A DNA stretch of 64,000 bases, from the NCBI GenBank assembly GCA_030280995.1, contig JASXTE010000014.1:1976656-2040655 (forward strand). Direction: 5' to 3'. This DNA comes from Hemileia vastatrix. Its lineage: Eukaryota > Basidiomycota > Pucciniomycetes > Pucciniales > Zaghouaniaceae. The translations under genes and the position numbers were made by a program. Shown here one piece after another: positions 1 to 64,000 of the stretch (the stretch's first letter is position 1; each line of letters begins with the position of its first letter). The notes beneath the pieces were generated by a model. The model ran no database searches. It was given only the letters and a program-made list of their open reading frames with translations, and was not told the DNA's origin.

Positions 1-738
1 GATGTTATAGCGTATTTTGTGTTTTAAGGGTTTTAGTAGTTGTAGTGAGTTTTTCTAAGTAGATTAGATGTTTTTATTGGTTTTCTGGTTTCAGGGAGGC
101 CGGGCCGCTTCAGGCGGCACCTCCAACGTTGGGCAGCCCGCCCGCCTCTGTTTTAGAAGGTTGGGGAGTGCTTCTGGAGGGTTTTTATTCAATTTGGCAG
201 GTACAGGTGCCAAATTTGTGGGTGTGCATGGGCTCTTAGATGGTGGTCTGTGTGTACATACTAAATAAGACAGTTTGGGGCATATTTAATTATCATACAA
301 CCATCCGGAGGTGATATCCTTGTTCCTCACTCAGTTTTCACTTTTTTTTGGCCACAATTGGCTGTGTTTGTTGGAAGGTTAGTTCTTCATTTAACTCAAC
401 TTTAGCAAAAGGTTCTCTGGTATAGTCTTGCAAGCTATATCAAGTATTATTGCTGTCTCTGGTGTGGATTTGCAGCCTACATCAAGTATCTTTGCTTTCT
501 CTGGTGTGGACATTGGTCTACATTTCAGTTCTTTGGTCTGGTAGTCTTTCTGGGGACTACTTTCTTGGCTCATCAAGCAGTCAAGTGTGTTGAAAAAGGG
601 GCTTTAGCAAACAGGAACCAACTTACTTTAGCAAGTAAATCTCACTCTATTTTTCCAAAGGGACAGGGGATTTTCTCTCTGGTTTTTCTCCAACTCCCTT
701 GGTCAAGGCCTATAGCTAGTACTATAGGATTGTCTACA
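1..738 (+). repeat. A-type LTR, 3' two thirds (left tandem copy)
   Basis: This matches 14529-15266 with few differences and ends in ATTGTCTACA, the 3' terminus of every A-type LTR in the window. Its start lies left of the window. It contains a GC-rich island (about 100-260) with the inverted repeat GCCGC-TTCAG-GCGGC, and about 2.3 tandem copies of a 42-bp unit at 416-510. I place it as the 3' LTR of another copy of element A that lies mostly outside the window. Confidence 0.85.
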
Positions 739-2067
739 ACATCCAATTTGTCTATTAGACCAACTATTTCATCTTCCAGTTCCTTTTATTCCTCTCTTTT
801 TCCTTCCATTTTACTCTTATCATTTAAAATCTCCCTTTCCAGCTTCCTTTTCACCTTCTTCTAGACGAGCCGGCCGACAAAATTACTATAGGATTCTGTT
901 CCATGAATGAGACTGTATCATTTATCATTTTTTTTACCTTTTCCTTTCTTCAACTTTTCATGTTGCTGGTTCTTTTTTATCTTTCTTTTTTTTATTAGTG
1001 ATTTCATTGATATATATTGTTGAACATACTCTTTTAGTTAGGTATTTGCAACAATAACAATCATACTTTTATCATTATGAAAAAAGTAAGATATTTACAA
1101 TGGGTAAATTTATGCACATGTTAGGGATATTGTTTGGAGAGGCATAAATCAAGAAAAAAAAACTGCATGAAAAATATTTTGCATTCAATTGATTTTTAAT
1201 TTTTTTAAATAAAAAAAAAGTAAAAAATCAAAAAGGAAAGATTGTTTTTAAGAAAAATAAAGAATAAAACAATTATTTCCAAGGTTGGAAAATATTTTTC
1301 ACGCACTCTTATTTTTATCATGCTTGTTTTTTCACATCAATTTTTGCTTGAATTTTATTTCTATCCTTCTGTCCCTCCATAGAATATTCACAACTTGAAC
1401 ATGAATGATTTCTTTAGAGATATCTTCATGCATATTGTATTTTTCATGCAGTGGAAAAGACTATTTCTACAATAAATGGAATGTGAAATGTGATACAATT
1501 TAAAATTTCAAAAACTTCCTAATTACAATATATGAGATATTTATTTGAAAAAAAATTATCTAGAAAGTGAAATCTAAAAAGCTAGCCAGAAGGAGAAAAC
1601 TAACTAGCTGAAAAATGAGAAAAAACAAATGTATTAGGGGGATAAAAGTTAGAGATCTTTCATTCCATAATTCCTCTTTTTTCCACCAAATCAATCATGA
1701 TTATTCTCTAAAGTAGGCATACTGTGCCACCAAAACACCCTTTTACAACAAATTAATGTCAAGTTTGTGGCTTCTGTTTTGAGCTGTAAAATACCTTTTA
1801 AATATTTACAAATGTTTAACTTTGATACCCCCTACTAAATGGAAAAAGGAAAAAATGACTAATAAGAGAAACAAAATGTTAGAAATTAGCTTATAAAGCA
1901 ATACACAAACTATGTAAAAAACTAAAAACTAACTAAGTAGCTATAAGAATCTCAAAGAAAATAACTAACTTAAAAGGAAATGAATAGGAAATATTTTATC
2001 AAATAACTGAATAAAAATAATATAAAATAATATACTTTCCAAATTTATTACTAAAAATCATAAAAAG
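739..2067. repeat. AT-rich flank, duplicated at 15267-16595
   Basis: This non-coding AT-rich sequence is about 98% identical by eye to 15267-16595, at a constant offset of 14,528. I see no gene in it. It begins directly after the LTR and stops abruptly at 2067, where it joins the middle of another LTR. The first four bases read ACAT here and ACGT in the other copy; this is the position of a target-site duplication. Confidence 0.85.
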
Positions 2068-2418
2068 CATTTAACTCAACTTTAGCAACAGGTTCTCTGG
2101 TATAGTCTTGCAAGCTATATCAAGTATTATTTCTGTCTCTGGTGTGGATTTGCAGCCTACATCAAGTATCTTTGCTTTCTCTGGTGTGGACATTGGTCTA
2201 CATTTCAGTTCTTTGGTCTGGTAGTCTGTCTGGAGACTACTTTCTTGGCTCATCAAGCAGTTAAGTGTGTTGAAAAAGGGGCTTTAGCAAACAGGAACCA
2301 ACTTACTTTAGCAAGTAAATCTCACTCTATTTTTCCAAAGGGACAGGGGATTTTCTCTCTGGTTTTTCTCCAAGTCCCTTGGTCAAGGCCTATAGCTAGT
2401 ACTATAGGATTGTCTACA
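2068..2418 (+). repeat. Truncated 5' LTR of element A
   Basis: These 351 bp equal positions 388-738 of the left LTR and 14916-15266 of the 3' LTR, with only a handful of differences. It ends in TCTACA and is followed 4 nt later by the primer-binding site. The first ~740 bp of the LTR are missing because the tandem-duplication junction falls at 2067/2068. Confidence 0.85.
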
Positions 2419-2422
2419 TTTC

Positions 2423-2440
2423 TGGCGCCCAACGTGGGGT
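2423..2440 (+). other. Primer-binding site, tRNA-Lys(CUU) type
   Basis: TGGCGCCCAACGTGGGG lies 4 nt after the LTR end. It is complementary to the 3' end of eukaryotic tRNA-Lys(CUU) (...CCCCACGTTGGGCGCCA), the primer type also used by some retroviruses. Element B has a decayed version at the matching place. Confidence 0.85.
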
Positions 2441-2509
2441 AGAACTTGCTAGTTCTTTGGAATATCTTTTTTCTTTGGTTGGCTCTTTTTGGTGGTTTGG
2501 TCTGGAGGA

Positions 2510-4891
2510 ATGGCTTCTGGTTCCTCTATTCCTGTGGTGACTGTCAGTGGGGGAGATGGTCCTCCTGCTGTGATGGTCAGGGAGAGTGTTAGAATTAAAA
2601 CTTGGGATGGTACCAAGTTTAATTGGGAGGATGTCAAGTGGTTTTTGGAGAAGTATGAAACTGCTGCTGGAGTGGATGGTGCTTCTTACCTGGACATGGT
2701 GAAGCAGATTATCTTCTACATTGGTGATAGGGCAGTGCTGAAGTATATTGTGGCCATGCCTGGCTACAAGAAGAGGGATTGGAAGTTATTGTGTAGGGAG
2801 ATGGTAGATAGATGGGTTTTCAGGTTCACTATGGTGGATCTGAATAAGGTTGTCAGTGAATGGCAATCTTATCGTGGTGTTGGTAGCTTGCATAGTTACA
2901 GAAAGTTTCCGCTACAGTTTGATCCTGTGGTGGAATATTTGGTGCAAGTGGAGGAGCTGGCACATGAAAATGCTGCCAAGGATCTTTTTTGGTCTGCCCT
3001 GGCTAGAGATGTCAGGATGGATGTGTTGAAGGAGCTGTCAAGGAACAACTTGATGAAGACTCTTTCTAATGGGGACCAGAAGTTGCCTGCCTTGGATAAG
3101 GTGAAGGAGGCTGTTGAGGCCCATTTGAAGTTATTGGCTGTGGACACCTATCAGGAGGGGTGTGCCAAATATGTCAGCAAAGTCAGTAAGGCTTTGGCTG
3201 AAGAGGTAGTTAGGGTGAAGAAGGAGGAGAAGAATATGGTGCAAGTTCCCAAACAGGAGAGGGACCCAGTGGTGGAGCAGTTGGCTGATCTCACAAAGCA
3301 GCTGCATATTTTTGTTCAGGAGGCTAAGAAGGTCAATAAGGCACCTTCTCAGCCTAGAGATTTTGATAGGAGGGCTGGTAGGAGTGATCCTTGGGTCTGC
3401 TCTTATTTCAGCAGGAGGGGGAACAGGTCCAATGATTTTTGGGCTTTGAACAGGGATGTTTCTGAAGGAAAGGTGGAATTTTATGGCAGGGTTTTCAAGT
3501 TCCCTGATGGTTCATTTGTGAAGCCCAGTGAGGGGCAGGCTCCTGTTGATTTAGTCAGGAGAAGGGGTGGTCTCAATCAAAGGAGGCCAAGGTTTGAGGA
3601 GATTCCTGATAAGGGGAAGTCTTCTGGTAAGGAGGATGATGATTTCAAGGGAAAGAGGAAGGAGGTCAATAAGGTCTCTTTTTCTACTTCCTTTGGTGGT
3701 TTGGAGTTGTATTCCTGTGGTGGACAGTTAAGTGGAGTATGCTTGGCTGGTGTTTATGATGTGGAAGCAGGGAAGGTGGGAAGGCCTAAGAGCAGTTCTC
3801 AGGCCCAACCAAAGCCAAAGGTTTCAAAGGTGGATCCTAAGCTGAGTGCAGCTAGGAAGAGGTACAGCAAAGAGGAGCTGTACAAGATGCAGAAGGGTAT
3901 GGCTGACATGGGCCCCCCTAGTTTTGGTGCATTGGAAATGAATCGTGAGCCAATGCCAATGGAGGTTGATTCTGACTCTGAGGAGGATGTCCCTTTGGCT
4001 TCATTGCCAAAGCCTGCTGGAGTTAGAGGTTCTGGTAAGGGATCTGGTTTGGTTCCTGTTGATGGTACATCTTTTGGTGGTGCTGGTCCTCAAGAAGCTT
4101 CTAGGACCAAGGTTGTGAATCCAATGGCTCACTTTGAGAGGCCAGTGGTTTCTGGTCAATCTAATGTTATGGACTCTGTTCTTGAAAGGATGAATCAGGG
4201 TCAGGTTTCCTTTTCTTATGGGGAATTGTATGCTATCAGTTCAGGGTTGGCTGATAGACAGAAAAAGTTGTTGACCAGGAGAGGAGTTTCTTCTGGGGAG
4301 GTGGAATACATTTGTGATTCTGCTGAAAAGTTTGGTGAGGGGTTGGAAACTCATTTTTCTGCTCCTCTGGGTTATGTCAATGTCACTCTGAATGGCAGGG
4401 AGGCAAGGGCATTGGTGGATTCAGGTTCACAGATAAACCTGATTTCTTTGTTTGAGGCTACTCATTTGGACCTCCCCATCAAAACTGGTATTGGTGGGAA
4501 TTTGAGAGGGATTGGTGGCCATGTCACTGAATTGGTTGGAACTTCTGAGTTTGTGAAGTTAGATGTTGGTGGAGCCTTAGGGAAGGTTCATTTTTATATT
4601 GCTAAAGGAACAGTTAAAGCTGTTTTGGGTCAGCCATTCTTGATGGATTTTCAGGCAAGAATTGGTTATCAATTTGATTTGGGAATCAGTTTGGAGTTGA
4701 CTGGTGAAGGTGAAAGGAGAATTCACATGAGGTTATCATCCCCTGGAGAGGATGGTTGGGAGACCAGGCATGGTTTATCTTCAATGCGCCAGTGCATGGA
4801 TTGTTGTAGGAGAAGAAGAGAGGTGGGTGCTGCCTCTGGTTTTTTGAAGTGTGGCTCGGGCTCTAGTGAGGGTCTTTCTTTTTTAGAATGA
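2510..4891 (+). CDS. Gag-protease polyprotein of element A
   Basis: An open frame of 793 codons from the ATG of MASGSS; an upstream in-frame ATG at 2489 would add seven residues, but MASGSS is the start shared with element B. The N-terminal ~250 residues are Gag-like. A degenerate zinc knuckle near residue 300 (CSY-F-SRRG) has lost its second Cys, its His and its last Cys. A basic, Ser-rich linker follows. The retroviral aspartic protease has its catalytic DSGS at residue 637 and a VLGQPFL motif about 75 residues later. The frame is uninterrupted, unlike pol. The stop codon overlaps the next ATG. Confidence 0.88.
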   Translation: MASGSSIPVVTVSGGDGPPAVMVRESVRIKTWDGTKFNWEDVKWFLEKYETAAGVDGASYLDMVKQIIFYIGDRAVLKYIVAMPGYKKRDWKLLCREMVDRWVFRFTMVDLNKVVSEWQSYRGVGSLHSYRKFPLQFDPVVEYLVQVEELAHENAAKDLFWSALARDVRMDVLKELSRNNLMKTLSNGDQKLPALDKVKEAVEAHLKLLAVDTYQEGCAKYVSKVSKALAEEVVRVKKEEKNMVQVPKQERDPVVEQLADLTKQLHIFVQEAKKVNKAPSQPRDFDRRAGRSDPWVCSYFSRRGNRSNDFWALNRDVSEGKVEFYGRVFKFPDGSFVKPSEGQAPVDLVRRRGGLNQRRPRFEEIPDKGKSSGKEDDDFKGKRKEVNKVSFSTSFGGLELYSCGGQLSGVCLAGVYDVEAGKVGRPKSSSQAQPKPKVSKVDPKLSAARKRYSKEELYKMQKGMADMGPPSFGALEMNREPMPMEVDSDSEEDVPLASLPKPAGVRGSGKGSGLVPVDGTSFGGAGPQEASRTKVVNPMAHFERPVVSGQSNVMDSVLERMNQGQVSFSYGELYAISSGLADRQKKLLTRRGVSSGEVEYICDSAEKFGEGLETHFSAPLGYVNVTLNGREARALVDSGSQINLISLFEATHLDLPIKTGIGGNLRGIGGHVTELVGTSEFVKLDVGGALGKVHFYIAKGTVKAVLGQPFLMDFQARIGYQFDLGISLELTGEGERRIHMRLSSPGEDGWETRHGLSSMRQCMDCCRRRREVGAASGFLKCGSGSSEGLSFLE

Positions 4892-5088
4892 GGAGGGCTG
4901 ATCACCCTAGTGCTACCTCCTCTCCCCAAGATGAGGAAATCCCAGGTTGTAGTAGGTCAGCTCCCTTGAAGATATACCAAGTGGATTTTCAACTTTCCCT
5001 TTTTAATTTTTCTCTTCTCTGCAAGTATTCATCAAGTTTTTTATCAAGTCTCTGTTCTCTCTCAAGATTTTCAATTATTTTTAACTAA
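4888..5088 (+). CDS. Short ORF overlapping the gag stop (ATGA)
   Basis: The ATG at 4888 overlaps the gag TGA in the arrangement ATGA and opens the -1 frame for 66 codons. The first ~50 residues (MRRADHPSATSSPQDEE...) are conserved in element B, where the overlap is TAATG in the same relative frame. In B the frame runs on to 136 codons through the first 145-bp repeat. It may be the N terminus of pol, reached by termination-reinitiation, but no catalytic domain lies in it. Confidence 0.5.
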   Translation: MRRADHPSATSSPQDEEIPGCSRSAPLKIYQVDFQLSLFNFSLLCKYSSSFLSSLCSLSRFSIIFN

Positions 5089-5131
5089 AGCTCAAGGAAG
5101 AAGATTGGTTATATATCTTTATTGAAAGATA

Positions 5132-5635
5132 TGCGGAAAAGTTTTGGAGTGGTGAGATTGGGGTCTAAAAGTAAGTCCTCCCAATTGTGCACTGCTAGGG
5201 TTTCTTCTACACCTTTCAAAAACATTACCTGGGCCACACCTGTGAGCATTGGGGAAACCCCTGGTTATTTTTGTAGGTCAGAAGAAAACTCAAGAAAAGA
5301 AGATAAAAATTTCAAGATAATTCAAGAAAATCAAAAAAAAATCTGAAGATAATGAAGAAAGAAGATCATCAAGATCAATTTTTGGGCCTCCAGCATGAGG
5401 ATAAACTGCACAATTTTAAAAGAGTTGATTCTGAAGATGAATCAAGATTTGAAGAATTGGAAGACAGAAGTGAAGATGAAGAATTGTAATTGCGGAAAAG
5501 TTTTGGAGTGGTGAGATTGGGGTCTAAAAGTAAGTCCTCCCAATTGTGCACCACTAGGGTTTCTTCTACACCTTTCAAAAACATTACCTTGGCCACACAT
5601 GTGAGCAATGGGGAAACCCTTGGTTTTTGTTCCAG
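5132..5635 (+). repeat. Two 145-bp direct repeats with splice-like ends
   Basis: Copies at 5132-5276 and 5491-5635 are about 90% identical and encode SFGVVRLGSKSKSSQLC-like peptides. Each contains GTAAGT (5171, 5530) and GTGAGC, and each ends in a pyrimidine-rich AG (TTTTTGTAG, TTGTTCCAG), as an intron of about 105 nt would. Element B has the same duplication, with GTAAGT in both copies. The unit may be an intron that controls pol expression; the unspliced frame of the second copy is also open into pol. Confidence 0.6.
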
Positions 5636-8600
5636 GTCTGGTGGTAAAGATTTCCTGAAGATCCCTCAAGTTGAAGGAGGAGCGGCAAAGTATAAGAAGG
5701 TATTGCAGAAGATTAGGCCTGTCAATGAGCCTATGCCTGTGGGTTTGAATCCGCCCTTGAAGAGACCTCCTTTGTCAAGAGGTCCGTACTGTTCTCCTTT
5801 GGTGAAGAATCCTCCAGAATTTGTAGAGATAGCTAGGGTGACTGTGGAAAGGTTGAAAGTTGTTAATTTTGGTCCTGATGGGTGGTTGTCTGAAGAAGAA
5901 AAGAAGTTGTTTTTGCACGTTATTGTGCTAAGGGAAAAGGCTGTGGCTTTTATTGAAGAGGAAAGGGGTGTGTTGAAGCACTCTTATGGGGAACCTTACT
6001 TGATTCCTGTGGTTTGTAATGAACCTTGGAAAATCAAACCTATTCCAATTCCAGCTGCTATCAGAGAGGATTTTGTGGAGATTGTTAGGGAAAGAGTCAG
6101 GACTGGGTTATACAAACAATCAAAATCAAGTTACTCAAGTCTGGTTTTCTGTGTAAAGAAGAAGAATGGAAAGTTTAGGGTGGCTCATGATCTTAGAGCC
6201 TTGAATAGAGTCACAATCAAGGATGCTGATATGCCACCAAGTGAAGAAGATTTTGTTGAAGCTTTTGCTGGAAGGGTGTGTTATGGTTTGGGTGATATTA
6301 TGGGTGGTTATGATGAGAGGGAACTTCATATGGATTCAAGGCCTCTCACAACTTTTGAGACTCCTTTGGGAAGATTTCAGCTCACTAGGTTTCCTCAAGG
6401 AGCAACTAATTCAGTGGCAGTATATCAAGCACAGATGGCTTGGATATTGCAGGATCATGTTCCTACTCATTCTGGTATTTTTATTGATGATGGTGGAATT
6501 AAAGGATCATCCACTAATTATGGTAATGAGGTGTTAACGGAGAACCCAGGAATTATGAGGTTTGTTTGGGAATATGCAATAATTCTAGAGAGAGTGTTGT
6601 TTGGATTGAAGAGGATGGTTTGACCATTTCAGGGTCAAAATTCTGTTGTTGTGTTCCTGCTTTAGATATTCAGGGTCATGTGGTATGTAAAGAGGGAAGG
6701 ATTATGGCAAAGAAAAAGATTAATAAAATTCAGTCATGGCCAAGGCCTAAAAAAACTACTGAAGTCAGGGGATTTTTGGGTGTGTGTATATATGTCAGGA
6801 TTTTTATTAAGGATTTTTCTTTGTTGGCTTCACCTTTAAGGAGGTTGACCAGGAAAGATGCAGATTGGGAATGGACTGAAGAGTGTGAAGAGGATTTTCA
6901 GAAGTTGAAAAAGGTTGTTGGGGAAGATATTGTTCTTCACAAGTTGGATTATGGTGTTGGTGCTGGAAAAATTTATCTGGCAGTGGACTCAAGCTATATT
7001 GCTGCTGGTTCTGTTTTGTCTCAGGAAGATAAAACTGGGAGGTTCAGGCCAGTAAGATATGAGTCTGGTGTTTAATGAGGTGGAATCTAGGTACTCTCAA
7101 CCTAAGTTGGAGTTGTGTGGTGTAGCAAAAATTTTAGAGAAGCTACAGACTGTTTTGTGGGGGAAGCATTTTGAGCTGAAGGTGGATGAAAAATCTTTGG
7201 TTCAGATGATCAATAAACCTAGTCTTCCAAATTCTCCAATGACTAGGTGGGTGGCATTTATTCAACATTTTTTTTTGACCTGGTACACAAACCAGGCAAA
7301 ACTTTTACAATGCCTGATGGATTATCAAGGAGGCTACATACAGATGAAGATTCTGAGGCTGAAGAGTTTGATGAAGATGTTCCAGTGGTTAGGGCCAGCA
7401 CAAAGGGTGCTGAAGATTTTTCTGACCTCCCCCAAGAGGCTAAACTGGCTGGATCTGATCTTGATTCTGGTGATCAGGATGTTTTTGTTGATGAAGATGG
7501 AGTTGTTGTTTGGGATAGCTTGAATTTGGAAAATGGTTTTTTTGTTAGTGAACTGGATTCTCACAAGATTCAGTGGAAAGAGAAGGATGTACCAAAATTT
7601 AAGGATTGGTATCCTGGTTGGGCTGGTCAATTAGCTCATGTTCACACTGGTGATTTTGATGACAGAGTTGTACCCTTGGATGTTGTTTTGTTGGATTTTG
7701 AAGATGAGACCTGGGGCCAGTCTGGGTTTTATTTTATTATGGTGGAATATCTGTTGACCTTGGAGAGGCCAGATAGTTGTGATGATGATACTTGGTTGGA
7801 AATCAAGAAGAAGAGTCCTAGATTTTATGTGTCAGGAAGAAGGCTGATGAGGAGGAGACATCCTAATCATCAAGTTGTGGTGACTCAGAAGAAGGATCAA
7901 GAAGTTGTGTTGAAGTCTTTTCATGAAGACCTTGGTCATAGAGGCTTTGGGGAGACTTATAGAAGAGTAGCTGACAGATTTTGGTGGCCAGGTATGAAGT
8001 TGGCTGTGCAGGGTTGGGTTCAATATTGTAAAGAATTTCAAAGAAGAAGTCACTTGAAGCCTTAAGAGGTCGGCCGTGCTACTGGTGAATCAACTGTTTT
8101 TGGAAGAGTCATTCTGGATGCTGTCCATATTAAAGAGGGCAGGTATAAATAATTAATTGTTGCCATGGATGATTTGTCTGGTTGGGTTGAGGCAGTGCCT
8201 CTGGTTAATTTGACTCCCAAGAATGTGACAGAGTTTTTGAAGAAGGAGTGGAATTTTAGGTATGGGTTGATGAAGTTGGTGACTGTTGATGGCGGGCCAG
8301 AGTTTGGTGCCAAATTTAAAGAAGCTATGGCTAGTGTTGGTTCTAAAGTTAGAATGGCTACACCTTATTATCCTGAAGCTGAAGGCATGGTTGAAAGAGG
8401 CCATCAAGTTATCAAGAATTCTTTGGTAAAGATGTGTGGGGATAGTGCTGAAAAGTGGAGGCATTATTTACCCTTGGTGTTATTTTCTGATAAGGTCACT
8501 GTGAAGAGGACAACTGGCTATTCTCCTTATGAGTTAATGTTTGGTCAGAAAGCTGTTCAACCAGTGGACTTGGAAGCTGTCTCTTATCTTGGAATTGATT

Positions 8601-8982
8601 AGGATGAGGTGCACTCAACAGAAGAATTGCTCTGTGCCAGGATGCAACAGTTGGAATGTAGAGAGGAACGTCAAGAGAAGGCATACTCTAGAATGATGAA
8701 GATTAGGAATAAATCAGTCAGATACTCGGACAATAAGTTGGCTCATAGACTCAGGAATCCCTTGAAACCTGGTTGTTTGGTTTTGGTTTATAATAGAAGT
8801 TTGTAGAGTCAGTGGGGAAAATGTTTGCTGACAGATGGAATGGACCTTAGAGAGTCAAATATCAGGTGCCTGGAGGTTCTTAAGTTTTGGAAGAGTTGGA
8901 TAGTGCAGTCTTAAAGAAGAGAGTGGCTGCAGATCAGGTGAAGAGATTTTATCCCAGAGGCACTAGACATGAAGAAGAATGA
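5490..8982 (+). pseudogene. Pol of element A (RT, RNase H, integrase), frameshifted
   Basis: The reverse transcriptase lies at about 5700-6900, with VAHDLRALNR and the catalytic loop FIDD (about 6480-6491) where most Ty3/gypsy enzymes have YxDD. RNase H follows (AVDSSYIAAGSVLSQE, about 6980). The integrase has an HHCC finger near 7920-8040 whose last Cys is now Phe. The core retains D (DDLSGW, 8169), D (VTVDGGPEFG, about 8285) and E (GMVERGH, about 8388). Frameshifts fall near 6600, 7070 and 7270. Stops include TAA after HLKP (8063), one in GRYK*L (about 8151), one at 8600 and one at 8804. The frame ends near 8982. It is not functional as it stands. Confidence 0.9.
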
Positions 8983-9059
8983 CTCTGCAATGAGGATAAA
9001 CTATGGAACATTCTTTAAATTTTGGATTTTTGGTGTTACAGAGAAACTTTTGTGTTGGA

Positions 9060-10060
9060 AACTTTTTGTTAAAAGGTAACCATGGGTGGGGCTTCTAGAT
9101 TGGATCTTGGCAAGTGTAGGGGTAACTGATGGGCTGGCTGCTCTCTAGAACAATTACCCCAGATTATCTGTTTCCAACCCTTTCTCTTAATTTGGTTGAA
9201 ACCTAGTATTGGTTTCTTTTCACAGGTTTTAGTCCCCTATGACTTTAAACTGGAATTTATTTTGGTTTTCAAGTGCTGGACTCTTCACTCTTATTGGTTT
9301 TGGTTTATTGTGTTGGATGTTGTGTTTTTGTTAGAAGGTACCCAGGGGGGGTTTCTAGATTTTATTTTGGCAAGTGTGGGGGTAACTGATGAGCTGGCTG
9401 CTCTGGAGAACAGTTACCCCAGAATGTCTGTCTCAAGTCTTTTTTTTTTCCTAGTTGAATTATAGTTCTGTTGTTTATTATTCAGGTTTCAAGTCCACTA
9501 TGACTTTAAACTGGTTCGGGACTGGCTTCTTTATCTTTGTTTTTTTTGGGTTGGTGGTGGATCACTGGTGGTCTCCCATCATTTTTACTTATTGGAGGGA
9601 GCCCACCCAGTGATCATTTCTATGGACTGGACTTTCTCTTACTGGACATTCTCTTAATCTGGACCATCCATGAAGCTGGAATTTCTTTGATTTTTTAATT
9701 ATGATTTTGCTAGATAGTAGTTTCAGATTATTTTCTTTTTTCTCTTTTTTCTTTTAATTTTTTTATGGGGGTTGTTAAAATTAAAAAAATAAAAATATAG
9801 GGTGTTACCACATCAGGGTCACCTGGATGTGGGCAAGAATTGGTGGGGAAAGGCTCATCAATTGGCTGGGCAATGCTATTTTATCATTTTATTTTTATTT
9901 TCATTAATGTCATTTTTTATTTTTTATTCTCATTATTACCCTTAATTTATGTTTCTTATCTCAAATCATTTAAAGCATTTAAGGTGTATCCACATCAAGG
10001 TGCACTTGGATGTGGGCAAGGTATCAGGGGATCAGCTCATCAATTGGCTGTGGGATACCA
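9060..10060 (+). repeat. Hairpin modules downstream of pol (element A)
   Basis: Four kinds of inverted repeat stand in an AT-rich background. H1 (9119-9160 and 9379-9420) has GGGGTAACTG paired with CAGTTACCCC. H2 (9560-9615) has GATCACTGG paired with CCAGTGATC, with an inner CTCCC/GGGAG stem. H3 (9801-9870) and H4 (9983-10060) have CCACATC paired with GATGTGG and share CTCATCAATTGGCT. All recur in element B, and H1, H2 and H4 recur in C. Unlike the spacers, the stems are conserved. Function is unknown; RNA packaging, termination or export signals are possible. Confidence 0.75.
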
Positions 10061-10269
10061 TTTGTATTATTTTTTTATATTTTATTTTATTTCATTTATT
10101 TTTATTTTATTTATTAATTTATAATTTTAGTATGTTAGTAGACTGTTAAAAAAAAATTAGAATTTTTAGTTATTAATTTTTTTGTTTATTTATTATTATG
10201 TTTTTATCTTTTTGCAGGAGCTCAATGTCTGAATGATGAAGTTACTGGAGGCTGGTCCGGGTTATGATG

Positions 10270-12887
10270 TCATTTTTGTTTTTTGTTGGGGTTGTGGGAA
10301 GCACTGTGTTCTTTGAAGTGCATCCTGCTGGAGAGATTATATGGATTATAATGGGCAGGAATGGGTTTGGATGGAAGTTCAGAAGAGGGAGATAAAGAGG
10401 CAGGAATGGATTGTTGGAAGGTGTGCTTAATGATCCTAGACATCTCCCAGTGGTTGTACAATAGTTGTTTCCTCAAGGATTTCTTAAAGTCATTTAAAGG
10501 TCCATGGAGGGCAAAGGCTTTCAGAATGTTTGAACACATGGTGCTGAGGTGTTGTTTCATGTCTCCATAATCCAGGGTCAAAAAAGTTTCTAGAGGTTGG
10601 CCAACTCCAATAGTAGATTCAGGAGGAGGGATGCCAACTAGACAAGAAGAATTGGATCAGTAATTATTTTTGTTGAAGAAATTGGATGAATTAATGTGGT
10701 ACTTACAGATTGGAAGCTCATAAAATTTGTAAGCAGCTGGAATTTGGACTTCTAAAGATTTTGGAATGGTGATAGTAGGTGGATCAATCAGGGAAAGATA
10801 TGGATTCTCTTGTTCTTCCTCTGAAAGTTTTTGAGAAGGTGAACTAGGAGGCTGATGTTCCTGGGGCCTAGTTGGAGCAGCAGGCCTGTTGTTGCTGTTG
10901 TTAGAATTTCTGCTTGATTCAGTTGGATGAGGTGCTGGTGATGGAGTACCAGGGTTGTTATAAGATGGGGAAGGAGAGGGTGATCTGGAAGCGGATTGAT
11001 CTCTTCTGGATGGAGCTCTTGAAGGAATGGAAATGTCAAAAGAATAGTTGGCTGGCAGAGGAGAGGTGTAGTTTTGTTTCCTTAACTGGGGGCAAATTTG
11101 TGGTTTTGGTGCAGTGTTGGGTGCTCTGGTGTCTTCCTGGGTTCCTCTGGAAGGTCTCCTAGAAGTTTGGGAAATTTTGGAGTTTTTGGATCTTAGAAAA
11201 GTTGGCTGCACTGCTCTGGGAGAAGTGGGAGGTGGCTGCATGAGGTTGTATTTGTTTATTGGAGGAATTTGGCTGTTTTCCAGTTGTTTTTGATGTTTTG
11301 AGCCTGATTTTCACTGTCTAGTGAGGCGGTGTGGTTTTCCAACATTGGAAGGGGCCTTTGTTGTGTGATTTTGGAGCTGTTTGTGCATGTCTTAATTGAC
11401 ATTTGTTAAGGAATTGGGTATTTTTCTGGTTTTATTCCTTGGATATTGGGTCTGCGGGTATGTGGGTACTATCATTGGATAGCCCTGGTTTTTCTCTATA
11501 TTTTATGTCTTGAAGACATTTTTCATGTTCTGAGTTTTGAGGGGTCATTTCCTCATTTTTCATTTATAAAAGATTGCTGTTTAATTTTGTTTTTCGTGTT
11601 TTACGGTCTAACCTTAAGTCTTAGGGTTAAGTGCTTATTACCATTGGATAGAGCTAATTTTTCTCTATATTTCATGTCACAATGTTGTTATAGTGAAATT
11701 CCGTGTTTTAAAGGTTTTAGTAGTTGTAGCTAATTTTTCTAAGTAGATTAGTTGTTTTTATTGGTTTTCTGGCTTCAGCGAGGCCGGACCGCTTCAGGCG
11801 GCATCTCTGACGTTGGGCAGCCTGCCCGCCTCTGTTTTAGGAGGTTGGGGAGCGCTCCAGGAGGGTTTTTTATGCAAGTTGGCGGGTACAGGCGCCAGAT
11901 TGGTGGGTGCGCATGGGCTCTTAGTTAGTGGTCTGTGTGTACATAGTGAATAAGACAGTTTGGGGCAACCTTAATCATCATACAACCATCCAGAGGTGAT
12001 ATCATTTTTCCTCACTCAGTTTTCACTGTTTTCTGGCCACAATTGGCTGTGTTTGTTGCAAGTAAGTTCTTCATTTAACTTAACTTTGGCAACTATTTTC
12101 TCTGTTATAGTCTTGCAAGCTATAGCAAGTATTATTTCTGTCTCTGGTGTGGATTTTCAGCCTACATCAAGTATCTTTGCTGTCTCTGGTGTGGACTTTG
12201 TTCTACATTTCAGTTCTTTGGTCTGGTAGTCTATCTGGTGACTACTTTCTTGGCTCATCAAGCAGTCAAGTGTGTTGAAAAGGAGCTTTAGCAAAACAGG
12301 AACCAACTTACTTTAGCAAGTAAATCTCACTCTATTTTTATAAAGGGACAGGGGATTTTCTCTCTGGTTTTTCTCCAACTCCCTTGGTCAAGGCCTATAG
12401 CTAGTACTATAGGATTGTCTACAGTGGGCGGGCCGCCCAACGCTGGCCGGGCCACCTGAATGAGGTCTTGCAGCCTAGGAGCTGATTTTAAAGCTTTTGG
12501 AGCTAAATAAGCAGAGATAAAAGCTGCTTCTTGGGGAGTTAAAGCAGGCCTTTTGGGGACAGTTCTGGAAACTGAGTTCCGGGATCTTCTGGATGGTGCT
12601 GACAATAAAGATGAAGAGGCTGGACCTAGCTCTGGGGATCTGGTAGGGGATCTGGAGAGGTATTTATGAGAAGGTGAAGGAGGAGGAATAGGGTAGTTGG
12701 AATCTCTGTCACATTTCTTTGTTTTGGAGTAGCAACAATCACAGGCCCTGTTGTAGAATTCGGCTTCAGGAGTTGGAAGAGTGAATGTGCAAGGTCTGCA
12801 CATGTGGATGAACTGTTTGCAGGCATAGTCCTTGGGAGCAGTGAAGCAAGGAAGATTGGAGGGGTCAAAATTAGGGGATCCATCCAT
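10270..12887 (-). pseudogene. Antisense gene 2 of element A (Zn-cluster-like), split by a solo LTR
   Basis: The gene reads opposite to gag-pol. Exon 1 starts at 12887 (MDGSPNFDPSNLPCF). Near residues 19-60 lies a cysteine-rich region ending in CDCCYSKTKKC (CX2CX6C); the first Cys triplet has lost one Cys to Phe relative to the pattern inferred from A and B. A Ser/Pro/Arg-rich linker follows. A solo LTR (11330-12423) interrupts exon 1, which resumes at 11329 and has a frameshift near 11255. A 69-nt intron (10706-10638, GTAAGT...TCTAG) leads to exon 2 (10637-10270), a charged helical domain (LDYGDMKQHL...). The spliced junction is in frame. It has no known function and is homologous to B 30372-31822. 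Confidence 0.75.
11330..12423 (+). mobile_element. Solo A-type LTR inside antisense gene 2
   Basis: A complete 1,094-bp LTR from TGTGGTTTTCC to ATTGTCTACA. It is flanked by GCGG (11326-11329) on the left and GTGG (12424-12427) on the right, a 4-bp target duplication differing by one C-to-T change at a CpG. Removing it and one flank joins the two halves of gene 2 exon 1. It is the product of LTR-LTR recombination after an insertion of this family. Confidence 0.88.
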
Positions 12888-13485
12888 GATCTGTGTTGAG
12901 AAAAGATGATGGAAAGAGATAAGAAGGAGATTTTTGTCAGTGATGGGTAGATGATGAAGTGAAGGTGGAAGTTCAGCAGGTTGGATGTAGGTGTATTCTG
13001 TATGAAATTGGCTGGGTCTATTTTATGCAAATTCTGTAAGTCCATCAAGACTTTAAACTGAACACTGTGTTAGTCCCCCAAGACTTAAAACTGAGGATTG
13101 TTTGATGGTGTAGTCCCCCAAGACTTTAAACTGAGGATTGTTTGATGGTGTAGTCCCCCAAGACTATAAACTGAGGAATGGGTTTTTTTTGTTGGAATGG
13201 GTTTGAAAGATTGGCAGAGGGTATCAACAGGGGGAGCCTCTGAATTTAGCAAAGGCAAGTTTAGGGGTAATTGATGGGCTGGAATCTCTATTCACAATTA
13301 CCACAGAATGTTAGTTTTTTCTCTGTGTCTTAATGTGGTTGATCTCTGGTTCTGGGTTTATGATTTAGGTTTTTAAGTCCCCCAAGACTATAAAATGAGG
13401 ATGGTCCCCCAAGACTTAAAACTGAGGGTTGTTTGTGGTTACATCCTATAGAGGGTGTAGTCAATTTTTCTTTTCTGAATCAAGC
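12888..13485 (-). repeat. Array of ~25-nt motif between antisense genes (A)
   Basis: At least six copies occur of a motif that reads, on the - strand, close to GTTTAAAGTCTTGGGGGAC. They lie near 13038, 13071, 13112, 13151, 13376 and 13403. Each can fold on AGTC...GACT. An H1-like inverted repeat (GGGGTAATTG...CAATTACC) lies at 13264-13301. No gene is seen. Two further copies lie at 9231 and 9484, after pol. Confidence 0.75.
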
Positions 13486-14127
13486 TCAAGTACGAGTGAA
13501 AATACAGAGGGAATCAATAGATGAAATGAAGTGTTCAGAATTAGCCTTGAAATGGTGAATGAGATGTCTTCTGTTCTCAATGTCCTGTGGATCTCTAGCA
13601 GGAGTGGATTGGAAGTAGTTTAGCAGAAGGTGTTTCTGTTGAGATGTGTGTTGTTGGAACTTGGCCTTGATTGCGGGCAAGTGGTTTTGTGTTGGTGGTT
13701 CAATGGATCCTACATTGGTATCATCACTGTAAGAAGATGGAGGAACTGAGAAGTCATCAGTTTTATTAAGTGGAAGGAAGAAATGGAAGTTTTTACCATA
13801 AAATGGACCAGGGATGGTGGAACTTGTTGTTTTGGTGGTTTTGGCACTCTTCTGGGAAGGGTGTAGCTTTTTGATTAATCTGGGAATCAAGATGGATGGC
13901 CTAGATCTTTTGGTGCTGGTAGAAGATGGACCAGGTTGAGGTGGAGGTGAAGCTGTTGCAGAAGATAATGGATCAGGTCTGTAGCAGGTCTTCTTTCTGG
14001 AGTTACAAACATCACAGGACATTCTGTATGCATGGACAGGAGGTGTGATGGTGCAGATTTGATTATTGTCAATGCAGTATTGGCAAGGACCCATTTCAGA
14101 GGCAGATTTGGGAAGAAGGTTGAACAT
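13486..14127 (-). CDS. Antisense gene 1 of element A (Zn(II)2Cys6-like)
   Basis: The start at 14127 (MFNLLPKSASEMGPCQYC) is chosen because it matches element B; the open frame reaches 14247 inside the LTR. The domain has CX2CX6C (CQYCIDNNQIC), 12 residues, then CX2CX6C (CDVCNSRKKTC), the spacing of fungal binuclear zinc clusters, but with the basic loop in the second half. A 51-nt intron (13796-13746, GTAAAA...TTCTCAG, branch CTGAT) is likely. It is in phase, so the unspliced frame is open too. Exon 1 is 331 nt, exactly as in B. The C terminus is helical and charged (LLLNYFQSTPARDPQD). The spliced product is about 196 residues. DNA or RNA binding is an inference. Confidence 0.75.
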   Translation of the reverse strand: MFNLLPKSASEMGPCQYCIDNNQICTITPPVHAYRMSCDVCNSRKKTCYRPDPLSSATASPPPQPGPSSTSTKRSRPSILIPRLIKKLHPSQKSAKTTKTTSSTIPGPFYGKNFHFFLPLNKTDDFSVPPSSYSDDTNVGSIEPPTQNHLPAIKAKFQQHTSQQKHLLLNYFQSTPARDPQDIENRRHLIHHFKANSEHFISSIDSLCIFTRT

Positions 14128-14162
14128 GGTGGTTTGATGAAGAAAGAATGTGGACATTCTTA

Positions 14163-14175
14163 ATTGGAGGGAGTA
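14163..14175 (+). other. Polypurine tract of element A
   Basis: ATTGGAGGGAGTA stands immediately before the TGTGG start of the 3' LTR, where plus-strand DNA synthesis is primed. Elements B and C have matching purine tracts at the same place. Confidence 0.75.
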
Positions 14176-15266
14176 TGTGGTCTTCCAACATTGGCAGGGG
14201 CCTTTGTTGTGTTGCTTGGTACTGTTTGTGCATGTCTTATTTGACATCTGTTGAAGAATTGGGTGTTTTTCTGGTTTTATTCCGTGAATATTGGGACTGC
14301 CGGTATGTGGGTACTATCATTAGATAGCCCCGGGTTTTCTCTATACTTCATGTAATTTTGATATTTGTCATATTCTAAGTTTTAAGGGGTCATTTCCTCA
14401 TTTTTCAGTTACAAAAGACAGCTGTTTAATTTTGTTTTTCACGTTTTATGGGTTAACCTTAAGTTTTAGGGTTAAGTGCTTAGTACCATTAGATAGGGCT
14501 AATTTAACTCTATATTTTATGTCTCAATGTTGTTATAGCGTATTTTGTGTTTTAAGGGTTTTAGTAATTGTAGTGAATTTTTCTAAGTAGATTAGATGTT
14601 TTTATTGGTTTTCTGGTTTCAGGGAGGCTGGGCCGCTTCAGGCGGCACCTCCAACATCGGGCAGCCCGCCCGCCTCTATTTTAGAAGGTTGGGGAGCGCT
14701 TCTGGAGGGATTTTATTCAATTTGGCCAGTACAGGTGCCAAATTTGTGGGTGTGCATGGGCTCTTAGATGGTGGTCTGTGTGTACATACTGAATAAGACA
14801 GTTTGGGGCATATTTAATTATCATACAACCATCCGGAGGTGATATCCTTGTTCCTCACTCAGTTTTCACTTTTTTTTGGCCACAATTGGCTTTGTTTGTT
14901 GCAAGGTTAGTTCTTCATTTAACTCAACTTTAGCAACAGGTTCTCTGGTATAGTCTTGCAAGCTATATCAAGTATTATTGCTGTCTCTGGTGTGGATTTG
15001 CAGCCTACATCAAGTATCTTTGCTTTCTCTGGTGTGGACATTGGTCTACATTTCAGTTCTTTGGTCTGGTAGTCTTTCTGGGGACTACTTTCTTGGCTCA
15101 TCAAGCAGTCAAGTGTGTTGAAAAAGGGGCTTTAGCAAACAGGAACCAACTTACTTTAGCAAGTAAATCTCACTCTATTTTTCCAAAGGGACAGGGGATT
15201 TTCTCTCTGGTTTTTCTCCAACTCCCTTGGTCAAGGCCTATAGCTAGTACTATAGGATTGTCTACA
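14176..15266 (+). repeat. 3' LTR of element A
   Basis: A full-length 1,091-bp LTR, TGTGGTCTTCC...ATTGTCTACA. It carries the same 42-bp tandem units (near 14944-15038) and GC-rich island as the other copies. It is followed by ACGT, the likely right half of a 4-bp target duplication whose partner was lost at the 5' side. Confidence 0.9.
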
Positions 15267-18200
15267 ACGTCCAATTTGTCTATTAGACCAACTATTTCAT
15301 CTTCCAGTTCCTTTTATTCCTCTCTTTTTCCTTCCATTTTACTCTTATCATTTAAAATCTCCCTTTCCAGCTTCCTTTTCACCTTCTTCTAGACGAGCCA
15401 GCTGACAAAATTACTATAGGATTCTGTTCCATGAATGAGACTGTATCATTTATCATTTTTTTTACCTTTTTCCTTTCTTCAACTTTTCATGTTGCTGGTT
15501 CTTTTTTATCTTTCTTTTTTTTATTAGTGATTTCATTGATATATATTTTTGAAAATACTCTTTTAGTTAGGTATTTGCAACAATAACAATCTTACTTTTA
15601 TCATTATGAAAAAAGTAAGATATTTACAATGGGTAAATTTATGCACAAGTTAGGGATATTGTTTGGAGGGGCATAAATCAAGAAAAAAAAACTGCATGAA
15701 AAATATTTTGCATTCAATTGATTTTTAATTTTTTTAAATAAAAAAAAAGTAAAAAATCAAAAAGGAAAGATTGTTTTTAAGAAAAATAAAGAATAAAACA
15801 ATTATTTCCAAGGTTGGAAAATATTTTTCATGCACTCTTATTTTTATCATGCTTTTTTTTTTCACATCAATTTTTGCTTGAATTTTATTTCTATCCTTCT
15901 GTCCCTCCATAGAATATTCACAGCTTGAACATGAATGATTTCTTTAGAGATATCTTCATGCATATTGTATTTTTCATGCAGTGGAAAAGACTATTTCTAC
16001 AATAAATGGAATGTGAAATGTGATACAATTTAAAATTTCAAAAACTACCTAATTACAATATATGAGATATTTATTTGAAAAAAATTATCTAAAAAGTGAA
16101 ATCTAAAAAGCTAGCCAGAAGGAGAAAACTAACTAGCTGAAAAATGAGAAAAAACAAACGTATTAGGGGGATAAAAGTTAGAAATTGTTCATTCCATAAT
16201 TCATCTTTTTTCCACCAAATCAATCATGATTATTCTCTAAAGTAGGCATACTATGCCACCAAAACACCCTTTTACAACAAATTAATGTCAAGTTTGTGGC
16301 TTCTGTTTTGAGCTGTAAAATACCTTTTAAATATTCACAAATGTTTAACTTTGATACCCCCTACTAAATGGAAAAAGGAAAAATGACTAATAAGAGAAAC
16401 AAAATGTTAGAAATTAGCTTATAAAGAAATACACAAACTATGTAAAAAACTAAAAACTAACTAAGTAGCTATAAGAATCTCAAAGAAAATAACTAACTTA
16501 AAAGGAAATGAATAGGAAATATTTTATCAAATAACTGAATAAAAATAATATAAAATAATATACTTTCAAAATTTATTACTAAAAATCATAAAAAGGAGAA
16601 AACTTAAATAAAATTAACTAACCCAAAAGCTTCCTGAATGAAAGAGAAAGAAAAAAATAACTTACTAAACAACTAAAAAAATCCAGAAAAAAAACCACAC
16701 TTACTAATGATCTAAGTAAGCTAGATAATTCAATTGAATAATTAAAGAAAAACTTTACTTGATATGATAAAATACATTTCTTTTTTTCCATGAATTCAAA
16801 TGCAATATTTTAAATTTTTTTTAATAAAACTTTTCATTTCTTTTTCAAATAACTTCATTCTCCTGTGGTTTTCAATCTTTCTTTTTTTTATCAAAGACTT
16901 AATTAGTATATTCTTCCTAATAACTAATCAGCTGAAATTCCATCATTTAATAGTGTAATTTAATGTCATATTAGTTTTAATAATTTATTTACATCCTCAT
17001 TAGAAAATTCGCTGCAGATTTATTTTGGTCATGTTGCCATTTTGACATGCATTTTCCTACATGTAAAATAGATTACATGATTTCCCACAATAAGACATAG
17101 CAGAGAGTCTGAAACAACTTATGTTTCCTTAAAATACAGTGGCAGAAAAAATATGAAAAAGACACAATTTTTCCTGTGGGGAGTAAGAGAAAGTGACTGA
17201 AATTATGTCATTGTTAATTTTATGTTTCATTTTCATGCATTCAAAATTTGACACAAGGCCCTGAGATAAAATGTGACATAGAATTCCACACCTCAACATG
17301 TTTCATTTTCGAACAGTTTCACACTAAAATTACAAGTGAAACTTTTTTCCAAGTTAATTCAAGTTAATAAACAGCTATATAGACTTCTTATCAATCCACT
17401 CACAGAACCAAGTTTAAGTTGAGTTTTGTGAAAAGGAGCACAAACATAAAAAATAGATATATCATCTTCCATATTTTAGAATACTGATTTAAAACTGGGC
17501 TAAAACTGGGTCAAAAAGGGATCCTTCCAGCTAGTAAAACCAATTTTTTTATATTGAAAATTTATTTTTTGAAAAAATGATTCATTTAATGTAAAATATT
17601 AAAATCACATTAGGCCCCCATGATCTAAGAAGATAAGTATAAGTTTAACTAATATTCCTTTCATTTAAATTTAGAAGAGAATATTCTCAAACATTTTAAA
17701 AATAAAATTAATCAAATTAATTTTACAATGAAAAAAATCAAACAAGGAAATCTTTTAGAAATAAAAATAGAAAGAATAAAACTCATTTGAAAACAAAATA
17801 GAACATAAAAGCATACCAAAATTAAGAATAAACATCTTTATATATATTAAAAATGAAGTAAAGTGTCATGGAAAGATATATTCATTTATCAATGGAAAAC
17901 AATCTTAATTTACAAAAAAAACAAGAAAACAATGAAACCAAAATAGAATAAAAAACTAATAAAAAAATAATGGAAAAATTCAATTTTATTTGAGAGATAT
18001 CTAAATTTAATTAGATTAAACAATTTTTCAAAAAGCCAAAAATTTAACAGAGAAATGGTGCATATATATATATATAAGTCATCAATTTTGCATGTCAGAT
18101 TGGAAAATTTGGCAATACCCTTCCCTGAATTTTATTGAAGTAAGGTATGAAAATCACAAAAATTTAAACTAATTGCATAAATTAAAAAATAAATAAATAA

Positions 18201-18540
18201 GATAATTCAAATTCACTAGTTTTAAAGTAAAGACACTCGCTCAAGCCAAATTGAAGACAAGTATTAAAACTAAGATTGGGACTCTCCACAACAATTGGCT
18301 AGAGGAGCCCCATGAAACAATTTGATGTAATTATGATTACCTATTTTACAACACAAGGTCATTGGCCAATTAATTTAATTTAGTAACTTCAAATATTAGA
18401 TCTATTTATTAAAAATTACAAAGGAATAAAAAATATTTGATGACTTTACAAATCCTCATACTTTTTTGATCTACCTAAATTTTTATTGAATCTATTACTT
18501 TTACCTTCTTTTTATACCTTGTTTATCCTTTGAATTAGTT
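15267..18540. other. AT-rich flank without genes
   Basis: The first 1,329 bp are the right copy of the duplicated segment at 739-2067. The rest, after 16595, is unique in the window, very AT-rich, with poly-A and poly-T runs and a (TA)n at about 18062-18076. I found no coding region, RNA gene or clear repeat. Confidence 0.7.
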
Positions 18541-18559
18541 TTTAAGATATTTGGAAGGA

Positions 18560-19430
18560 GCAGACAAAATGAGTAAATTCATGAAAAGATTCCAAACCTG
18601 GAGGAGCTTTTGTTGCCTGGTGATTATTGTGAGAAGAGTTCCAAAAAGATTTGATGATTCCATTCTCTAATCCAAAATTTATTATACACCTATGATCTGT
18701 GAATCATAAACCATGTCCTTTGATTTTAGCAGGTGAAGGAATAGATTGTCCACTATAAGGATTGATATAAGAGAAGATCCCAAAAGTAAGATACTTTGAA
18801 TCATTTGAATTGGTATGAATTGAGTTATGAAATTCAGAATGAGTAATTTGAAAATTTGAAAAAAATAGATATTCATTACTAATTTTGTCCCATTCAGAGT
18901 CAGTCCAGCTTGGAATTCCAATTCTTGTAGCAAGCTCATGATTTTCTTCAAAAGCTTTATTGTAGAGTTTTTTGAGTCAAAGAGCAATAAAAACATTAAA
19001 TGAAGCTAAGGTGTTCCATTTTTTAAAATCATTATCTTTTTCAGCTTTAGATAAATTTTTGAGTAAAGAATAGATGCATATATAAATAAAATGAGTAATG
19101 TTTTTAATCATTAAAAAATTAAGAAACTCACCAAGAGAATAACCTTTAACAAATCCTGGCCTCCATCCAAAGCCAATCATGATACAATCCAACAAATTCT
19201 TATTACTTATTGATAAGCAAACCAAATCCATTTGATAAAGTGTCATGATGAGATTGGATAGTTGAATAAAGGATTCATCTTTTACTCCATTGAATGAATC
19301 ATTTTCATAAATAAATTGAGGTTTATAATTTTTTCTGATTACAGCCTTAACTTCATTGCCTTCTAATTTGGTTAGATATTTGGTATTTTTAGGTAAATTC
19401 TTAGGATATTTATTTTTTTATCCCTTTTAG
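18560..19430 (-). pseudogene. Relic resembling a rust Tet-like 2OG-Fe(II) oxygenase
   Basis: Read on the - strand, two frames (19246-18977 and 18996-18682) join with one stop and continue on both sides. Recognisable stretches are LYQMDLVCLSISNKNLLDC, IGIPSWTDSEWD, an H-x-N region (HNSIHTNSNDSKYLTFGIF) and GHGL-FTDHRCIINFGLENG, followed by an NNHQATKAP that fits the distal metal-binding His. The order resembles Tet-like 2OG-Fe(II) dioxygenases, which are abundant and transposon-linked in rust genomes. It is interrupted near 18720 and 18980 by stops, so it is probably dead. Assignment is from memory of the family's look, without a search. Confidence 0.45.
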
Positions 19431-20113
19431 TTTTATAATACTTGATGTATGATATGTAGCCAAATAAAATATCTAAGTGTATTTTTTTTGATAAGATTGA
19501 TCATAATTTCTAATTTTTGAAGGTTTTGAAGAAGATTGAAATGAAGTAGAAATTGAAGAAGATGATAAAGAAGATAAAAAGATGAAGATAGATGTGTAAG
19601 GCTTGAGTCAGAAGAAAAACTTTTTTTTTTTCAGAATTTTTTTTTTCCAATATTCTGAAATCTTTTTTTGAAAATTGAAATGAAGTATATTTTGAAGAAG
19701 AATATATAGAAGATAAAGATGAAGATAGAGGTTATAGGCCTGAATATGAATAAATAGACATTTTTTTTCAGAAATTTTTTTTACTGGTCAAAAAAACATC
19801 AAAATATTTTTTAAAAAATAAATAAAAACTCACATAATTTAAATTAAAAGAAGTTAAATATTTTCTGCAAATAATTAACAAGAGTAATAATTACTCTACT
19901 TGAATTTGAGGAGTTTTTTGTTTAATTCTGCACAAAAAAAAAAAAAGAAAAAAAAATAATTGTTAATAAAAATTTTCTGCCAATTTTTTAATTTCTCCCT
20001 CATTGGTGCTTGTAAAGCTTTTCTATAAATTTTTTCATTGCTCCCTAATTGGTCCACTTTCCCCTCTTTTAATACTTCTCCAAAGACCACTCCAAACTTC
20101 CTCCAAAACCCCC
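19431..20113. other. AT-rich spacer
   Basis: Two diverged tandem-like stretches (about 19510-19630 and 19650-19760) contain GAAGAAGATGATAAAGAAGAT-like purine runs followed by poly-T. From about 20040 the sequence is C-rich up to the insertion site of element E (CCCCCCAAAC). No gene is seen. Confidence 0.6.
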
Positions 20114-20118
20114 CAAAC

Positions 20119-21139
20119 TGTCACATGTTACATGAGACTCAAAGCAAAAGTACCTCAACTACCCCACTATTCAAGCTCTAACTCAATTAGCAATGCAGGA
20201 AAAATGACCATGGGCAAATTACATTCTATTGTGTTCTTGAATTAGCAGCACTATTCAAACTTTAAAATTATCTTAAAAATAAAGACACTTATAATTTTCA
20301 AACATAAGCAATGTACGCGCAGTCTAGCGCTAAGATCAAGGCAATATTCAAAAGGGGTAATTGTGGGTCTGAGGGTAATTAGGAGGTCTGGGAATTAGGA
20401 ACAGGGTAGAAGGGTTATAAGGTTATATGATAGGTAAATTGGAACTCCGGTGGATTTAATGGGTCTGTGGGTATATGGTGGCTTGTTAGTTAATGGGTCA
20501 GTGTGAGGAGTAATAGGATATTTAAAGGGGGTTAATTTGGATTGATGTTCTCTAGAATTAAATTATAGAATATATTTGTTATAGTAGTTGAACTCTTATT
20601 AGGCTATTGTTATATTTGTCCTTTTCTTTCTTAATAATTGATTTCATTAAAATCCTAAATACCTTAATCTTCCCTTGGATTATTAAGTTACAACCCTTGG
20701 TGAGATTTAAAACAATAGTTAGTGTCCTTACCATTTACATTCACCGTGCAATATGGGGGGCGGACTTTTTAGCAAGTCCCCAACCTTGGACTCAAATTCA
20801 CCACAGATTGAACAAACATTGAGCTATTGACAAAGGAAACATACAATCAGGGATGAACACCACTCAGCAGAACAGTTTTAGGTGGGTCTTCAAGTAGAGT
20901 TCAGTATAAGTTCAGTCTGAGTTCAGGTTGGGGACTTGCTAGCAAGTCCACCCCCTATATTGTGTAGTGATTAATTATTCCTCAAAGATTATCTTGAACC
21001 ATTATTAGTTACTTGGATCTATCCCCAAACTACTTCCTCAAAGCAGTCCTCTGTGCTTCAAATTTTAAAATTCCCTCATACTTGTATCTCACTTACTTTG
21101 GGATCACCCTGGACCCTGTGCATAAGTTGTCTGGTGACA
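20119..21139 (+). repeat. 5' LTR of element E
   Basis: It starts TGTCAC and ends GTGACA (inverted termini) and spans 1,021 bp, of which 228 bp plus a 3-bp duplication are a MITE. It matches 42509-43287, the 3' LTR remainder, which lacks the MITE and so gives the empty site. Confidence 0.88.
20742..20969. mobile_element. CACTA-type MITE in the LTR of E
   Basis: A 228-bp element with ~38-bp terminal inverted repeats. The left end is CACCGTGCAATATGGGGGG; the right end, read inward, is CACTACACAATATAGGGGG. Both continue to the self-complementary core AGCAAGTCC. The flanks are the 3-bp duplication ATT, and the E 3' LTR shows the uninterrupted site. CACTA ends with a 3-bp TSD are those of the CACTA/EnSpm superfamily. 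It has no coding capacity. A second copy lies at 61737-61986. Confidence 0.85.
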
Positions 21140-21190
21140 GTATAATTTAATTCTCCATATTTCTTATTCTTTGTACTACTAAGAATTTCA
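21140..21190 (+). other. Intron-like leader after the 5' LTR of E
   Basis: Directly after the LTR the sequence runs GTATAATT ... CTACTAAG ... TTTCAG, 51 nt, with a good branch site and acceptor. Element F has the matching GTATAG ... ACTAAT ... TTTTTTCAG. No tRNA-type primer site is recognisable here. An intron in the leader, or an unusual priming site, would both fit. Confidence 0.4.
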
Positions 21191-21206
21191 GGTGCTAAAT
21201 ATAAAT

Positions 21207-22370
21207 ATGGAGCCTGTTAAATGCACTCCTCCCATGGGCACTACTACTAGAGCCTATGCTAGGGAGAGGCCAACCTCATTATGTCCTGTTTCTTGCACTC
21301 ACTCTCTCAAACCACTTGATGTAAGGGAGCGCAAACATTCAATTCAATCTGTAGAGGTCATTCCTCAGGATTTTGAGGACTTCAGTGAATAAGACAAAGG
21401 AGAGGACACCATGCACAATGCACCATCAGCCCTGGATGCTGGACCTTCAGGCCAATATTCAAGCCCTGTCCAACTTCTTCATTGGAGGAATTTATGAAAC
21501 TCTTGGTTAAAACCCTCACTAATCCTGCCTCATCTGAAGGATCTAAATTTAAAACTCCTTCAATGGAGAGCATCCTGACAGATTGTGTCCTTTCTTGAAA
21601 ATATGCAAGCTACTATTTCACAATGACCCTCAAACCTTTAGTACAGATTGTTCCAAGGTCATTTATGCATCTTCTTATTTATCAGGAAAAATGTCATGGT
21701 GGTTCAAGCCATATCTACTCATGCTTTATTTGAACAAACCTCAGTTACTCATTAATAATTGGGAAAAAGTTTGAGGACCAACTTTTAACGTTGTTTGGTG
21801 ACCCTAATGAAACCAACAATGCGGAGATCAAACTTGATTTCATTTGCATGAGCAATAATGGTAAAGCTTCTGAGTATATCTCAAATTTCAGGGCTTTAAA
21901 ATCATGAGTTGGTTGGAATGATGCTGCCCTTAAATATCATTTCAAAAAGGGACTTCCTTCAAGGATTCTGGAAAAATTGAATCTTAATGGGCTCAAAATA
22001 GAGAGTTTGAAGGACTTAATGGATAGGACCTTCAAACTTGAGGGCACACATTAAGGACGACTTCAACAAAGGCATAACATGCAAAAATCTCATGGTACAA
22101 ACTTCAAACCTATGCGTCCTTTGAACAATCTTTCCCAACCAGCCCAATTGACCCAATACAAACCCAGTCACAAGTAAAAGGAGAAGTCTAAACCAAAAAG
22201 CTTAACTTCTGGAAATATCAGTAAGGTATTGGACTCAAAAGGGGAATTAAAGGAATCTGATAGGAAAAGACAAACAGATAATGGGTTATATATGTATTAT
22301 GGAGGGAAACAAAAGCTGGAAGATTGTGCAAAATTGAAGGAAAGGGAAAGTAAAAGTTAAAATTAAAAAA
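21207..22370 (+). pseudogene. Gag of element E, degraded
   Basis: It starts MEPVKCTPPMGTTTRAYARE, aligning with the F start MEPVQRTPPMGASSRACARG. The frame stops after about 60 codons and then continues in pieces (CPFLKICKLLFHNDPQTF, LINNWEKV). The zinc knuckle near 22290 reads YMYYGGKQKLEDC, with Cys and His lost compared with F. Confidence 0.75.
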
Positions 22371-22389
22371 ACTAGAGGATAGTTTACTT

Positions 22390-23022
22390 TTGTGCAAAGA
22401 AAACTATTTTATTTCTCCCAGTGCACAGAACCTCCATTTCTTAAGGACTGGAGTTGCAATTAACCATTTGAGATTTATTCCTTTTAAGGTGGATATACCC
22501 TTCAGTTGTCTCATTGACTCTGGAGCTTCAAATTTATTTATCAGTTTATCTTTTGCTGAAAAATTTAAGCTGACATTTGTAGATAACAATCGAATTCCAA
22601 TTTGTTTGGTCATATCAGCGGAACCCAACTATTGGTTTAGTAAGATAGTTTTATGGGTTTTCAACCTTCCAAAATTTCCTTCCTTTGAGTGGGAATTGAC
22701 AGTTTTGGATGCCCTGAGGATGGACAATACCATTCTTGGCCATGACTTTTTAACACCTTGGAATCCTGAAATTAATTGGTCAGAGGGATTGATCACCCCT
22801 CATTCTAAGTATATTTCTGATTCTTCAATGCAGGCAAAGTCCAATAGGGAGTTAAACAACCCATATGACCCAGTCCTGCTAGAGGACATATCTCTGCCTA
22901 ATGATTTTCAACCATCTGATTTTTCTCTAAATGAGCATTTGGCTAGACTTTCTAGCTCAGTTACTTCACTCAAAGAGGTTTTCAACAGCCTTGAAGTAAA
23001 CAACTCTTGCTCTCTAAATTAA
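22390..23022 (+). pseudogene. Aspartic protease region of element E
   Basis: A 210-codon open stretch. The catalytic triad lies in CLIDSGASNLFIS (about residue 48) and the second conserved motif in NTILGHDFLTPWNPEINW (about 115). In an intact chromovirus it would be part of a longer polyprotein. A stop at 23022 separates it from RT, where F continues with GLPSTDSLKDDEDNQ, so it counts as a fragment of a broken gene. Confidence 0.8.
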
Positions 23023-24340
23023 GGTCTTCCCTCAACAAACTCTTTCCACGATGATGAGGACAACCAAATCAACCTTTAAGCCATTAAAACAACTCTACTG
23101 GAAGTTGATAACAATTTACTCAATGTGTTTTCAGTCCGTAAGGCTGACAAGCTACCACCTCATTGACCCTACAATCATCTAATAGAATTAGTAGGTCCAC
23201 TACCTTTGGCAGGTCCTGTCTACTCCCTATCAAAGGATGAATCCCAAATTATTCAAGACTACATTGCAGAGAATGTAGAAAAAGGTTTCATTTGAGCCAG
23301 TAAATTCCCAACGGTCTCTCCAGTTCTTTTTGTTAAGAAAAAAGATGGAAGTCTTAGGTTGTGCGTTGATTATAGAAAACTCAACGCAGTGACTAAGAAG
23401 AGCGCATATCCAGTTCCTCCTATGTCTTTACTTCTTAATTTGTTTAAGTGGTGCTAATTTATTCTCTAAAATTGATTTAAGAGGCGCTTACAACAATATA
23501 CATATTCTAAAGGCCATGAATCTTTAATGGAAATGCACACTAGGTTTGGTAGTTTTGAGTATTTAGTTATGCCTTTTGGATTATATAATGCACCCTCAAC
23601 TTTTCAAACTTTTGTCAATGATATCTTTCATGATGTTGTCAAAATATTTGTTGTAATTTATTTAGATGATATTTTAATCTTTTTGAAGACCCTCAAGGAA
23701 CATATTGAACATGTCCGACAGGTTTTCAATTGTCTTCAAGAGCATGGTCTCTATGCCAAGCACACTAAGTGCAAATTCCACCTATAGTCTATTTACTTTT
23801 TAGGTTTTGATTTATCCACTGAAGGCTTTGTCATTGATGATAGAAAATTTAAAAAAATATTGGAATGGCCAGAGTCAAAATCTGTAAAATCATTACAAGG
23901 GTTTTTATGTTTTGCAAATTTCTATAGAAGATTTATTAAAGATTACTCTAAAACTATTACAAATCTGACCTCTCTTCTTAGAAAAGATATTCTCTTTATT
24001 CACTGATAAAGAATGAAAGGAATTCAAAGCATTGAAGTCTGCGTTCACCACAGCTCCAATTCTTCAACATTTTGATGCCTCTGCTTTGAAAATTGTTGAA
24101 ACAGATGCTGGTGATTATTCTATTGAAGGGGTTATATCCCAATTAAATCCTGAAACAAAATTGTTTCATCCTGTTGCGTTCAAATCACTCAAATTGCTCT
24201 CAGAAGAGTTAAATTACAAAATTCATGATAAAGAGTTACTTGCTATTAATCATTGTCTTAAAAAATGGAATTCTATTTATCTCAGCCTTAATAGTTATTT
24301 TCAAATTTTAAAAGATCATAATTCTTTAAAATAATTTATG
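23023..24340 (+). pseudogene. Reverse transcriptase and RNase H of element E
   Basis: Motifs are [20 protein letters not shown] (about 23330), MPFGLYNAPSTFQ, the catalytic YLDD intact at about 23658-23669, FLCFANFYRRFIKDYSK (thumb) and an RNase H start VETDAGDYSIEGVISQ. Frameshifts fall near 23450 and 24000. Stops include 23161, 23294, 23786 and 24332. Confidence 0.88.
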
Positions 24341-26010
24341 TCTTCCAAAGTCTTGACATGACATCAAGCCAGATAGGCTGAGTTCTTATCTGAATTTTCT
24401 TTCACTATTACCTATTGCCCCTGGAAAAATTGCATAGTTCCAGACATATTTTCACATTGAGACAACATTAACCCGGATCGGGGGGAAGAATTTGCTAAAA
24501 AGAACCTATCCAATGTCAAATCAATTTTAACAACTCAACAAATCAATACAATGACAACTCAAACAATTCAAAATCCACTATGCAACATTCAAGAAGCTCA
24601 ATCAAAAGATGATTATTGTATGGGGGTAAAAGACAAAATACTCTCAAGGAAAGGGGCCAAAAGATTCAGTATTGAATCAGGTCTATTAGTCTTCAAAGTT
24701 AGAGTAGTCATACCTGATTATAAGGATATAAAATTATGGATTTTCAATAGCAGACATGATTCTCCATTAGCTGGTCATTTTGTGTTTGATAAAACATACC
24801 AGTTAATAGCAAGGAATTTCTTCTGGCCAGGAATGACTAGAGAAATAAAGGCCTATATCAAAGCCTGTTATAAATGTAATAGGAAAAAGGTACCTTGAAA
24901 TAGGAAGTATGGGTTGCTTCAACCACTTCCAGTTCCCTCTAAACCTTGAGAATCAATTTAGATGGATTTCATTTCTCAATTACCTCCATCAGATAAATTT
25001 GAAAGTATAATAGTTATAGTTGATAGATTTTATAAAATTTCTATTTTCATTAAAACTGTTACTACTGCAACAGCAGAGAATTCAGCAAAATTATTTCTAG
25101 AACACGTATTTTCTGATTATGGATTACTCAACAATATTATTTAAGATAGAGGTTCTTTGATTTTTTCTACTTTCTGGACTAAATTATGTCCACAATTAAA
25201 TATTACAAGGAGCCATTCTAATGCTTATCATCCTGAAACCAATGGGCAACCCAAAAGATTCAACCAAATCCTCAAACAATATCTTCAAATGAATTTTAAT
25301 TATAAACAAGACAATTGGACCACATGGTTACCATTGGCCAAATTTGCTTATAAAAACTCAACACATTCTTTGACAAAAAATCTCCCTTCAAAACTATCTA
25401 TGGATGACATCCTTGATTCAATCTGATTCATGTAGGAATAAACCATCCTGCAGAACATTATCTTCAATTAATTTAAAGACTTCAAGGCAAACTTCAATCT
25501 AACCTGGAAGCAGCAAATTGAAGGTATAAGGGACAGGCCAATTAACATTGACAATCTGCTCCACACTTTACCCCAGGAAATAAAGTATGGCTCAACACAA
25601 AAAATATCCAAAAAACTCAACCATCTAGAAAGCTATCTGAGAAACGCTTGGGTCCATTTTAAATTGATGCTGAAATCTCTAAAAATGCATTTTGACTCAA
25701 GCTACCTTGAAAGTGGCAATCAATTCATCCTGTCTTTCACATATCTCTCTTGGAACCGGCTCAAGAAATATACCCAGGAAAGAACCATCCTACTCCTGAA
25801 CCAGTCAAAGTAAAAGATCATCTAGAGTGGCAAGTAAGCAGGATTCTTAATTCAAGAAGGCGCAAAGGTAAACTTCAATATCAAGTGGAATGGGAAGGCT
25901 ACCTTGACAACACTAATAAAAAATCCTGGGAACCAGCCATTAATGTTTGTAATTCTCCTGAATTTATCAAATACTTTCATTTAAAATATCCTTCAAAACC
26001 TAAACCTTAA
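24341..26010 (+). pseudogene. Integrase and chromodomain of element E
   Basis: An HHCC finger (RHDSPLAGHFVFDK ... CYKCNRKK, about 24740-24890) is followed by the core. That has D in MDFISQLP (24962), D in IIxDRGSLIFS after a TAA at 25142, and the E position in NGQPKRFNQ, where Glu is replaced by Lys. The C terminus (25750-26010) is a chromodomain: WQVSRILNSRRRKGKLQYQV then WEGYLDNTNKKSWEP. The chromodomain marks a chromovirus. Other stops lie near 24897, 24946 and 24958. Confidence 0.88.
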
Positions 26011-26728
26011 AATTCTTTTGTTTTTCTTTCTTTCTTTCTCTGTTTCATTTCATTTCATTTTCTTCTCATCTTCCTTTTTTTTTCTAAAACTGAAAATCTT
26101 AAATCCTTAAAATATCTCTAAAATTTAAACTTAAAACTTCATAATAATTTAAATCTTAAATTCTTTTATCTATTTCTTTCAATTTCTGATTTCTGAATAT
26201 TTCCTTAAACTAAATTTAACACTTTAAATCAAAATAAAAAAATAAATTAAAATAAAAAAAAAGTAAAATAGAAAAAATAAAATAAAGTAAAATAAAATAA
26301 AATAACAAAAATAAAATTATAAACTAATTAAAACATATATTAAAATAAACTCATTTTTTTCTTTTTCCAAAATATTATTTTCATATTACATTATCATATT
26401 CTTTTCCTAAAATTCTTTTTCTTTCTTCTCTCTTTCAAAATTCAAACTCCTTCTATTTTCATTTCTTTTCTGTTTCCTCAAACTCAAACCATCAAAAAAA
26501 ATTCCTTCAACAATCAATCTCAAATAAAATTTCTTTGAAAATTCTAAACTTTTTTTCTTTTCTCTTTCTCTTTCTCTTTCTCAAAATTTTCTTTTTTAAG
26601 CACCAATTGTTTCTTTATTATCTTCTCTTTACATAATGATTCAGAAAATAAATAAAAATAACAAAATAAATCAATATTCAAGATAATACTATATACAAAA
26701 TAAACTTTTTCTCTTTTTTCTAAACTAT
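26011..26728. other. AT-rich spacer between pol and antisense gene 3 (E)
   Basis: Low-complexity TTTCT/AAAATAAA runs with no coding signal. The same position in F (52927-53758) holds a comparable purine/pyrimidine-skewed spacer. None of the A-family hairpins is present. Confidence 0.65.
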
Positions 26729-27727
26729 TTATTCTTCTAATTTTCTTTGAATCAACTCCTTCATCTTTTACATGACTTGCCAAATTCCCTTTTGACTCTT
26801 CTCAATCAATTCATCACCTTCATCAAACACCACCTCCCCCATATCCAACAATTCTTTGGCTATATCATATGAGGCCAAATCCACAATTTTCCTGACCTCT
26901 TCACATAAAACCTTTACAAATGACATTCAACGAGTTTGGCCAGGTTTCTTGGACCATAATCAATCCAAGACTTCAACAAATAAGTTGTTGTCCTCAGTGT
27001 TCCACAGACCACTTTCAATCGGCCCTTCAACCTCAGCAGGAACCTCAGGGACTGGCCCACTGGTTAATGCTGTGGGAATCTCATCTGTGGTATCCACCCC
27101 CTAAAGATTAAGAAAAAAAACCAGAAAGTTAGTACCATCAAATTAATAAAATTTAAATTAAATCACTTACTCCAAATTCAGGATCAAATTTGAGGAGCAA
27201 TAGTTTTCTCTCCACCACCTCTACTTCATCTCAATCATATTCCTTGTTGATCAGTCGTTGTTTCTTTGACCTGATGGCTTCTTCCCCTGCTTGTTATGAA
27301 GCACCTTTGACACCCTTGTATACTTCTTCTTCTATTATCCTTCACTTCCCTGAAGCTACGTCTGTAGCCCAATCAGATATCTCCAACCTCTCCTCCTGGC
27401 TCAATCCCTCCAATTCATCCACAGCCAAATCACTAGTAGTGGAAACATCCCATATATCTTCAACACTGGCCTTCAAGTTGGTGATTGACCATAATTTTGT
27501 AGGGGTTAATGGCTCCCCATTATCATTGAAAGCCAGGGTGTTACACGCCACTTGATGCCATTGACAGAACTTGCACTTCTTCCAAAGACCTTGAGACGCC
27601 ATACTCTCCATGCAAAATAAATACATGGCCACACAGGCCGTGCTTGGAGTTTTGAATTGCTAAGTGGGAGTCCCCCATCAGTTTGAGGGTGAGGAGGAAT
27701 AGGTGTAGGATTGGTGTGTTTGGGCAT
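26729..27727 (-). pseudogene. Antisense gene 3 of element E (Zn-cluster-like)
   Basis: It starts at 27727 (MPKHTNPTPIPPHPQTDGG), homologous to F 52052. After an early frameshift the cysteine domain reads STAC-x6-C, 12 residues, CKFCQWHQVAC: CX2CX6C-X12-CX2CX6C with the first Cys changed to Ser. VEDIWDV follows, and a stop after ASGK (27342) at the same place as in F. A 70-nt intron (27170-27101) has GTAAGT, TACTAAC and CTTTAG. The C-terminal part (KIVDLASYDIAKELLDMGEV) matches F. It ends near 26729. It lies opposite to pol and is probably inactive. Confidence 0.65.
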
Positions 27728-27834
27728 TGAAGTCTAAAATAAAAAAAATAAAAAAAGGTTAAAATTAAAAAAGTAAAGGAGATGATGGAAAAAATGTTTA
27801 TAATGAAGAATTCACATGTTCAACGGAGCTTGTG

Positions 27835-27841
27835 TTTTATA
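27835..27841 (-). promoter_or_regulatory. TATA box of antisense gene 3 (E)
   Basis: On the - strand TATAAAA lies inside the block CCTGGGTATAAAA ... AGCTCCGTTGA, about 110 nt before the ATG at 27727 and about 10 nt from the LTR. F has the same block at 51955-51980. Its conservation in both elements, in a position facing the antisense gene, supports a promoter. Confidence 0.6.
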
Positions 27842-27851
27842 CCCAGGCATC

Positions 27852-27866
27852 TTTCATGCTTTATGT
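27852..27866 (+). repeat. First 15 nt of the 3' LTR of E
   Basis: TTTCATGCTTTATGT aligns, with several transitions, to the first 15 nt of the 5' LTR. It follows ACCCAGGCATC, the sequence bordering the LTR in F too. The last four bases, ATGT, are the left target duplication of B; the right one is ACGT at 42509. Confidence 0.7.
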
Positions 27867-28956
27867 TGTAGACAATCCTATAGTACTAGCTATAGGCCTT
27901 GACCAAGGGAGTTGGAGTAAAACCAGAGAGAAAAACCCCTGTCCCTTTAGAAAAATAAGTGAGATTTACCTGCTACAGAAAATTGGTTCCTGTTTAAAAA
28001 AAGCCCTTTTCCAACTCACTTTACTGCATGATCAGTCAAGAAAGTAGTCTACAGACAGACTACCAACCAAAGAACTGAAATGTAGACTAATTTCCACACC
28101 AGAGAAAGCAATAATACTTGATGTAGGTTGCAAATCCACACCAGAGACAGCAATAATACTTGATATAGCTTGCAAGACTATACCAGAGAAAACAGTTGCT
28201 AAGTTAAGTTAAATGAAGAACTCACTTTGCAACAAACACAGCCAAATTGTGGCCAAAAACAGTGAAAACTGAGTGAGGAACAAGGATATCACCTCTGGAT
28301 GGTTGTATGATAATTAAAGTTGCCCCAAAATGTCTTATTAACTATATACACACAGACTACTAACTAAGAGCCCATGCACACCCACAAATTTGGTGTTCCT
28401 GACCGCCAAATTGCATAAAACCTTCATAGAAACGCTTCCAAGCCCTCTAGAACTGAGGCAGGTGGTATTCCTGACATTGGGAGGCCGGCCTGAAGTGGCC
28501 TGACCACCCTGAAGCCAGAAAACCACCAAAAAACACCCAAAATACTTAGAAAAATCATCTACAACTGCTAAAACCTTTAAAGCACATAATTACGCTATAA
28601 GATCATTGTGACATGAAATGTAGAGAAAATTCAGCTCATTCTAACAGTACTAAGCACTTAACCCTAAGACTTAAGGTTAGCCTGTAAAACACAAAAAATA
28701 AAATTCAACAGCAATCTTTTAAAATGAAAAATGATAAATTATTTTCCAAATACTTAGACTATGAGAAATGTCATCAAGACATAAAATATAGAGAAAATCT
28801 GGGGCTATCCAATGGTAGTACCCACATCCCCGTAGTACCAATATTTGCTGCATAATTCCAGAAAAACACCTAATTATTTAAACAATGCCATTTAAGGCAT
28901 ACCAAAACAACACCAAATAAACCAACAAAGGGCTCTGTCAATGTTGGAAGACCAAA
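27867..28956 (-). repeat. 3' LTR of element B
   Basis: 1,090 bp, starting TGTAGACAATCC on the + strand. The inner end reads GACCAAA where other LTRs read GACCACA. It keeps the 42-bp tandem units and is more diverged from the A LTRs than those are from each other. Confidence 0.88.
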
Positions 28957-28969
28957 TCCTCCCCCCAAT
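28957..28969 (-). other. Polypurine tract of element B
   Basis: On the - strand ATTGGGGGGAGGA abuts the 3' LTR, matching ATTGGAGGGAGTA in A and ATTGGAGGGAGGA in C. Confidence 0.7.
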
Positions 28970-29004
28970 AGAGAATTTCCATATTCTCCTTTACCACAAC
29001 CACC

Positions 29005-29653
29005 ATGTTCAGCTTCCTTTCCATATCTGCTACTGACATGGGCCCCTGCCAATACTGCATTGACAACAATCTCATCTGTACTATCTCACCACCGGCTCAT
29101 CCCTACAGAACCTCATGTGATGCCTACCACTCTAGAAAGAAGACTTGCTTCAGACCTGGTCCATTTTCCTCTTCAGCATCTTCTCCTTCTCCACAACCTG
29201 ATCCACCTTATACCGGCACCAAAAGATCCAGGCCATCTATCCTGATCCCCAGACTTTTCCACAAGTTATACCCTTCAAAAAAGAGTTCCAACCCCGCTAC
29301 TACCACTAGCTCTACCATCCTTGGTCGTTCTGATGGTAAGCCCAAAATTTCTTCATACTGGACTTAAATCTGACAATTTTCCAGTTCATTTCCCTCCTAA
29401 CAGTGATGATGACTATGTGGGAACCATTGAAGCACCCCCACATAATCCATTGCCCACCATCAAGGACAAATTTCAAAAACATTCTTCTCAACAGAAGCAT
29501 CTTTTATTAAACTACTTCCAATCCACTCCTGCTAGGAACCCACAGGATCTTGAGAAAAGGAAGAACCTTATACAACAATTCAAAGCCAATTCTGAACATT
29601 TTGTTACATCTCTTGATTCTCTTCTGCCTCCTGACTCTCAATTAATCTCTTGA
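29005..29653 (+). CDS. Antisense gene 1 of element B (Zn(II)2Cys6-like, one intron)
   Basis: Exon 1 is 29005-29335 and exon 2 is 29385-29653. The 49-nt intron starts GTAAGC, has branch site CTGAC and ends TTTTCCAG. Splicing joins two frames that are otherwise out of phase into one of 199 residues. Near residues 13-50 the pattern is CX2CX6C (CQYCIDNNLIC), 12 residues, then CDAYHSRKKTC, where the fifth Cys is Tyr. A Ser/Pro-rich linker and a charged C-terminal segment (LLLNYFQSTPARNPQDLEKR) follow. Exon 1 has the same length (331 nt) as in A. It lies opposite to gag-pol, about 50 nt from the LTR, so LTR-borne antisense transcription is plausible. Function is unknown. Confidence 0.78.
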
Positions 29654-29739
29654 CTTAGAAATAAAAAAAAATTCTTGACCTCTCCAGACTTCTTGAATGT
29701 AGCCAATCATCATAAAATAATTCCTCAGTTTACAGTCTT

Positions 29740-30251
29740 TGGGGACTAATCCTCAGTTTTAAGTCTTGGGGGACTTACAGACCTCATTTTATAGTCTTGG
29801 GTTTCTCAAAAACCCTCAGTTTATAGTTTTAAGGGACTAAAAACCTAAATCAAGAAGACAGAACCAGAGATAAAAAAATTTAAGACCCAAAGAAAAAAAC
29901 TAACATTCTGGGGTAACTGTTCTACAGAGCAGCCAGCTCATCAGTTTGCCCCCACACTTGCCTTAACAAAATTCAGAGATTCCCCCTTGGATGCCCTCTG
30001 CCAGAATCACACCAACTGCCATAATCAGTTTATAGCCTTGAAGGACTCAACCCTTAAGCCATCCTCAGTTTATAGTCTTGGGGGACTGTACCATTTCAAA
30101 GTTTAAAGTCTTGATGGACTTTCCAGTCTTCAGTTTAAATTTTTGATGGACTATCCAGTGTTCAGTATAAAGTCTTGAAGGACTGCTTGCAATTTTCAGT
30201 TTAAAGTCTTGATGGCCTTCTTTCAATTTTCATAGTAAAGGCGGCGCCGCC
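29740..30251 (+). repeat. Motif array and GC palindrome between genes 1 and 2 (B)
   Basis: About ten copies of the ~25-nt motif (consensus near GTTTAAAGTCTTGGGGGAC) lie at 29745, 29770, 29788, 29815, 30028, 30063, 30098, 30126, 30160 and 30194. One H1-type hairpin lies at 29910-29953. The block closes with the perfect palindrome GGCGGCGCCGCC (30240-30251), striking in this AT-rich setting, 120 nt before gene 2. Confidence 0.75.
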
Positions 30252-30371
30252 TCCATGCACAATTCTCCTCAACCAACCTGCTGAAATTCCACTCTTTCTT
30301 CACCATCTACACATCACTGATAAATTTGTTTATTCATCTCTTTTCTCACCATTATTGCTCCTTCACAGGTT

Positions 30372-31822
30372 ATGGCTGGATCACCAAATTTTGACCCATT
30401 GGACCTTCCCTGCTTCACTGCTCCTAAGGACTACACTTTTAAAAAGTGCATACACATGTGCAGACCTTGAAAATTCACTCTTCCTACTTCCCAAGCCAAA
30501 TTCTATAACAGGACCTGTGATTCTTGCAATTCCAAAAGTAAAAGGTGTGACAGAGATCCCAAATACCCAATACCTCCGCCTTCACCTTCACACAAATATA
30601 TATCCAGATCTCCTAACAGGGCACCAGAGCTTGGACCTGCTTCTTCCACTTTGTCATCTTCTCCTTCCAGAAGATCACACCGTTCTATTCCCAATACCAT
30701 TCCTAAAAGACCAGCTTTATCTTCTCAAGAATCTACTTTTATCTCAGAAAATTCAGCAAAAATGGCATCAAAATCAGCTCCTAGGCTGCTATACCGCATC
30801 CAGGCAGCTCACCCAACATTGGGCAGCCCGCCTGCCTCATCAGAAAACAAAAATAAGGCTCAGAAATCCCAAATTCATCCAGAAAACAGCCTAATTCTTC
30901 CATCCAACACCAATAACTCTACACAAAAACCTCGTAATGCTCTCAGAGGAATGCGTACCGCCACCATTTCTTCTTCTATCGACACCAGAAACTCCAGCAT
31001 CTCTATAAAGCTTCCTAGAGGACCCACTGCACACACCAGAACAGACAGCACTGTTTCTAAACAAAAAACTCCTGTTACTTCAGTAAGAAACAACTTCACA
31101 TCTCCTCTGGCCGCCAATTATTCTTCTGGATCTTCATCCAGAAGATCACCATCTCCTGATCCTTTCTTCAATCAACCTGTCACTCCTCCACCAGTATCTA
31201 GCAAAACTGCACCAAGAAATAATATAAACAACAACAACAACAACAGTCCTGCTGCTGCAACCAGGTCACAGGAACCTACTTCTTCTCCTTCATCTTCTCA
31301 ACACCATTCAGAGGATGACCATGAAAATCCATACCTCCATCTGGTGGACCCTACTACAACATCTATTCAACACTCTTCAGCCGTCCAGATTCCGGCTGCA
31401 TACAAAATTGAGGATCTCCCAATCTGTAAGTACCAAAACAAAATAACAAAATTCAATTCCTTCAACAGAGAATAATTATTGAACCAATTCTGTTTTTTGT
31501 TGGAACCCCGCCTCCTGAAGCTGCATTTGGAACTGGCCAACCCCTAGAAGCCACTTTGACGCTGGATTATGCTGATATGAAGCAACACCTTAGCATGATG
31601 TGTTCCAAAATTCTCAATGCCTTTGCTCTCCATGGTCCGTTAAATGATTTTGAGAAGAATCTGAGAAAACAACTCCTTGATTACCACTGGAAGATGTCTC
31701 AAATTATCAAGCACACTTTCCAGAACTCCATTCCTGCTTCTTCTTCTTCTACCCAAAGTTTTCCTTCTGACCCAGTTCCTGACCACTATAACCTGCATAC
31801 TTTCTCCAGCCTCCTGCACTAG
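30372..31822 (+). pseudogene. Antisense gene 2 of element B (Zn-cluster-like)
   Basis: It starts MAGSPNFDPLDLPCF at 30372. TGA at 30468 (codon 33) replaces a Cys of the first triplet. The second triplet CDSCNSKSKRC is intact (CX2CX6C). Ser/Arg/Pro-rich sequence with Asn runs fills the middle (30651-31425). A GTAAGT donor follows LPI at 31426, as in A, but the acceptor is TG rather than AG at 31498-31499. Exon 2 (about 31500-31822) encodes LDYADMKQHLSMMCSKILNA, conserved with A. The stop and the lost acceptor suggest it is inactive. Confidence 0.75.
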
Positions 31823-31987
31823 AGAGAACACATTACTTCCTGTAATCCAAACAAGAAACAAAAACGCCAACACCATCCAGACTCACTCCCAGAGGCTTTT
31901 TCATCCCTTCATTAAATAAAAGAATTCAAAAAAATTTAATAAATAGAAAAAAAATAACAGCTAACAGATATATATATATATAATTTG

Positions 31988-32728
31988 TTTTATTTTTATT
32001 TTTATTTTTATTTTTATTTTTATTTTTATTTTTATTTTTATTTTTATTTTTATTTTTATTTTTATTTTTATTTTTATTTTTATTTTTATTTTTATTTTTA
32101 TTTTTATTTTTATTTTTATTTTTATTTTTATTTTTATTTTTATTTTTATTTTTATTTTTATTTTTATTTTTATTTTTATTTTTATTTTTATTTTTATTTT
32201 TATTTTTATTTTTATTTTTATTTTTATTTTTATTTTTATTTTTATTTTTATTTTTATTTTTATTTTTATTTTTATTTTTATTTTTATTTTTATTTTTATT
32301 TTTATTTTTATTTTTATTTTTATTTTTATTTTTATTTTTATTTTTATTTTTATTTTTATTTTTATTTTTATTTTTATTTTTATTTTTATTTTTATTTTTA
32401 TTTTTATTTTTATTTTTATTTTTATTTTTATTTTTATTTTTATTTTTATTTTTATTTTTATTTTTATTTTTATTTTTATTTTTATTTTTATTTTTATTTT
32501 TATTTTTATTTTTATTTTTATTTTTATTTTTATTTTTATTTTTATTTTTATTTTTATTTTTATTTTTATTTTTATTTTTATTTTTATTTTTATTTTTATT
32601 TTTATTTTTATTTTTATTTTTATTTTTATTTTTATTTTTATTTTTATTTTTATTTTTATTTTTATTTTTATTTTTATTTTTATTTTTATTTTTATTTTTA
32701 TTTTTATTTTTATTTTTATTTTTATTTT
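31988..32728 (+). repeat. (TTTTTA)n hexanucleotide array
   Basis: About 740 bp of almost perfect TTTTTA, some 123 units, preceded by a short (TA)n. It lies between gene 2 and the hairpin block of B. The matching place in A (10061-10200) has only a short irregular T/A-rich stretch. The uniformity implies recent expansion or an assembly-sensitive length. Confidence 0.95.
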
Positions 32729-32840
32729 AAATTTAATTTTTATTTTTATCTACTAAACTACTGACATACTAAAAAAATTTGAAATTTAAATTAAAATGAA
32801 ATGAATAAAATAATATGAACTAAATAATTATTTAAAATGT

Positions 32841-33740
32841 TATCCCCTAGCCAATTGATGAGCTGATCCCCTGATACCTTACCCAGATCCAAGTGCACCT
32901 TGATGTGGATACACCTTTAAATATTTTAAATGATTTAAGATAAAAAATTAGAAATTAAAGAAAATAATAAAAAAAAATGAAACAGAAAAAAAATGAAATA
33001 AATAAAAAAGAGAATAGCATTGCCCGGCCAATTGATGAGCCTTTCCCTGACAATTCTTGTCCACATCTAGGTGAACTTGATGTGGTAACACCATAATTTT
33101 GTGATTTTTCCCTCTTTACATCCTATTAACCCCCATAAAAAATTTAAAGAAAAAAAAGAAAAAAAAGAATCTAAAACTACTATTTAACACAACCATAGAC
33201 ACAAAAATTAGAAAAAAAGAAAAAGAAAAAGTCCAGCTCCATAGATATGATCACTGGGTGGGCTCCCTCCAATAAGTAAAATTGATGGGAGACCACCAGT
33301 GATCCACCACCACTTCAAGAGCAACAAAAAAGCCAGTCCAAAGCCAGTTAAAAGTAACAATGGACTAGAACCTGAATATCAAAAACCAGAACTAGGATTC
33401 AACTAGGAAAAAAAAATACTTGAAACAGACATTATGGGGTAACTGTTCTACTGAGCAGCCAGCTCATCAGTTACCCCCACACTTGCCAAAATAAAATCTA
33501 GAAGCCCCCCCTGGGTACCTTCTAACAAAACACAACATTCAACACAAAAAAAAACCAAATCAAATAATTATGAAGAGTCTGGCACTTGAAGACCAAAAGA
33601 ATTTCCAGTTTAAAGTCATAGAGGACTAAAACCTGTGAAGAAAAATAAATGCTAGGGTTCAACCAAATTAAGAGAAGGGGTTGGAAACAGACAATCTGGG
33701 GTAACTGTTGATAGAGCAGCCAGCCCATCAGTAACCCCCA
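32841..33740 (-). repeat. Hairpin modules downstream of pol (element B)
   Basis: Same order as in A on the opposite strand: H4 at 32841-32915, H3 at about 33020-33095, H2 at 33249-33304 (GATCACTGG/CCAGTGATC) and H1 at 33436-33477 and 33698-33738 (GGGGTAACTG/CAGTTACCCC). Two motif copies (33345, 33602) lie among them. Stems are better kept than the AT-rich spacers. Confidence 0.75.
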
Positions 33741-33876
33741 CACTTTCCAAGGAAAAATCTAGAAGCCCCACACATGGGTACCTTCTAACAAAAGTTTCCA
33801 ACAAAACAGATGCACAGCTTCACCACAAAAAAATCCTAAATTAATGAATGGTCCATAGTTTATCTTCATTGCAGAG

Positions 33877-36800
33877 TCAATCTTCTTTGATTCTTGTGCC
33901 TCTAGGGTAAAATCTCTTCACCTGGTCAGCAGCCACTCTCTTTTTAAGACTGCACCATCCAACTCTTCCAAATTATAAGAAATTCCAGACACCTGAGATC
34001 TGAATCTGTAAGGTCCATTCCATCTGTCAGCAAACATCTTTCCCCACTGACTCTCCAACCTTCTATTATACACCAAAACCAAACAGCCAGGTTTCAAGGG
34101 ATTCCTGAGTCTACAATCCAACTTCTTGTCCCATTATCTGACTGATTTATTTCTTATCTTCATCATTCTAGAGTATGCCTTATCTTGACGTTCCTCTCTA
34201 CATTCTAACTGTTGCATCCTGGCACGAAGAAAATATTCTGTTGAGCACACATCATCCCAGTCAATTCCAAGATAAGAGACGGCTTCCAAATCCACTGGTA
34301 GAGCAGAATTCTGACCAAAAATTAATTCATAAGGAGAATGGCCAGTTTTATTTTTCACAGTGACCCTATCAGCAAGTTACAACAAGGGTAAAGAATGCCT
34401 CCATTTTTCAGCACTATCTCCACACATCTTCACCAAATCATTCTGGATAACTTTATGGCCTCTTTCAACCATGCCTTAAGCTTCAGGATAATAAGGTGTA
34501 GCCACCCTGACTTTAGAGCCAATACTTGCCAGAGCTTCTTTGAATTCAGCTCATAACTCTGGCCCACCATAAACAGTCACCAACTTCATCAACCCATATC
34601 TGCATACCCATTCTTTCTTCAAAAACTCTGCTGTAGACAATCCTATAGTACTAGCTATAGGCCTTGACCAAGGGAGTTGGAGAAAAACCAGAGAGAAAAT
34701 CCCCTGTCCCTTTAGAAAAATAGAGTGAGATTTACTGGCTAAAGTAAGTTGGTTCCTGTTTTGCTAAAGCTCCTTTTCAACACACTTGACTGCTTGATGA
34801 GCCAAGAAAGTAGTCCCCAGATAGACTACCAGACCAAAGAACTGAAATGTAGAACAAAGTCCACACCAGAGACAGCAAAGATACTTGATGTAGGCTGCAA
34901 ATCCACACCAGAGACAGCAATAATACTTGCTATAGCTTGCAAGACTATAACAGAGAAACAGTTGCCAAAGTTAAGTTAAATGAAGAACTCACTTGCAAAA
35001 AACACTGTCAAATTGTGGCCAGAAAACAGTGAAAACTGAGTGAGGAACAATGATATCACCTCCAGATGGTTGTATGATGATTAAGGTTGCCCCAAACTGT
35101 CTTATTCACTATGTACACACAGAACACTAACTAAGAGCCCATGGGCACCCACCAATCTGGCGCCTGTACCCACCAAATTGAATAAAAAACCCTCCTGAAG
35201 CGCTCCCCAACCTTCTAAAACAGAGGCGGGCGGGCCGCCCGACGTCGGAGGTGCCGCCTGAAGCCGCCCGGCCTCCCTGAAGCCAGAAAACCAATAAAAA
35301 CAACTAATCTACTTAGAAAAATTAGCTACAACTACTAAAACCTTTAAAACACGGAATTTCACTATAACAACATTGTGACATGAAATATAGAGAAAAATTA
35401 GCTCTATCCAATGGTACTAAGCACTTAACCCTAAGACTTAAGGTTAGCCCGTAAAACACAAAAAACAAAATTAAACAGCAATCTTTTATATATGAAAAAT
35501 GAGGAAACGACACCTTAAAACTTATAATATGAAAAATGTCTTCAAGACATAAAATATAGAGAAAACCAGGGCTATCCAATGATAGTACCCACATACCCGC
35601 AGACACAATATCCACGGAATAAAACCAGAAAAATACCCAATTCCTTAACAGATGTCAATTAAGACATGCGCAAACAGCGCCAAATCACACAACAAAGGCC
35701 CTTGCCAATGTTGGAAGACCACACCGCCATATTCTTGGCAGTCAAATTAGCTAGAGGCGCTGCCTCCACCCAACCAGAAAAATCATCCCTGGCAAAAATT
35801 AAGTATTTATACCTACCCTCTTTAATATGGACAGCATCTAAACTGACTCTTCAAAACCCAGTTGATTCACCAGTAGCACATTGAACCTCTTTAGGTTTCA
35901 AGTGACTTCTTCTTTGACATTCTTTACAAGATTGAACCCAAACCTGCACAGCCAACTTCATACCTGGCCACCAAAATCTGTCAGCTACTCTTCTATAAGT
36001 CTCCCCAAAGCCTCTATGACCAAGGTCTTCATGCAAAGACTTCAACACCAACTCTTTACCCTTCTTCTGAGTCCCCACAACTTGAGGATTTGGATTTCTC
36101 CTCCTCATCAACCTTCTTCATGACCCATAGAAACCAGGAATTTTCTTCATGATTGCCACCCAAGTATCATTATCACAAATATCTGGCCTCTCCAAGGTCA
36201 ACATATATTAAACAAAAATAAAATAAAACATAGTATGACCCCAGGTCTCATCTTCAAAATCCAACAAAAAAACATCTAAGGGTACAACCCTATCATCAAA
36301 ATCACCCGTGTGCACATGAGTAACACAACTGGCCAAACCAGGACACCAATCCCTAAACTTTGGTAGATCCTTTCCCTTCCACTGAATCTTATGAGAATCC
36401 AGTTCACTAAAAAAACACCATTTTCCAAATTTAAGCCATCCCAAACAACAGCCCCATCTTCTTCAACAAAAACATCCTGATCACCAAAATCAAGATCAGA
36501 ACCATCCAGTTTAACCTCTTGGGGGAGGTGAGAACAATCATCCAGTTTAGCCTCATGGGAGAGGAAAGAAAATTCTTCAGCACCCTTTGTGCTGGCCCTA
36601 ATAACTGGGAAATCTTTGTCAAACTCTTCAGAATCAGAATATTCATCTGTGGACGGTCTTCTTGATAATCCATCTGGAATTGTAAAATTTGTACCTGGCT
36701 TGCGCACCAGGTCAAAAGAGAAATTTTGAATAAATGCCACCCACCTCATCATTGGAGCATTTGTAAGACTAGGCATATTGATAATTTGAACAAGAGATTT

Positions 36801-38666
36801 AGCATCCATCTGAAGCTCAAAATTCTGCCCCCACAAAACAGTTTCTAGCTTCTTCAAGGTTTTTGCTACACTGCACAATTCCAACTTTGGCTGAGAATAC
36901 CTAGATTCCACCTCATTAAAAGCCACAGACTCATACCTTACTGGCCTGATCTTCCCAGCTCTATCTTCCTGAGACAAAACAGCACCAGCAGAAATATAGC
37001 TTGAGTCCACCGCCAGATAAATTTTTCCAGCTTCCCTTCCATAATCCAACTTGTGAAGAATCATATATTCACCTACCACCTTCTTCAATTTCTGAAAAGC
37101 CTCTTCACACTCTTCAGTCAATTCCCACTCTGCATCTTTCCTGGTCAGCATCCTTAAAGGTGATGCCAACAAAGAATAATCTTTAATAAAAATCCTGACA
37201 TACACACAAACTCCCGAAAATTCCCCTGACTTCAGTAGTAGTTTTAGGCCTTGGCCATGACTGAATTTTATTGACCTTCTTCATTGCCGTAATCCTTGCC
37301 TCTTTACATACCACATGACCAAGAATTTCCAGAGCTGGAACACAACAACATAACTTTGACCCAGAAATGGTCAAACCAGCCTCTTCAATTCTAAACAATA
37401 CTCTCTCTAGAATAAATGCATATTACCAAACAAATTTCCTTATACCTGGGTTCTCCTTCAGCATCTCATTTCTATAATCAGTGGAGGGTCCTTTAATTCC
37501 ACCATCATCAATAAAAATACCAGCATGAGTTGGCACCTCATCCTGTAAAATCCAAGCCATTTGTGCTTGATAAACTGCTACTGAATTAGTTACTCCTTGA
37601 GCAAACCTAGTGAGCTGACATCTTCCCAGAGGAGTCTCAAATGTTGTGAGTGGCTGTGAATCAGTGTAAAGTTCCGTTTCATCATAACCACCCATAATAT
37701 CACCCAAAACATAAAACACCCTTCCAGCAAAGGCTTCCGCACTTGGCGGCATCCCTGCATCCTTGATAGTAACTCTATTCAGGGCTCTAAGATCATGCAC
37801 CACCCTGAGCTTTCTATTCTGCTTTTTAACACCAAAAAACAGACTTGAGTAACTAGAAGTTTATTGTTCATACAATCCAGTCCTGACTCTTTCCCTAAAA
37901 ATCTACACAAAATCATCCTGGATAGCAACAGGAATTGGAATAGGCCTGATTTGCAAAGCTTCATGAAAAACCACAGGAATCAAGTAAGGTTTCCCATAAG
38001 AGTGTTTCAACACACCCCTTTCCTCTTCAACAAATGACACTGCCTTCTCCCTCAGCAAAATAACGTGCAACAACAACCTCTTCTCCTCATCAGACAACCA
38101 ACCATCAGGACCAAAATTAACAACCTTCAACCTTTCCATTGTCACCCTAGCAGTTTCCTCAAAATCAGGAGGGTCCTTCACCAGAGGAGTACAGTATGGA
38201 TCTCTTGACAATGAAGGTCTCTTCAATGGAGGATTTGAACCTACAGGCATAGGCTCATTGACAGGCCTTATCTTCTTCACCACCTTCTTGTACTTTGCAG
38301 CTCCACCGTCAACTTGAGGGATCTTCAGGGCCTCTTCTCCACCAGACCTGGAACAAAACGAAGGGTTTCCTCATTGCTCACATGTGTGGCCAAGGTAATG
38401 TTTTTGAAAGGTGTAGAAGAAACCCTAGCAGTGCACAATTGGGAGGACTTACTTTTTTCCCCCAATCTCACCACTCCAAAACTTTTCTGCAATCCCTCAT
38501 CTTCATCTTCTCTTCCATCTTTCAAAAATTTAAATCTTGATTCATCTTCAGAATCACATCTTCTAAAATTGTGCAGTTTATCCTCATGTGGGAGGCCCAA
38601 AACTAGATCTTTCTGATCTTCATTCTTCAAAAATTTGTGCAGTTTAACCTCTTGCTGGAGGCCCAA
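33877..38666 (-). pseudogene. Pol of element B, interrupted by a solo LTR
   Basis: The region before RT (about 38666-37900) includes the second 145-bp repeat. RT keeps GIFIDDGGIKG, confirming FIDD as the family's catalytic loop. RNase H runs on in one 309-codon frame (37205-36276) that A has in pieces. The integrase finger is HEDLGHRG ... CKECQRR (intact HHCC). The core begins DDFSGW, is cut by the LTR at 34632-35723, and resumes with VTVYGG, where the second catalytic Asp is Tyr. Stops and frameshifts occur near 37800, 37425, 35851 and 34530. The frame ends at 33877. Confidence 0.88.
34632..35723 (-). mobile_element. Solo A-type LTR in the integrase of B
   Basis: 1,092 bp, TGTAGACAATCC to GAAGACCACA on the + strand. 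It is flanked by CTGC (34628-34631) and CCGC (35724-35727), again a 4-bp duplication with one C/T difference at a CpG. Removing it with one flank restores alignment to pol of A with no net gap. It is closer to the A LTRs than to the LTRs of B itself. Confidence 0.9.
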
Positions 38667-38938
38667 AAATTGATCTTCACAATCTTCACAAAAATATTTT
38701 GAATTTTCTTTCTTCCTTATCTTCAGATTTTTTTCTTGATTTTCTTGAATTATCTTGAAATTTTTATTTTATTTTCTTGGGTTTTCTTCTTGCATACAAA
38801 AATAACCAGGGGTTTCCCCAATGCTCATGGACATGGCCAAGGTAATCTTTTTGAAAGGTATAGAAGAAACCCTAGCTGTGCACAATTGGAAGGACTTACT
38901 TTTAGACCCCAGTCTCACCACTCCACAGCTTTTCAGCA
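38348..38938 (-). repeat. Two ~145-bp direct repeats with splice-like ends (B)
   Basis: Copies at about 38938-38793 and 38491-38348 match the pair in A. Both keep GTAAGT. The second keeps the acceptor-like TTTTGTTCCAG; the first has TTGTATGCAAG. The spacing differs from A (447 against 359), so the repeats, not the spacer, are conserved. Confidence 0.6.
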
Positions 38939-39179
38939 TATCTTTCAATAAAGATATATAACCCATCTTCATTTTTGAGCTTGAATTAAAAGGAATTGAA
39001 AGTCTTGAGAAAGAACAGAGACTTGATAAAAAAGTTGAAGAATACTTGCAGAGAAGAGAAACATTTAAAAGAGAAAGTTGAAAAACCACTTGGTATATCT
39101 CCAAGGGAGCTGACCTACTACCATCTGGGGTTTCCTCATCTTGAGGAGAGGTTGCAGCACTAGGGTGGTCAGCCCTCAT
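38769..39179 (-). CDS. ORF2 of element B, coupled to gag by TAATG
   Basis: 136 codons starting MRADHPSAATSPQDEETPD. Its ATG shares an A with the gag stop (TAATG). The start segment matches ORF2 of A, and the rest runs through the first 145-bp repeat. It is Ser-rich, with no known domain. It may be a pol leader expressed by reinitiation. Confidence 0.5.
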   Translation of the reverse strand: MRADHPSAATSPQDEETPDGSRSAPLEIYQVVFQLSLLNVSLLCKYSSTFLSSLCSFSRLSIPFNSSSKMKMGYISLLKDMLKSCGVVRLGSKSKSFQLCTARVSSIPFKKITLAMSMSIGETPGYFCMQEENPRK

Positions 39180-41560
39180 TACTCTAAAAAAGAAAGACTC
39201 TTTCTAGATCCTGAGCCACACTCCAAAAATCCAGAGGCAGCACCCACTTCTTTTCTTCTCCTGAAAAATTCCATGCATTGACACATGGATGACAAGCCAG
39301 GCCTGGTTTCCAAACCATCATCTCCAGGAGATGACAACCTCATGTGAAGCCTTCTTTTGTCTTCACCAGTCAACTTCAAACTGATTCCCATGTCAAACTG
39401 GTAACCAATTCTTGCTTGAACATCCATCATGGATGGTTCACCCAAAACAGCTTTAAAATTACCTTTAGCAATGTAAAAATGAGCCTTTCCGGAGGCTCCA
39501 CTGACATCCAACTTCACAAATTTAGAGGTTCCCATAAAATCAGTGACATGACCACCTATACCTCTCAAATTCCCACCAATACCAGTTTTGATGGGGAGGC
39601 CCAAATGAGTAGCCTCAAACAAGGAAATCAGCTTGATCTGAGAACCTGAATCCACCAATGCCCTAGCCTCCCTTCCATTCAGAGTGATGTTGACATAACC
39701 CAGAGGAGAAGAAAAATGAGTTTCCAACCACTCACCAAACTTTTCAGCAGAATCACATATGTATTCTACCTCCCCAGAAGACACTCTTCTTCTGGTCAAC
39801 AACTTCTTTTGTCTATCAGCCAGCCCAGGACTGATAGCATACAATTCCCCATAAGTAAGGGAAACCTGACCCTGGTTCATCCTTTCCAGAACAGAGTCCA
39901 TAACATTAGATTGGCCAGAAACTACTGGCCTGTCAAAGTGAGCCCTTGGCTTCACTACCTTGGTCCTAGAATTTTCCTGAAGACCAGAACCACCAACAGA
40001 TTTTCCATAAACAGGAATCAAACCAGATCCCTCACAAGAACCTCTAACTCTGGCAGGCCTTGGCAATGAAGCGAAAGAAACATCCTCCTCAGAGTCAGAA
40101 TCCACATCCATGGGCATGGGCTCTACATTCATGTCCAATGCACCAAAGCTAGAAGGGCCCATATTAGCAATCCCCTTCTGCATCTTGTACAGCTCTTCCT
40201 TGCTGTACTTCCTCCTAGCTGCACTCAGCTTAGGATCCGCCTTAGAAGCCTTAGGCTTTGGTTGGGCCTGAGAGTTACTCATAGGCCTTCCCACATTTCC
40301 TGCCTCTACATCATAGACACCAGCCAAGCATTCACCACTTGAATGTCCACCCCAAGAATATAATTCCAACCCACCAAAGGAAGTAGAAAAAGAGACTTTA
40401 TTAACCTCCTTCCCTTTTCCCTTGACACCATTATCTTCTTTAATAGAAGACTTCCCCTGATCAGGAATATCCTCAAACCTTGGTCTCCTCTGATTGAGAC
40501 CAGCCCTTCTCCTTACCAAATCCACAGCAGCCTTCCCCTAACTGGGATTCACAAATTGACTATCAGGGAACTTAAACACCCTGTCGTCAAACTCCACCGT
40601 TCCCTCTGACACATCTCTGTTCAGAGCCCAAAATTCATTGGACTTATATCCCCTCCTACTGCAATAAGAGCAGACCAAAGCATCACTCCTACCAGCCCCC
40701 CTTGTCAAAATCTCTGAGCTGAGAAGGAGCCTTATTGGCCTTCTTAGCCTCATGCACAAAAATGTGTAGCTGTTTTGTCAGGTCAGCCAACTGTTCCACC
40801 ACTGGATCCCTCTCCTGTTTAGGAACCTTCACCATATTCTTTTCCTCCTTCTTTACTCTACTCTTCTCTTCAGCCAAAGCCTCACTGACTTTGCTGACAT
40901 ATTTGGCACACCCCTCTTGATAGGTGTCCACCACCAATAACTTCAAATGGGCCTCCACCGCCTCCTTCACCTTGTCCAAGGAAGGAAACTTCTGGTCCCC
41001 ATTAGAAAGAGTCTTCATCAAGTCCTTCCTTGACAGCTACTTCAACAAATCTATCCTGACATCTCTAGCCAGGGAAGACCAAAAAGAATTCTTGGAAGAA
41101 TTTTCATGTGCCAGCTCCTCTACTTCCACCAAGTATTCCACCACATGATCAAACTGTAGCAGAAACTTCCTGTAACTATGCAGGCTACCAACACCACCAA
41201 AAGACTGCCATTCACTGAAAACCTTGTTCAGATCCATCATAGTGAACCTGACACCCCATCTATCTACCATCTCCCTACACAGTAGCTTCCAATCCCTCTT
41301 CTTGTAGCCAGGCATGGCCAAAACCTCCTTCTAACTGCCCTATCACCAATGAAGAAGATTATTTGCTTCACCATGTCTAGGTAAGAAGCGCCATCCACTT
41401 CAGAAGCAGTTTCATACTTCTCCAGAAAACACTTCACATCTTTACCATTAAACTTGGTACCATCCCAAGTTTTAATCCTTACACATTCCCTAACCATCAC
41501 AGCAGGAGGACCCTCCCCCCCACTGACAGTCACCACAAGAATAGAAGAGCCAGAAGCTAT
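39179..41560 (-). pseudogene. Gag-protease of element B
   Basis: Collinear with A 2510-4891, but the start codon is ATA (41560-41558) where A has ATG. Frameshifts fall near 41330 and 40700. Stops include 41037 and 40538. The zinc-knuckle region keeps CSYCSRRGYKSNEF, so the first CX2C survives while the His and last Cys do not. The protease keeps ALVDSGSQIKLIS and VLGEPSM. The last 448 codons are open. Confidence 0.85.
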
Positions 41561-41630
41561 TCTTCCAGTCCAAAATTACCAGAAAGGGCCAATCAAAGAC
41601 AGCAAAGATTCCAAAGAACTAGCAGATCTG

Positions 41631-41648
41631 ACACCACATTGGGGGCCA
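41631..41648 (-). other. Decayed primer-binding site of B
   Basis: On the - strand TGGCCCCCAATGTGGTGT stands 4 nt after the LTR end, matching the tRNA-Lys site of A at most positions. Confidence 0.7.
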
Positions 41649-41652
41649 GAAA

Positions 41653-42508
41653 TGTAGACCAATGTCCACACCAGAGAAAGCAATGATACTTGATGTAGGT
41701 TGCAAATACACACCAGAGACAGCAATAATACTTGATATAGCTTGCAAGACTACACAAGAGAAAATAGTTGCTAAGTTAAGTTAAATGAAGAACTCACTTT
41801 GCAACAAACACAGCCAATTGTAGCCATAAAACAGTGAAAACTGAGTGAGGAACAAGAATATTACCTCCCGATGGTTGTATGATAATTAAAGTTGCCCCAA
41901 ACTGTCTTATTCACTATATACACACAGACTACTAACTAAGAGCCCATTCACACCCACAAATTTGGTGTTCTTGACCGCCAAATTACAAAAAACCTCCCTA
42001 GAAACGCTTCCCAGCCCTCTAGCACTGAGGCAGGGGGGCCGCGTGAAGTGGCCTGACCACCCTGAAGCCAGAAAACCACCAAAAACACCCATAATACTTA
42101 GAAAAATTATCTACAACTACTAAAACTTTTAAAACACATAATTACGCTATAACAACATTGTGACATGAAATGTAGAGAAAATTCAGCTCATTCTAACAGT
42201 ACTAAGCACTTAACCCTAGGACTTAAGGTTAGCCCGTAAAGCATAAAAAACAAAATTCAACAGCAATCTTTTAAAATGAAAAATGAGAAATTATTCCCCA
42301 AATCCTTAGACTATGAAAAATGTCAACAAGACATAAAATATAGATAAAAACAAGGGCTATCCAATACTAGTACACACATCCCCGTAGTCCCAATATTTGC
42401 TGTGTAATTCCAGAAAAACACCTAATTATTTAAACCATTTCATTTAAGGCATACCAAAACAACACCAAATAAACCAACAAAGGGCTCCACCAATGTTGGA
42501 AGATCACA
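41653..42508 (-). repeat. 5' LTR of element B, shortened by ~220 bp
   Basis: 856 bp instead of ~1,090. The missing part is the last ~216 bp before the PBS. In intact copies the string GTCTACATTTC occurs twice, once inside the LTR (2196-2206 in A) and once across the LTR/PBS junction (2412-2422). B retains a single copy, so a deletion between these 11-bp repeats explains it. Confidence 0.8.
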
Positions 42509-43287
42509 ACGTGACACTTGAAACAAAAGTACCTCAACTACCCCACTATTCAACCTCTAACTATATGAGCAATGTGGGAAAAGTAACTGTGGGGAAATTA
42601 AATTCTATTGTGCTCTCAAATGAGCCGCGCTATTCAAACTTTAAAATTATTTTAAAAATAAAGATGCTTATACTTTTCAAACATAATAAATGTACAAGAA
42701 GTCTAGCGCTAAGATTGAGGAAATATTCAAAAGGGGTAATTGTGGGTCTGAGGGTAATTAGGAGGTCTGGGAACAAGGAACAGGGTAGAAAGGTTATAAG
42801 GTTAGATGATTGGTAAATGGGAACTCCAGTGGATTTCATGGGTCTTAGGGTATATGGTGGCTTGTTAGTTAATGGGTCAGTGCGAGGAGGAATAGGATAT
42901 TTAAAGTGGGTTACTTTGGCTTGATGTTCTGTAGAATTGAATATAAAATATATTTGTGATAGTAGTTGAACTCTTATTAGGCTATTATTATATTTGTCCT
43001 TTTCTTTCTTAATAATAAATTTCATTAAAATCCTAAATACCTACATCTTCCCTTTGATTATTAAGTTGAAGCCCTTAGTGAGATTTACCACAATATTTAG
43101 TGTCCTTACCATATACATTAATTATTCCTTAAAGATTATCTTGAACCATTATTAGTTACTTGGATTTATCCTAAAAACCACTTCCTCAAAGCAGTCCTCT
43201 GTGCTTAAAAGTTATAACTTCACTCTTACTTGTATCTCACTTACTTTGGAATCACCCTGGACCCTGTGTGTAGGTTGTCCGGTGACA
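42509..43287 (+). repeat. Remainder of the 3' LTR of element E
   Basis: It matches 20130-21139 without the MITE, from CTTGAAACAAAAGTACC to GGTGACA, and is followed by the right CAAAC duplication. It carries many transitions compared with the 5' LTR. Confidence 0.88.
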
Positions 43288-43480
43288 CAAACCCTCTCCA
43301 AATTCCACCCAAGACACCCCACAACCCTTCACAAAACCCCCTTTGATACCACCCTAACTCCGCAGATACTCCTTTTTTAATGAAAAGTCTTCATCAATTG
43401 TTCTTTAACTAACAAAAAATCAATAAAATAATTTTTTTAACTAAGAAAATAAGTAATGATTATATTAGGTAACAAACAAA

Positions 43481-43920
43481 CAGCAGGGGGTAAGGGGGGA
43501 ATTGGAGATAGAGAAGAGGGGGACCAGGGGGGGAGATTGAAGAAGGTGTAGGGGGGGTCTAAGAGAGTTATAAGGGGAATATGAGGGGCATCAGGGGGGG
43601 TTTGAAGTAGGTGTAGAGATGGATTGAGGGGGGATTTGAGAAGCTTATAGGGGTGATTGAGGGGGGGGGTTGAGGGAGTTGTATGGGGGAGGAAAGGGGG
43701 GTTTGAGGGAGAGGTAGAGGAGAGGAAAGGGAGGGTTAGAGGTAGCCAAGAAAGAAGGAAAGGAAGTTTAAAGGCAGCCAAATAAAATGGAAAGTGGGGG
43801 AAAGGTGAGAATGAGGGTACCAAAGAGGGGGGAAAGGTGGGATAATGACCAGGCCAAGGAGGGATAAAGAGGGGATTATGAAGAGTAAAAAAAAGAGAAA
43901 AGAGGGAGCAAAAAAAAAGA
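43481..43920 (+). repeat. G-rich polypurine tract
   Basis: About 440 bp with strong purine strand bias and many runs of four to nine G, in loosely repeated units such as GGGGGGATTTGAGAAG and TTGAGGGAGTTGTATGGGGG. It lies near the right edge of E and may form G-quadruplex or triplex structures. The proline-rich frame on the other strand (43955-43437) is a by-product of the skew. The rest of 43293-44440 shows no gene. Confidence 0.7.
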
Positions 43921-44448
43921 GTTAATTTAAACTTGAAAACCAGAAAAAGAACCACTTACGGAACATAAAAAGAAAACAAAAACCAAAAAAAAACAATTAT
44001 AATTAGAAAACAAAATATCAAAAAAATGAATAAAATAACTTATCTGGAGAGATGAGATGAGAAAATAAATGAAACCAAACTGTTTGAGGGATGTTTGAGG
44101 GGATGAGGAAAAGGTTATAAGGGATGAATGAAAAAAATAATGACTTAAAATAATGCAATTGCTGAAAATATCCCATTTCATGTTGAGATGGTGAACAAAA
44201 ACAAATGAGACAGGAAAAAAGAGATTTTCACTGAAAATTCAAAATAAAAGTCGATATGCAAAAATTAAATTAAAAAATCTAGAGAATAATACATGCAACT
44301 TGATTATTTAAAGAGTATGAAAAAAATTAAAAGGGTTTTGTTGAGAAAAGTTGGAGTATTATTGGCATAATGATGGAGTGTATTCCAGTGGGAAGTAAGA
44401 TTAATAGTAGATAAAAATGAAATGAATTTCATAATAGTTTAAAAAAAA

Positions 44449-45700
44449 CTAAATCTCCCAATGTGCAAGTGTGACTGGAAGAATTTTTGTCTGTATGCTA
44501 GAAGTTTGAGAAATAGAAGTGTTGGATATAGTGGGAGGTGTTTCAACTTGATCATCTTCATACAGCTCTAACCATTGATCTTTGAGCTCAGCAAGTAGGT
44601 TATGAAGTATAGTGCAACACATAATCCAGTTGATCACTTCCTCAATTTTTGATTTTTATCTAAGAGGACATCTTAATTTCCTTAAAATGGAAAAACAACC
44701 TTTTAAGATTCCAATATAATGTTCAATACAAACTCTTGACTTTTCCAAAATTATTTTTGAACTTGAGATTTTGACTGTCTTCAGATACTGCTCCCAGAAA
44801 ATCATGAAGTACATATTATCCATTCACATAAGCAGAATCTTCCAGAAGATACTGATCTTCATCAAAGAACTTTTCAGGTTCTTTCAAAATTTTCATTCTT
44901 TGAAAGATGTAGGAGTCATGAAATGAACCAGGATATCTAGCAAAGAAAGATATAAAATTCTTGTTCATATCACATATAAGCTGAACAGAAATTGAATATT
45001 TATAGAGAAGATATAGTTGCTTGTGTTAGTATGAAAAAGAATGAATGGAATTAAAAATAAGCTATCTCTTTTAACAGTCAAAGTAATTGTTTTTTTCTTG
45101 AGCAGGTTTCTGACTCAAAGGAATAGTAGTACCATAAACAAAACCAATACATCCTGGGAATCCCTCTGCTTGCATAACCTGAGATGACTCAAGTAGCTTT
45201 TCTTTAGTTGGCCAGCCGAGAGATTTAGATTACAAGGAGTTTCTAGAAGTGATGCATTGTTTTGTATAAGTGTTAAAAGAGCCATACCCTAAATCAAAGA
45301 TATTTTTTAAATTTTTCAAGACAGGTCTGCTACCATTGGAGCACAAACAACATAGTGTGATGGCCAATTGAATTGAAGGATCACATTGTATTTTTTGAGA
45401 ATTATTGTGAAAGACAAGTTGCTCCTGAATAAGCTCAAGCAATTTAGAGAAAAAATTCTTGATAATTCCTGAAAAACTGTCTAAAACTGGGTACAGATAG
45501 GCTAAGAAGTGTTTGAATGGTGTACTTGGGGATATGAAGTACTTGAGGCTTTCTAGGAAGAAGGTAATGTTTCACAGTCATTTTTAATAAAAATTGAAAA
45601 TTTTCTTCAAGATCAGAATCAGAGTCAAAAACAGAGTTCAAGAGGAGATCAAGACTATTAAAGTCATTGCTTGATGTAGCTTATCACAATTTGAGAGTGA
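44449..45700 (-). pseudogene. PIF/Harbinger-type transposase relic
   Basis: Read on the - strand. An N-terminal part (YLLPRKPQVLHIPKYTIQTL, 45641-45230, with IQLAITLCCLCSNGS) is followed near 45150 by FPGCIGFVYGTTIP and KNNYFDC. The end (44637-44449) has INWIMCCTILHNLLAELKDQ. These are the landmarks of the Harbinger DDE nuclease. The first catalytic Asp (VDGT in relatives) is Tyr here, and many stops interrupt the middle. Confidence 0.7.
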
Positions 45701-46239
45701 GGTAGACATGACTCTTATATGGTATAAAATTTTAAATTATATATGATGTTTTGAGTTAAAAAGTATTATGCTACAGAGTGCTGCATATGAATGGGATGAT
45801 GCTGATAAGTCAGTTAAATGGGACCTTAAGGTGAAATCAGGACTTTTGGTTGAGAAGGTGCAGATTTGAATGAAATAAGTTACTTATTTCATTTTGAAAT
45901 CTACTATTTTTGGGGCTAGTGTGTTTCAGAAATCCACACTTAAATAAGTGTGGATTTGGTGTAATTTAAGTGCAGATTTTCCAGAGTTTCAGCCTTCTAA
46001 TATATATATGTATAATATAAATTGTACATTAGACAAATACAAATTTACACATTTACATAGATGCATTTTAAATTGGGAACCCAAAATCAACAATGTACCA
46101 GACTTTAGTGGTACTTAATTACCTTTTTTAACAAAAAAATAATTCATAGTAATGAAACATTCTTGTGCATAAGATTTTTCTGGTGAAAAAAGAATTGTTA
46201 CACTTTAAAATGGAGAAAGTGACACCTCTTATTTTGATC
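45701..46239. other. AT-rich spacer
   Basis: No coding signal. It contains a short (TA)n near 46000 and a small inverted repeat with CACTTAAATAAGTG near 45936. Confidence 0.5.
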
Positions 46240-46490
46240 AAGGTAATTTTTTACACTTTGAGAAGATTTTTGACACAAGGGAATAATTTTACCATCAACA
46301 AAGTCAATAAAGCCCTAGAAAACCTAGCTTGAATAACCTAAGATTATTCAAGTCTCTCTTCCTTAGTTTTCAAAGAAAGAATTTGAGAACACAAGATAAG
46401 TATAGCAGGGATGCATCATTTGGTATGAATATTAATTGAGCTATACCCTAAAATGAAGACATTTTTCAAATGTTTTAAGGTATTTGGTTG
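46240..46490 (-). pseudogene. Second Harbinger fragment
   Basis: It aligns to 45080-45320 of the relic next door (AAGGGAATAATTTTACCATC, GCCCTAGAAAACC, GATGCATCATTTGGTATGA) at clearly lower identity. It is a separate, older copy of the same transposase segment. Confidence 0.55.
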
Positions 46491-46811
46491 AGAGGTTAGG
46501 AGGAGGAGAACTATGGGTGATATGCATTATGAGAGGTTGGAGAGGGAAGAAAGAATATTGCATAAGGGGGTTATATGGGGAAAGCACTGTGGAGCACTCC
46601 TCATTGAATAAATTATATAGTAATCCAGTTACTTCTTAGTCTCACTTAATAGTAGAATATTCAGTCCTGTCCCAGGCTAGTGTCAGCTCTAGTAGTAGTC
46701 TGCCTTCTTAGGTCCTAACATTTTATCCAATCTTAATTGGCACACTATTGAAGAACATTGAATCCCTCAGGTAGGCCTGATGCAGAAACACTTTCTGCAG
46801 TGTAAGAGAAA

Positions 46812-47640
46812 ATGGCACGCTTTCAAGAAAAAAAAGTCAGACTCATGGAATCTCTAGCAGAGGAATGGCCCTCATATTGCAGACCCACAGAAGCTGAACT
46901 AGACACTGTTGAAGCTAAGGCACAGACACAGCTTACAACACCAGCACCACTTGTAAAAGGCCCAAATATTTCAGTCCCAGAAATATTCAATGTAATGCAA
47001 GGCCCCCAGGCAGATCAATACTCATTGCACATAACCTTTTATGTCCTGCTCAAAAGTCATCAGTTCCCAGATGAGAGATAAAAAATTGGGTTTACAATCT
47101 ATTACCTCACAGATGAGGCCACATGCTGGGAAAGGCCATATACAAAGGAACTCCTTGGAAATGGTGAGTTACAAACAACTTTCTGTCATTTCATGGTGGA
47201 TTTTTATCTGGCCTTTGGCAACCCCAATTTTGCCACAACCTTGAAGCATGCTCTCAACCAGTTGAAAAAGAGAAAATCTGTCTCCAAGTATGTGTCAGAA
47301 TTCCTGGGCCATGCCAGCTATTATACAACATTTAGAGAAGGAGCACTCTTTTTCACTTCATAAATGGGCTCTCACAAAAATTAGGAACACCCTAATAAGT
47401 CACCCTTTTCAAGCTTCCCTCCAAGTGCTCATGAAGATGGCCATTCCAATTGATAATTAGTTTACACATCAGAAGATGGATGGTTGGAGTGGCACTTTCA
47501 GTCGCACAACTAAGCCTCATCAAGTAGGTCCAGTGCCAGGGACCCAAATTCCATGGACATTGATGCATTAAATTCATGCAGTGCTAGTGGGAAAAAAAGG
47601 CTATCTGATGAGGAATATGAGAGAAATATGAGTAAAGGGC
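46812..47640 (+). pseudogene. Gag of element G
   Basis: It starts MARFQEKKVRLMESLAEEWP. GPQADQYSLHITFYVL, then (after a stop) YYLTDEATCWERPYTKELLG and HALNQLKKRKSVSKYVSEF follow the order of the retrotransposon gag fold. Near 47650 LQCGSGSHLTREF looks like a zinc knuckle with its last Cys lost. Several stops interrupt it. Confidence 0.7.
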
Positions 47641-47878
47641 TGCGCCTCCAATGTGGTAGTGGCAGTCATCTGACAAGGGAGTTCAGAGAATAAATAAGGG
47701 CTAGTGAGGTGAAGAATAGTGCAGGAAAGGCACAGGTGAAAGAAAGTGCTCAGGAGTGAAGGTTGTGCCCTCGGAAAGCAGATTAGAGGGAAAGAATAAA
47801 AGTGAAATGGTAGAAGAATGATCAGCATGTAATCCAATTCAAGTAAATGATAGTTTCATTATACTAAACCTGCCTTTC

Positions 47879-48130
47879 ATGACCATTGATGCCACAACAA
47901 ATGTACAAGCTCTAATGGACTGTTGGGCCACAGACTGTTATATTTCTAACAAGTTTTTACAGAGAAATATAATTAAAAAAGAAAATTTGGACCACCCTAG
48001 GGGTCTAATTATGCTTGACAGATCCCCAGGTTGGGGAGGAGATGTAAGAAAGAATGTTTTTTGCAGTTTTTGGTGTGCTGGAAGGGAGTCACAGTGCAGG
48101 GCATATGTTACAAACCTGAAGGACCAGTAA
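47879..48130 (+). pseudogene. Protease region of element G
   Basis: LMDCWATDCYISNKFLQ fits the aspartic-protease motif (normally D-S-G-A), but the Ser-Gly after Asp are Cys-Trp, so activity is unlikely. A hydrophilic Glu/Lys-rich stretch (48200-48760) separates it from RT. Confidence 0.6.
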
Positions 48131-48888
48131 AAATGGTCCTGGGGATGACATGGCTGCACCAATATAGCCTGAAAATTTATTGGAAGTAAAAGAAGGTTCA
48201 GATGAGAAGAAAAGGGGAGGCTGGAGCTAAAGTATTGGCTTCCTGGCCCCCTCAGGGGTCAACAGGCCATCCTGGAGATTCTTCTGATGTTTTGTTATCA
48301 TCAGTTGACTTTCCACAAGAACTGTTTCTTCCTCTTGATTCTAAGAAGCAGTCTAGGGATGAGGAACAATAGGAAAACTGGGGAGGAGCAGAAAGGGGGT
48401 AAAGTGCACCAAGAAGAGGAGAAAGTCCAACAAAGTAAAGGGAATTCAGAAGATGGAAAGGTGGATGGACCAAAGAAAGAATTTGTCCCCAGGACTCTTA
48501 AGGGGTGAGGGGCCCCTACTGGCAAGTCTCCTGGTGTTTCATTATTATCAGTAGACTTGCAGCAAGAACTGAAACTTTTTCTTGATGCTAAGTTTCAAGG
48601 CCTGGAGGGGGCACTGGAGGAAAAGGAGGAACTGGAATGTGATGAAACAGAAAGGAAAATATCTGCAAAGATTTCAGCCAAGGACAAGTCCTCAAAGCCA
48701 ACAAAAAGCCTCAAGGAAATGGTCCTAAAACCTATTGGGAATTTTTACAGCTGTTTGACAATGTAAAATTCAAGACCCTACCACCTCATCAACCATACCA
48801 CTTTGCCATTGATTTGATTCCAGGTGCAACACCTCAGGTTATCAGCATAATTTGATTATCAAACCTAGAGTCAAAAGCACTAAAAGAG

Positions 48889-49990
48889 ATGATTAATGAA
48901 AATTTAAAGAATGGTTTTATTAGAGAATCCAAATCTCCCTGGGTTTCCCCTGTTATCTTTTCAGGAAAAAAGGATGGTTCACTAAGACCTTTCATGGATT
49001 TCAGAAGGTTAAATGTGCTGAAAGTAAAGAATAGATATACCCTTCCATTGAATAGTGAGCTATCTGATATTCTTCAAGGTGCAGAGATCTTTACATATCA
49101 AGATCTTAGGGAAGGTTACCACAAAATATGTGTAAAAGAAGTTTATGAACACAAACTGGCATTATGCACTAAGTTTGGTCATTTTGGATGGTTGTTAATG
49201 CCATTTGGTCCATGTAATGCACCTTCCACCTTCCAAAACTTAACTAACAGCATCTTCAGAGATAGAATAGGAATAGATGTATCAGTATATCTAGATGACA
49301 TTTTGATATACTCCAGATCAATGGAAGAACATCAGATACGTGTAAATGACTGTTTGCAGTGCTTGAGGGAGGCCCAGGTATGTTTAAAACTGGAGAAATG
49401 TGTCTTCTCAGTGAGTGAAATCCCCTACTTGGGTATTATCATTTCAAAAAATAAGGTGAAAATTGACCAAGAGAAAGTAAAGGAAGTAAAAGAAAGGCTA
49501 ACACCAGCATCAATAAAGGAGTTACAGTAATTCCTAGGCTATGTAAATTTTTACAACAATTTTATTGAAAATTACTCCCACATTTGCCAACAATTACATG
49601 ACCTCACAAAGGTAGCCAAATTTATCTGGACAAGTAGTGAACAGGATGTGTTTGACTACCTGAAAAGAAAAATTTGTGACAACCCCTATCCTTGCAATCC
49701 CTGACTTATTAAATCCATATGTTCTGGAATGTGACTTCTCAGATTTTGCACTTGGTGAAGTATTATCTCAATATGATGCTGAAAATGTCTTGCACCCAAT
49801 AGCTTATTTGTCATCTACACTTCTAGGCACTGAATTAAACTATGAAATATATTATAAGAAGTTATTGGCACTAGTAGAAGTTTTATAAACCTGGAGCCAT
49901 AATTTGGAAGCAGGGCCTCACAGGTTACAAGTTATTATTTACACAGATCATTATAACCTTGAAAACTTTCTGACCACCAAAAATCTGACT
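48889..49990 (+). pseudogene. Reverse transcriptase and RNase H of element G
   Basis: A 213-codon open stretch has SPWVSPVIFSGKKDGSLRPF, LLMPFGPCNAPSTFQ and an intact YLDD (about 49289-49300). After the stop at 49530 come FLGYVNFYNNFIENYS and RNase H (LECDFSDFALGEVLSQYDAE, 49676-49888). Confidence 0.85.
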
Positions 49991-50699
49991 CACTGGCATA
50001 CACGCTGGAAGAAATGATAAGTAGCATTAACTTAGTTTTTACATTCTAACCTGGGAAGAAAAGTGGAAAACCTGATGCACTATCATGACACCCTGACTTG
50101 CGCCCAGAACTGGGCCAACTACACACTGTTAGGACAATTTTGTTGAAGGGGGACCTTGAAGAGGGGGTAATCCTAGACAAAGTTGAATTGGGAGATGAAG
50201 ATGAATATTTGATGGAATGGGTAAGAAGGGGGCAGGAAAAGAATGAGGTATTGAAGGAGTTGGTAAAGGCACTGTTATCAAATGAGGTATTGGTAAGGAA
50301 AGAATTGAAGGAAAATCACCTGGAAGGGGGATCACTGTATTAGAATGGAAGGATAGTGGTTACAAATGATGAGGAGCTCAAGAGGTAGTTAGTCAGATCA
50401 AGGCATGATTCCCCAATGGAAGGAAACCCAGGTCTGCTGAGGACTGTGGAGTTTGTGAACCATAACTTTTACTGGAAGTCCATGAAATAATATGTCCAGT
50501 GCTATGTATTGGCATGTGACTCTTGCCATAGGAACAAGGCTAGTCCAAAAACAACACCATCTGATGCCACTAAACATTTCCAAACAGCCATAGAAGGAGC
50601 TCTCCTATGATCTTATAGTAGAATTACCCAGGTCTCAAGGAAAGAATTCTATCCTAAAAGTAGTTGACCGCTGTAGTAAGACTCTTACAGTGACTATTC
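49991..50699 (+). pseudogene. Integrase start of element G, cut by C
   Basis: An HHCC finger (RHDSPMEGNPG ... HNFYWKSMK ... CDSCHRNK, about 50400-50530) precedes the first core strand, VVDRCSKTLTV. Element C interrupts it directly after this. The bases before the junction are ATTC (50696-50699), the likely left target site of C. Confidence 0.75.
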
Positions 50700-51144
50700 T
50701 GTAAGCAGAATCCAAGGGAGTTGGATAAACCCAAGTAAATCCTGTCTCTTTAAGTAAAGAAAGAGTTCACAATTAAATAAGCTGAAACCACTACTTGATA
50801 TGAAATTACAGATAAACTATTTGTTAATAATGGTGTTTAAATGTAAAATCTGTGTTCTTAATAATGAGGGTAAGAAACACAACAATGAAGCTGTATTTAT
50901 AAAAGTTATTTAAATGATTGAATAATATTTTTTATGAAGCTTTTATTTTTATAAGATTTAGTTGTTGAATACTAGTCCCTTGATGATGAGACCTTTAAAA
51001 TGGTACCCTATAAGTTAATAAATGTAATTTTGAGTGAATTTTATAAAATGTTATGTAAAAGTGTTATAATTATAAGGGTATTACAATTTTATAAATTGTT
51101 GTTTAAATAATAATGAATGTTGTTGTATGATGTTATTGTTAAGT
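50700..51144 (-). repeat. 3' LTR of element C, outer part
   Basis: It starts TGTAAGCAGAATCCAAGGGA. CCAAGGGAGTTGGATAAAC and CCTGTCTCTTTAAG align with the matching A-type LTR positions. With 59512-60146 it gives about 1,080 bp, the family LTR length. TTAAG (51140-51144) is the left target copy of F. Confidence 0.65.
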
Positions 51145-51949
51145 GTCGCCGGAAAACCTACGTACAAGGTCAAGGGTGCTCCTGAAAGTGAGATGAAGGG
51201 AGGAGTTAGAAACTTCTTTGAAGCACAGTGGAAATTTTTGAGGAAGTGATTTGAAGATGAGTTGAAGAAAGAGCTACTGCTTCAAGATATGTTTGATAAG
51301 AATCTCAATATAATTTAAAGCTAATATTAACATTCTTAGGATCACACAAAGGGTTTTAAACTCAATAATCAATGATTTAAGATTAGAAATGATTACTGAG
51401 AAAATAAAGAAATGTACACTAATAATGATTTAAATTGAAGCTTTACCACTATTAACTATAGATACATTTTATTATTTAATTCTAAAGAAATGTCAAACCA
51501 AAATCCAACCCCTTTTATATCCATTACTCCTCCTCGCATTGACCTTGTACCCATCCATCATTCCACACACCACAGACCTCCAAAAATATACCTGTTACAC
51601 CTGGACCCTCCTCACTAACATCAGTTAACCCTTTAATCCTCCACTAACCATCCCGTCCATGCTCACTACCCCTGTTAATAAACCACAGATACTTAATAAA
51701 CCTTTTAGCAGAATATTTCATTGACTATTGCGCTGTGCATTGCTTATCGAAGAAAAGACTAAACACACTATTGAGAGATTGACTAATTTAGATTTAAAGT
51801 TTAGATTAGCGCGGTTGAATAGTGAGTACACAAAGGAAAGTGGCAGTTGCTATGTAAAATTTCTTTCTGCGCTTCGAGTATGGATTTAGACCTCGGTATT
51901 ATTGATTTAATGAGCTGCTTTTGCCTCGAGTGTCATGTGGCGTGTGACA
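51145..51949 (-). repeat. 3' LTR of element F
   Basis: TGTCGCCGG...GTGTGACA, about 95% identical by eye to 58719-59506. The right LTR lacks about 20 bp present here (near 51520). Most other differences are transitions. Confidence 0.9.
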
Positions 51950-51959
51950 GATTCCTGGG

Positions 51960-51966
51960 TATAAAA
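51960..51966 (+). promoter_or_regulatory. TATA box of antisense gene 3 (F)
   Basis: TATAAAA within CCTGGGTATAAAA ... GAGCTCCGTTGA lies 11 nt inside the internal region and 92 nt before the ATG at 52052. The same block faces gene 3 in element E. Confidence 0.65.
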
Positions 51967-52051
51967 TGTGAGCTCCGTTGAGCATGAGACACATTCTTCC
52001 CACACTACTTTCTCTTACTTCTACTTTTATTAATTATTTTTTCCTTTTATT

Positions 52052-52926
52052 ATGTTGAATTTCCCTACTCCAACTCCCACACCTCCACACCCTAAAGTGG
52101 ATGGTGGAATTGTTACTTGGAAATATTCCCAAGAATGCACGTCCTGCAAATAAATGGAGTATTTTTGCGTCAAAAGCATGGCCACACAAGGTCCTTGCCA
52201 GAAATGCAAGTTTTGCTGTTGGAGACGGGTGACATGTGATGCAATCTCCAAAAATGAGGATATCAAGAAAAAATTCACAAAGACCAAGTACTGGGTGATC
52301 CCAAAGACCAAAGAGGTGGTTGAGGATATTTGGGACGTGTTGGTTGGGGACAATCATTCGGTAGAAGAAGTTGAAGAAGAGGTCAAGGATACCATGGCAA
52401 CTTGGGTAACCCAGGCCACAGGTAAAAAATAAGGGATGGAAGAGGAGGTGGATGAACTGGTTGAAGAGGATGAGGATGAAGTTCCCACCTCAAACCGGAC
52501 TCCGAAGAAGTGGCAGATGATCATCGAAGATGATGATGAAGAGGAGAAGGAAGTGACAGTAGAGGTCACTCCAAGGCTATTTTTAGAGGCTGACCCAGGT
52601 TTTGAAGTAAGTTCTGACTTTTCTTATTTCAAAATTTTGTTACTGATGACAGTATGTTTTAGAATTCAGATGTCATTGTGGAAGCTGCGCCATTGCTACC
52701 AGTTGATTTGAGGGAGGATAATGAGGAAACTTTTGACCAGGTATGGTCAAAGAGCTCGATTCATCAAAAATTTAAGTGATGAGATTGAAAAGATTGTTGA
52801 TGCCGCCTCCTTCAATGTGGCAGAAGAATTACTGGAGATTGGAGAAGTGGTACCGGTATGAGAGGAGGAGGTATTTGAAAAATGCAGGAAGGAAATAAGG
52901 GTGGTATTGGAAAAAATGAAGAAATT
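52052..52926 (+). pseudogene. Antisense gene 3 of element F (Zn-cluster-like)
   Basis: It starts MLNFPTPTPTPPHPKVDGG. Six cysteines are spaced CTSC-x6-C, 12 residues, CKFCCWRRVTC, that is CX2CX6C-X12-CX2CX6C, but one loop residue is a TAA stop (52151). A second in-frame TAA (52430) follows GKK. An acidic linker comes next. A 56-nt intron (52607-52662: GTAAGT, TACTGAT, TTTTAG) sits where E also has one. After it DLREDNEETFDQ and, one frame over, NLSDEIEKIVDAASFNVAEE form a helical C terminus. Only two stops and one shift separate it from an open gene. The role is unknown. Confidence 0.7.
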
Positions 52927-53758
52927 GGTTTGGGAGAAAATGCAGGCAAAAATTTGAAATGGAAAGTGAAAAAAGAAAGAAAAGAGGGAAGGAAAAAAAA
53001 GTAGAAAGCAAATTTAATTTGTTTATTTATTTATTTATTTTATTTTGTTGTTTTTAATTAAAATTTTAATAAATATTTTATAAGATTTTGAAAAGAAAAA
53101 GAAAAAGAAAGAAGAAAAAATATTTGAATAAAGTTTTTTGTTTTGAATTTTCGAAAGAAGAAAAGAAAAAATATTTAACTGAGAAAATTTTAGTTTTAAG
53201 TTTTGAAAGGAAACAAAAATTTTAAGTAAGAAAAGAAGAAAAAAATAGTTGATTGAAACAATTTTGTTTTTTATGTTTGAATGAAAAATTATAATGAGAG
53301 AAAAATTTGTTTTTCGTGAAAGTTTATTTATTTTTTGAAGTTTTTGAGCAATTTTGGTTATTTGAAAAGAAAAGAATTTTTAAAAAGAGATTTAAAGGTT
53401 GAAGTGAAGTTTGAGAAAGATTGTCGTATTGAGTTCGTGAAAAATTTTGATAGTTTGAAGAAAAAGAATTAAGGAAAAAAATGTATTTTTAAAAAAGAAA
53501 AAAGTTTGAAAGGAGAAAAAAAAGAAAAAATTAAAGGAATTATTGATTTTTAAGATTTTATTTTGATGAATTTTAAGACTTTATATATATATATATTTTA
53601 AATATTTTTTTTTAAATTTGATTTTAATTTTATTTTATTTAATTTAATTTAATTTTTTTTTATTTATTTTTTTTAAAAAAGAAGGTTGAAAAGCTTTTTG
53701 AAAAAGAGAAAGAAGAAAAAAGAAAACAGAGTAAGAATTTTTTAGAAGTAAAGAAGTT
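52927..53758. other. AT-rich spacer (F)
   Basis: Runs of GAAAAGAAAAA and TTTATTTATTT with a (TA)n at about 53583-53596. No gene is seen. It corresponds to 26011-26728 in E. Confidence 0.65.
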
Positions 53759-56700
53759 TTAGAATTTTAAGAAAAGAAAAGAAAAGAAAAGAAAAGAAAA
53801 AAAAGAAAAGAGAAGAAAAGAGAAAAATAAAAGAGAGTTTTGAGGTTTTGGTTTTAAAGGATATTTAAGATGAAAAGATTTTTGGAGTTCAGGGGTGTTA
53901 GAAACATTGATGGCTGGTTCCCAAGATGTTTTATCTGAGTCATCAAGGAAGCCTTTCCATTCAAAAAGGTATTGAAGTTTTACCTTGCGCATTCTTGAAT
54001 CAAGGATATGGCTTACTTCCCACTCTAGATGGTCTTCTACTTCAACCGGTTTCAGAGGAGGTTGATTCCTTCCCAGGTATGTTTCTCAAGCCAGTTCCAG
54101 GAGAGATATGTGGAAGACAGGGTGAATAGCCTGCCATTTAGGAGGTAGCTTGAGTCAAAATGCAGTTTTAGAGACTTCAGAGTCGATTTCAAATGGTCCC
54201 AAGTGTTTTTCGGCCAGTTTCTTTGATGGTCGAGTTGTTCAAATGTTTCGTGCATCAAGCCATACTTTGTTGCCTGGTTTAAAAGAAGGAGCAGACTGTC
54301 GATGATTGTCGGCCTGTCCCTTGTACCTTCGAATCTCTAATTCAAAATTTGATTTAAGTTCCTCTTGAAGTCGTGATATGGTTTGAAGATAATGTTCTGC
54401 AGGATGACTAGTTCCTACATGGATTGAGTTGAATCAAGGATGTCTTCCATAAACAGTTTCGAGAGGAGATTTTTGTGTCAAAGAATGAGTTGAGTTATTA
54501 TAGGCGAATTCGGCCAATGGTAACCATGTGGTCCAATTGTCTTGTTGATAACTGTCATACATCTGAAGGTATTGTTTGAGTATTTGGTTGACCCTTTCCA
54601 TTTGCCCATCAGTTTCAGGATGATAGGCCATGGAGAAATTCCTGGTGATACTCAGTTTTCAACACAATTGAGTCCAGAATGTGGATACAAACAATGAGCC
54701 TCTATCTGAAATAATATCATTAGGTAAGCCATGTTTGGAAAATACATTTTCTAGAAACAATTTTGACAAATCTTCTGCTGTAGCAGTAGTAGTGGTTTTA
54801 ATGAAAATAGACATTTTTGAAAATCTATCTACTATTACTAATATAGCATCAAAATTATTAGAAAGAGGAATTTGAGAAATAAAATCCATTGATAAAGATT
54901 CCCAAGGTTTAGAGGGAATAGGAAGTGGTTGAAGTAACCCATGCTTCTGGTGACGGGGAGCCTTATTCCTATTACATTTGTAACAAGATCTTATATAGGC
55001 CTTGATGTCTCTGGTCATTCCTGGCCAGAAGAAATCCCTCACTATTAACTGGTAGGTTTTATCAACCCCAAAATGACCGCTAATGGAGAATCATGTCGAC
55101 TATTGAAAATCCATAATTTTATTTCATTTTTTTTGGGTATGACTACTCTATCTTTGAAAACTAATAGACCTGATTCAATACTAAATCTTTTGGCCCCTTT
55201 CTTCGAGAGTATTTTGTCTTTTAACCCTAAACAATAATTTTCCTTTGACTGAATTTCAAGGATGTTGGTTAGTGGATTTTGAAAAGATTGAATTGTCATT
55301 GACTTAAGTTGATGAGTCATTAACATTGATTTTTTGAAGATTGATTTCACATTTGCTGGGTTCTTGTCATCAAATGCGTCCCCCCGCTGTGGGAAAATGT
55401 CCTCCCGAAGTGACAGGATATCAGGGACAATACAGTTCCTACCTGGGCAATAGGAAATAGAAAAATGAAATTCAGACAGAAATTCAGCCCACCTGGCCTG
55501 ACGCCTGGTTAACACTTTGGAAGACATAAAGTATATCAAAGAATTTTTGTCAGTCAGGATTTGAAAAGGACTATCTAGGCTGAGAAAAAAAATGCGCTAT
55601 TTTTTAAGACAATGAATGATAGCTAAAAGCTCTTTTTCATGAATTTCATAATTTAATTCTGCTGCAATAAGTTTGCGTGACTCAAAAGCAACAGGATGAA
55701 AAAATTTTGTTTCAGGATTGAATTGAGAAATGACCCCTGTGATAGCATAATCTCTAGCATCTGTCTCGACTATTGTCGAAGCAGAAGGGTCAAAGTGTCA
55801 AAGAATTGGAGCTGTGGTGAACGCCGTCTTCAATGCTTCGAATTCCTTTTGTGCTGTAGAAGTAAAAACAAAAGAAATATCTTTTCTAAGAAGAGAAGTA
55901 AGATTGGAAATAGTTTTAGAGTAATCTTTAATAAATTTTCTATAGAAACTGGCAAAACCCAAAAATCTTTGGAGGGATTTAATGGTTTTGGGCTCAGGCC
56001 ATTCCAGGACTTTTTGGACCTTTTTGTTGTCCATGACTAAACCATCAGTGGACAACGTAAACCCCAAAAAATCAATAGATTTGAGGTGGAATTCACATTT
56101 ATTGTTCTTGGGGTAGAGACCATGATCTTGAGGGCAATTTAGAACCTGTCAAACATGATGAATATGTTCATCTAGTGTCTTCGAGAAAATTAAAATATTG
56201 TCTAAATAGACAACAAAAAATTGTTTGACAACATCTTGAATGATGTCATTAAAAAAAGTTTGAAAAGTGGATGGTGGGTTACACAATCCAAAAGGCATAA
56301 CTAAATATTCAAGACTACCAAATCTAGTGTGCATTTCAGTCAGTGGTTCATGACCTTCCGCAATGCAAATAAGATTATAAGCCCCTCTAAGATCAATTTT
56401 AGGAAAGAAATTAGCACCATTAAAAAGGGTAAGAAGCAATGACATAGGAGGAACAGGATATGCATTCTTCTTAGTGACTGTGTTGAGCTTTCTATAGTCA
56501 ACACACAACCTATGTCTACCATCCTTTTTCTTTAAAAAAAGAACAGGGGAGCCGGTTGGAGATTTACTGACTCTGATGAAACCTTTGGCTAAATTCTCTG
56601 CAATGTAGTCTTGAAGAACTTGAGATTCTTCCTTTGAAAAAGAATAGACAGGACCTGCAGGAGATACTGGACCTATTAACTCTATATGATGGTCGTAGGG
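53759..56700 (-). pseudogene. RT, RNase H, integrase and chromodomain of element F
   Basis: RT has [20 protein letters not shown] and YLDN at 56197-56208 instead of YLDD, so the second catalytic Asp is lost. Thumb and RNase H follow (56067-55560, with VETDARDYAITGVISQ). The integrase has finger RHDSPLA ... CYKCNRNK, and core D (MDFISQIP), D (ISDRGSLFVS) and E (GQMERVN) are all present. The chromodomain (about 54080-53810) has WEVSHILDSRMRK and FEWKGFLDDSDKTSWEP. The stop of E after KPKP is CAA here, so the frame runs 26 codons into an AAAAG repeat. Stops or shifts occur near 56149, 55797, 55045 and 54433. Confidence 0.88.
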
Positions 56701-57452
56701 TCAATGAGATGGTAACATATCGGCCTTGCAGATTGAGAAAACATCGAGGAAATCGTGATAGATTTCTGGTAGAGTTGATTTAATGGCTTCTATGTTGATT
56801 TGGTTGTCCTCATCATCTTTGAGAGAATCCGTTGAGGGAAGACCAGAATTGAGAGAGCATAATTTGACTACTTTGAGGCAATTTAAATCCTCTTTGAGTG
56901 AAGTGATTGAGCTAGAAGGGTTATTCAATTGCTCATATAGAGAAAGATCAGATACTTGCAGGTTATCTGGAAGAGATTTTTCCTCTATCAGGACATTGTC
57001 AGGAAGGTAGTTTAACTCTCTATTGACCTGCATTGAAGAATAAGAAATATACTTAGCGTGTGGGGTGATCAATCCCTGTGACCAATCAATTTCAGGGTTC
57101 CAATGTGTTAAAAAGTCATGGCCAAGGATGGTATCTTCCATTCTTGGGGCATCCAAGACTGATAGTTCCCACTCAAAGGGGGGAAAATTTGGAAAGTTAA
57201 ATTACTTACCCAATATTTGGGTTCCTCTGATTTGACCAAATAAATTGGACTTCAATTGATATCTGTGAGTGTCAGCTTTAACTTCTTGGCAAAAGATAAA
57301 CTGACAAAAGAAATTGAAGCTCCAGAGTCTATAAGACAACTGAAAGGGGGAACCTCCTTAAAAAGAATGAATCTCAAGCGGTTTAAGCAACTCCAGTCCT
57401 TAAGACATGGAGGTTCTATGCACTGGGAGAGATAAGATAGTTTGCTTTGCAC
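56701..57452 (-). pseudogene. Protease region of element F
   Basis: CLIDSGASISFVSLSFAKKL carries the catalytic Asp-Ser-Gly. After a frameshift near 57220, DTILGHDFLTHWNPEIDWSQ gives the second motif. The linker to RT is serine-rich. It matches E 22390-23022. Confidence 0.8.
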
Positions 57453-58641
57453 ACAAGTAAACTATCTACTATTTTTTTGACCTTGAACTAGTACCTTCTC
57501 TTTCCTTCAACTTTACACAACCTTTTAGCTTGTGCTTACCCCCACAATACATACATAACCCATTATCTGCTTGTATCTTCCTCTCAGCTTCTTTAAGTTC
57601 CCCTTTTGGATCCAATAACTTACTGATATTGCCTGGGGTCGAGCTTTTTGGCTGATGTTTTTCCTTTCCCTTATTGGGTCTGGATTGAGTTGGCTGTGGG
57701 TGTGAAGAAGGTCCCGATTTTAAATTTAGGCCTTGAGATTTGTTGGAGTATCGACGATGTTGTAGTTGTCCTTGGTAAATTCCATTGAGTTCGAGGGTTC
57801 AATCCATTAAATCCATTAAAGTAGTCATCTTTTGACCATGAAGATTTAATTGATCCAGAATCCTCGAAGGAAGTCCCTTTTTGAAATGATACTTGAGAGC
57901 AGCATCATTCCAACCTACTCAAGTTTGAAGTGCTCTGAAGTTTGAGATATATTCAGTGGCTTTTCCATTATCACTCATGCGGAGGAAATTAAGTTCAATT
58001 TCTGCATTGTCAGTTTCATTAGGGTCACCAAACAATGTAAAAAGTTGGTCTTTGAACTTTTCCCAGTTATTAATGAGTAAGTGGGTTTCCGTCAAAGAGA
58101 GCATGAGAAGATAAGGTTCGAAACATCTTGCTGCTTTTCCGGCTAGGAATGAAGAAGTGTAAACATCCTTTGATTGGTCTTTATTGAAGTTTCTAGGGTT
58201 GTTATGGTACAGGAGCTTGCAGCTTTTCAAGAAGGGGCACAATCTGTCTGGATGTTCTCCATAAAATTTATCAGGAGATTTCATGGAAGGAGTTTTGAAT
58301 TTTGATCCCTCCAAAGACTTTGGATTTGAAAGGCTTTTCATGAAAAGTCTCATGAAGTCTTCCAGAGAATTAGATGGTCCAGGTTCCAAAGAGTGACCAG
58401 AAGGGTGAGTAGCAGGAGCAGATGGTGCCTCATGCATCGTATCCTCTCCTTCTTTTTCCTTGCTAGAATCATCAAACTCTTGGGGAATGTCTTCTACAGA
58501 TTGGAGTGAGTTTCCCCGTTCCCTAAGGTCGAGAGGTTTCAGGGAGTGAGTGCGGGAAACAGGCCGTGTGGCTGTTGGCCTGCCTCTGGCACAAGCCCTA
58601 GAAGAAGCGCCCATAGGAGGAGTGCGTTGAACAGGTTCCAT
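57453..58641 (-). pseudogene. Gag of element F
   Basis: It starts MEPVQRTPPMGASSRACARG at 58641. About 240 codons are open (to 57919), with CPFLKSCKLLYHNNPRNFN and LINNWEKFKDQLFTLFGDP, typical of retrotransposon gag. After a stop it continues to a zinc knuckle CMYCGGKHKLKGC (CX2CX3HX4C, about 57525-57563). The leader between LTR and ATG looks like an intron, GTATAG ... TTTTTTCAG. Confidence 0.82.
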
Positions 58642-58718
58642 TTTGAAAGAATTTAGAAACACCTGAAAAAAGGACGTATTAGTGTAAAGAATGAGAACTA
58701 CAGAGAATTAAACTATAC

Positions 58719-59506
58719 TGTCACCGGACAACCTACGTACAAGGTCGAGGGTGTTCCTGAAAGTGAGATGAAGGGAGGAGTTAGAAACTTCTTCAAAGCA
58801 CAGAGGAAATGTTCAAGGAAGTGATTCAAAGATGAGTTGTAGAAAGAGCTACTGCTTCAAGATATGTTTGATAAGAATCTCAATATAATTTAAAGATAAT
58901 ATTAACATTATTAGGATCTCACAAAGGGTTGTAAACTCAATAATCAAAGATTTAAGTTTAGAAATGATTACTGAGAAAATAAGGAAATGTACACTAATAA
59001 TGATTTAACTTGAAGCTTTACCACTATTAACTATAGATATGTTTTATTATTTAATTCTAAAGAAATGTCAAACCAAAATCCAACCCCTCCTCGCATTGAC
59101 CTTGTACCCATCCATCATTCCGCACACCACAGACCTCCGAAAATACACCTCTTACACCTGGACCCTCCTCACTAACATCCGTTAACCTTTTAATCCTCCA
59201 CTAACCATCCCATCCATGCTCAATACCCCTGTTAATAACCCACAGATACTTAATAAACCTTTAGAAGAATATTGCATTGACTATTGCGCTGTGCAACACT
59301 TATCAAAGAAAAGACTAAACACACTATTGAGAGATTGACTAATTAAGATTTAAAGTTTACATTAGCGCAGTTGAATAGTGAGTACACAAAGGAAAGTGGC
59401 AGTTGCTATGTAGAATCGCTTTCTGCACTTTGAGTATGGATTTAGACCTCAGTATTATTGATTTAATGAGCTTCTTTTGCCTTGAGTGTCACATGGCGTG
59501 TGACAT
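58719..59506 (-). repeat. 5' LTR of element F
   Basis: 788 bp, TGTCACCGG...GTGTGACA, followed by the right TTAAG duplication. Confidence 0.9.
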
Positions 59507-59511
59507 TAAGA

Positions 59512-60146
59512 TACAAGTTGTTAGATAGATTGTTAGCTTTAAGATGATCATCTCTAATTTTTTAGTCTTCAGGCTTTATATGCATAGTATTTCACGTGCC
59601 CTATTTTACCTAGCTGGAACTTGGGGGAGCTTGTCCTGAGATCACCAGAGTTTGTACGGAGCTCTTATGAACTTCCTGACTCAATTATAATCTTAAATTA
59701 CCACTAAAAAAATCTAGAAAAGTTATAGATGATAGAGTTACTTCTCTATTATAATCCCTTCTAATTTTAATAGTCTGCACAGCCTTACTCATGTAGTAAA
59801 ATCATCAAAGTTAAGTTAATAATGAAGAATCAAAAATAATTACAAATACTTTATAAAATTATTAAAAATAGTAGAAAAAAAGTAAAAATTCCATAAAAAT
59901 TTAAAACTGCTCTGGAGACTCCTGATATTAATTTTCATGCACTTTTAGACCTATACTTGCATTTCCAGACCATTAATTATTCAGTTAATCTTATTTTGTA
60001 AAATTATCCTTATAACCTTTTATATACTCAATTCTTTAAATATTGACCATTATAAAAATAGATTGGATTTTCTAATCTCAACAATTAGCTCCATAAAACT
60101 TCTTTTTAATAAACTTTAATTCAATACTAAACTTTAGACTGCCAAA
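59512..60146 (-). repeat. 3' LTR of element C, inner part
   Basis: It continues the LTR begun at 50700. Weak A-type similarity remains (AAAAAATCTAGAAAAGTTAT, and the end GACTGCCAAA beside the polypurine tract). Confidence 0.6.
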
Positions 60147-60159
60147 TCCTCCCTCCAAT
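60147..60159 (-). other. Polypurine tract of element C
   Basis: On the - strand ATTGGAGGGAGGA, next to the LTR end, as in A and B. Confidence 0.65.
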
Positions 60160-60290
60160 AAAGAATATCCCCATTCTTTAATTTTGCATAATTGATCAAA
60201 CACATATTCATCTTCTCTTGATCCTCTTCAACCAACTACCTTAACTAGTCCTGAAAATTTTCACTTTATTTTCTAATCAATATCATCAAT

Positions 60291-60969
60291 ATGTCATCAA
60301 AATACCTTTCTATCCCATGTGAACTTGTGCAAAATACCAGGTTCCATGTCTATTTTCTAACCCTGGTCTTCCTTGAAGACCTGTTTGTGATCTTTGCAGG
60401 CTTAAGAGAATTAAGTGTAATTTTCCAATTATAACTTCCAGAAATAATTTTTATACTGGACCAGCTGCTCTTCCTGATCCAACTATTCCCAAAAAGAGAT
60501 TATTGAAAATTCCCATCTTCTTTCAAAATATAAAGGCCAAAACAGCTTCTTCATCTAAAAATCCTAATCCTGAGCTTCCTCCTCTATCTCATGATCCTAA
60601 TCCTATTATGCCAGTTTCTCCATTCAGGTTTTCTGAATCATTATTTACTGGCTCAAAAATTTAGTCTTTTAATTTAATTTAATAATCCTCCTACTAATTT
60701 CAAATCCAAATTATATCTCTTCCAGCTCCTAAGCTATTGAAATCAACAATACAGATGATGTTTTCCAGGTGCAAAATGATTACATTAATCATTATCCTAA
60801 GTTTAATAGATATCACTTTCTTTATTTTTGTGATGATATGAAGCATAAATTTTTAAATTATTTTCAGGAATCCCCTGCTAATAATAATGAAGATTTAATG
60901 AAAAGAAGAATTTTAATGCAAAGCTTTGATAATGATGTTGAAAGATTTAAAAGAGATTATTTGTTTTGA
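60291..60969 (+). pseudogene. Antisense gene 1 of element C (Zn-cluster-like)
   Basis: The ATG at 60291 is followed by two cysteine triplets. The first is disturbed by a 1-nt loss and a TGA before the second. The second, CDLCRLKRIKC, is a textbook CX2CX6C with a basic loop. The spacing between triplets is again 12 when the shift is allowed for. The C-terminal stretch (60769-60969, HKFLNYFQESPANNNEDLMK) matches gene 1 of A and B, with an acceptor-like TTTTCCAG at 60768. Confidence 0.65.
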
Positions 60970-61736
60970 TTTTATTCTCTTCTTTTAAAATTTAATACTT
61001 TGATTCTTTTGGTGCTGATAACTGTTATTGTCTTGCTGATTTTAATTCTTTTTAAATCATCTTTTTAATTGTCATATTTTGAATCTTTTTTAATAAACCT
61101 TATTTTCCTTGTGATGATTCCACTACTGAGAGCAAGGTTTGAATCCCTTCAGACTCTCCTCTAACAGTCTCCACCAATATCACAGTATGAGAGAGCGGGA
61201 CTGCCTAATGAGCTGAATAATTTAGATTCCATTCCCACTGGGCTTCCCCCTGAGTCAAATACTTTGATTAAATTCTTGCCATAAAGTCCTCCTAGCTTCA
61301 CCTAAAATATTCTACCAAAGAGACCCACTAGATCCAGATCCCATCCTTCTTCTATGATTCAGCATCACAACATTCAAATAAATTTCCAACCCTTTAAAAT
61401 CAATCCTAAATTTTATCATAATCATAATTTTACAGACATTCTTGGCACCTTTATTTTCAGCTTTTAACAATTTTCATCAATAATTTTTAAATACCCATCT
61501 TTCTTTAATCCTAAATACCTCCATTTAATGAAATCTTCATTCCCTAAAGTTAACTGCACTGTTTTCATTAATGACTGAGTTATCCAAATGAGTGGGTATC
61601 AGTTTGAGTACTGATGAGCTAGTGACAAATTAAAAATGACTTAATTGAATATCCCACTTGATTAAAATTTCTTCCTAATGTCCTTGAAATATCAAACTTT
61701 TAATTGATTGCCATTTTATAGTATTGGTGGACCAAA
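60970..61736. other. Spacer without recognised gene (C)
   Basis: Moderately AT-rich. No trace of gene 2 was found at its expected place. It ends at the MITE, whose left target copy is AAA (61734-61736). Confidence 0.5.
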
Positions 61737-61986
61737 CACTGCACAATACGGGGGGAGGACTTGTTAGCAAGTCTGAAACCTTGGACTCAAATTCACCACA
61801 GATTAAACACATATTGAGCTATTAACAAAGGAACCATACAATCAGGAATGAACACCACTCAGCAGAAGAGTTTAAGGTGGGTCTTCAAGTAGAGTTCAGT
61901 ATGAGTTCAGTCTGAGTTCCATCTGATTTCTGCCTGAGTTCAGGTTGGGGACTTGCTGGCAAGTCCTCCCCCTACATTGCATAGTG
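61737..61986. mobile_element. CACTA-type MITE in element C
   Basis: 250 bp. Left end CACTGCACAATACGGGGGG; right end, read inward, CACTATGCAATGTAGGGGG. The flanks are AAA on both sides (3-bp duplication). It is collinear with the copy at 20742-20969 but has about 20 extra bp of an imperfect internal repeat (GAGTTCAGT/CTGAGTTCC). Confidence 0.85.
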
Positions 61987-61989
61987 AAA

Positions 61990-62510
61990 GAGTAAGTAAT
62001 TTGCCAGTTTAAGGTCATAGGGGACCAATGATTGAAATTTTGCTATTATTTTCCAGTTTAGGGTCATAGTGGATCAAATCCCTATAGTCTATTTCCAGTT
62101 TTAGGTTATAGTGGACCAAAAAACTATTGTAAATATTTCATTAAAAATGTCCAATTAAATATTTAATTTCCAGTTTAAGATCATGGTGGACCAAAACATT
62201 CCATTGATTCCATAAAAAATACTTTCCCAAAAAAATATTCATAACTTCTTGAAAACATTTGTCAAAATTCTATTTTAAGTCTTGATGGAAAAACAGATCC
62301 CATAGAATTTGAAAATATTCATAAGTATTCAGTTTAAAGTCTTGAAGGAATAAAAGATCCAAAAAATAAATCTAAAGTCTTGAATAATTCTTGAAAATTA
62401 GCCAGTTTAAAGTCTTGGAGGACTAACAATTCCATAATAGCAATAAATATATAAAATAAATCTTGAAACCCAGTCAGTTTAAAGTCTTGGGGGACTAAAG
62501 AGCATATCTT
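61990..62510 (+). repeat. Motif array of element C
   Basis: About nine copies of the ~25-nt motif lie at 62000, 62050, 62090, 62170, 62268, 62328, 62365, 62400 and 62472, from GTTTAAGGTCATAGGGGAC to GTTTAAAGTCTTGGGGGAC. The spacing is irregular (30-100 bp). Confidence 0.75.
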
Positions 62511-62741
62511 GAGATAGAATCTAAAAAAATTGTACTCCATTAGACATTTTTCCCTGTGAAATATAATAATAAATAATATTAAAAAAATATACTAAAATAA
62601 TAAAGAAATTTTAAAACTAATTTTTTAATTTTTAATTTAATTTTTAATTTTTTTGTTTGAACTAAATTTGTAAAGTAAAAGATATTTGTAATAGAAAATA
62701 TATAGTTATAAAATTGTAAATTAAATAAAATTATTCTAAAA

Positions 62742-63225
62742 TATGTTCCCCAGCCATTTGATGAGCCATACCCCAGAAATAATATGCATATCCAAGTGAA
62801 CCTTGATGTGGGATACACAAGAAAGAAATTGAAAATAAACATATATAGTTTTTGAAAAATTTTGAAAAACATAAAAAACAAAAATAGAAAATTATCACTG
62901 GGTGGGATCCCTCCAATTTGTGAAAAATGATTGGAAACCACCAGTGATCATTATTCCTGAACAAATTAATTTTTAATAAATTTCAAAAAAAAAAATAAAA
63001 AATAATAATAACATAAAATTACAAAATTCAAAAATAAACATAAAAATTCCTTTAATCTGGCTTCAAATGAATGTAATTGATTGACATTGTGTTGATCCGG
63101 TTTATAGTGTTAGTGGAATTCCTATATATATATATATATACCAGGATTCAACTAGAAACAGGGAAACTAAGGTAATGAACATTGTGGGTTCATTGCGTAT
63201 AGAGAAGCCAGCCATTCAATTACTC
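62742..63225 (-). repeat. Hairpin modules of element C
   Basis: H4 (62742-62818, CCAAGTGAACCTTGATGTGG), H2 (62892-62950, ATCACTGG/CCAGTGAT) and a worn H1 (63184-63225). AT-rich spacers and a (TA)n (63125-63141) lie between. 62511-62741 and 63226-63476 show nothing else. Confidence 0.65.
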
Positions 63226-63476
63226 CTAAACTTTCCAATATTAAATTTAGAAGGTTCATCTGTGAAAACTTCTACCAAAAATAATTACATTTCATCACAA
63301 TTCTTAACCATAAATGTTTAACATTCAAATTTAATGATCAATAATTTTAATGATGGTTTTATTTTATACTCTCTTGCAGAGTAAATCTTCTTTTTAAGCA
63401 ATAGTAAATTAGTTTATCCTCATTTCAGAGGAAATTTTCTTTAAACAATGGTAGGTAGTTTATCCTCATTTTGGTG

Positions 63477-63999
63477 TCAAAATTTGGCACACCTAGTGCA
63501 TCTAGGATAGAACTGCTTGACCTGGTTAGCAGCTACCCTCTTTTTCAACACAACTCTATCCAAATCCTCTAATACATATGAGCCACCAGATACTTGATCT
63601 CTAACCCTGTATGGTCCATTCTACCAATCCGCAAACATTCTTACCCACTGACTCCAAACTCCTATTATACACCAATACCATATCTCCAGTTTTCAAAGGT
63701 TTCCTTAACCTATGAGCCAACCTCTTGTCCCAATATCTAACTGGCTGATTTTGAATATTCATCATTTTTAAATATGCATTTTCTAGAGTTTCTTCTTTAT
63801 TTTGTAACTGAACCATTTTTGCCCATAGTAATTCTTCATTAGTTTTGACCCTGTCCCAGTCTACTCCTAGATAGGATTTTGTCTCTATATCAAATGGTAA
63901 AACTTCTTTTTTTCCAAAAACTAGTTTGTATGGTGAATATTCAGTTGTCCTTTTGAAAGTGATTCTGTCAGCAAATAAAACTAATGGTAAATAGTGCCT
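63477..63999 (-). pseudogene. Pol C terminus of element C (partial)
   Basis: From the window edge the frame is open through HYLPLVLFADRITFKRTTEY, SYLGVDWDRVKTNEELLWAK and RLAHRLRKPLKTGDMVLVYN, aligning with the integrase tail of A (8461-8800). A shift near 63660 precedes the end, RVAANQVKQFYPR. The rest lies outside the window. Confidence 0.8.
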
Positions 64000-64000
64000 C

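What the first reader, a model, noticed from the sequence alone, without database searches (positions are those of the whole stretch)
10270..14127. Two different LTR-retrotransposon families carry antisense Zn(II)2Cys6-like genes
Between pol and the 3' LTR, on the opposite strand, A, B and C (non-chromodomain family) carry gene 1, A and B also carry gene 2, and E and F (chromovirus family) carry gene 3. All three genes encode two cysteine triplets with cluster-like spacing near the N terminus, a low-complexity linker and a helical C terminus. Ordinary Ty3/gypsy elements have no such genes. The same layout in two families argues for a retained function, perhaps transcription control, silencing escape or nucleic-acid binding, rather than chance capture.
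Basis: partly seen in the sequence, partly recalled or inferred. Interest (0 to 1): 0.9.

Follow-up and report, generated by a model that had tools for sequence, protein, structure and literature searches.

The report
Zinc-cluster genes hidden antisense in retrotransposons
In a rust fungus, at least two unrelated groups of jumping genes carry, on the opposite strand near one end, extra genes for small proteins with a fungal-type zinc-binding motif, and these genes have been kept by natural selection, probably to help the jumping genes control themselves.

Summary
Two Ty3/gypsy families carry antisense genes between pol and the 3' LTR: a non-chromodomain family (A and C in the window) and a chromovirus family (E, F). 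A third, diverged relative (H) carries a broken one. In an unnamed 748-Mb rust-fungus genome an LTR lies upstream in 20 of 20 fetched gene-1 loci and 29 of 30 gene-3 loci. Genes 1 and 3 encode C-x2-C-x6-C-x12-C-x2-C-x6-C; gene 2 has x15. Genes 2 and 3 have conserved GT-AG introns on the antisense strand. dN/dS in the antisense frame is 0.31 (gene 1, A vs C), 0.18 and 0.14 (gene 2 start and exon 2) and 0.23 (gene 3 exon 1), against 0.23 for gag-protease; unrelated frames are mostly near 1. Young copies drift, and gene 3 exon 2 is inconclusive. Genes 1 and 2 are paralogues; gene 3 resembles them only in cysteine spacing. Pfam Zn_clus is narrowly missed by gene 1 and not hit by genes 2 and 3; folds were uninformative. 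Antisense accessory genes are known in plant Retand/Grande elements and Botrytis Boty, so this is a new variant of a known kind. Binding the element's own LTR is the favoured, untested function.

The parts
2068..15266 (+). Element A, non-chromodomain Ty3/gypsy: LTR remnant 2068-2418, internal region 2419-14175, 3' LTR 14176-15266 (starts TG, preceded by purine-rich GGAGGGAGTA)
   Evidence: self-comparison, sequence
2489..8602 (+). gag-pol of A: aspartic protease (in 2489-4891), reverse transcriptase (5490-6623), integrase zinc domain (7247-8065), integrase core (8153-8602, E 1.3e-6, under Pfam's cut-off); broken by stops
   Evidence: Pfam, ORFs
13486..14127 (-). Gene 1 of A, single exon, 213 aa from ATG 14127 (another ATG at 14157): zinc-cluster motif, P/S/K-rich linker, C terminus modelled as helical at low confidence
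   Evidence: dN/dS
13984..14085 (-). Gene 1 cysteine motif C-x2-C-x6-C-x12-C-x2-C-x6-C (CQYCIDNNQIC ... CDVCNSRKKTC)
   Evidence: translation; Pfam Zn_clus sub-threshold in 12 of 12 A-family copies, not in the C-family copy L060
12425..12887 (-). Gene 2 of A, exon 1, first part: start codon and cysteine motif C-x2-C-x6-C-x15-C-x2-C-x6-C (one motif cysteine replaced in this copy)
11325..12424 (+). Solo LTR nested inside gene 2 of A
10707..11324 (-). Gene 2 of A, exon 1 continued: P/S-rich linker
10638..10706 (-). Gene 2 intron, 69 nt, GTAAGT ... CTAG on the antisense strand
   Evidence: 69 nt in the 15 A-family copies (A included) where both ends were found, of 21; 75 nt in 6 of 6 C-family loci
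10270..10637 (-). Gene 2 of A, exon 2: conserved C-terminal region ending in a basic NPNKKQK stretch
   Evidence: dN/dS 0.19 and 0.14; alignment
27864..42511 (-). Element C, same family as A, inserted into element E; carries a nested solo LTR at 34631-35728
28972..29650 (+). Gene 1 of C, split between two frames
30384..31819 (+). Gene 2 of C (approximate limits; start by alignment; splice acceptor not found by pattern in this copy)
51144..59505 (-). Element F, chromovirus-type family: LTRs 58719-59505 and 51144-51949
51960..51966 (+). TATAAAA about 90 nt before the gene 3 start, just inside the LTR edge
   Evidence: sequence; TATAAAA in 22 of 30 copies, E included
52052..52606 (+). Gene 3 of F, exon 1 (premature stop at 52151-52153, inside the first cysteine triplet)
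52136..52237 (+). Gene 3 cysteine motif, C-x2-C-x6-C-x12-C-x2-C-x6-C, in F interrupted by the stop
52607..52662 (+). Gene 3 intron, 56 nt, GTAAGT ... TTTTAG
52663..52957 (+). Possible gene 3 exon 2 (model by comparison with other copies); coding test inconclusive
27165..27727 (-). Gene 3 of element E, diverged and damaged
   Evidence: tblastn; alignment with F
25711..26007 (+). Chromodomain of E, showing that this family is a chromovirus
   Evidence: Pfam PF00385 E=6.2e-11
60255..60966 (+). Gene-1 relative in a third, diverged element (H), frameshifted: CDLCRLKRIKC triplet and gene-1-like C terminus

Best explanation
These are accessory protein genes of the retrotransposons themselves. Shown: they lie antisense between pol and the 3' LTR, have their own start codons, have conserved antisense-strand introns (genes 2, 3), and their proteins evolve between lineages under purifying selection about as strong as on gag-protease. 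Inferred: an antisense promoter at the 3' LTR/internal edge makes a spliced mRNA; the protein folds into a two-zinc, six-cysteine cluster, enters the nucleus and binds DNA through the basic second triplet; it acts on the element's own LTRs to control sense transcription, in the manner of antisense-coded regulators such as HTLV-1 HBZ. Because the intron is on the antisense strand, the sense genomic RNA keeps it through each round of reverse transcription. Supply in trans from intact copies would let copies with a broken gene 2 still spread. My estimate: genuine selected antisense protein genes 0.95; regulators of the element's own transcription 0.55.
For: Selection in the antisense frame: gene 1 A vs C 0.31 (bootstrap 0.21-0.42); gene 2 first 90 codons 0.18 (0.11-0.27); gene 2 exon 2 0.14 (0.08-0.24); gene 3 exon 1 0.23 and its zinc part 0.15, with 0.28 and 0.27 in the parts outside the search query; gag-protease of the two window copies 0.23 (0.18-0.30). 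In these same regions the other frames give 0.82-2.01, except the mirrored frames that share third codon positions (0.30-0.47). Six gene-3 motif cysteines kept in 27, 24, 27, 29, 28 and 29 of 29 copies, while a neighbouring seventh is C in only 15 of 29. The indels between C and the A family that all 14 A copies share inside gene 2 coding are 3, 18, 18 and 3 nt. Introns. Linkage: LTR upstream in 20 of 20 and 29 of 30, integrase end on the other strand in 15 of 20. Gene 1 approaches Pfam Zn_clus in 12 of 12 A-family copies (best E 0.0011; L010 19.1 bits against a cut-off of 21). Basic stretches in genes 1 and 2.
Against: No transcript, zinc or DNA-binding data. AlphaFold2 models are at pLDDT 34 and 42 and say nothing about the zinc site. 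Pfam's cut-off is not reached in any copy scanned; the C-family gene 1 of L060 shows no Zn_clus at all. The basic residues sit in the second triplet, not the first as in Gal4-type clusters (recalled). In gene 2 two extra cysteines are kept as well as the six (13 and 14 of 14 A copies; 6 and 7 of 7 C copies), so its ligands are uncertain. 10 of 14 A-family copies carry a frame-breaking deletion in gene 2. Within the C family gene 1 gives 0.60 and the gene 2 start 0.38; the gene 2 linker gives 0.58 (A vs C) or 0.98 (within C). Gene 3 exon 2 is inconclusive: 0.54-0.81 in every frame over the whole exon and 0.26 for its last 50 codons, but 0.44 against 0.47-1.46 for its last 60 codons in 15 of 29 copies, and 19 of 29 indel events there are not multiples of three. 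A non-coding GA-rich control gives 0.45-0.62, so a low ratio alone is weak there; the contrast between frames carries the argument. A CGG/CCG excess is notable in one of four A-type LTRs and absent from E/F LTRs.
Confidence: 0.55

Rival explanations
1. Counter-silencing: the proteins bind the element's DNA and block its methylation or heterochromatin, instead of acting as transcription factors.
For: Very many copies in one genome (first-look candidates 4782, 5754 and 5492, of which 40, 150 and 150 were scored). CGA codons often read CAA or TGA, as CpG decay would give (read by eye; not counted).
Against: Nothing here separates it from transcriptional control; no methylation data.
Confidence: 0.2
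2. Replication factor: a zinc-binding nucleic-acid chaperone or packaging factor, like a nucleocapsid supplied from the other strand.
For: Short cysteine motif plus basic and low-complexity regions; selection like that on gag-protease.
Against: Six-cysteine spacing is that of DNA-binding clusters rather than CCHC knuckles (recalled); gene 1 leans to Zn_clus in 12 of 12 A-family copies.
Confidence: 0.15
3. The antisense RNA is what matters (double-stranded RNA or promoter interference); the protein is incidental.
For: Antisense transcription as regulation is discussed for such elements (PMC7264820).
Against: An RNA role predicts no codon-level constraint; the frame contrast and the cysteine pattern show it.
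Confidence: 0.05
4. Captured host transcription-factor fragments drifting without function.
For: Zn_clus matches exist elsewhere in the genome (13 places over the cut-off); young copies drift.
Against: dN/dS 0.14-0.31 between lineages, shared indels in multiples of three, kept introns and cysteines.
Confidence: 0.05

Closest known systems
Plant Retand/Grande/RIRE2 antisense additional ORFs (aORF-3R; TRP28, gene23)
   Same: Ty3/gypsy; long pol-3'LTR region; antisense coding sequence; tandem repeats in that region; suspected DNA-binding regulators (PMC11963269: abstract, Background and Discussion read; PMC7264820: parts 1 and 2 of 3 read)
   Different: No TRP28 (Transposase_28) match here; six-cysteine motif instead; two paralogous genes in one family; fungal host; a chromovirus family also involved
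Botrytis Boty antisense gene brtn
   Same: Fungal Ty3/gypsy element with an antisense gene; known here only from the title of Zhao et al. 2011 (Virology 417:248) in a reference list and from passages in PMC8365987 and PMC7264820
   Different: The brtn sequence and paper were not seen, so homology was not tested; no zinc cluster is mentioned in what I read
Fungal Zn(II)2Cys6 transcription factors (Gal4 type, PF00172)
   Same: Two C-x2-C-x6-C triplets with a 12-residue spacer (genes 1, 3), N-terminal position, low-complexity linker
   Different: Basic residues in the second triplet; spacer of 15 in gene 2; Pfam score below cut-off; encoded by a retrotransposon
HTLV-1 HBZ (mainly recalled; its antisense origin and nuclear location are mentioned in PMC11963269)
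   Same: Antisense regulator expressed from the 3' end of a retroelement
   Different: bZIP (recalled), not a zinc cluster; only a working analogy

Membership tests
Zn(II)2Cys6 binuclear cluster (PF00172) | C-x2-C-x6-C-x5-12-C-x2-C-x6-8-C spacing (recalled) in genes 1 and 3 | tested here: met
   x12 spacer; gene 1 all six in frame in 15 of 21 copies; gene 3 position 22 of 30 loci by a pattern that allows stops
Zn(II)2Cys6 binuclear cluster (PF00172) | Same spacing in gene 2 | tested here: not met
   x15 spacer, and an extra Cys inside the first triplet
Zn(II)2Cys6 binuclear cluster (PF00172) | Score over Pfam's curated cut-off (21 bits) | tested here: not met
   gene 1: 12 of 12 A-family copies match below it, best E 0.0011, L010 19.1 bits, L060 of the C family no match; gene 2: none in the three copies scanned with the cysteine part (A; L059, L060); gene 3: none in 11; H 17.1 bits
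Zn(II)2Cys6 binuclear cluster (PF00172) | Basic residues in the first triplet (recalled) | tested here: not met
   basic residues lie in the second triplet in all three genes
Zn(II)2Cys6 binuclear cluster (PF00172) | Two zinc ions held by six cysteines in a two-helix fold | tested here: inconclusive
   AlphaFold2 pLDDT 33.6 (gene 3) and 42.0 (gene 1)
Zn(II)2Cys6 binuclear cluster (PF00172) | Binding of CGG-type DNA sites | not testable with these tools
   only a CGG/CCG count: in four A-type LTRs 14, 84, 100 and 49 of 500 resamples were as high; no excess in three E/F LTRs
Antisense aORF-3R of Ty3/gypsy elements | Antisense coding region between pol and 3' LTR | tested here: met
Antisense aORF-3R of Ty3/gypsy elements | Present in most copies and conserved like other element proteins | tested here: inconclusive
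   conservation like gag-protease is met; prevalence was not tested, since the copies were found through the genes themselves
Retand lineage | TRP28 domain | tested here: not met
   no such match among Pfam results listed at E up to 10
Chromovirus (E/F) | Chromodomain at the pol C terminus | tested here: met
   E, PF00385 6.2e-11; opposite-strand chromodomain inside the 1.5-kb flank in 11 of 30 loci
Chromovirus (A/C) | Chromodomain at the pol C terminus | tested here: not met
   none in the 4 A-family pol-end frames scanned

The most novel reading that the evidence does not exclude
Unrelated Ty3/gypsy lineages of rust fungi have independently acquired, and kept, antisense zinc-cluster transcription factors that run element-encoded feedback circuits; with thousands of LTR copies as targets, these circuits could also reshape host gene control and help explain the giant rust genomes.
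Probability: 0.25. Interest if true: 0.85.

Novelty: new variant of a known kind. Interest (0 to 1): 0.62.

Why it matters
What antisense genes of plant and fungal Ty3/gypsy elements do is called unknown in the papers I read (PMC7264820, PMC11963269). Here the protein class is suggested by the sequence (a six-cysteine motif typical of fungal regulators), selection is measurable, introns give a clear RNA-seq test, and the same layout occurs in a chromovirus and a non-chromovirus. Rust genomes are unusually transposon-rich, 47-92% (PMC12210899, abstract), so a self-regulating element protein would matter for how they grew.

Tried and rejected
Homologues in a 5.8-billion-protein set: none at E up to 1 for gene 1 or for an alignment of gene 3; gene 2 was not searched. 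The same set holds rust pol relatives (119 hits; the named ones are from Austropuccinia, Cronartium and Puccinia), so rust proteins are in it, but the search needs shared 5-residue words and the antisense genes may be unannotated: absence in other rusts is not shown. PDB by sequence: nothing for gene 1, nothing credible for its alignment (best E 0.2). Structure prediction: uninformative, so no fold search was run. Homology of gene 3 to genes 1/2: not supported beyond the cysteines (4184 and 7702 of 20000 shuffles reach the score; hhalign probabilities 1.5 and 0.4). Gene 1 with gene 2: supported (2 of 20000; tblastn 1.4e-5 and 3.8e-7 against the window with the low-complexity filter off), although hhalign gave only 0.5. 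LTR binding sites: weak. Ascertainment: gene 3 copies were picked by protein similarity, so parts outside the 92-aa query were tested apart (0.28 and 0.27); C-family copies were picked by gene 2 exon 2, so the 0.14 for that exon is biased low, while gene 1 and gene 2 exon 1 in the same copies are not; the gene 1 DNA query reached 72 nt into the LTR, so the first bases of LTR upstream come with the choice. Errors of mine: one row for the end of gene 3 exon 2 used the wrong register and the row for the second gene-1 cysteine fell on an alignment gap (replace them); a printed label says 28 copies where 27 were counted. Rows dropped: L053 (identical to L052) and E from the within-family gene 3 counts; L055 and L056 (frameshifted) also from the gene 3 indel counts; 6 of 20 copies from the gene 2 alignment (four with little or none of gene 2, L014 with part of it, L015). 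The six-frame controls used 15 of 29 copies. Papers: searched the held library and listed 7 to 20 papers each of up to 2,511; none listed describes antisense zinc-cluster genes in rust retrotransposons, which is no proof of absence in print.


Full report
What is there. The window lies in an unnamed 747.6-Mb genome of 791 contigs. The reverse transcriptase of element A is closest, among named proteins, to Austropuccinia (65%), with Cronartium and Puccinia also named; better unnamed hits reach 70%. So the host is very probably a rust fungus; the species was not established. Self-comparison shows one element A (2068-15266, +) whose 3' part is interrupted by a solo LTR at 11325-12424, and a colinear element C (42511-27864, -) that has itself landed in a chromovirus E. 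A second chromovirus-type element, F, lies at 59505-51144 (-). A has protease, reverse transcriptase and integrase; no chromodomain shows in the 4 A-family pol ends scanned. E has a chromodomain.

The antisense genes. Gene 1 is one exon: 213 codons from ATG 14127 in A, open over 213-215 codons in 13 of 20 other copies, two of these 13 without an ATG at that position. Gene 2 has a cysteine-rich start, a long P/S-rich linker, an intron and a conserved second exon. Gene 3, in E and F, has a P-rich start, the cysteine motif, an acidic linker, an intron and perhaps a second exon. The 3' LTR starts at 14176 and gene 1 at 14127 or 14157, so a promoter for gene 1 should lie in or at the LTR. For gene 3 a TATAAAA stands just inside the LTR edge in 22 of 30 copies.

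Motif. Genes 1 and 3 have C-x2-C-x6-C-x12-C-x2-C-x6-C, gene 2 has x15. In gene 1 the six codons are cysteine in 21, 21, 21, 20, 19 and 20 of 21 A-family copies, and 15 of 21 have all six in frame; in seven C-family copies five of the six positions are cysteine in 4, 6, 5, 5 and 5 (the second fell on an alignment gap). In gene 3 they are kept in 27, 24, 27, 29, 28 and 29 of 29 copies, 8 of the 10 losses being stops, while a seventh cysteine nearby is kept in only 15 of 29. That contrast points to the six as the functional set in gene 3. In gene 2 the six are kept in 12, 13, 12, 13, 13 and 13 of 14 A copies and 5, 5, 5, 5, 6 and 6 of 7 C copies, but two further cysteines are kept as well (13 and 14 of 14; 6 and 7 of 7), so its ligands are less sure.

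Selection. Between the A and C families (14 by 7 copies) the antisense frame gives dN/dS 0.31 for gene 1, 0.18 for the first 90 codons of gene 2 and 0.14 for its exon 2, against 0.23 for gag-protease between the two window copies. For gene 3 exon 1 among 29 copies it is 0.23, in the zinc part 0.15, and 0.28 and 0.27 in the stretches outside the search query. In these regions the other frames give 0.82-2.01, except mirrored frames that share third positions, 0.30-0.47. Results on the other side: 21 recent A-family copies show no codon bias; within the C family gene 1 gives 0.60 and the gene 2 start 0.38; the gene 2 linker gives 0.58 between and 0.98 within families. Gene 3 exon 2 is inconclusive: 0.54-0.81 in all six frames over the whole exon, 0.26 for the last 50 codons, then 0.44 against 0.47, 0.49, 0.52, 1.22 and 1.46 for the last 60 codons in 15 of 29 copies, and 19 of its 29 indel events are not multiples of three. 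A non-coding GA-rich control gives 0.45-0.62.

Indels. Between C and the A family the indels shared by all 14 copies inside gene 2 coding are 3, 18, 18 and 3 nt; a 19-nt frame-breaking deletion is shared by 10 of 14, and five copies have private 1-nt deletions in exon 1. Gene 3 exon 1 shows 8 distinct indel events among 27 copies, 5 of them in threes, against 437 in about 300 nt downstream, a number swollen by uncertain alignment there.

Introns. The gene 2 intron is GTAAGT...YTAG, 69 nt in the 15 A-family copies (A included) where both ends were found, of 21; of the six misses five lack the region. It is 75 nt in 6 of 6 C-family loci; in the window's C copy the acceptor was not found. The gene 3 intron is 56-60 nt in the family and 70 nt in E; by pattern a donor was found in 21 and an acceptor in 28 of 30. 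An intron on the antisense strand passes unspliced through the sense RNA that is reverse transcribed, so it can persist in a retrotransposon in this orientation; its conservation between families argues that the antisense RNA is spliced.

Linkage. With the gene on the plus strand, an LTR in the opposite orientation lies upstream in 20 of 20 gene-1 loci and 29 of 30 gene-3 loci; the integrase end lies on the other strand downstream in 15 of 20 (one a weak match) and the chromodomain within the short flank in 11 of 30. The gene 1 query itself reached 72 nt into the LTR. These copies were found through the genes, so they do not tell how many elements lack them.

Relations. Genes 1 and 2 are paralogues (tblastn). 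A third element, H, which matches A near the end of pol at about 70% in DNA, carries a frameshifted gene-1 relative with a CDLCRLKRIKC triplet (Zn_clus E 0.006) and a gene-1-like C terminus. Gene 3 shares only the cysteine spacing, so a common origin is open. Canonical Zn_clus matches exist elsewhere in the genome (13 places over the cut-off, best 42.8 bits); capture from a host gene is possible but not shown.

Reading. The minimum that the evidence forces is a set of real, selected, very probably spliced antisense protein genes belonging to the elements. The likely work is nuclear DNA binding and control of the element's own LTRs, by analogy with plant antisense genes suspected of it (PMC11963269, PMC7264820). 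Membership in Zn(II)2Cys6 is not claimed: Pfam's cut-off, the place of the basic residues and, for gene 2, the spacer are not met. 'Works like' remains the best guess. The layout is a known kind; the protein class, the two paralogues, and its presence in a chromovirus and a non-chromovirus of one rust fungus are new as far as the searches made here show.

Noticed in passing
3-2067 and 14531-16595: A 2.07-kb stretch (LTR part plus the flank after A's 3' LTR) is repeated in direct orientation at 98% identity, 14.5 kb apart, which suggests that a 14.5-kb unit was tandemly duplicated.
   Followed up: no
31988-32749: An array of about 127 TTTTAT units (99% matches) lies in element C between gene 2 and pol.
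   Followed up: no
414-523, 2094-2191, 14942-15051, 28093-28191, 34835-34956, 41667-41763: Six A-type LTRs or LTR pieces in the window hold about 2.3 copies of a 42-bp repeat, a possible regulatory repeat.
   Followed up: no
13071-13177 and 29722-30240: Tandem repeats with AGTCTTGGGGGACT or close to it lie between genes 1 and 2 in both A and C, recalling the tandem repeats of plant Retand elements.
   Followed up: no
G000 C121:11060249-12134147: Ten gene 2 exon 2 matches with nearly the same scores, many about 100 kb apart, suggest a very large tandem array.
   Followed up: no
2412-8227, 10265-10986 and 12427-14175 against element C: A and C agree at 85-87% in gag-pol but only about 72-75% in the antisense region; dS is 0.36 for gag-protease and about 0.9 for gene 1, as if the 3' module had been exchanged between lineages.
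   Followed up: partly
A family, gene 2 (L010 and nine others of 14): A shared 19-nt frame-breaking deletion marks an amplified subfamily, which hints that gene 2 can be supplied in trans.
   Followed up: partly
20742-20969 and 61737-61987: A piece of about 220 bp inserted in E's 5' LTR has a relative near 61.7-62.0 kb, possibly a small non-autonomous element.
   Followed up: no
46806-49527: Another retroelement with a reverse transcriptase (PF00078, 7.9e-26); whether it has antisense genes was not worked out.
   Followed up: no
G000, places: 12 of 13 Zn_clus matches over the cut-off lie below coordinate 111 kb of their contigs, one on a large contig; these may be small or foreign contigs, lengths not seen.
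   Followed up: no
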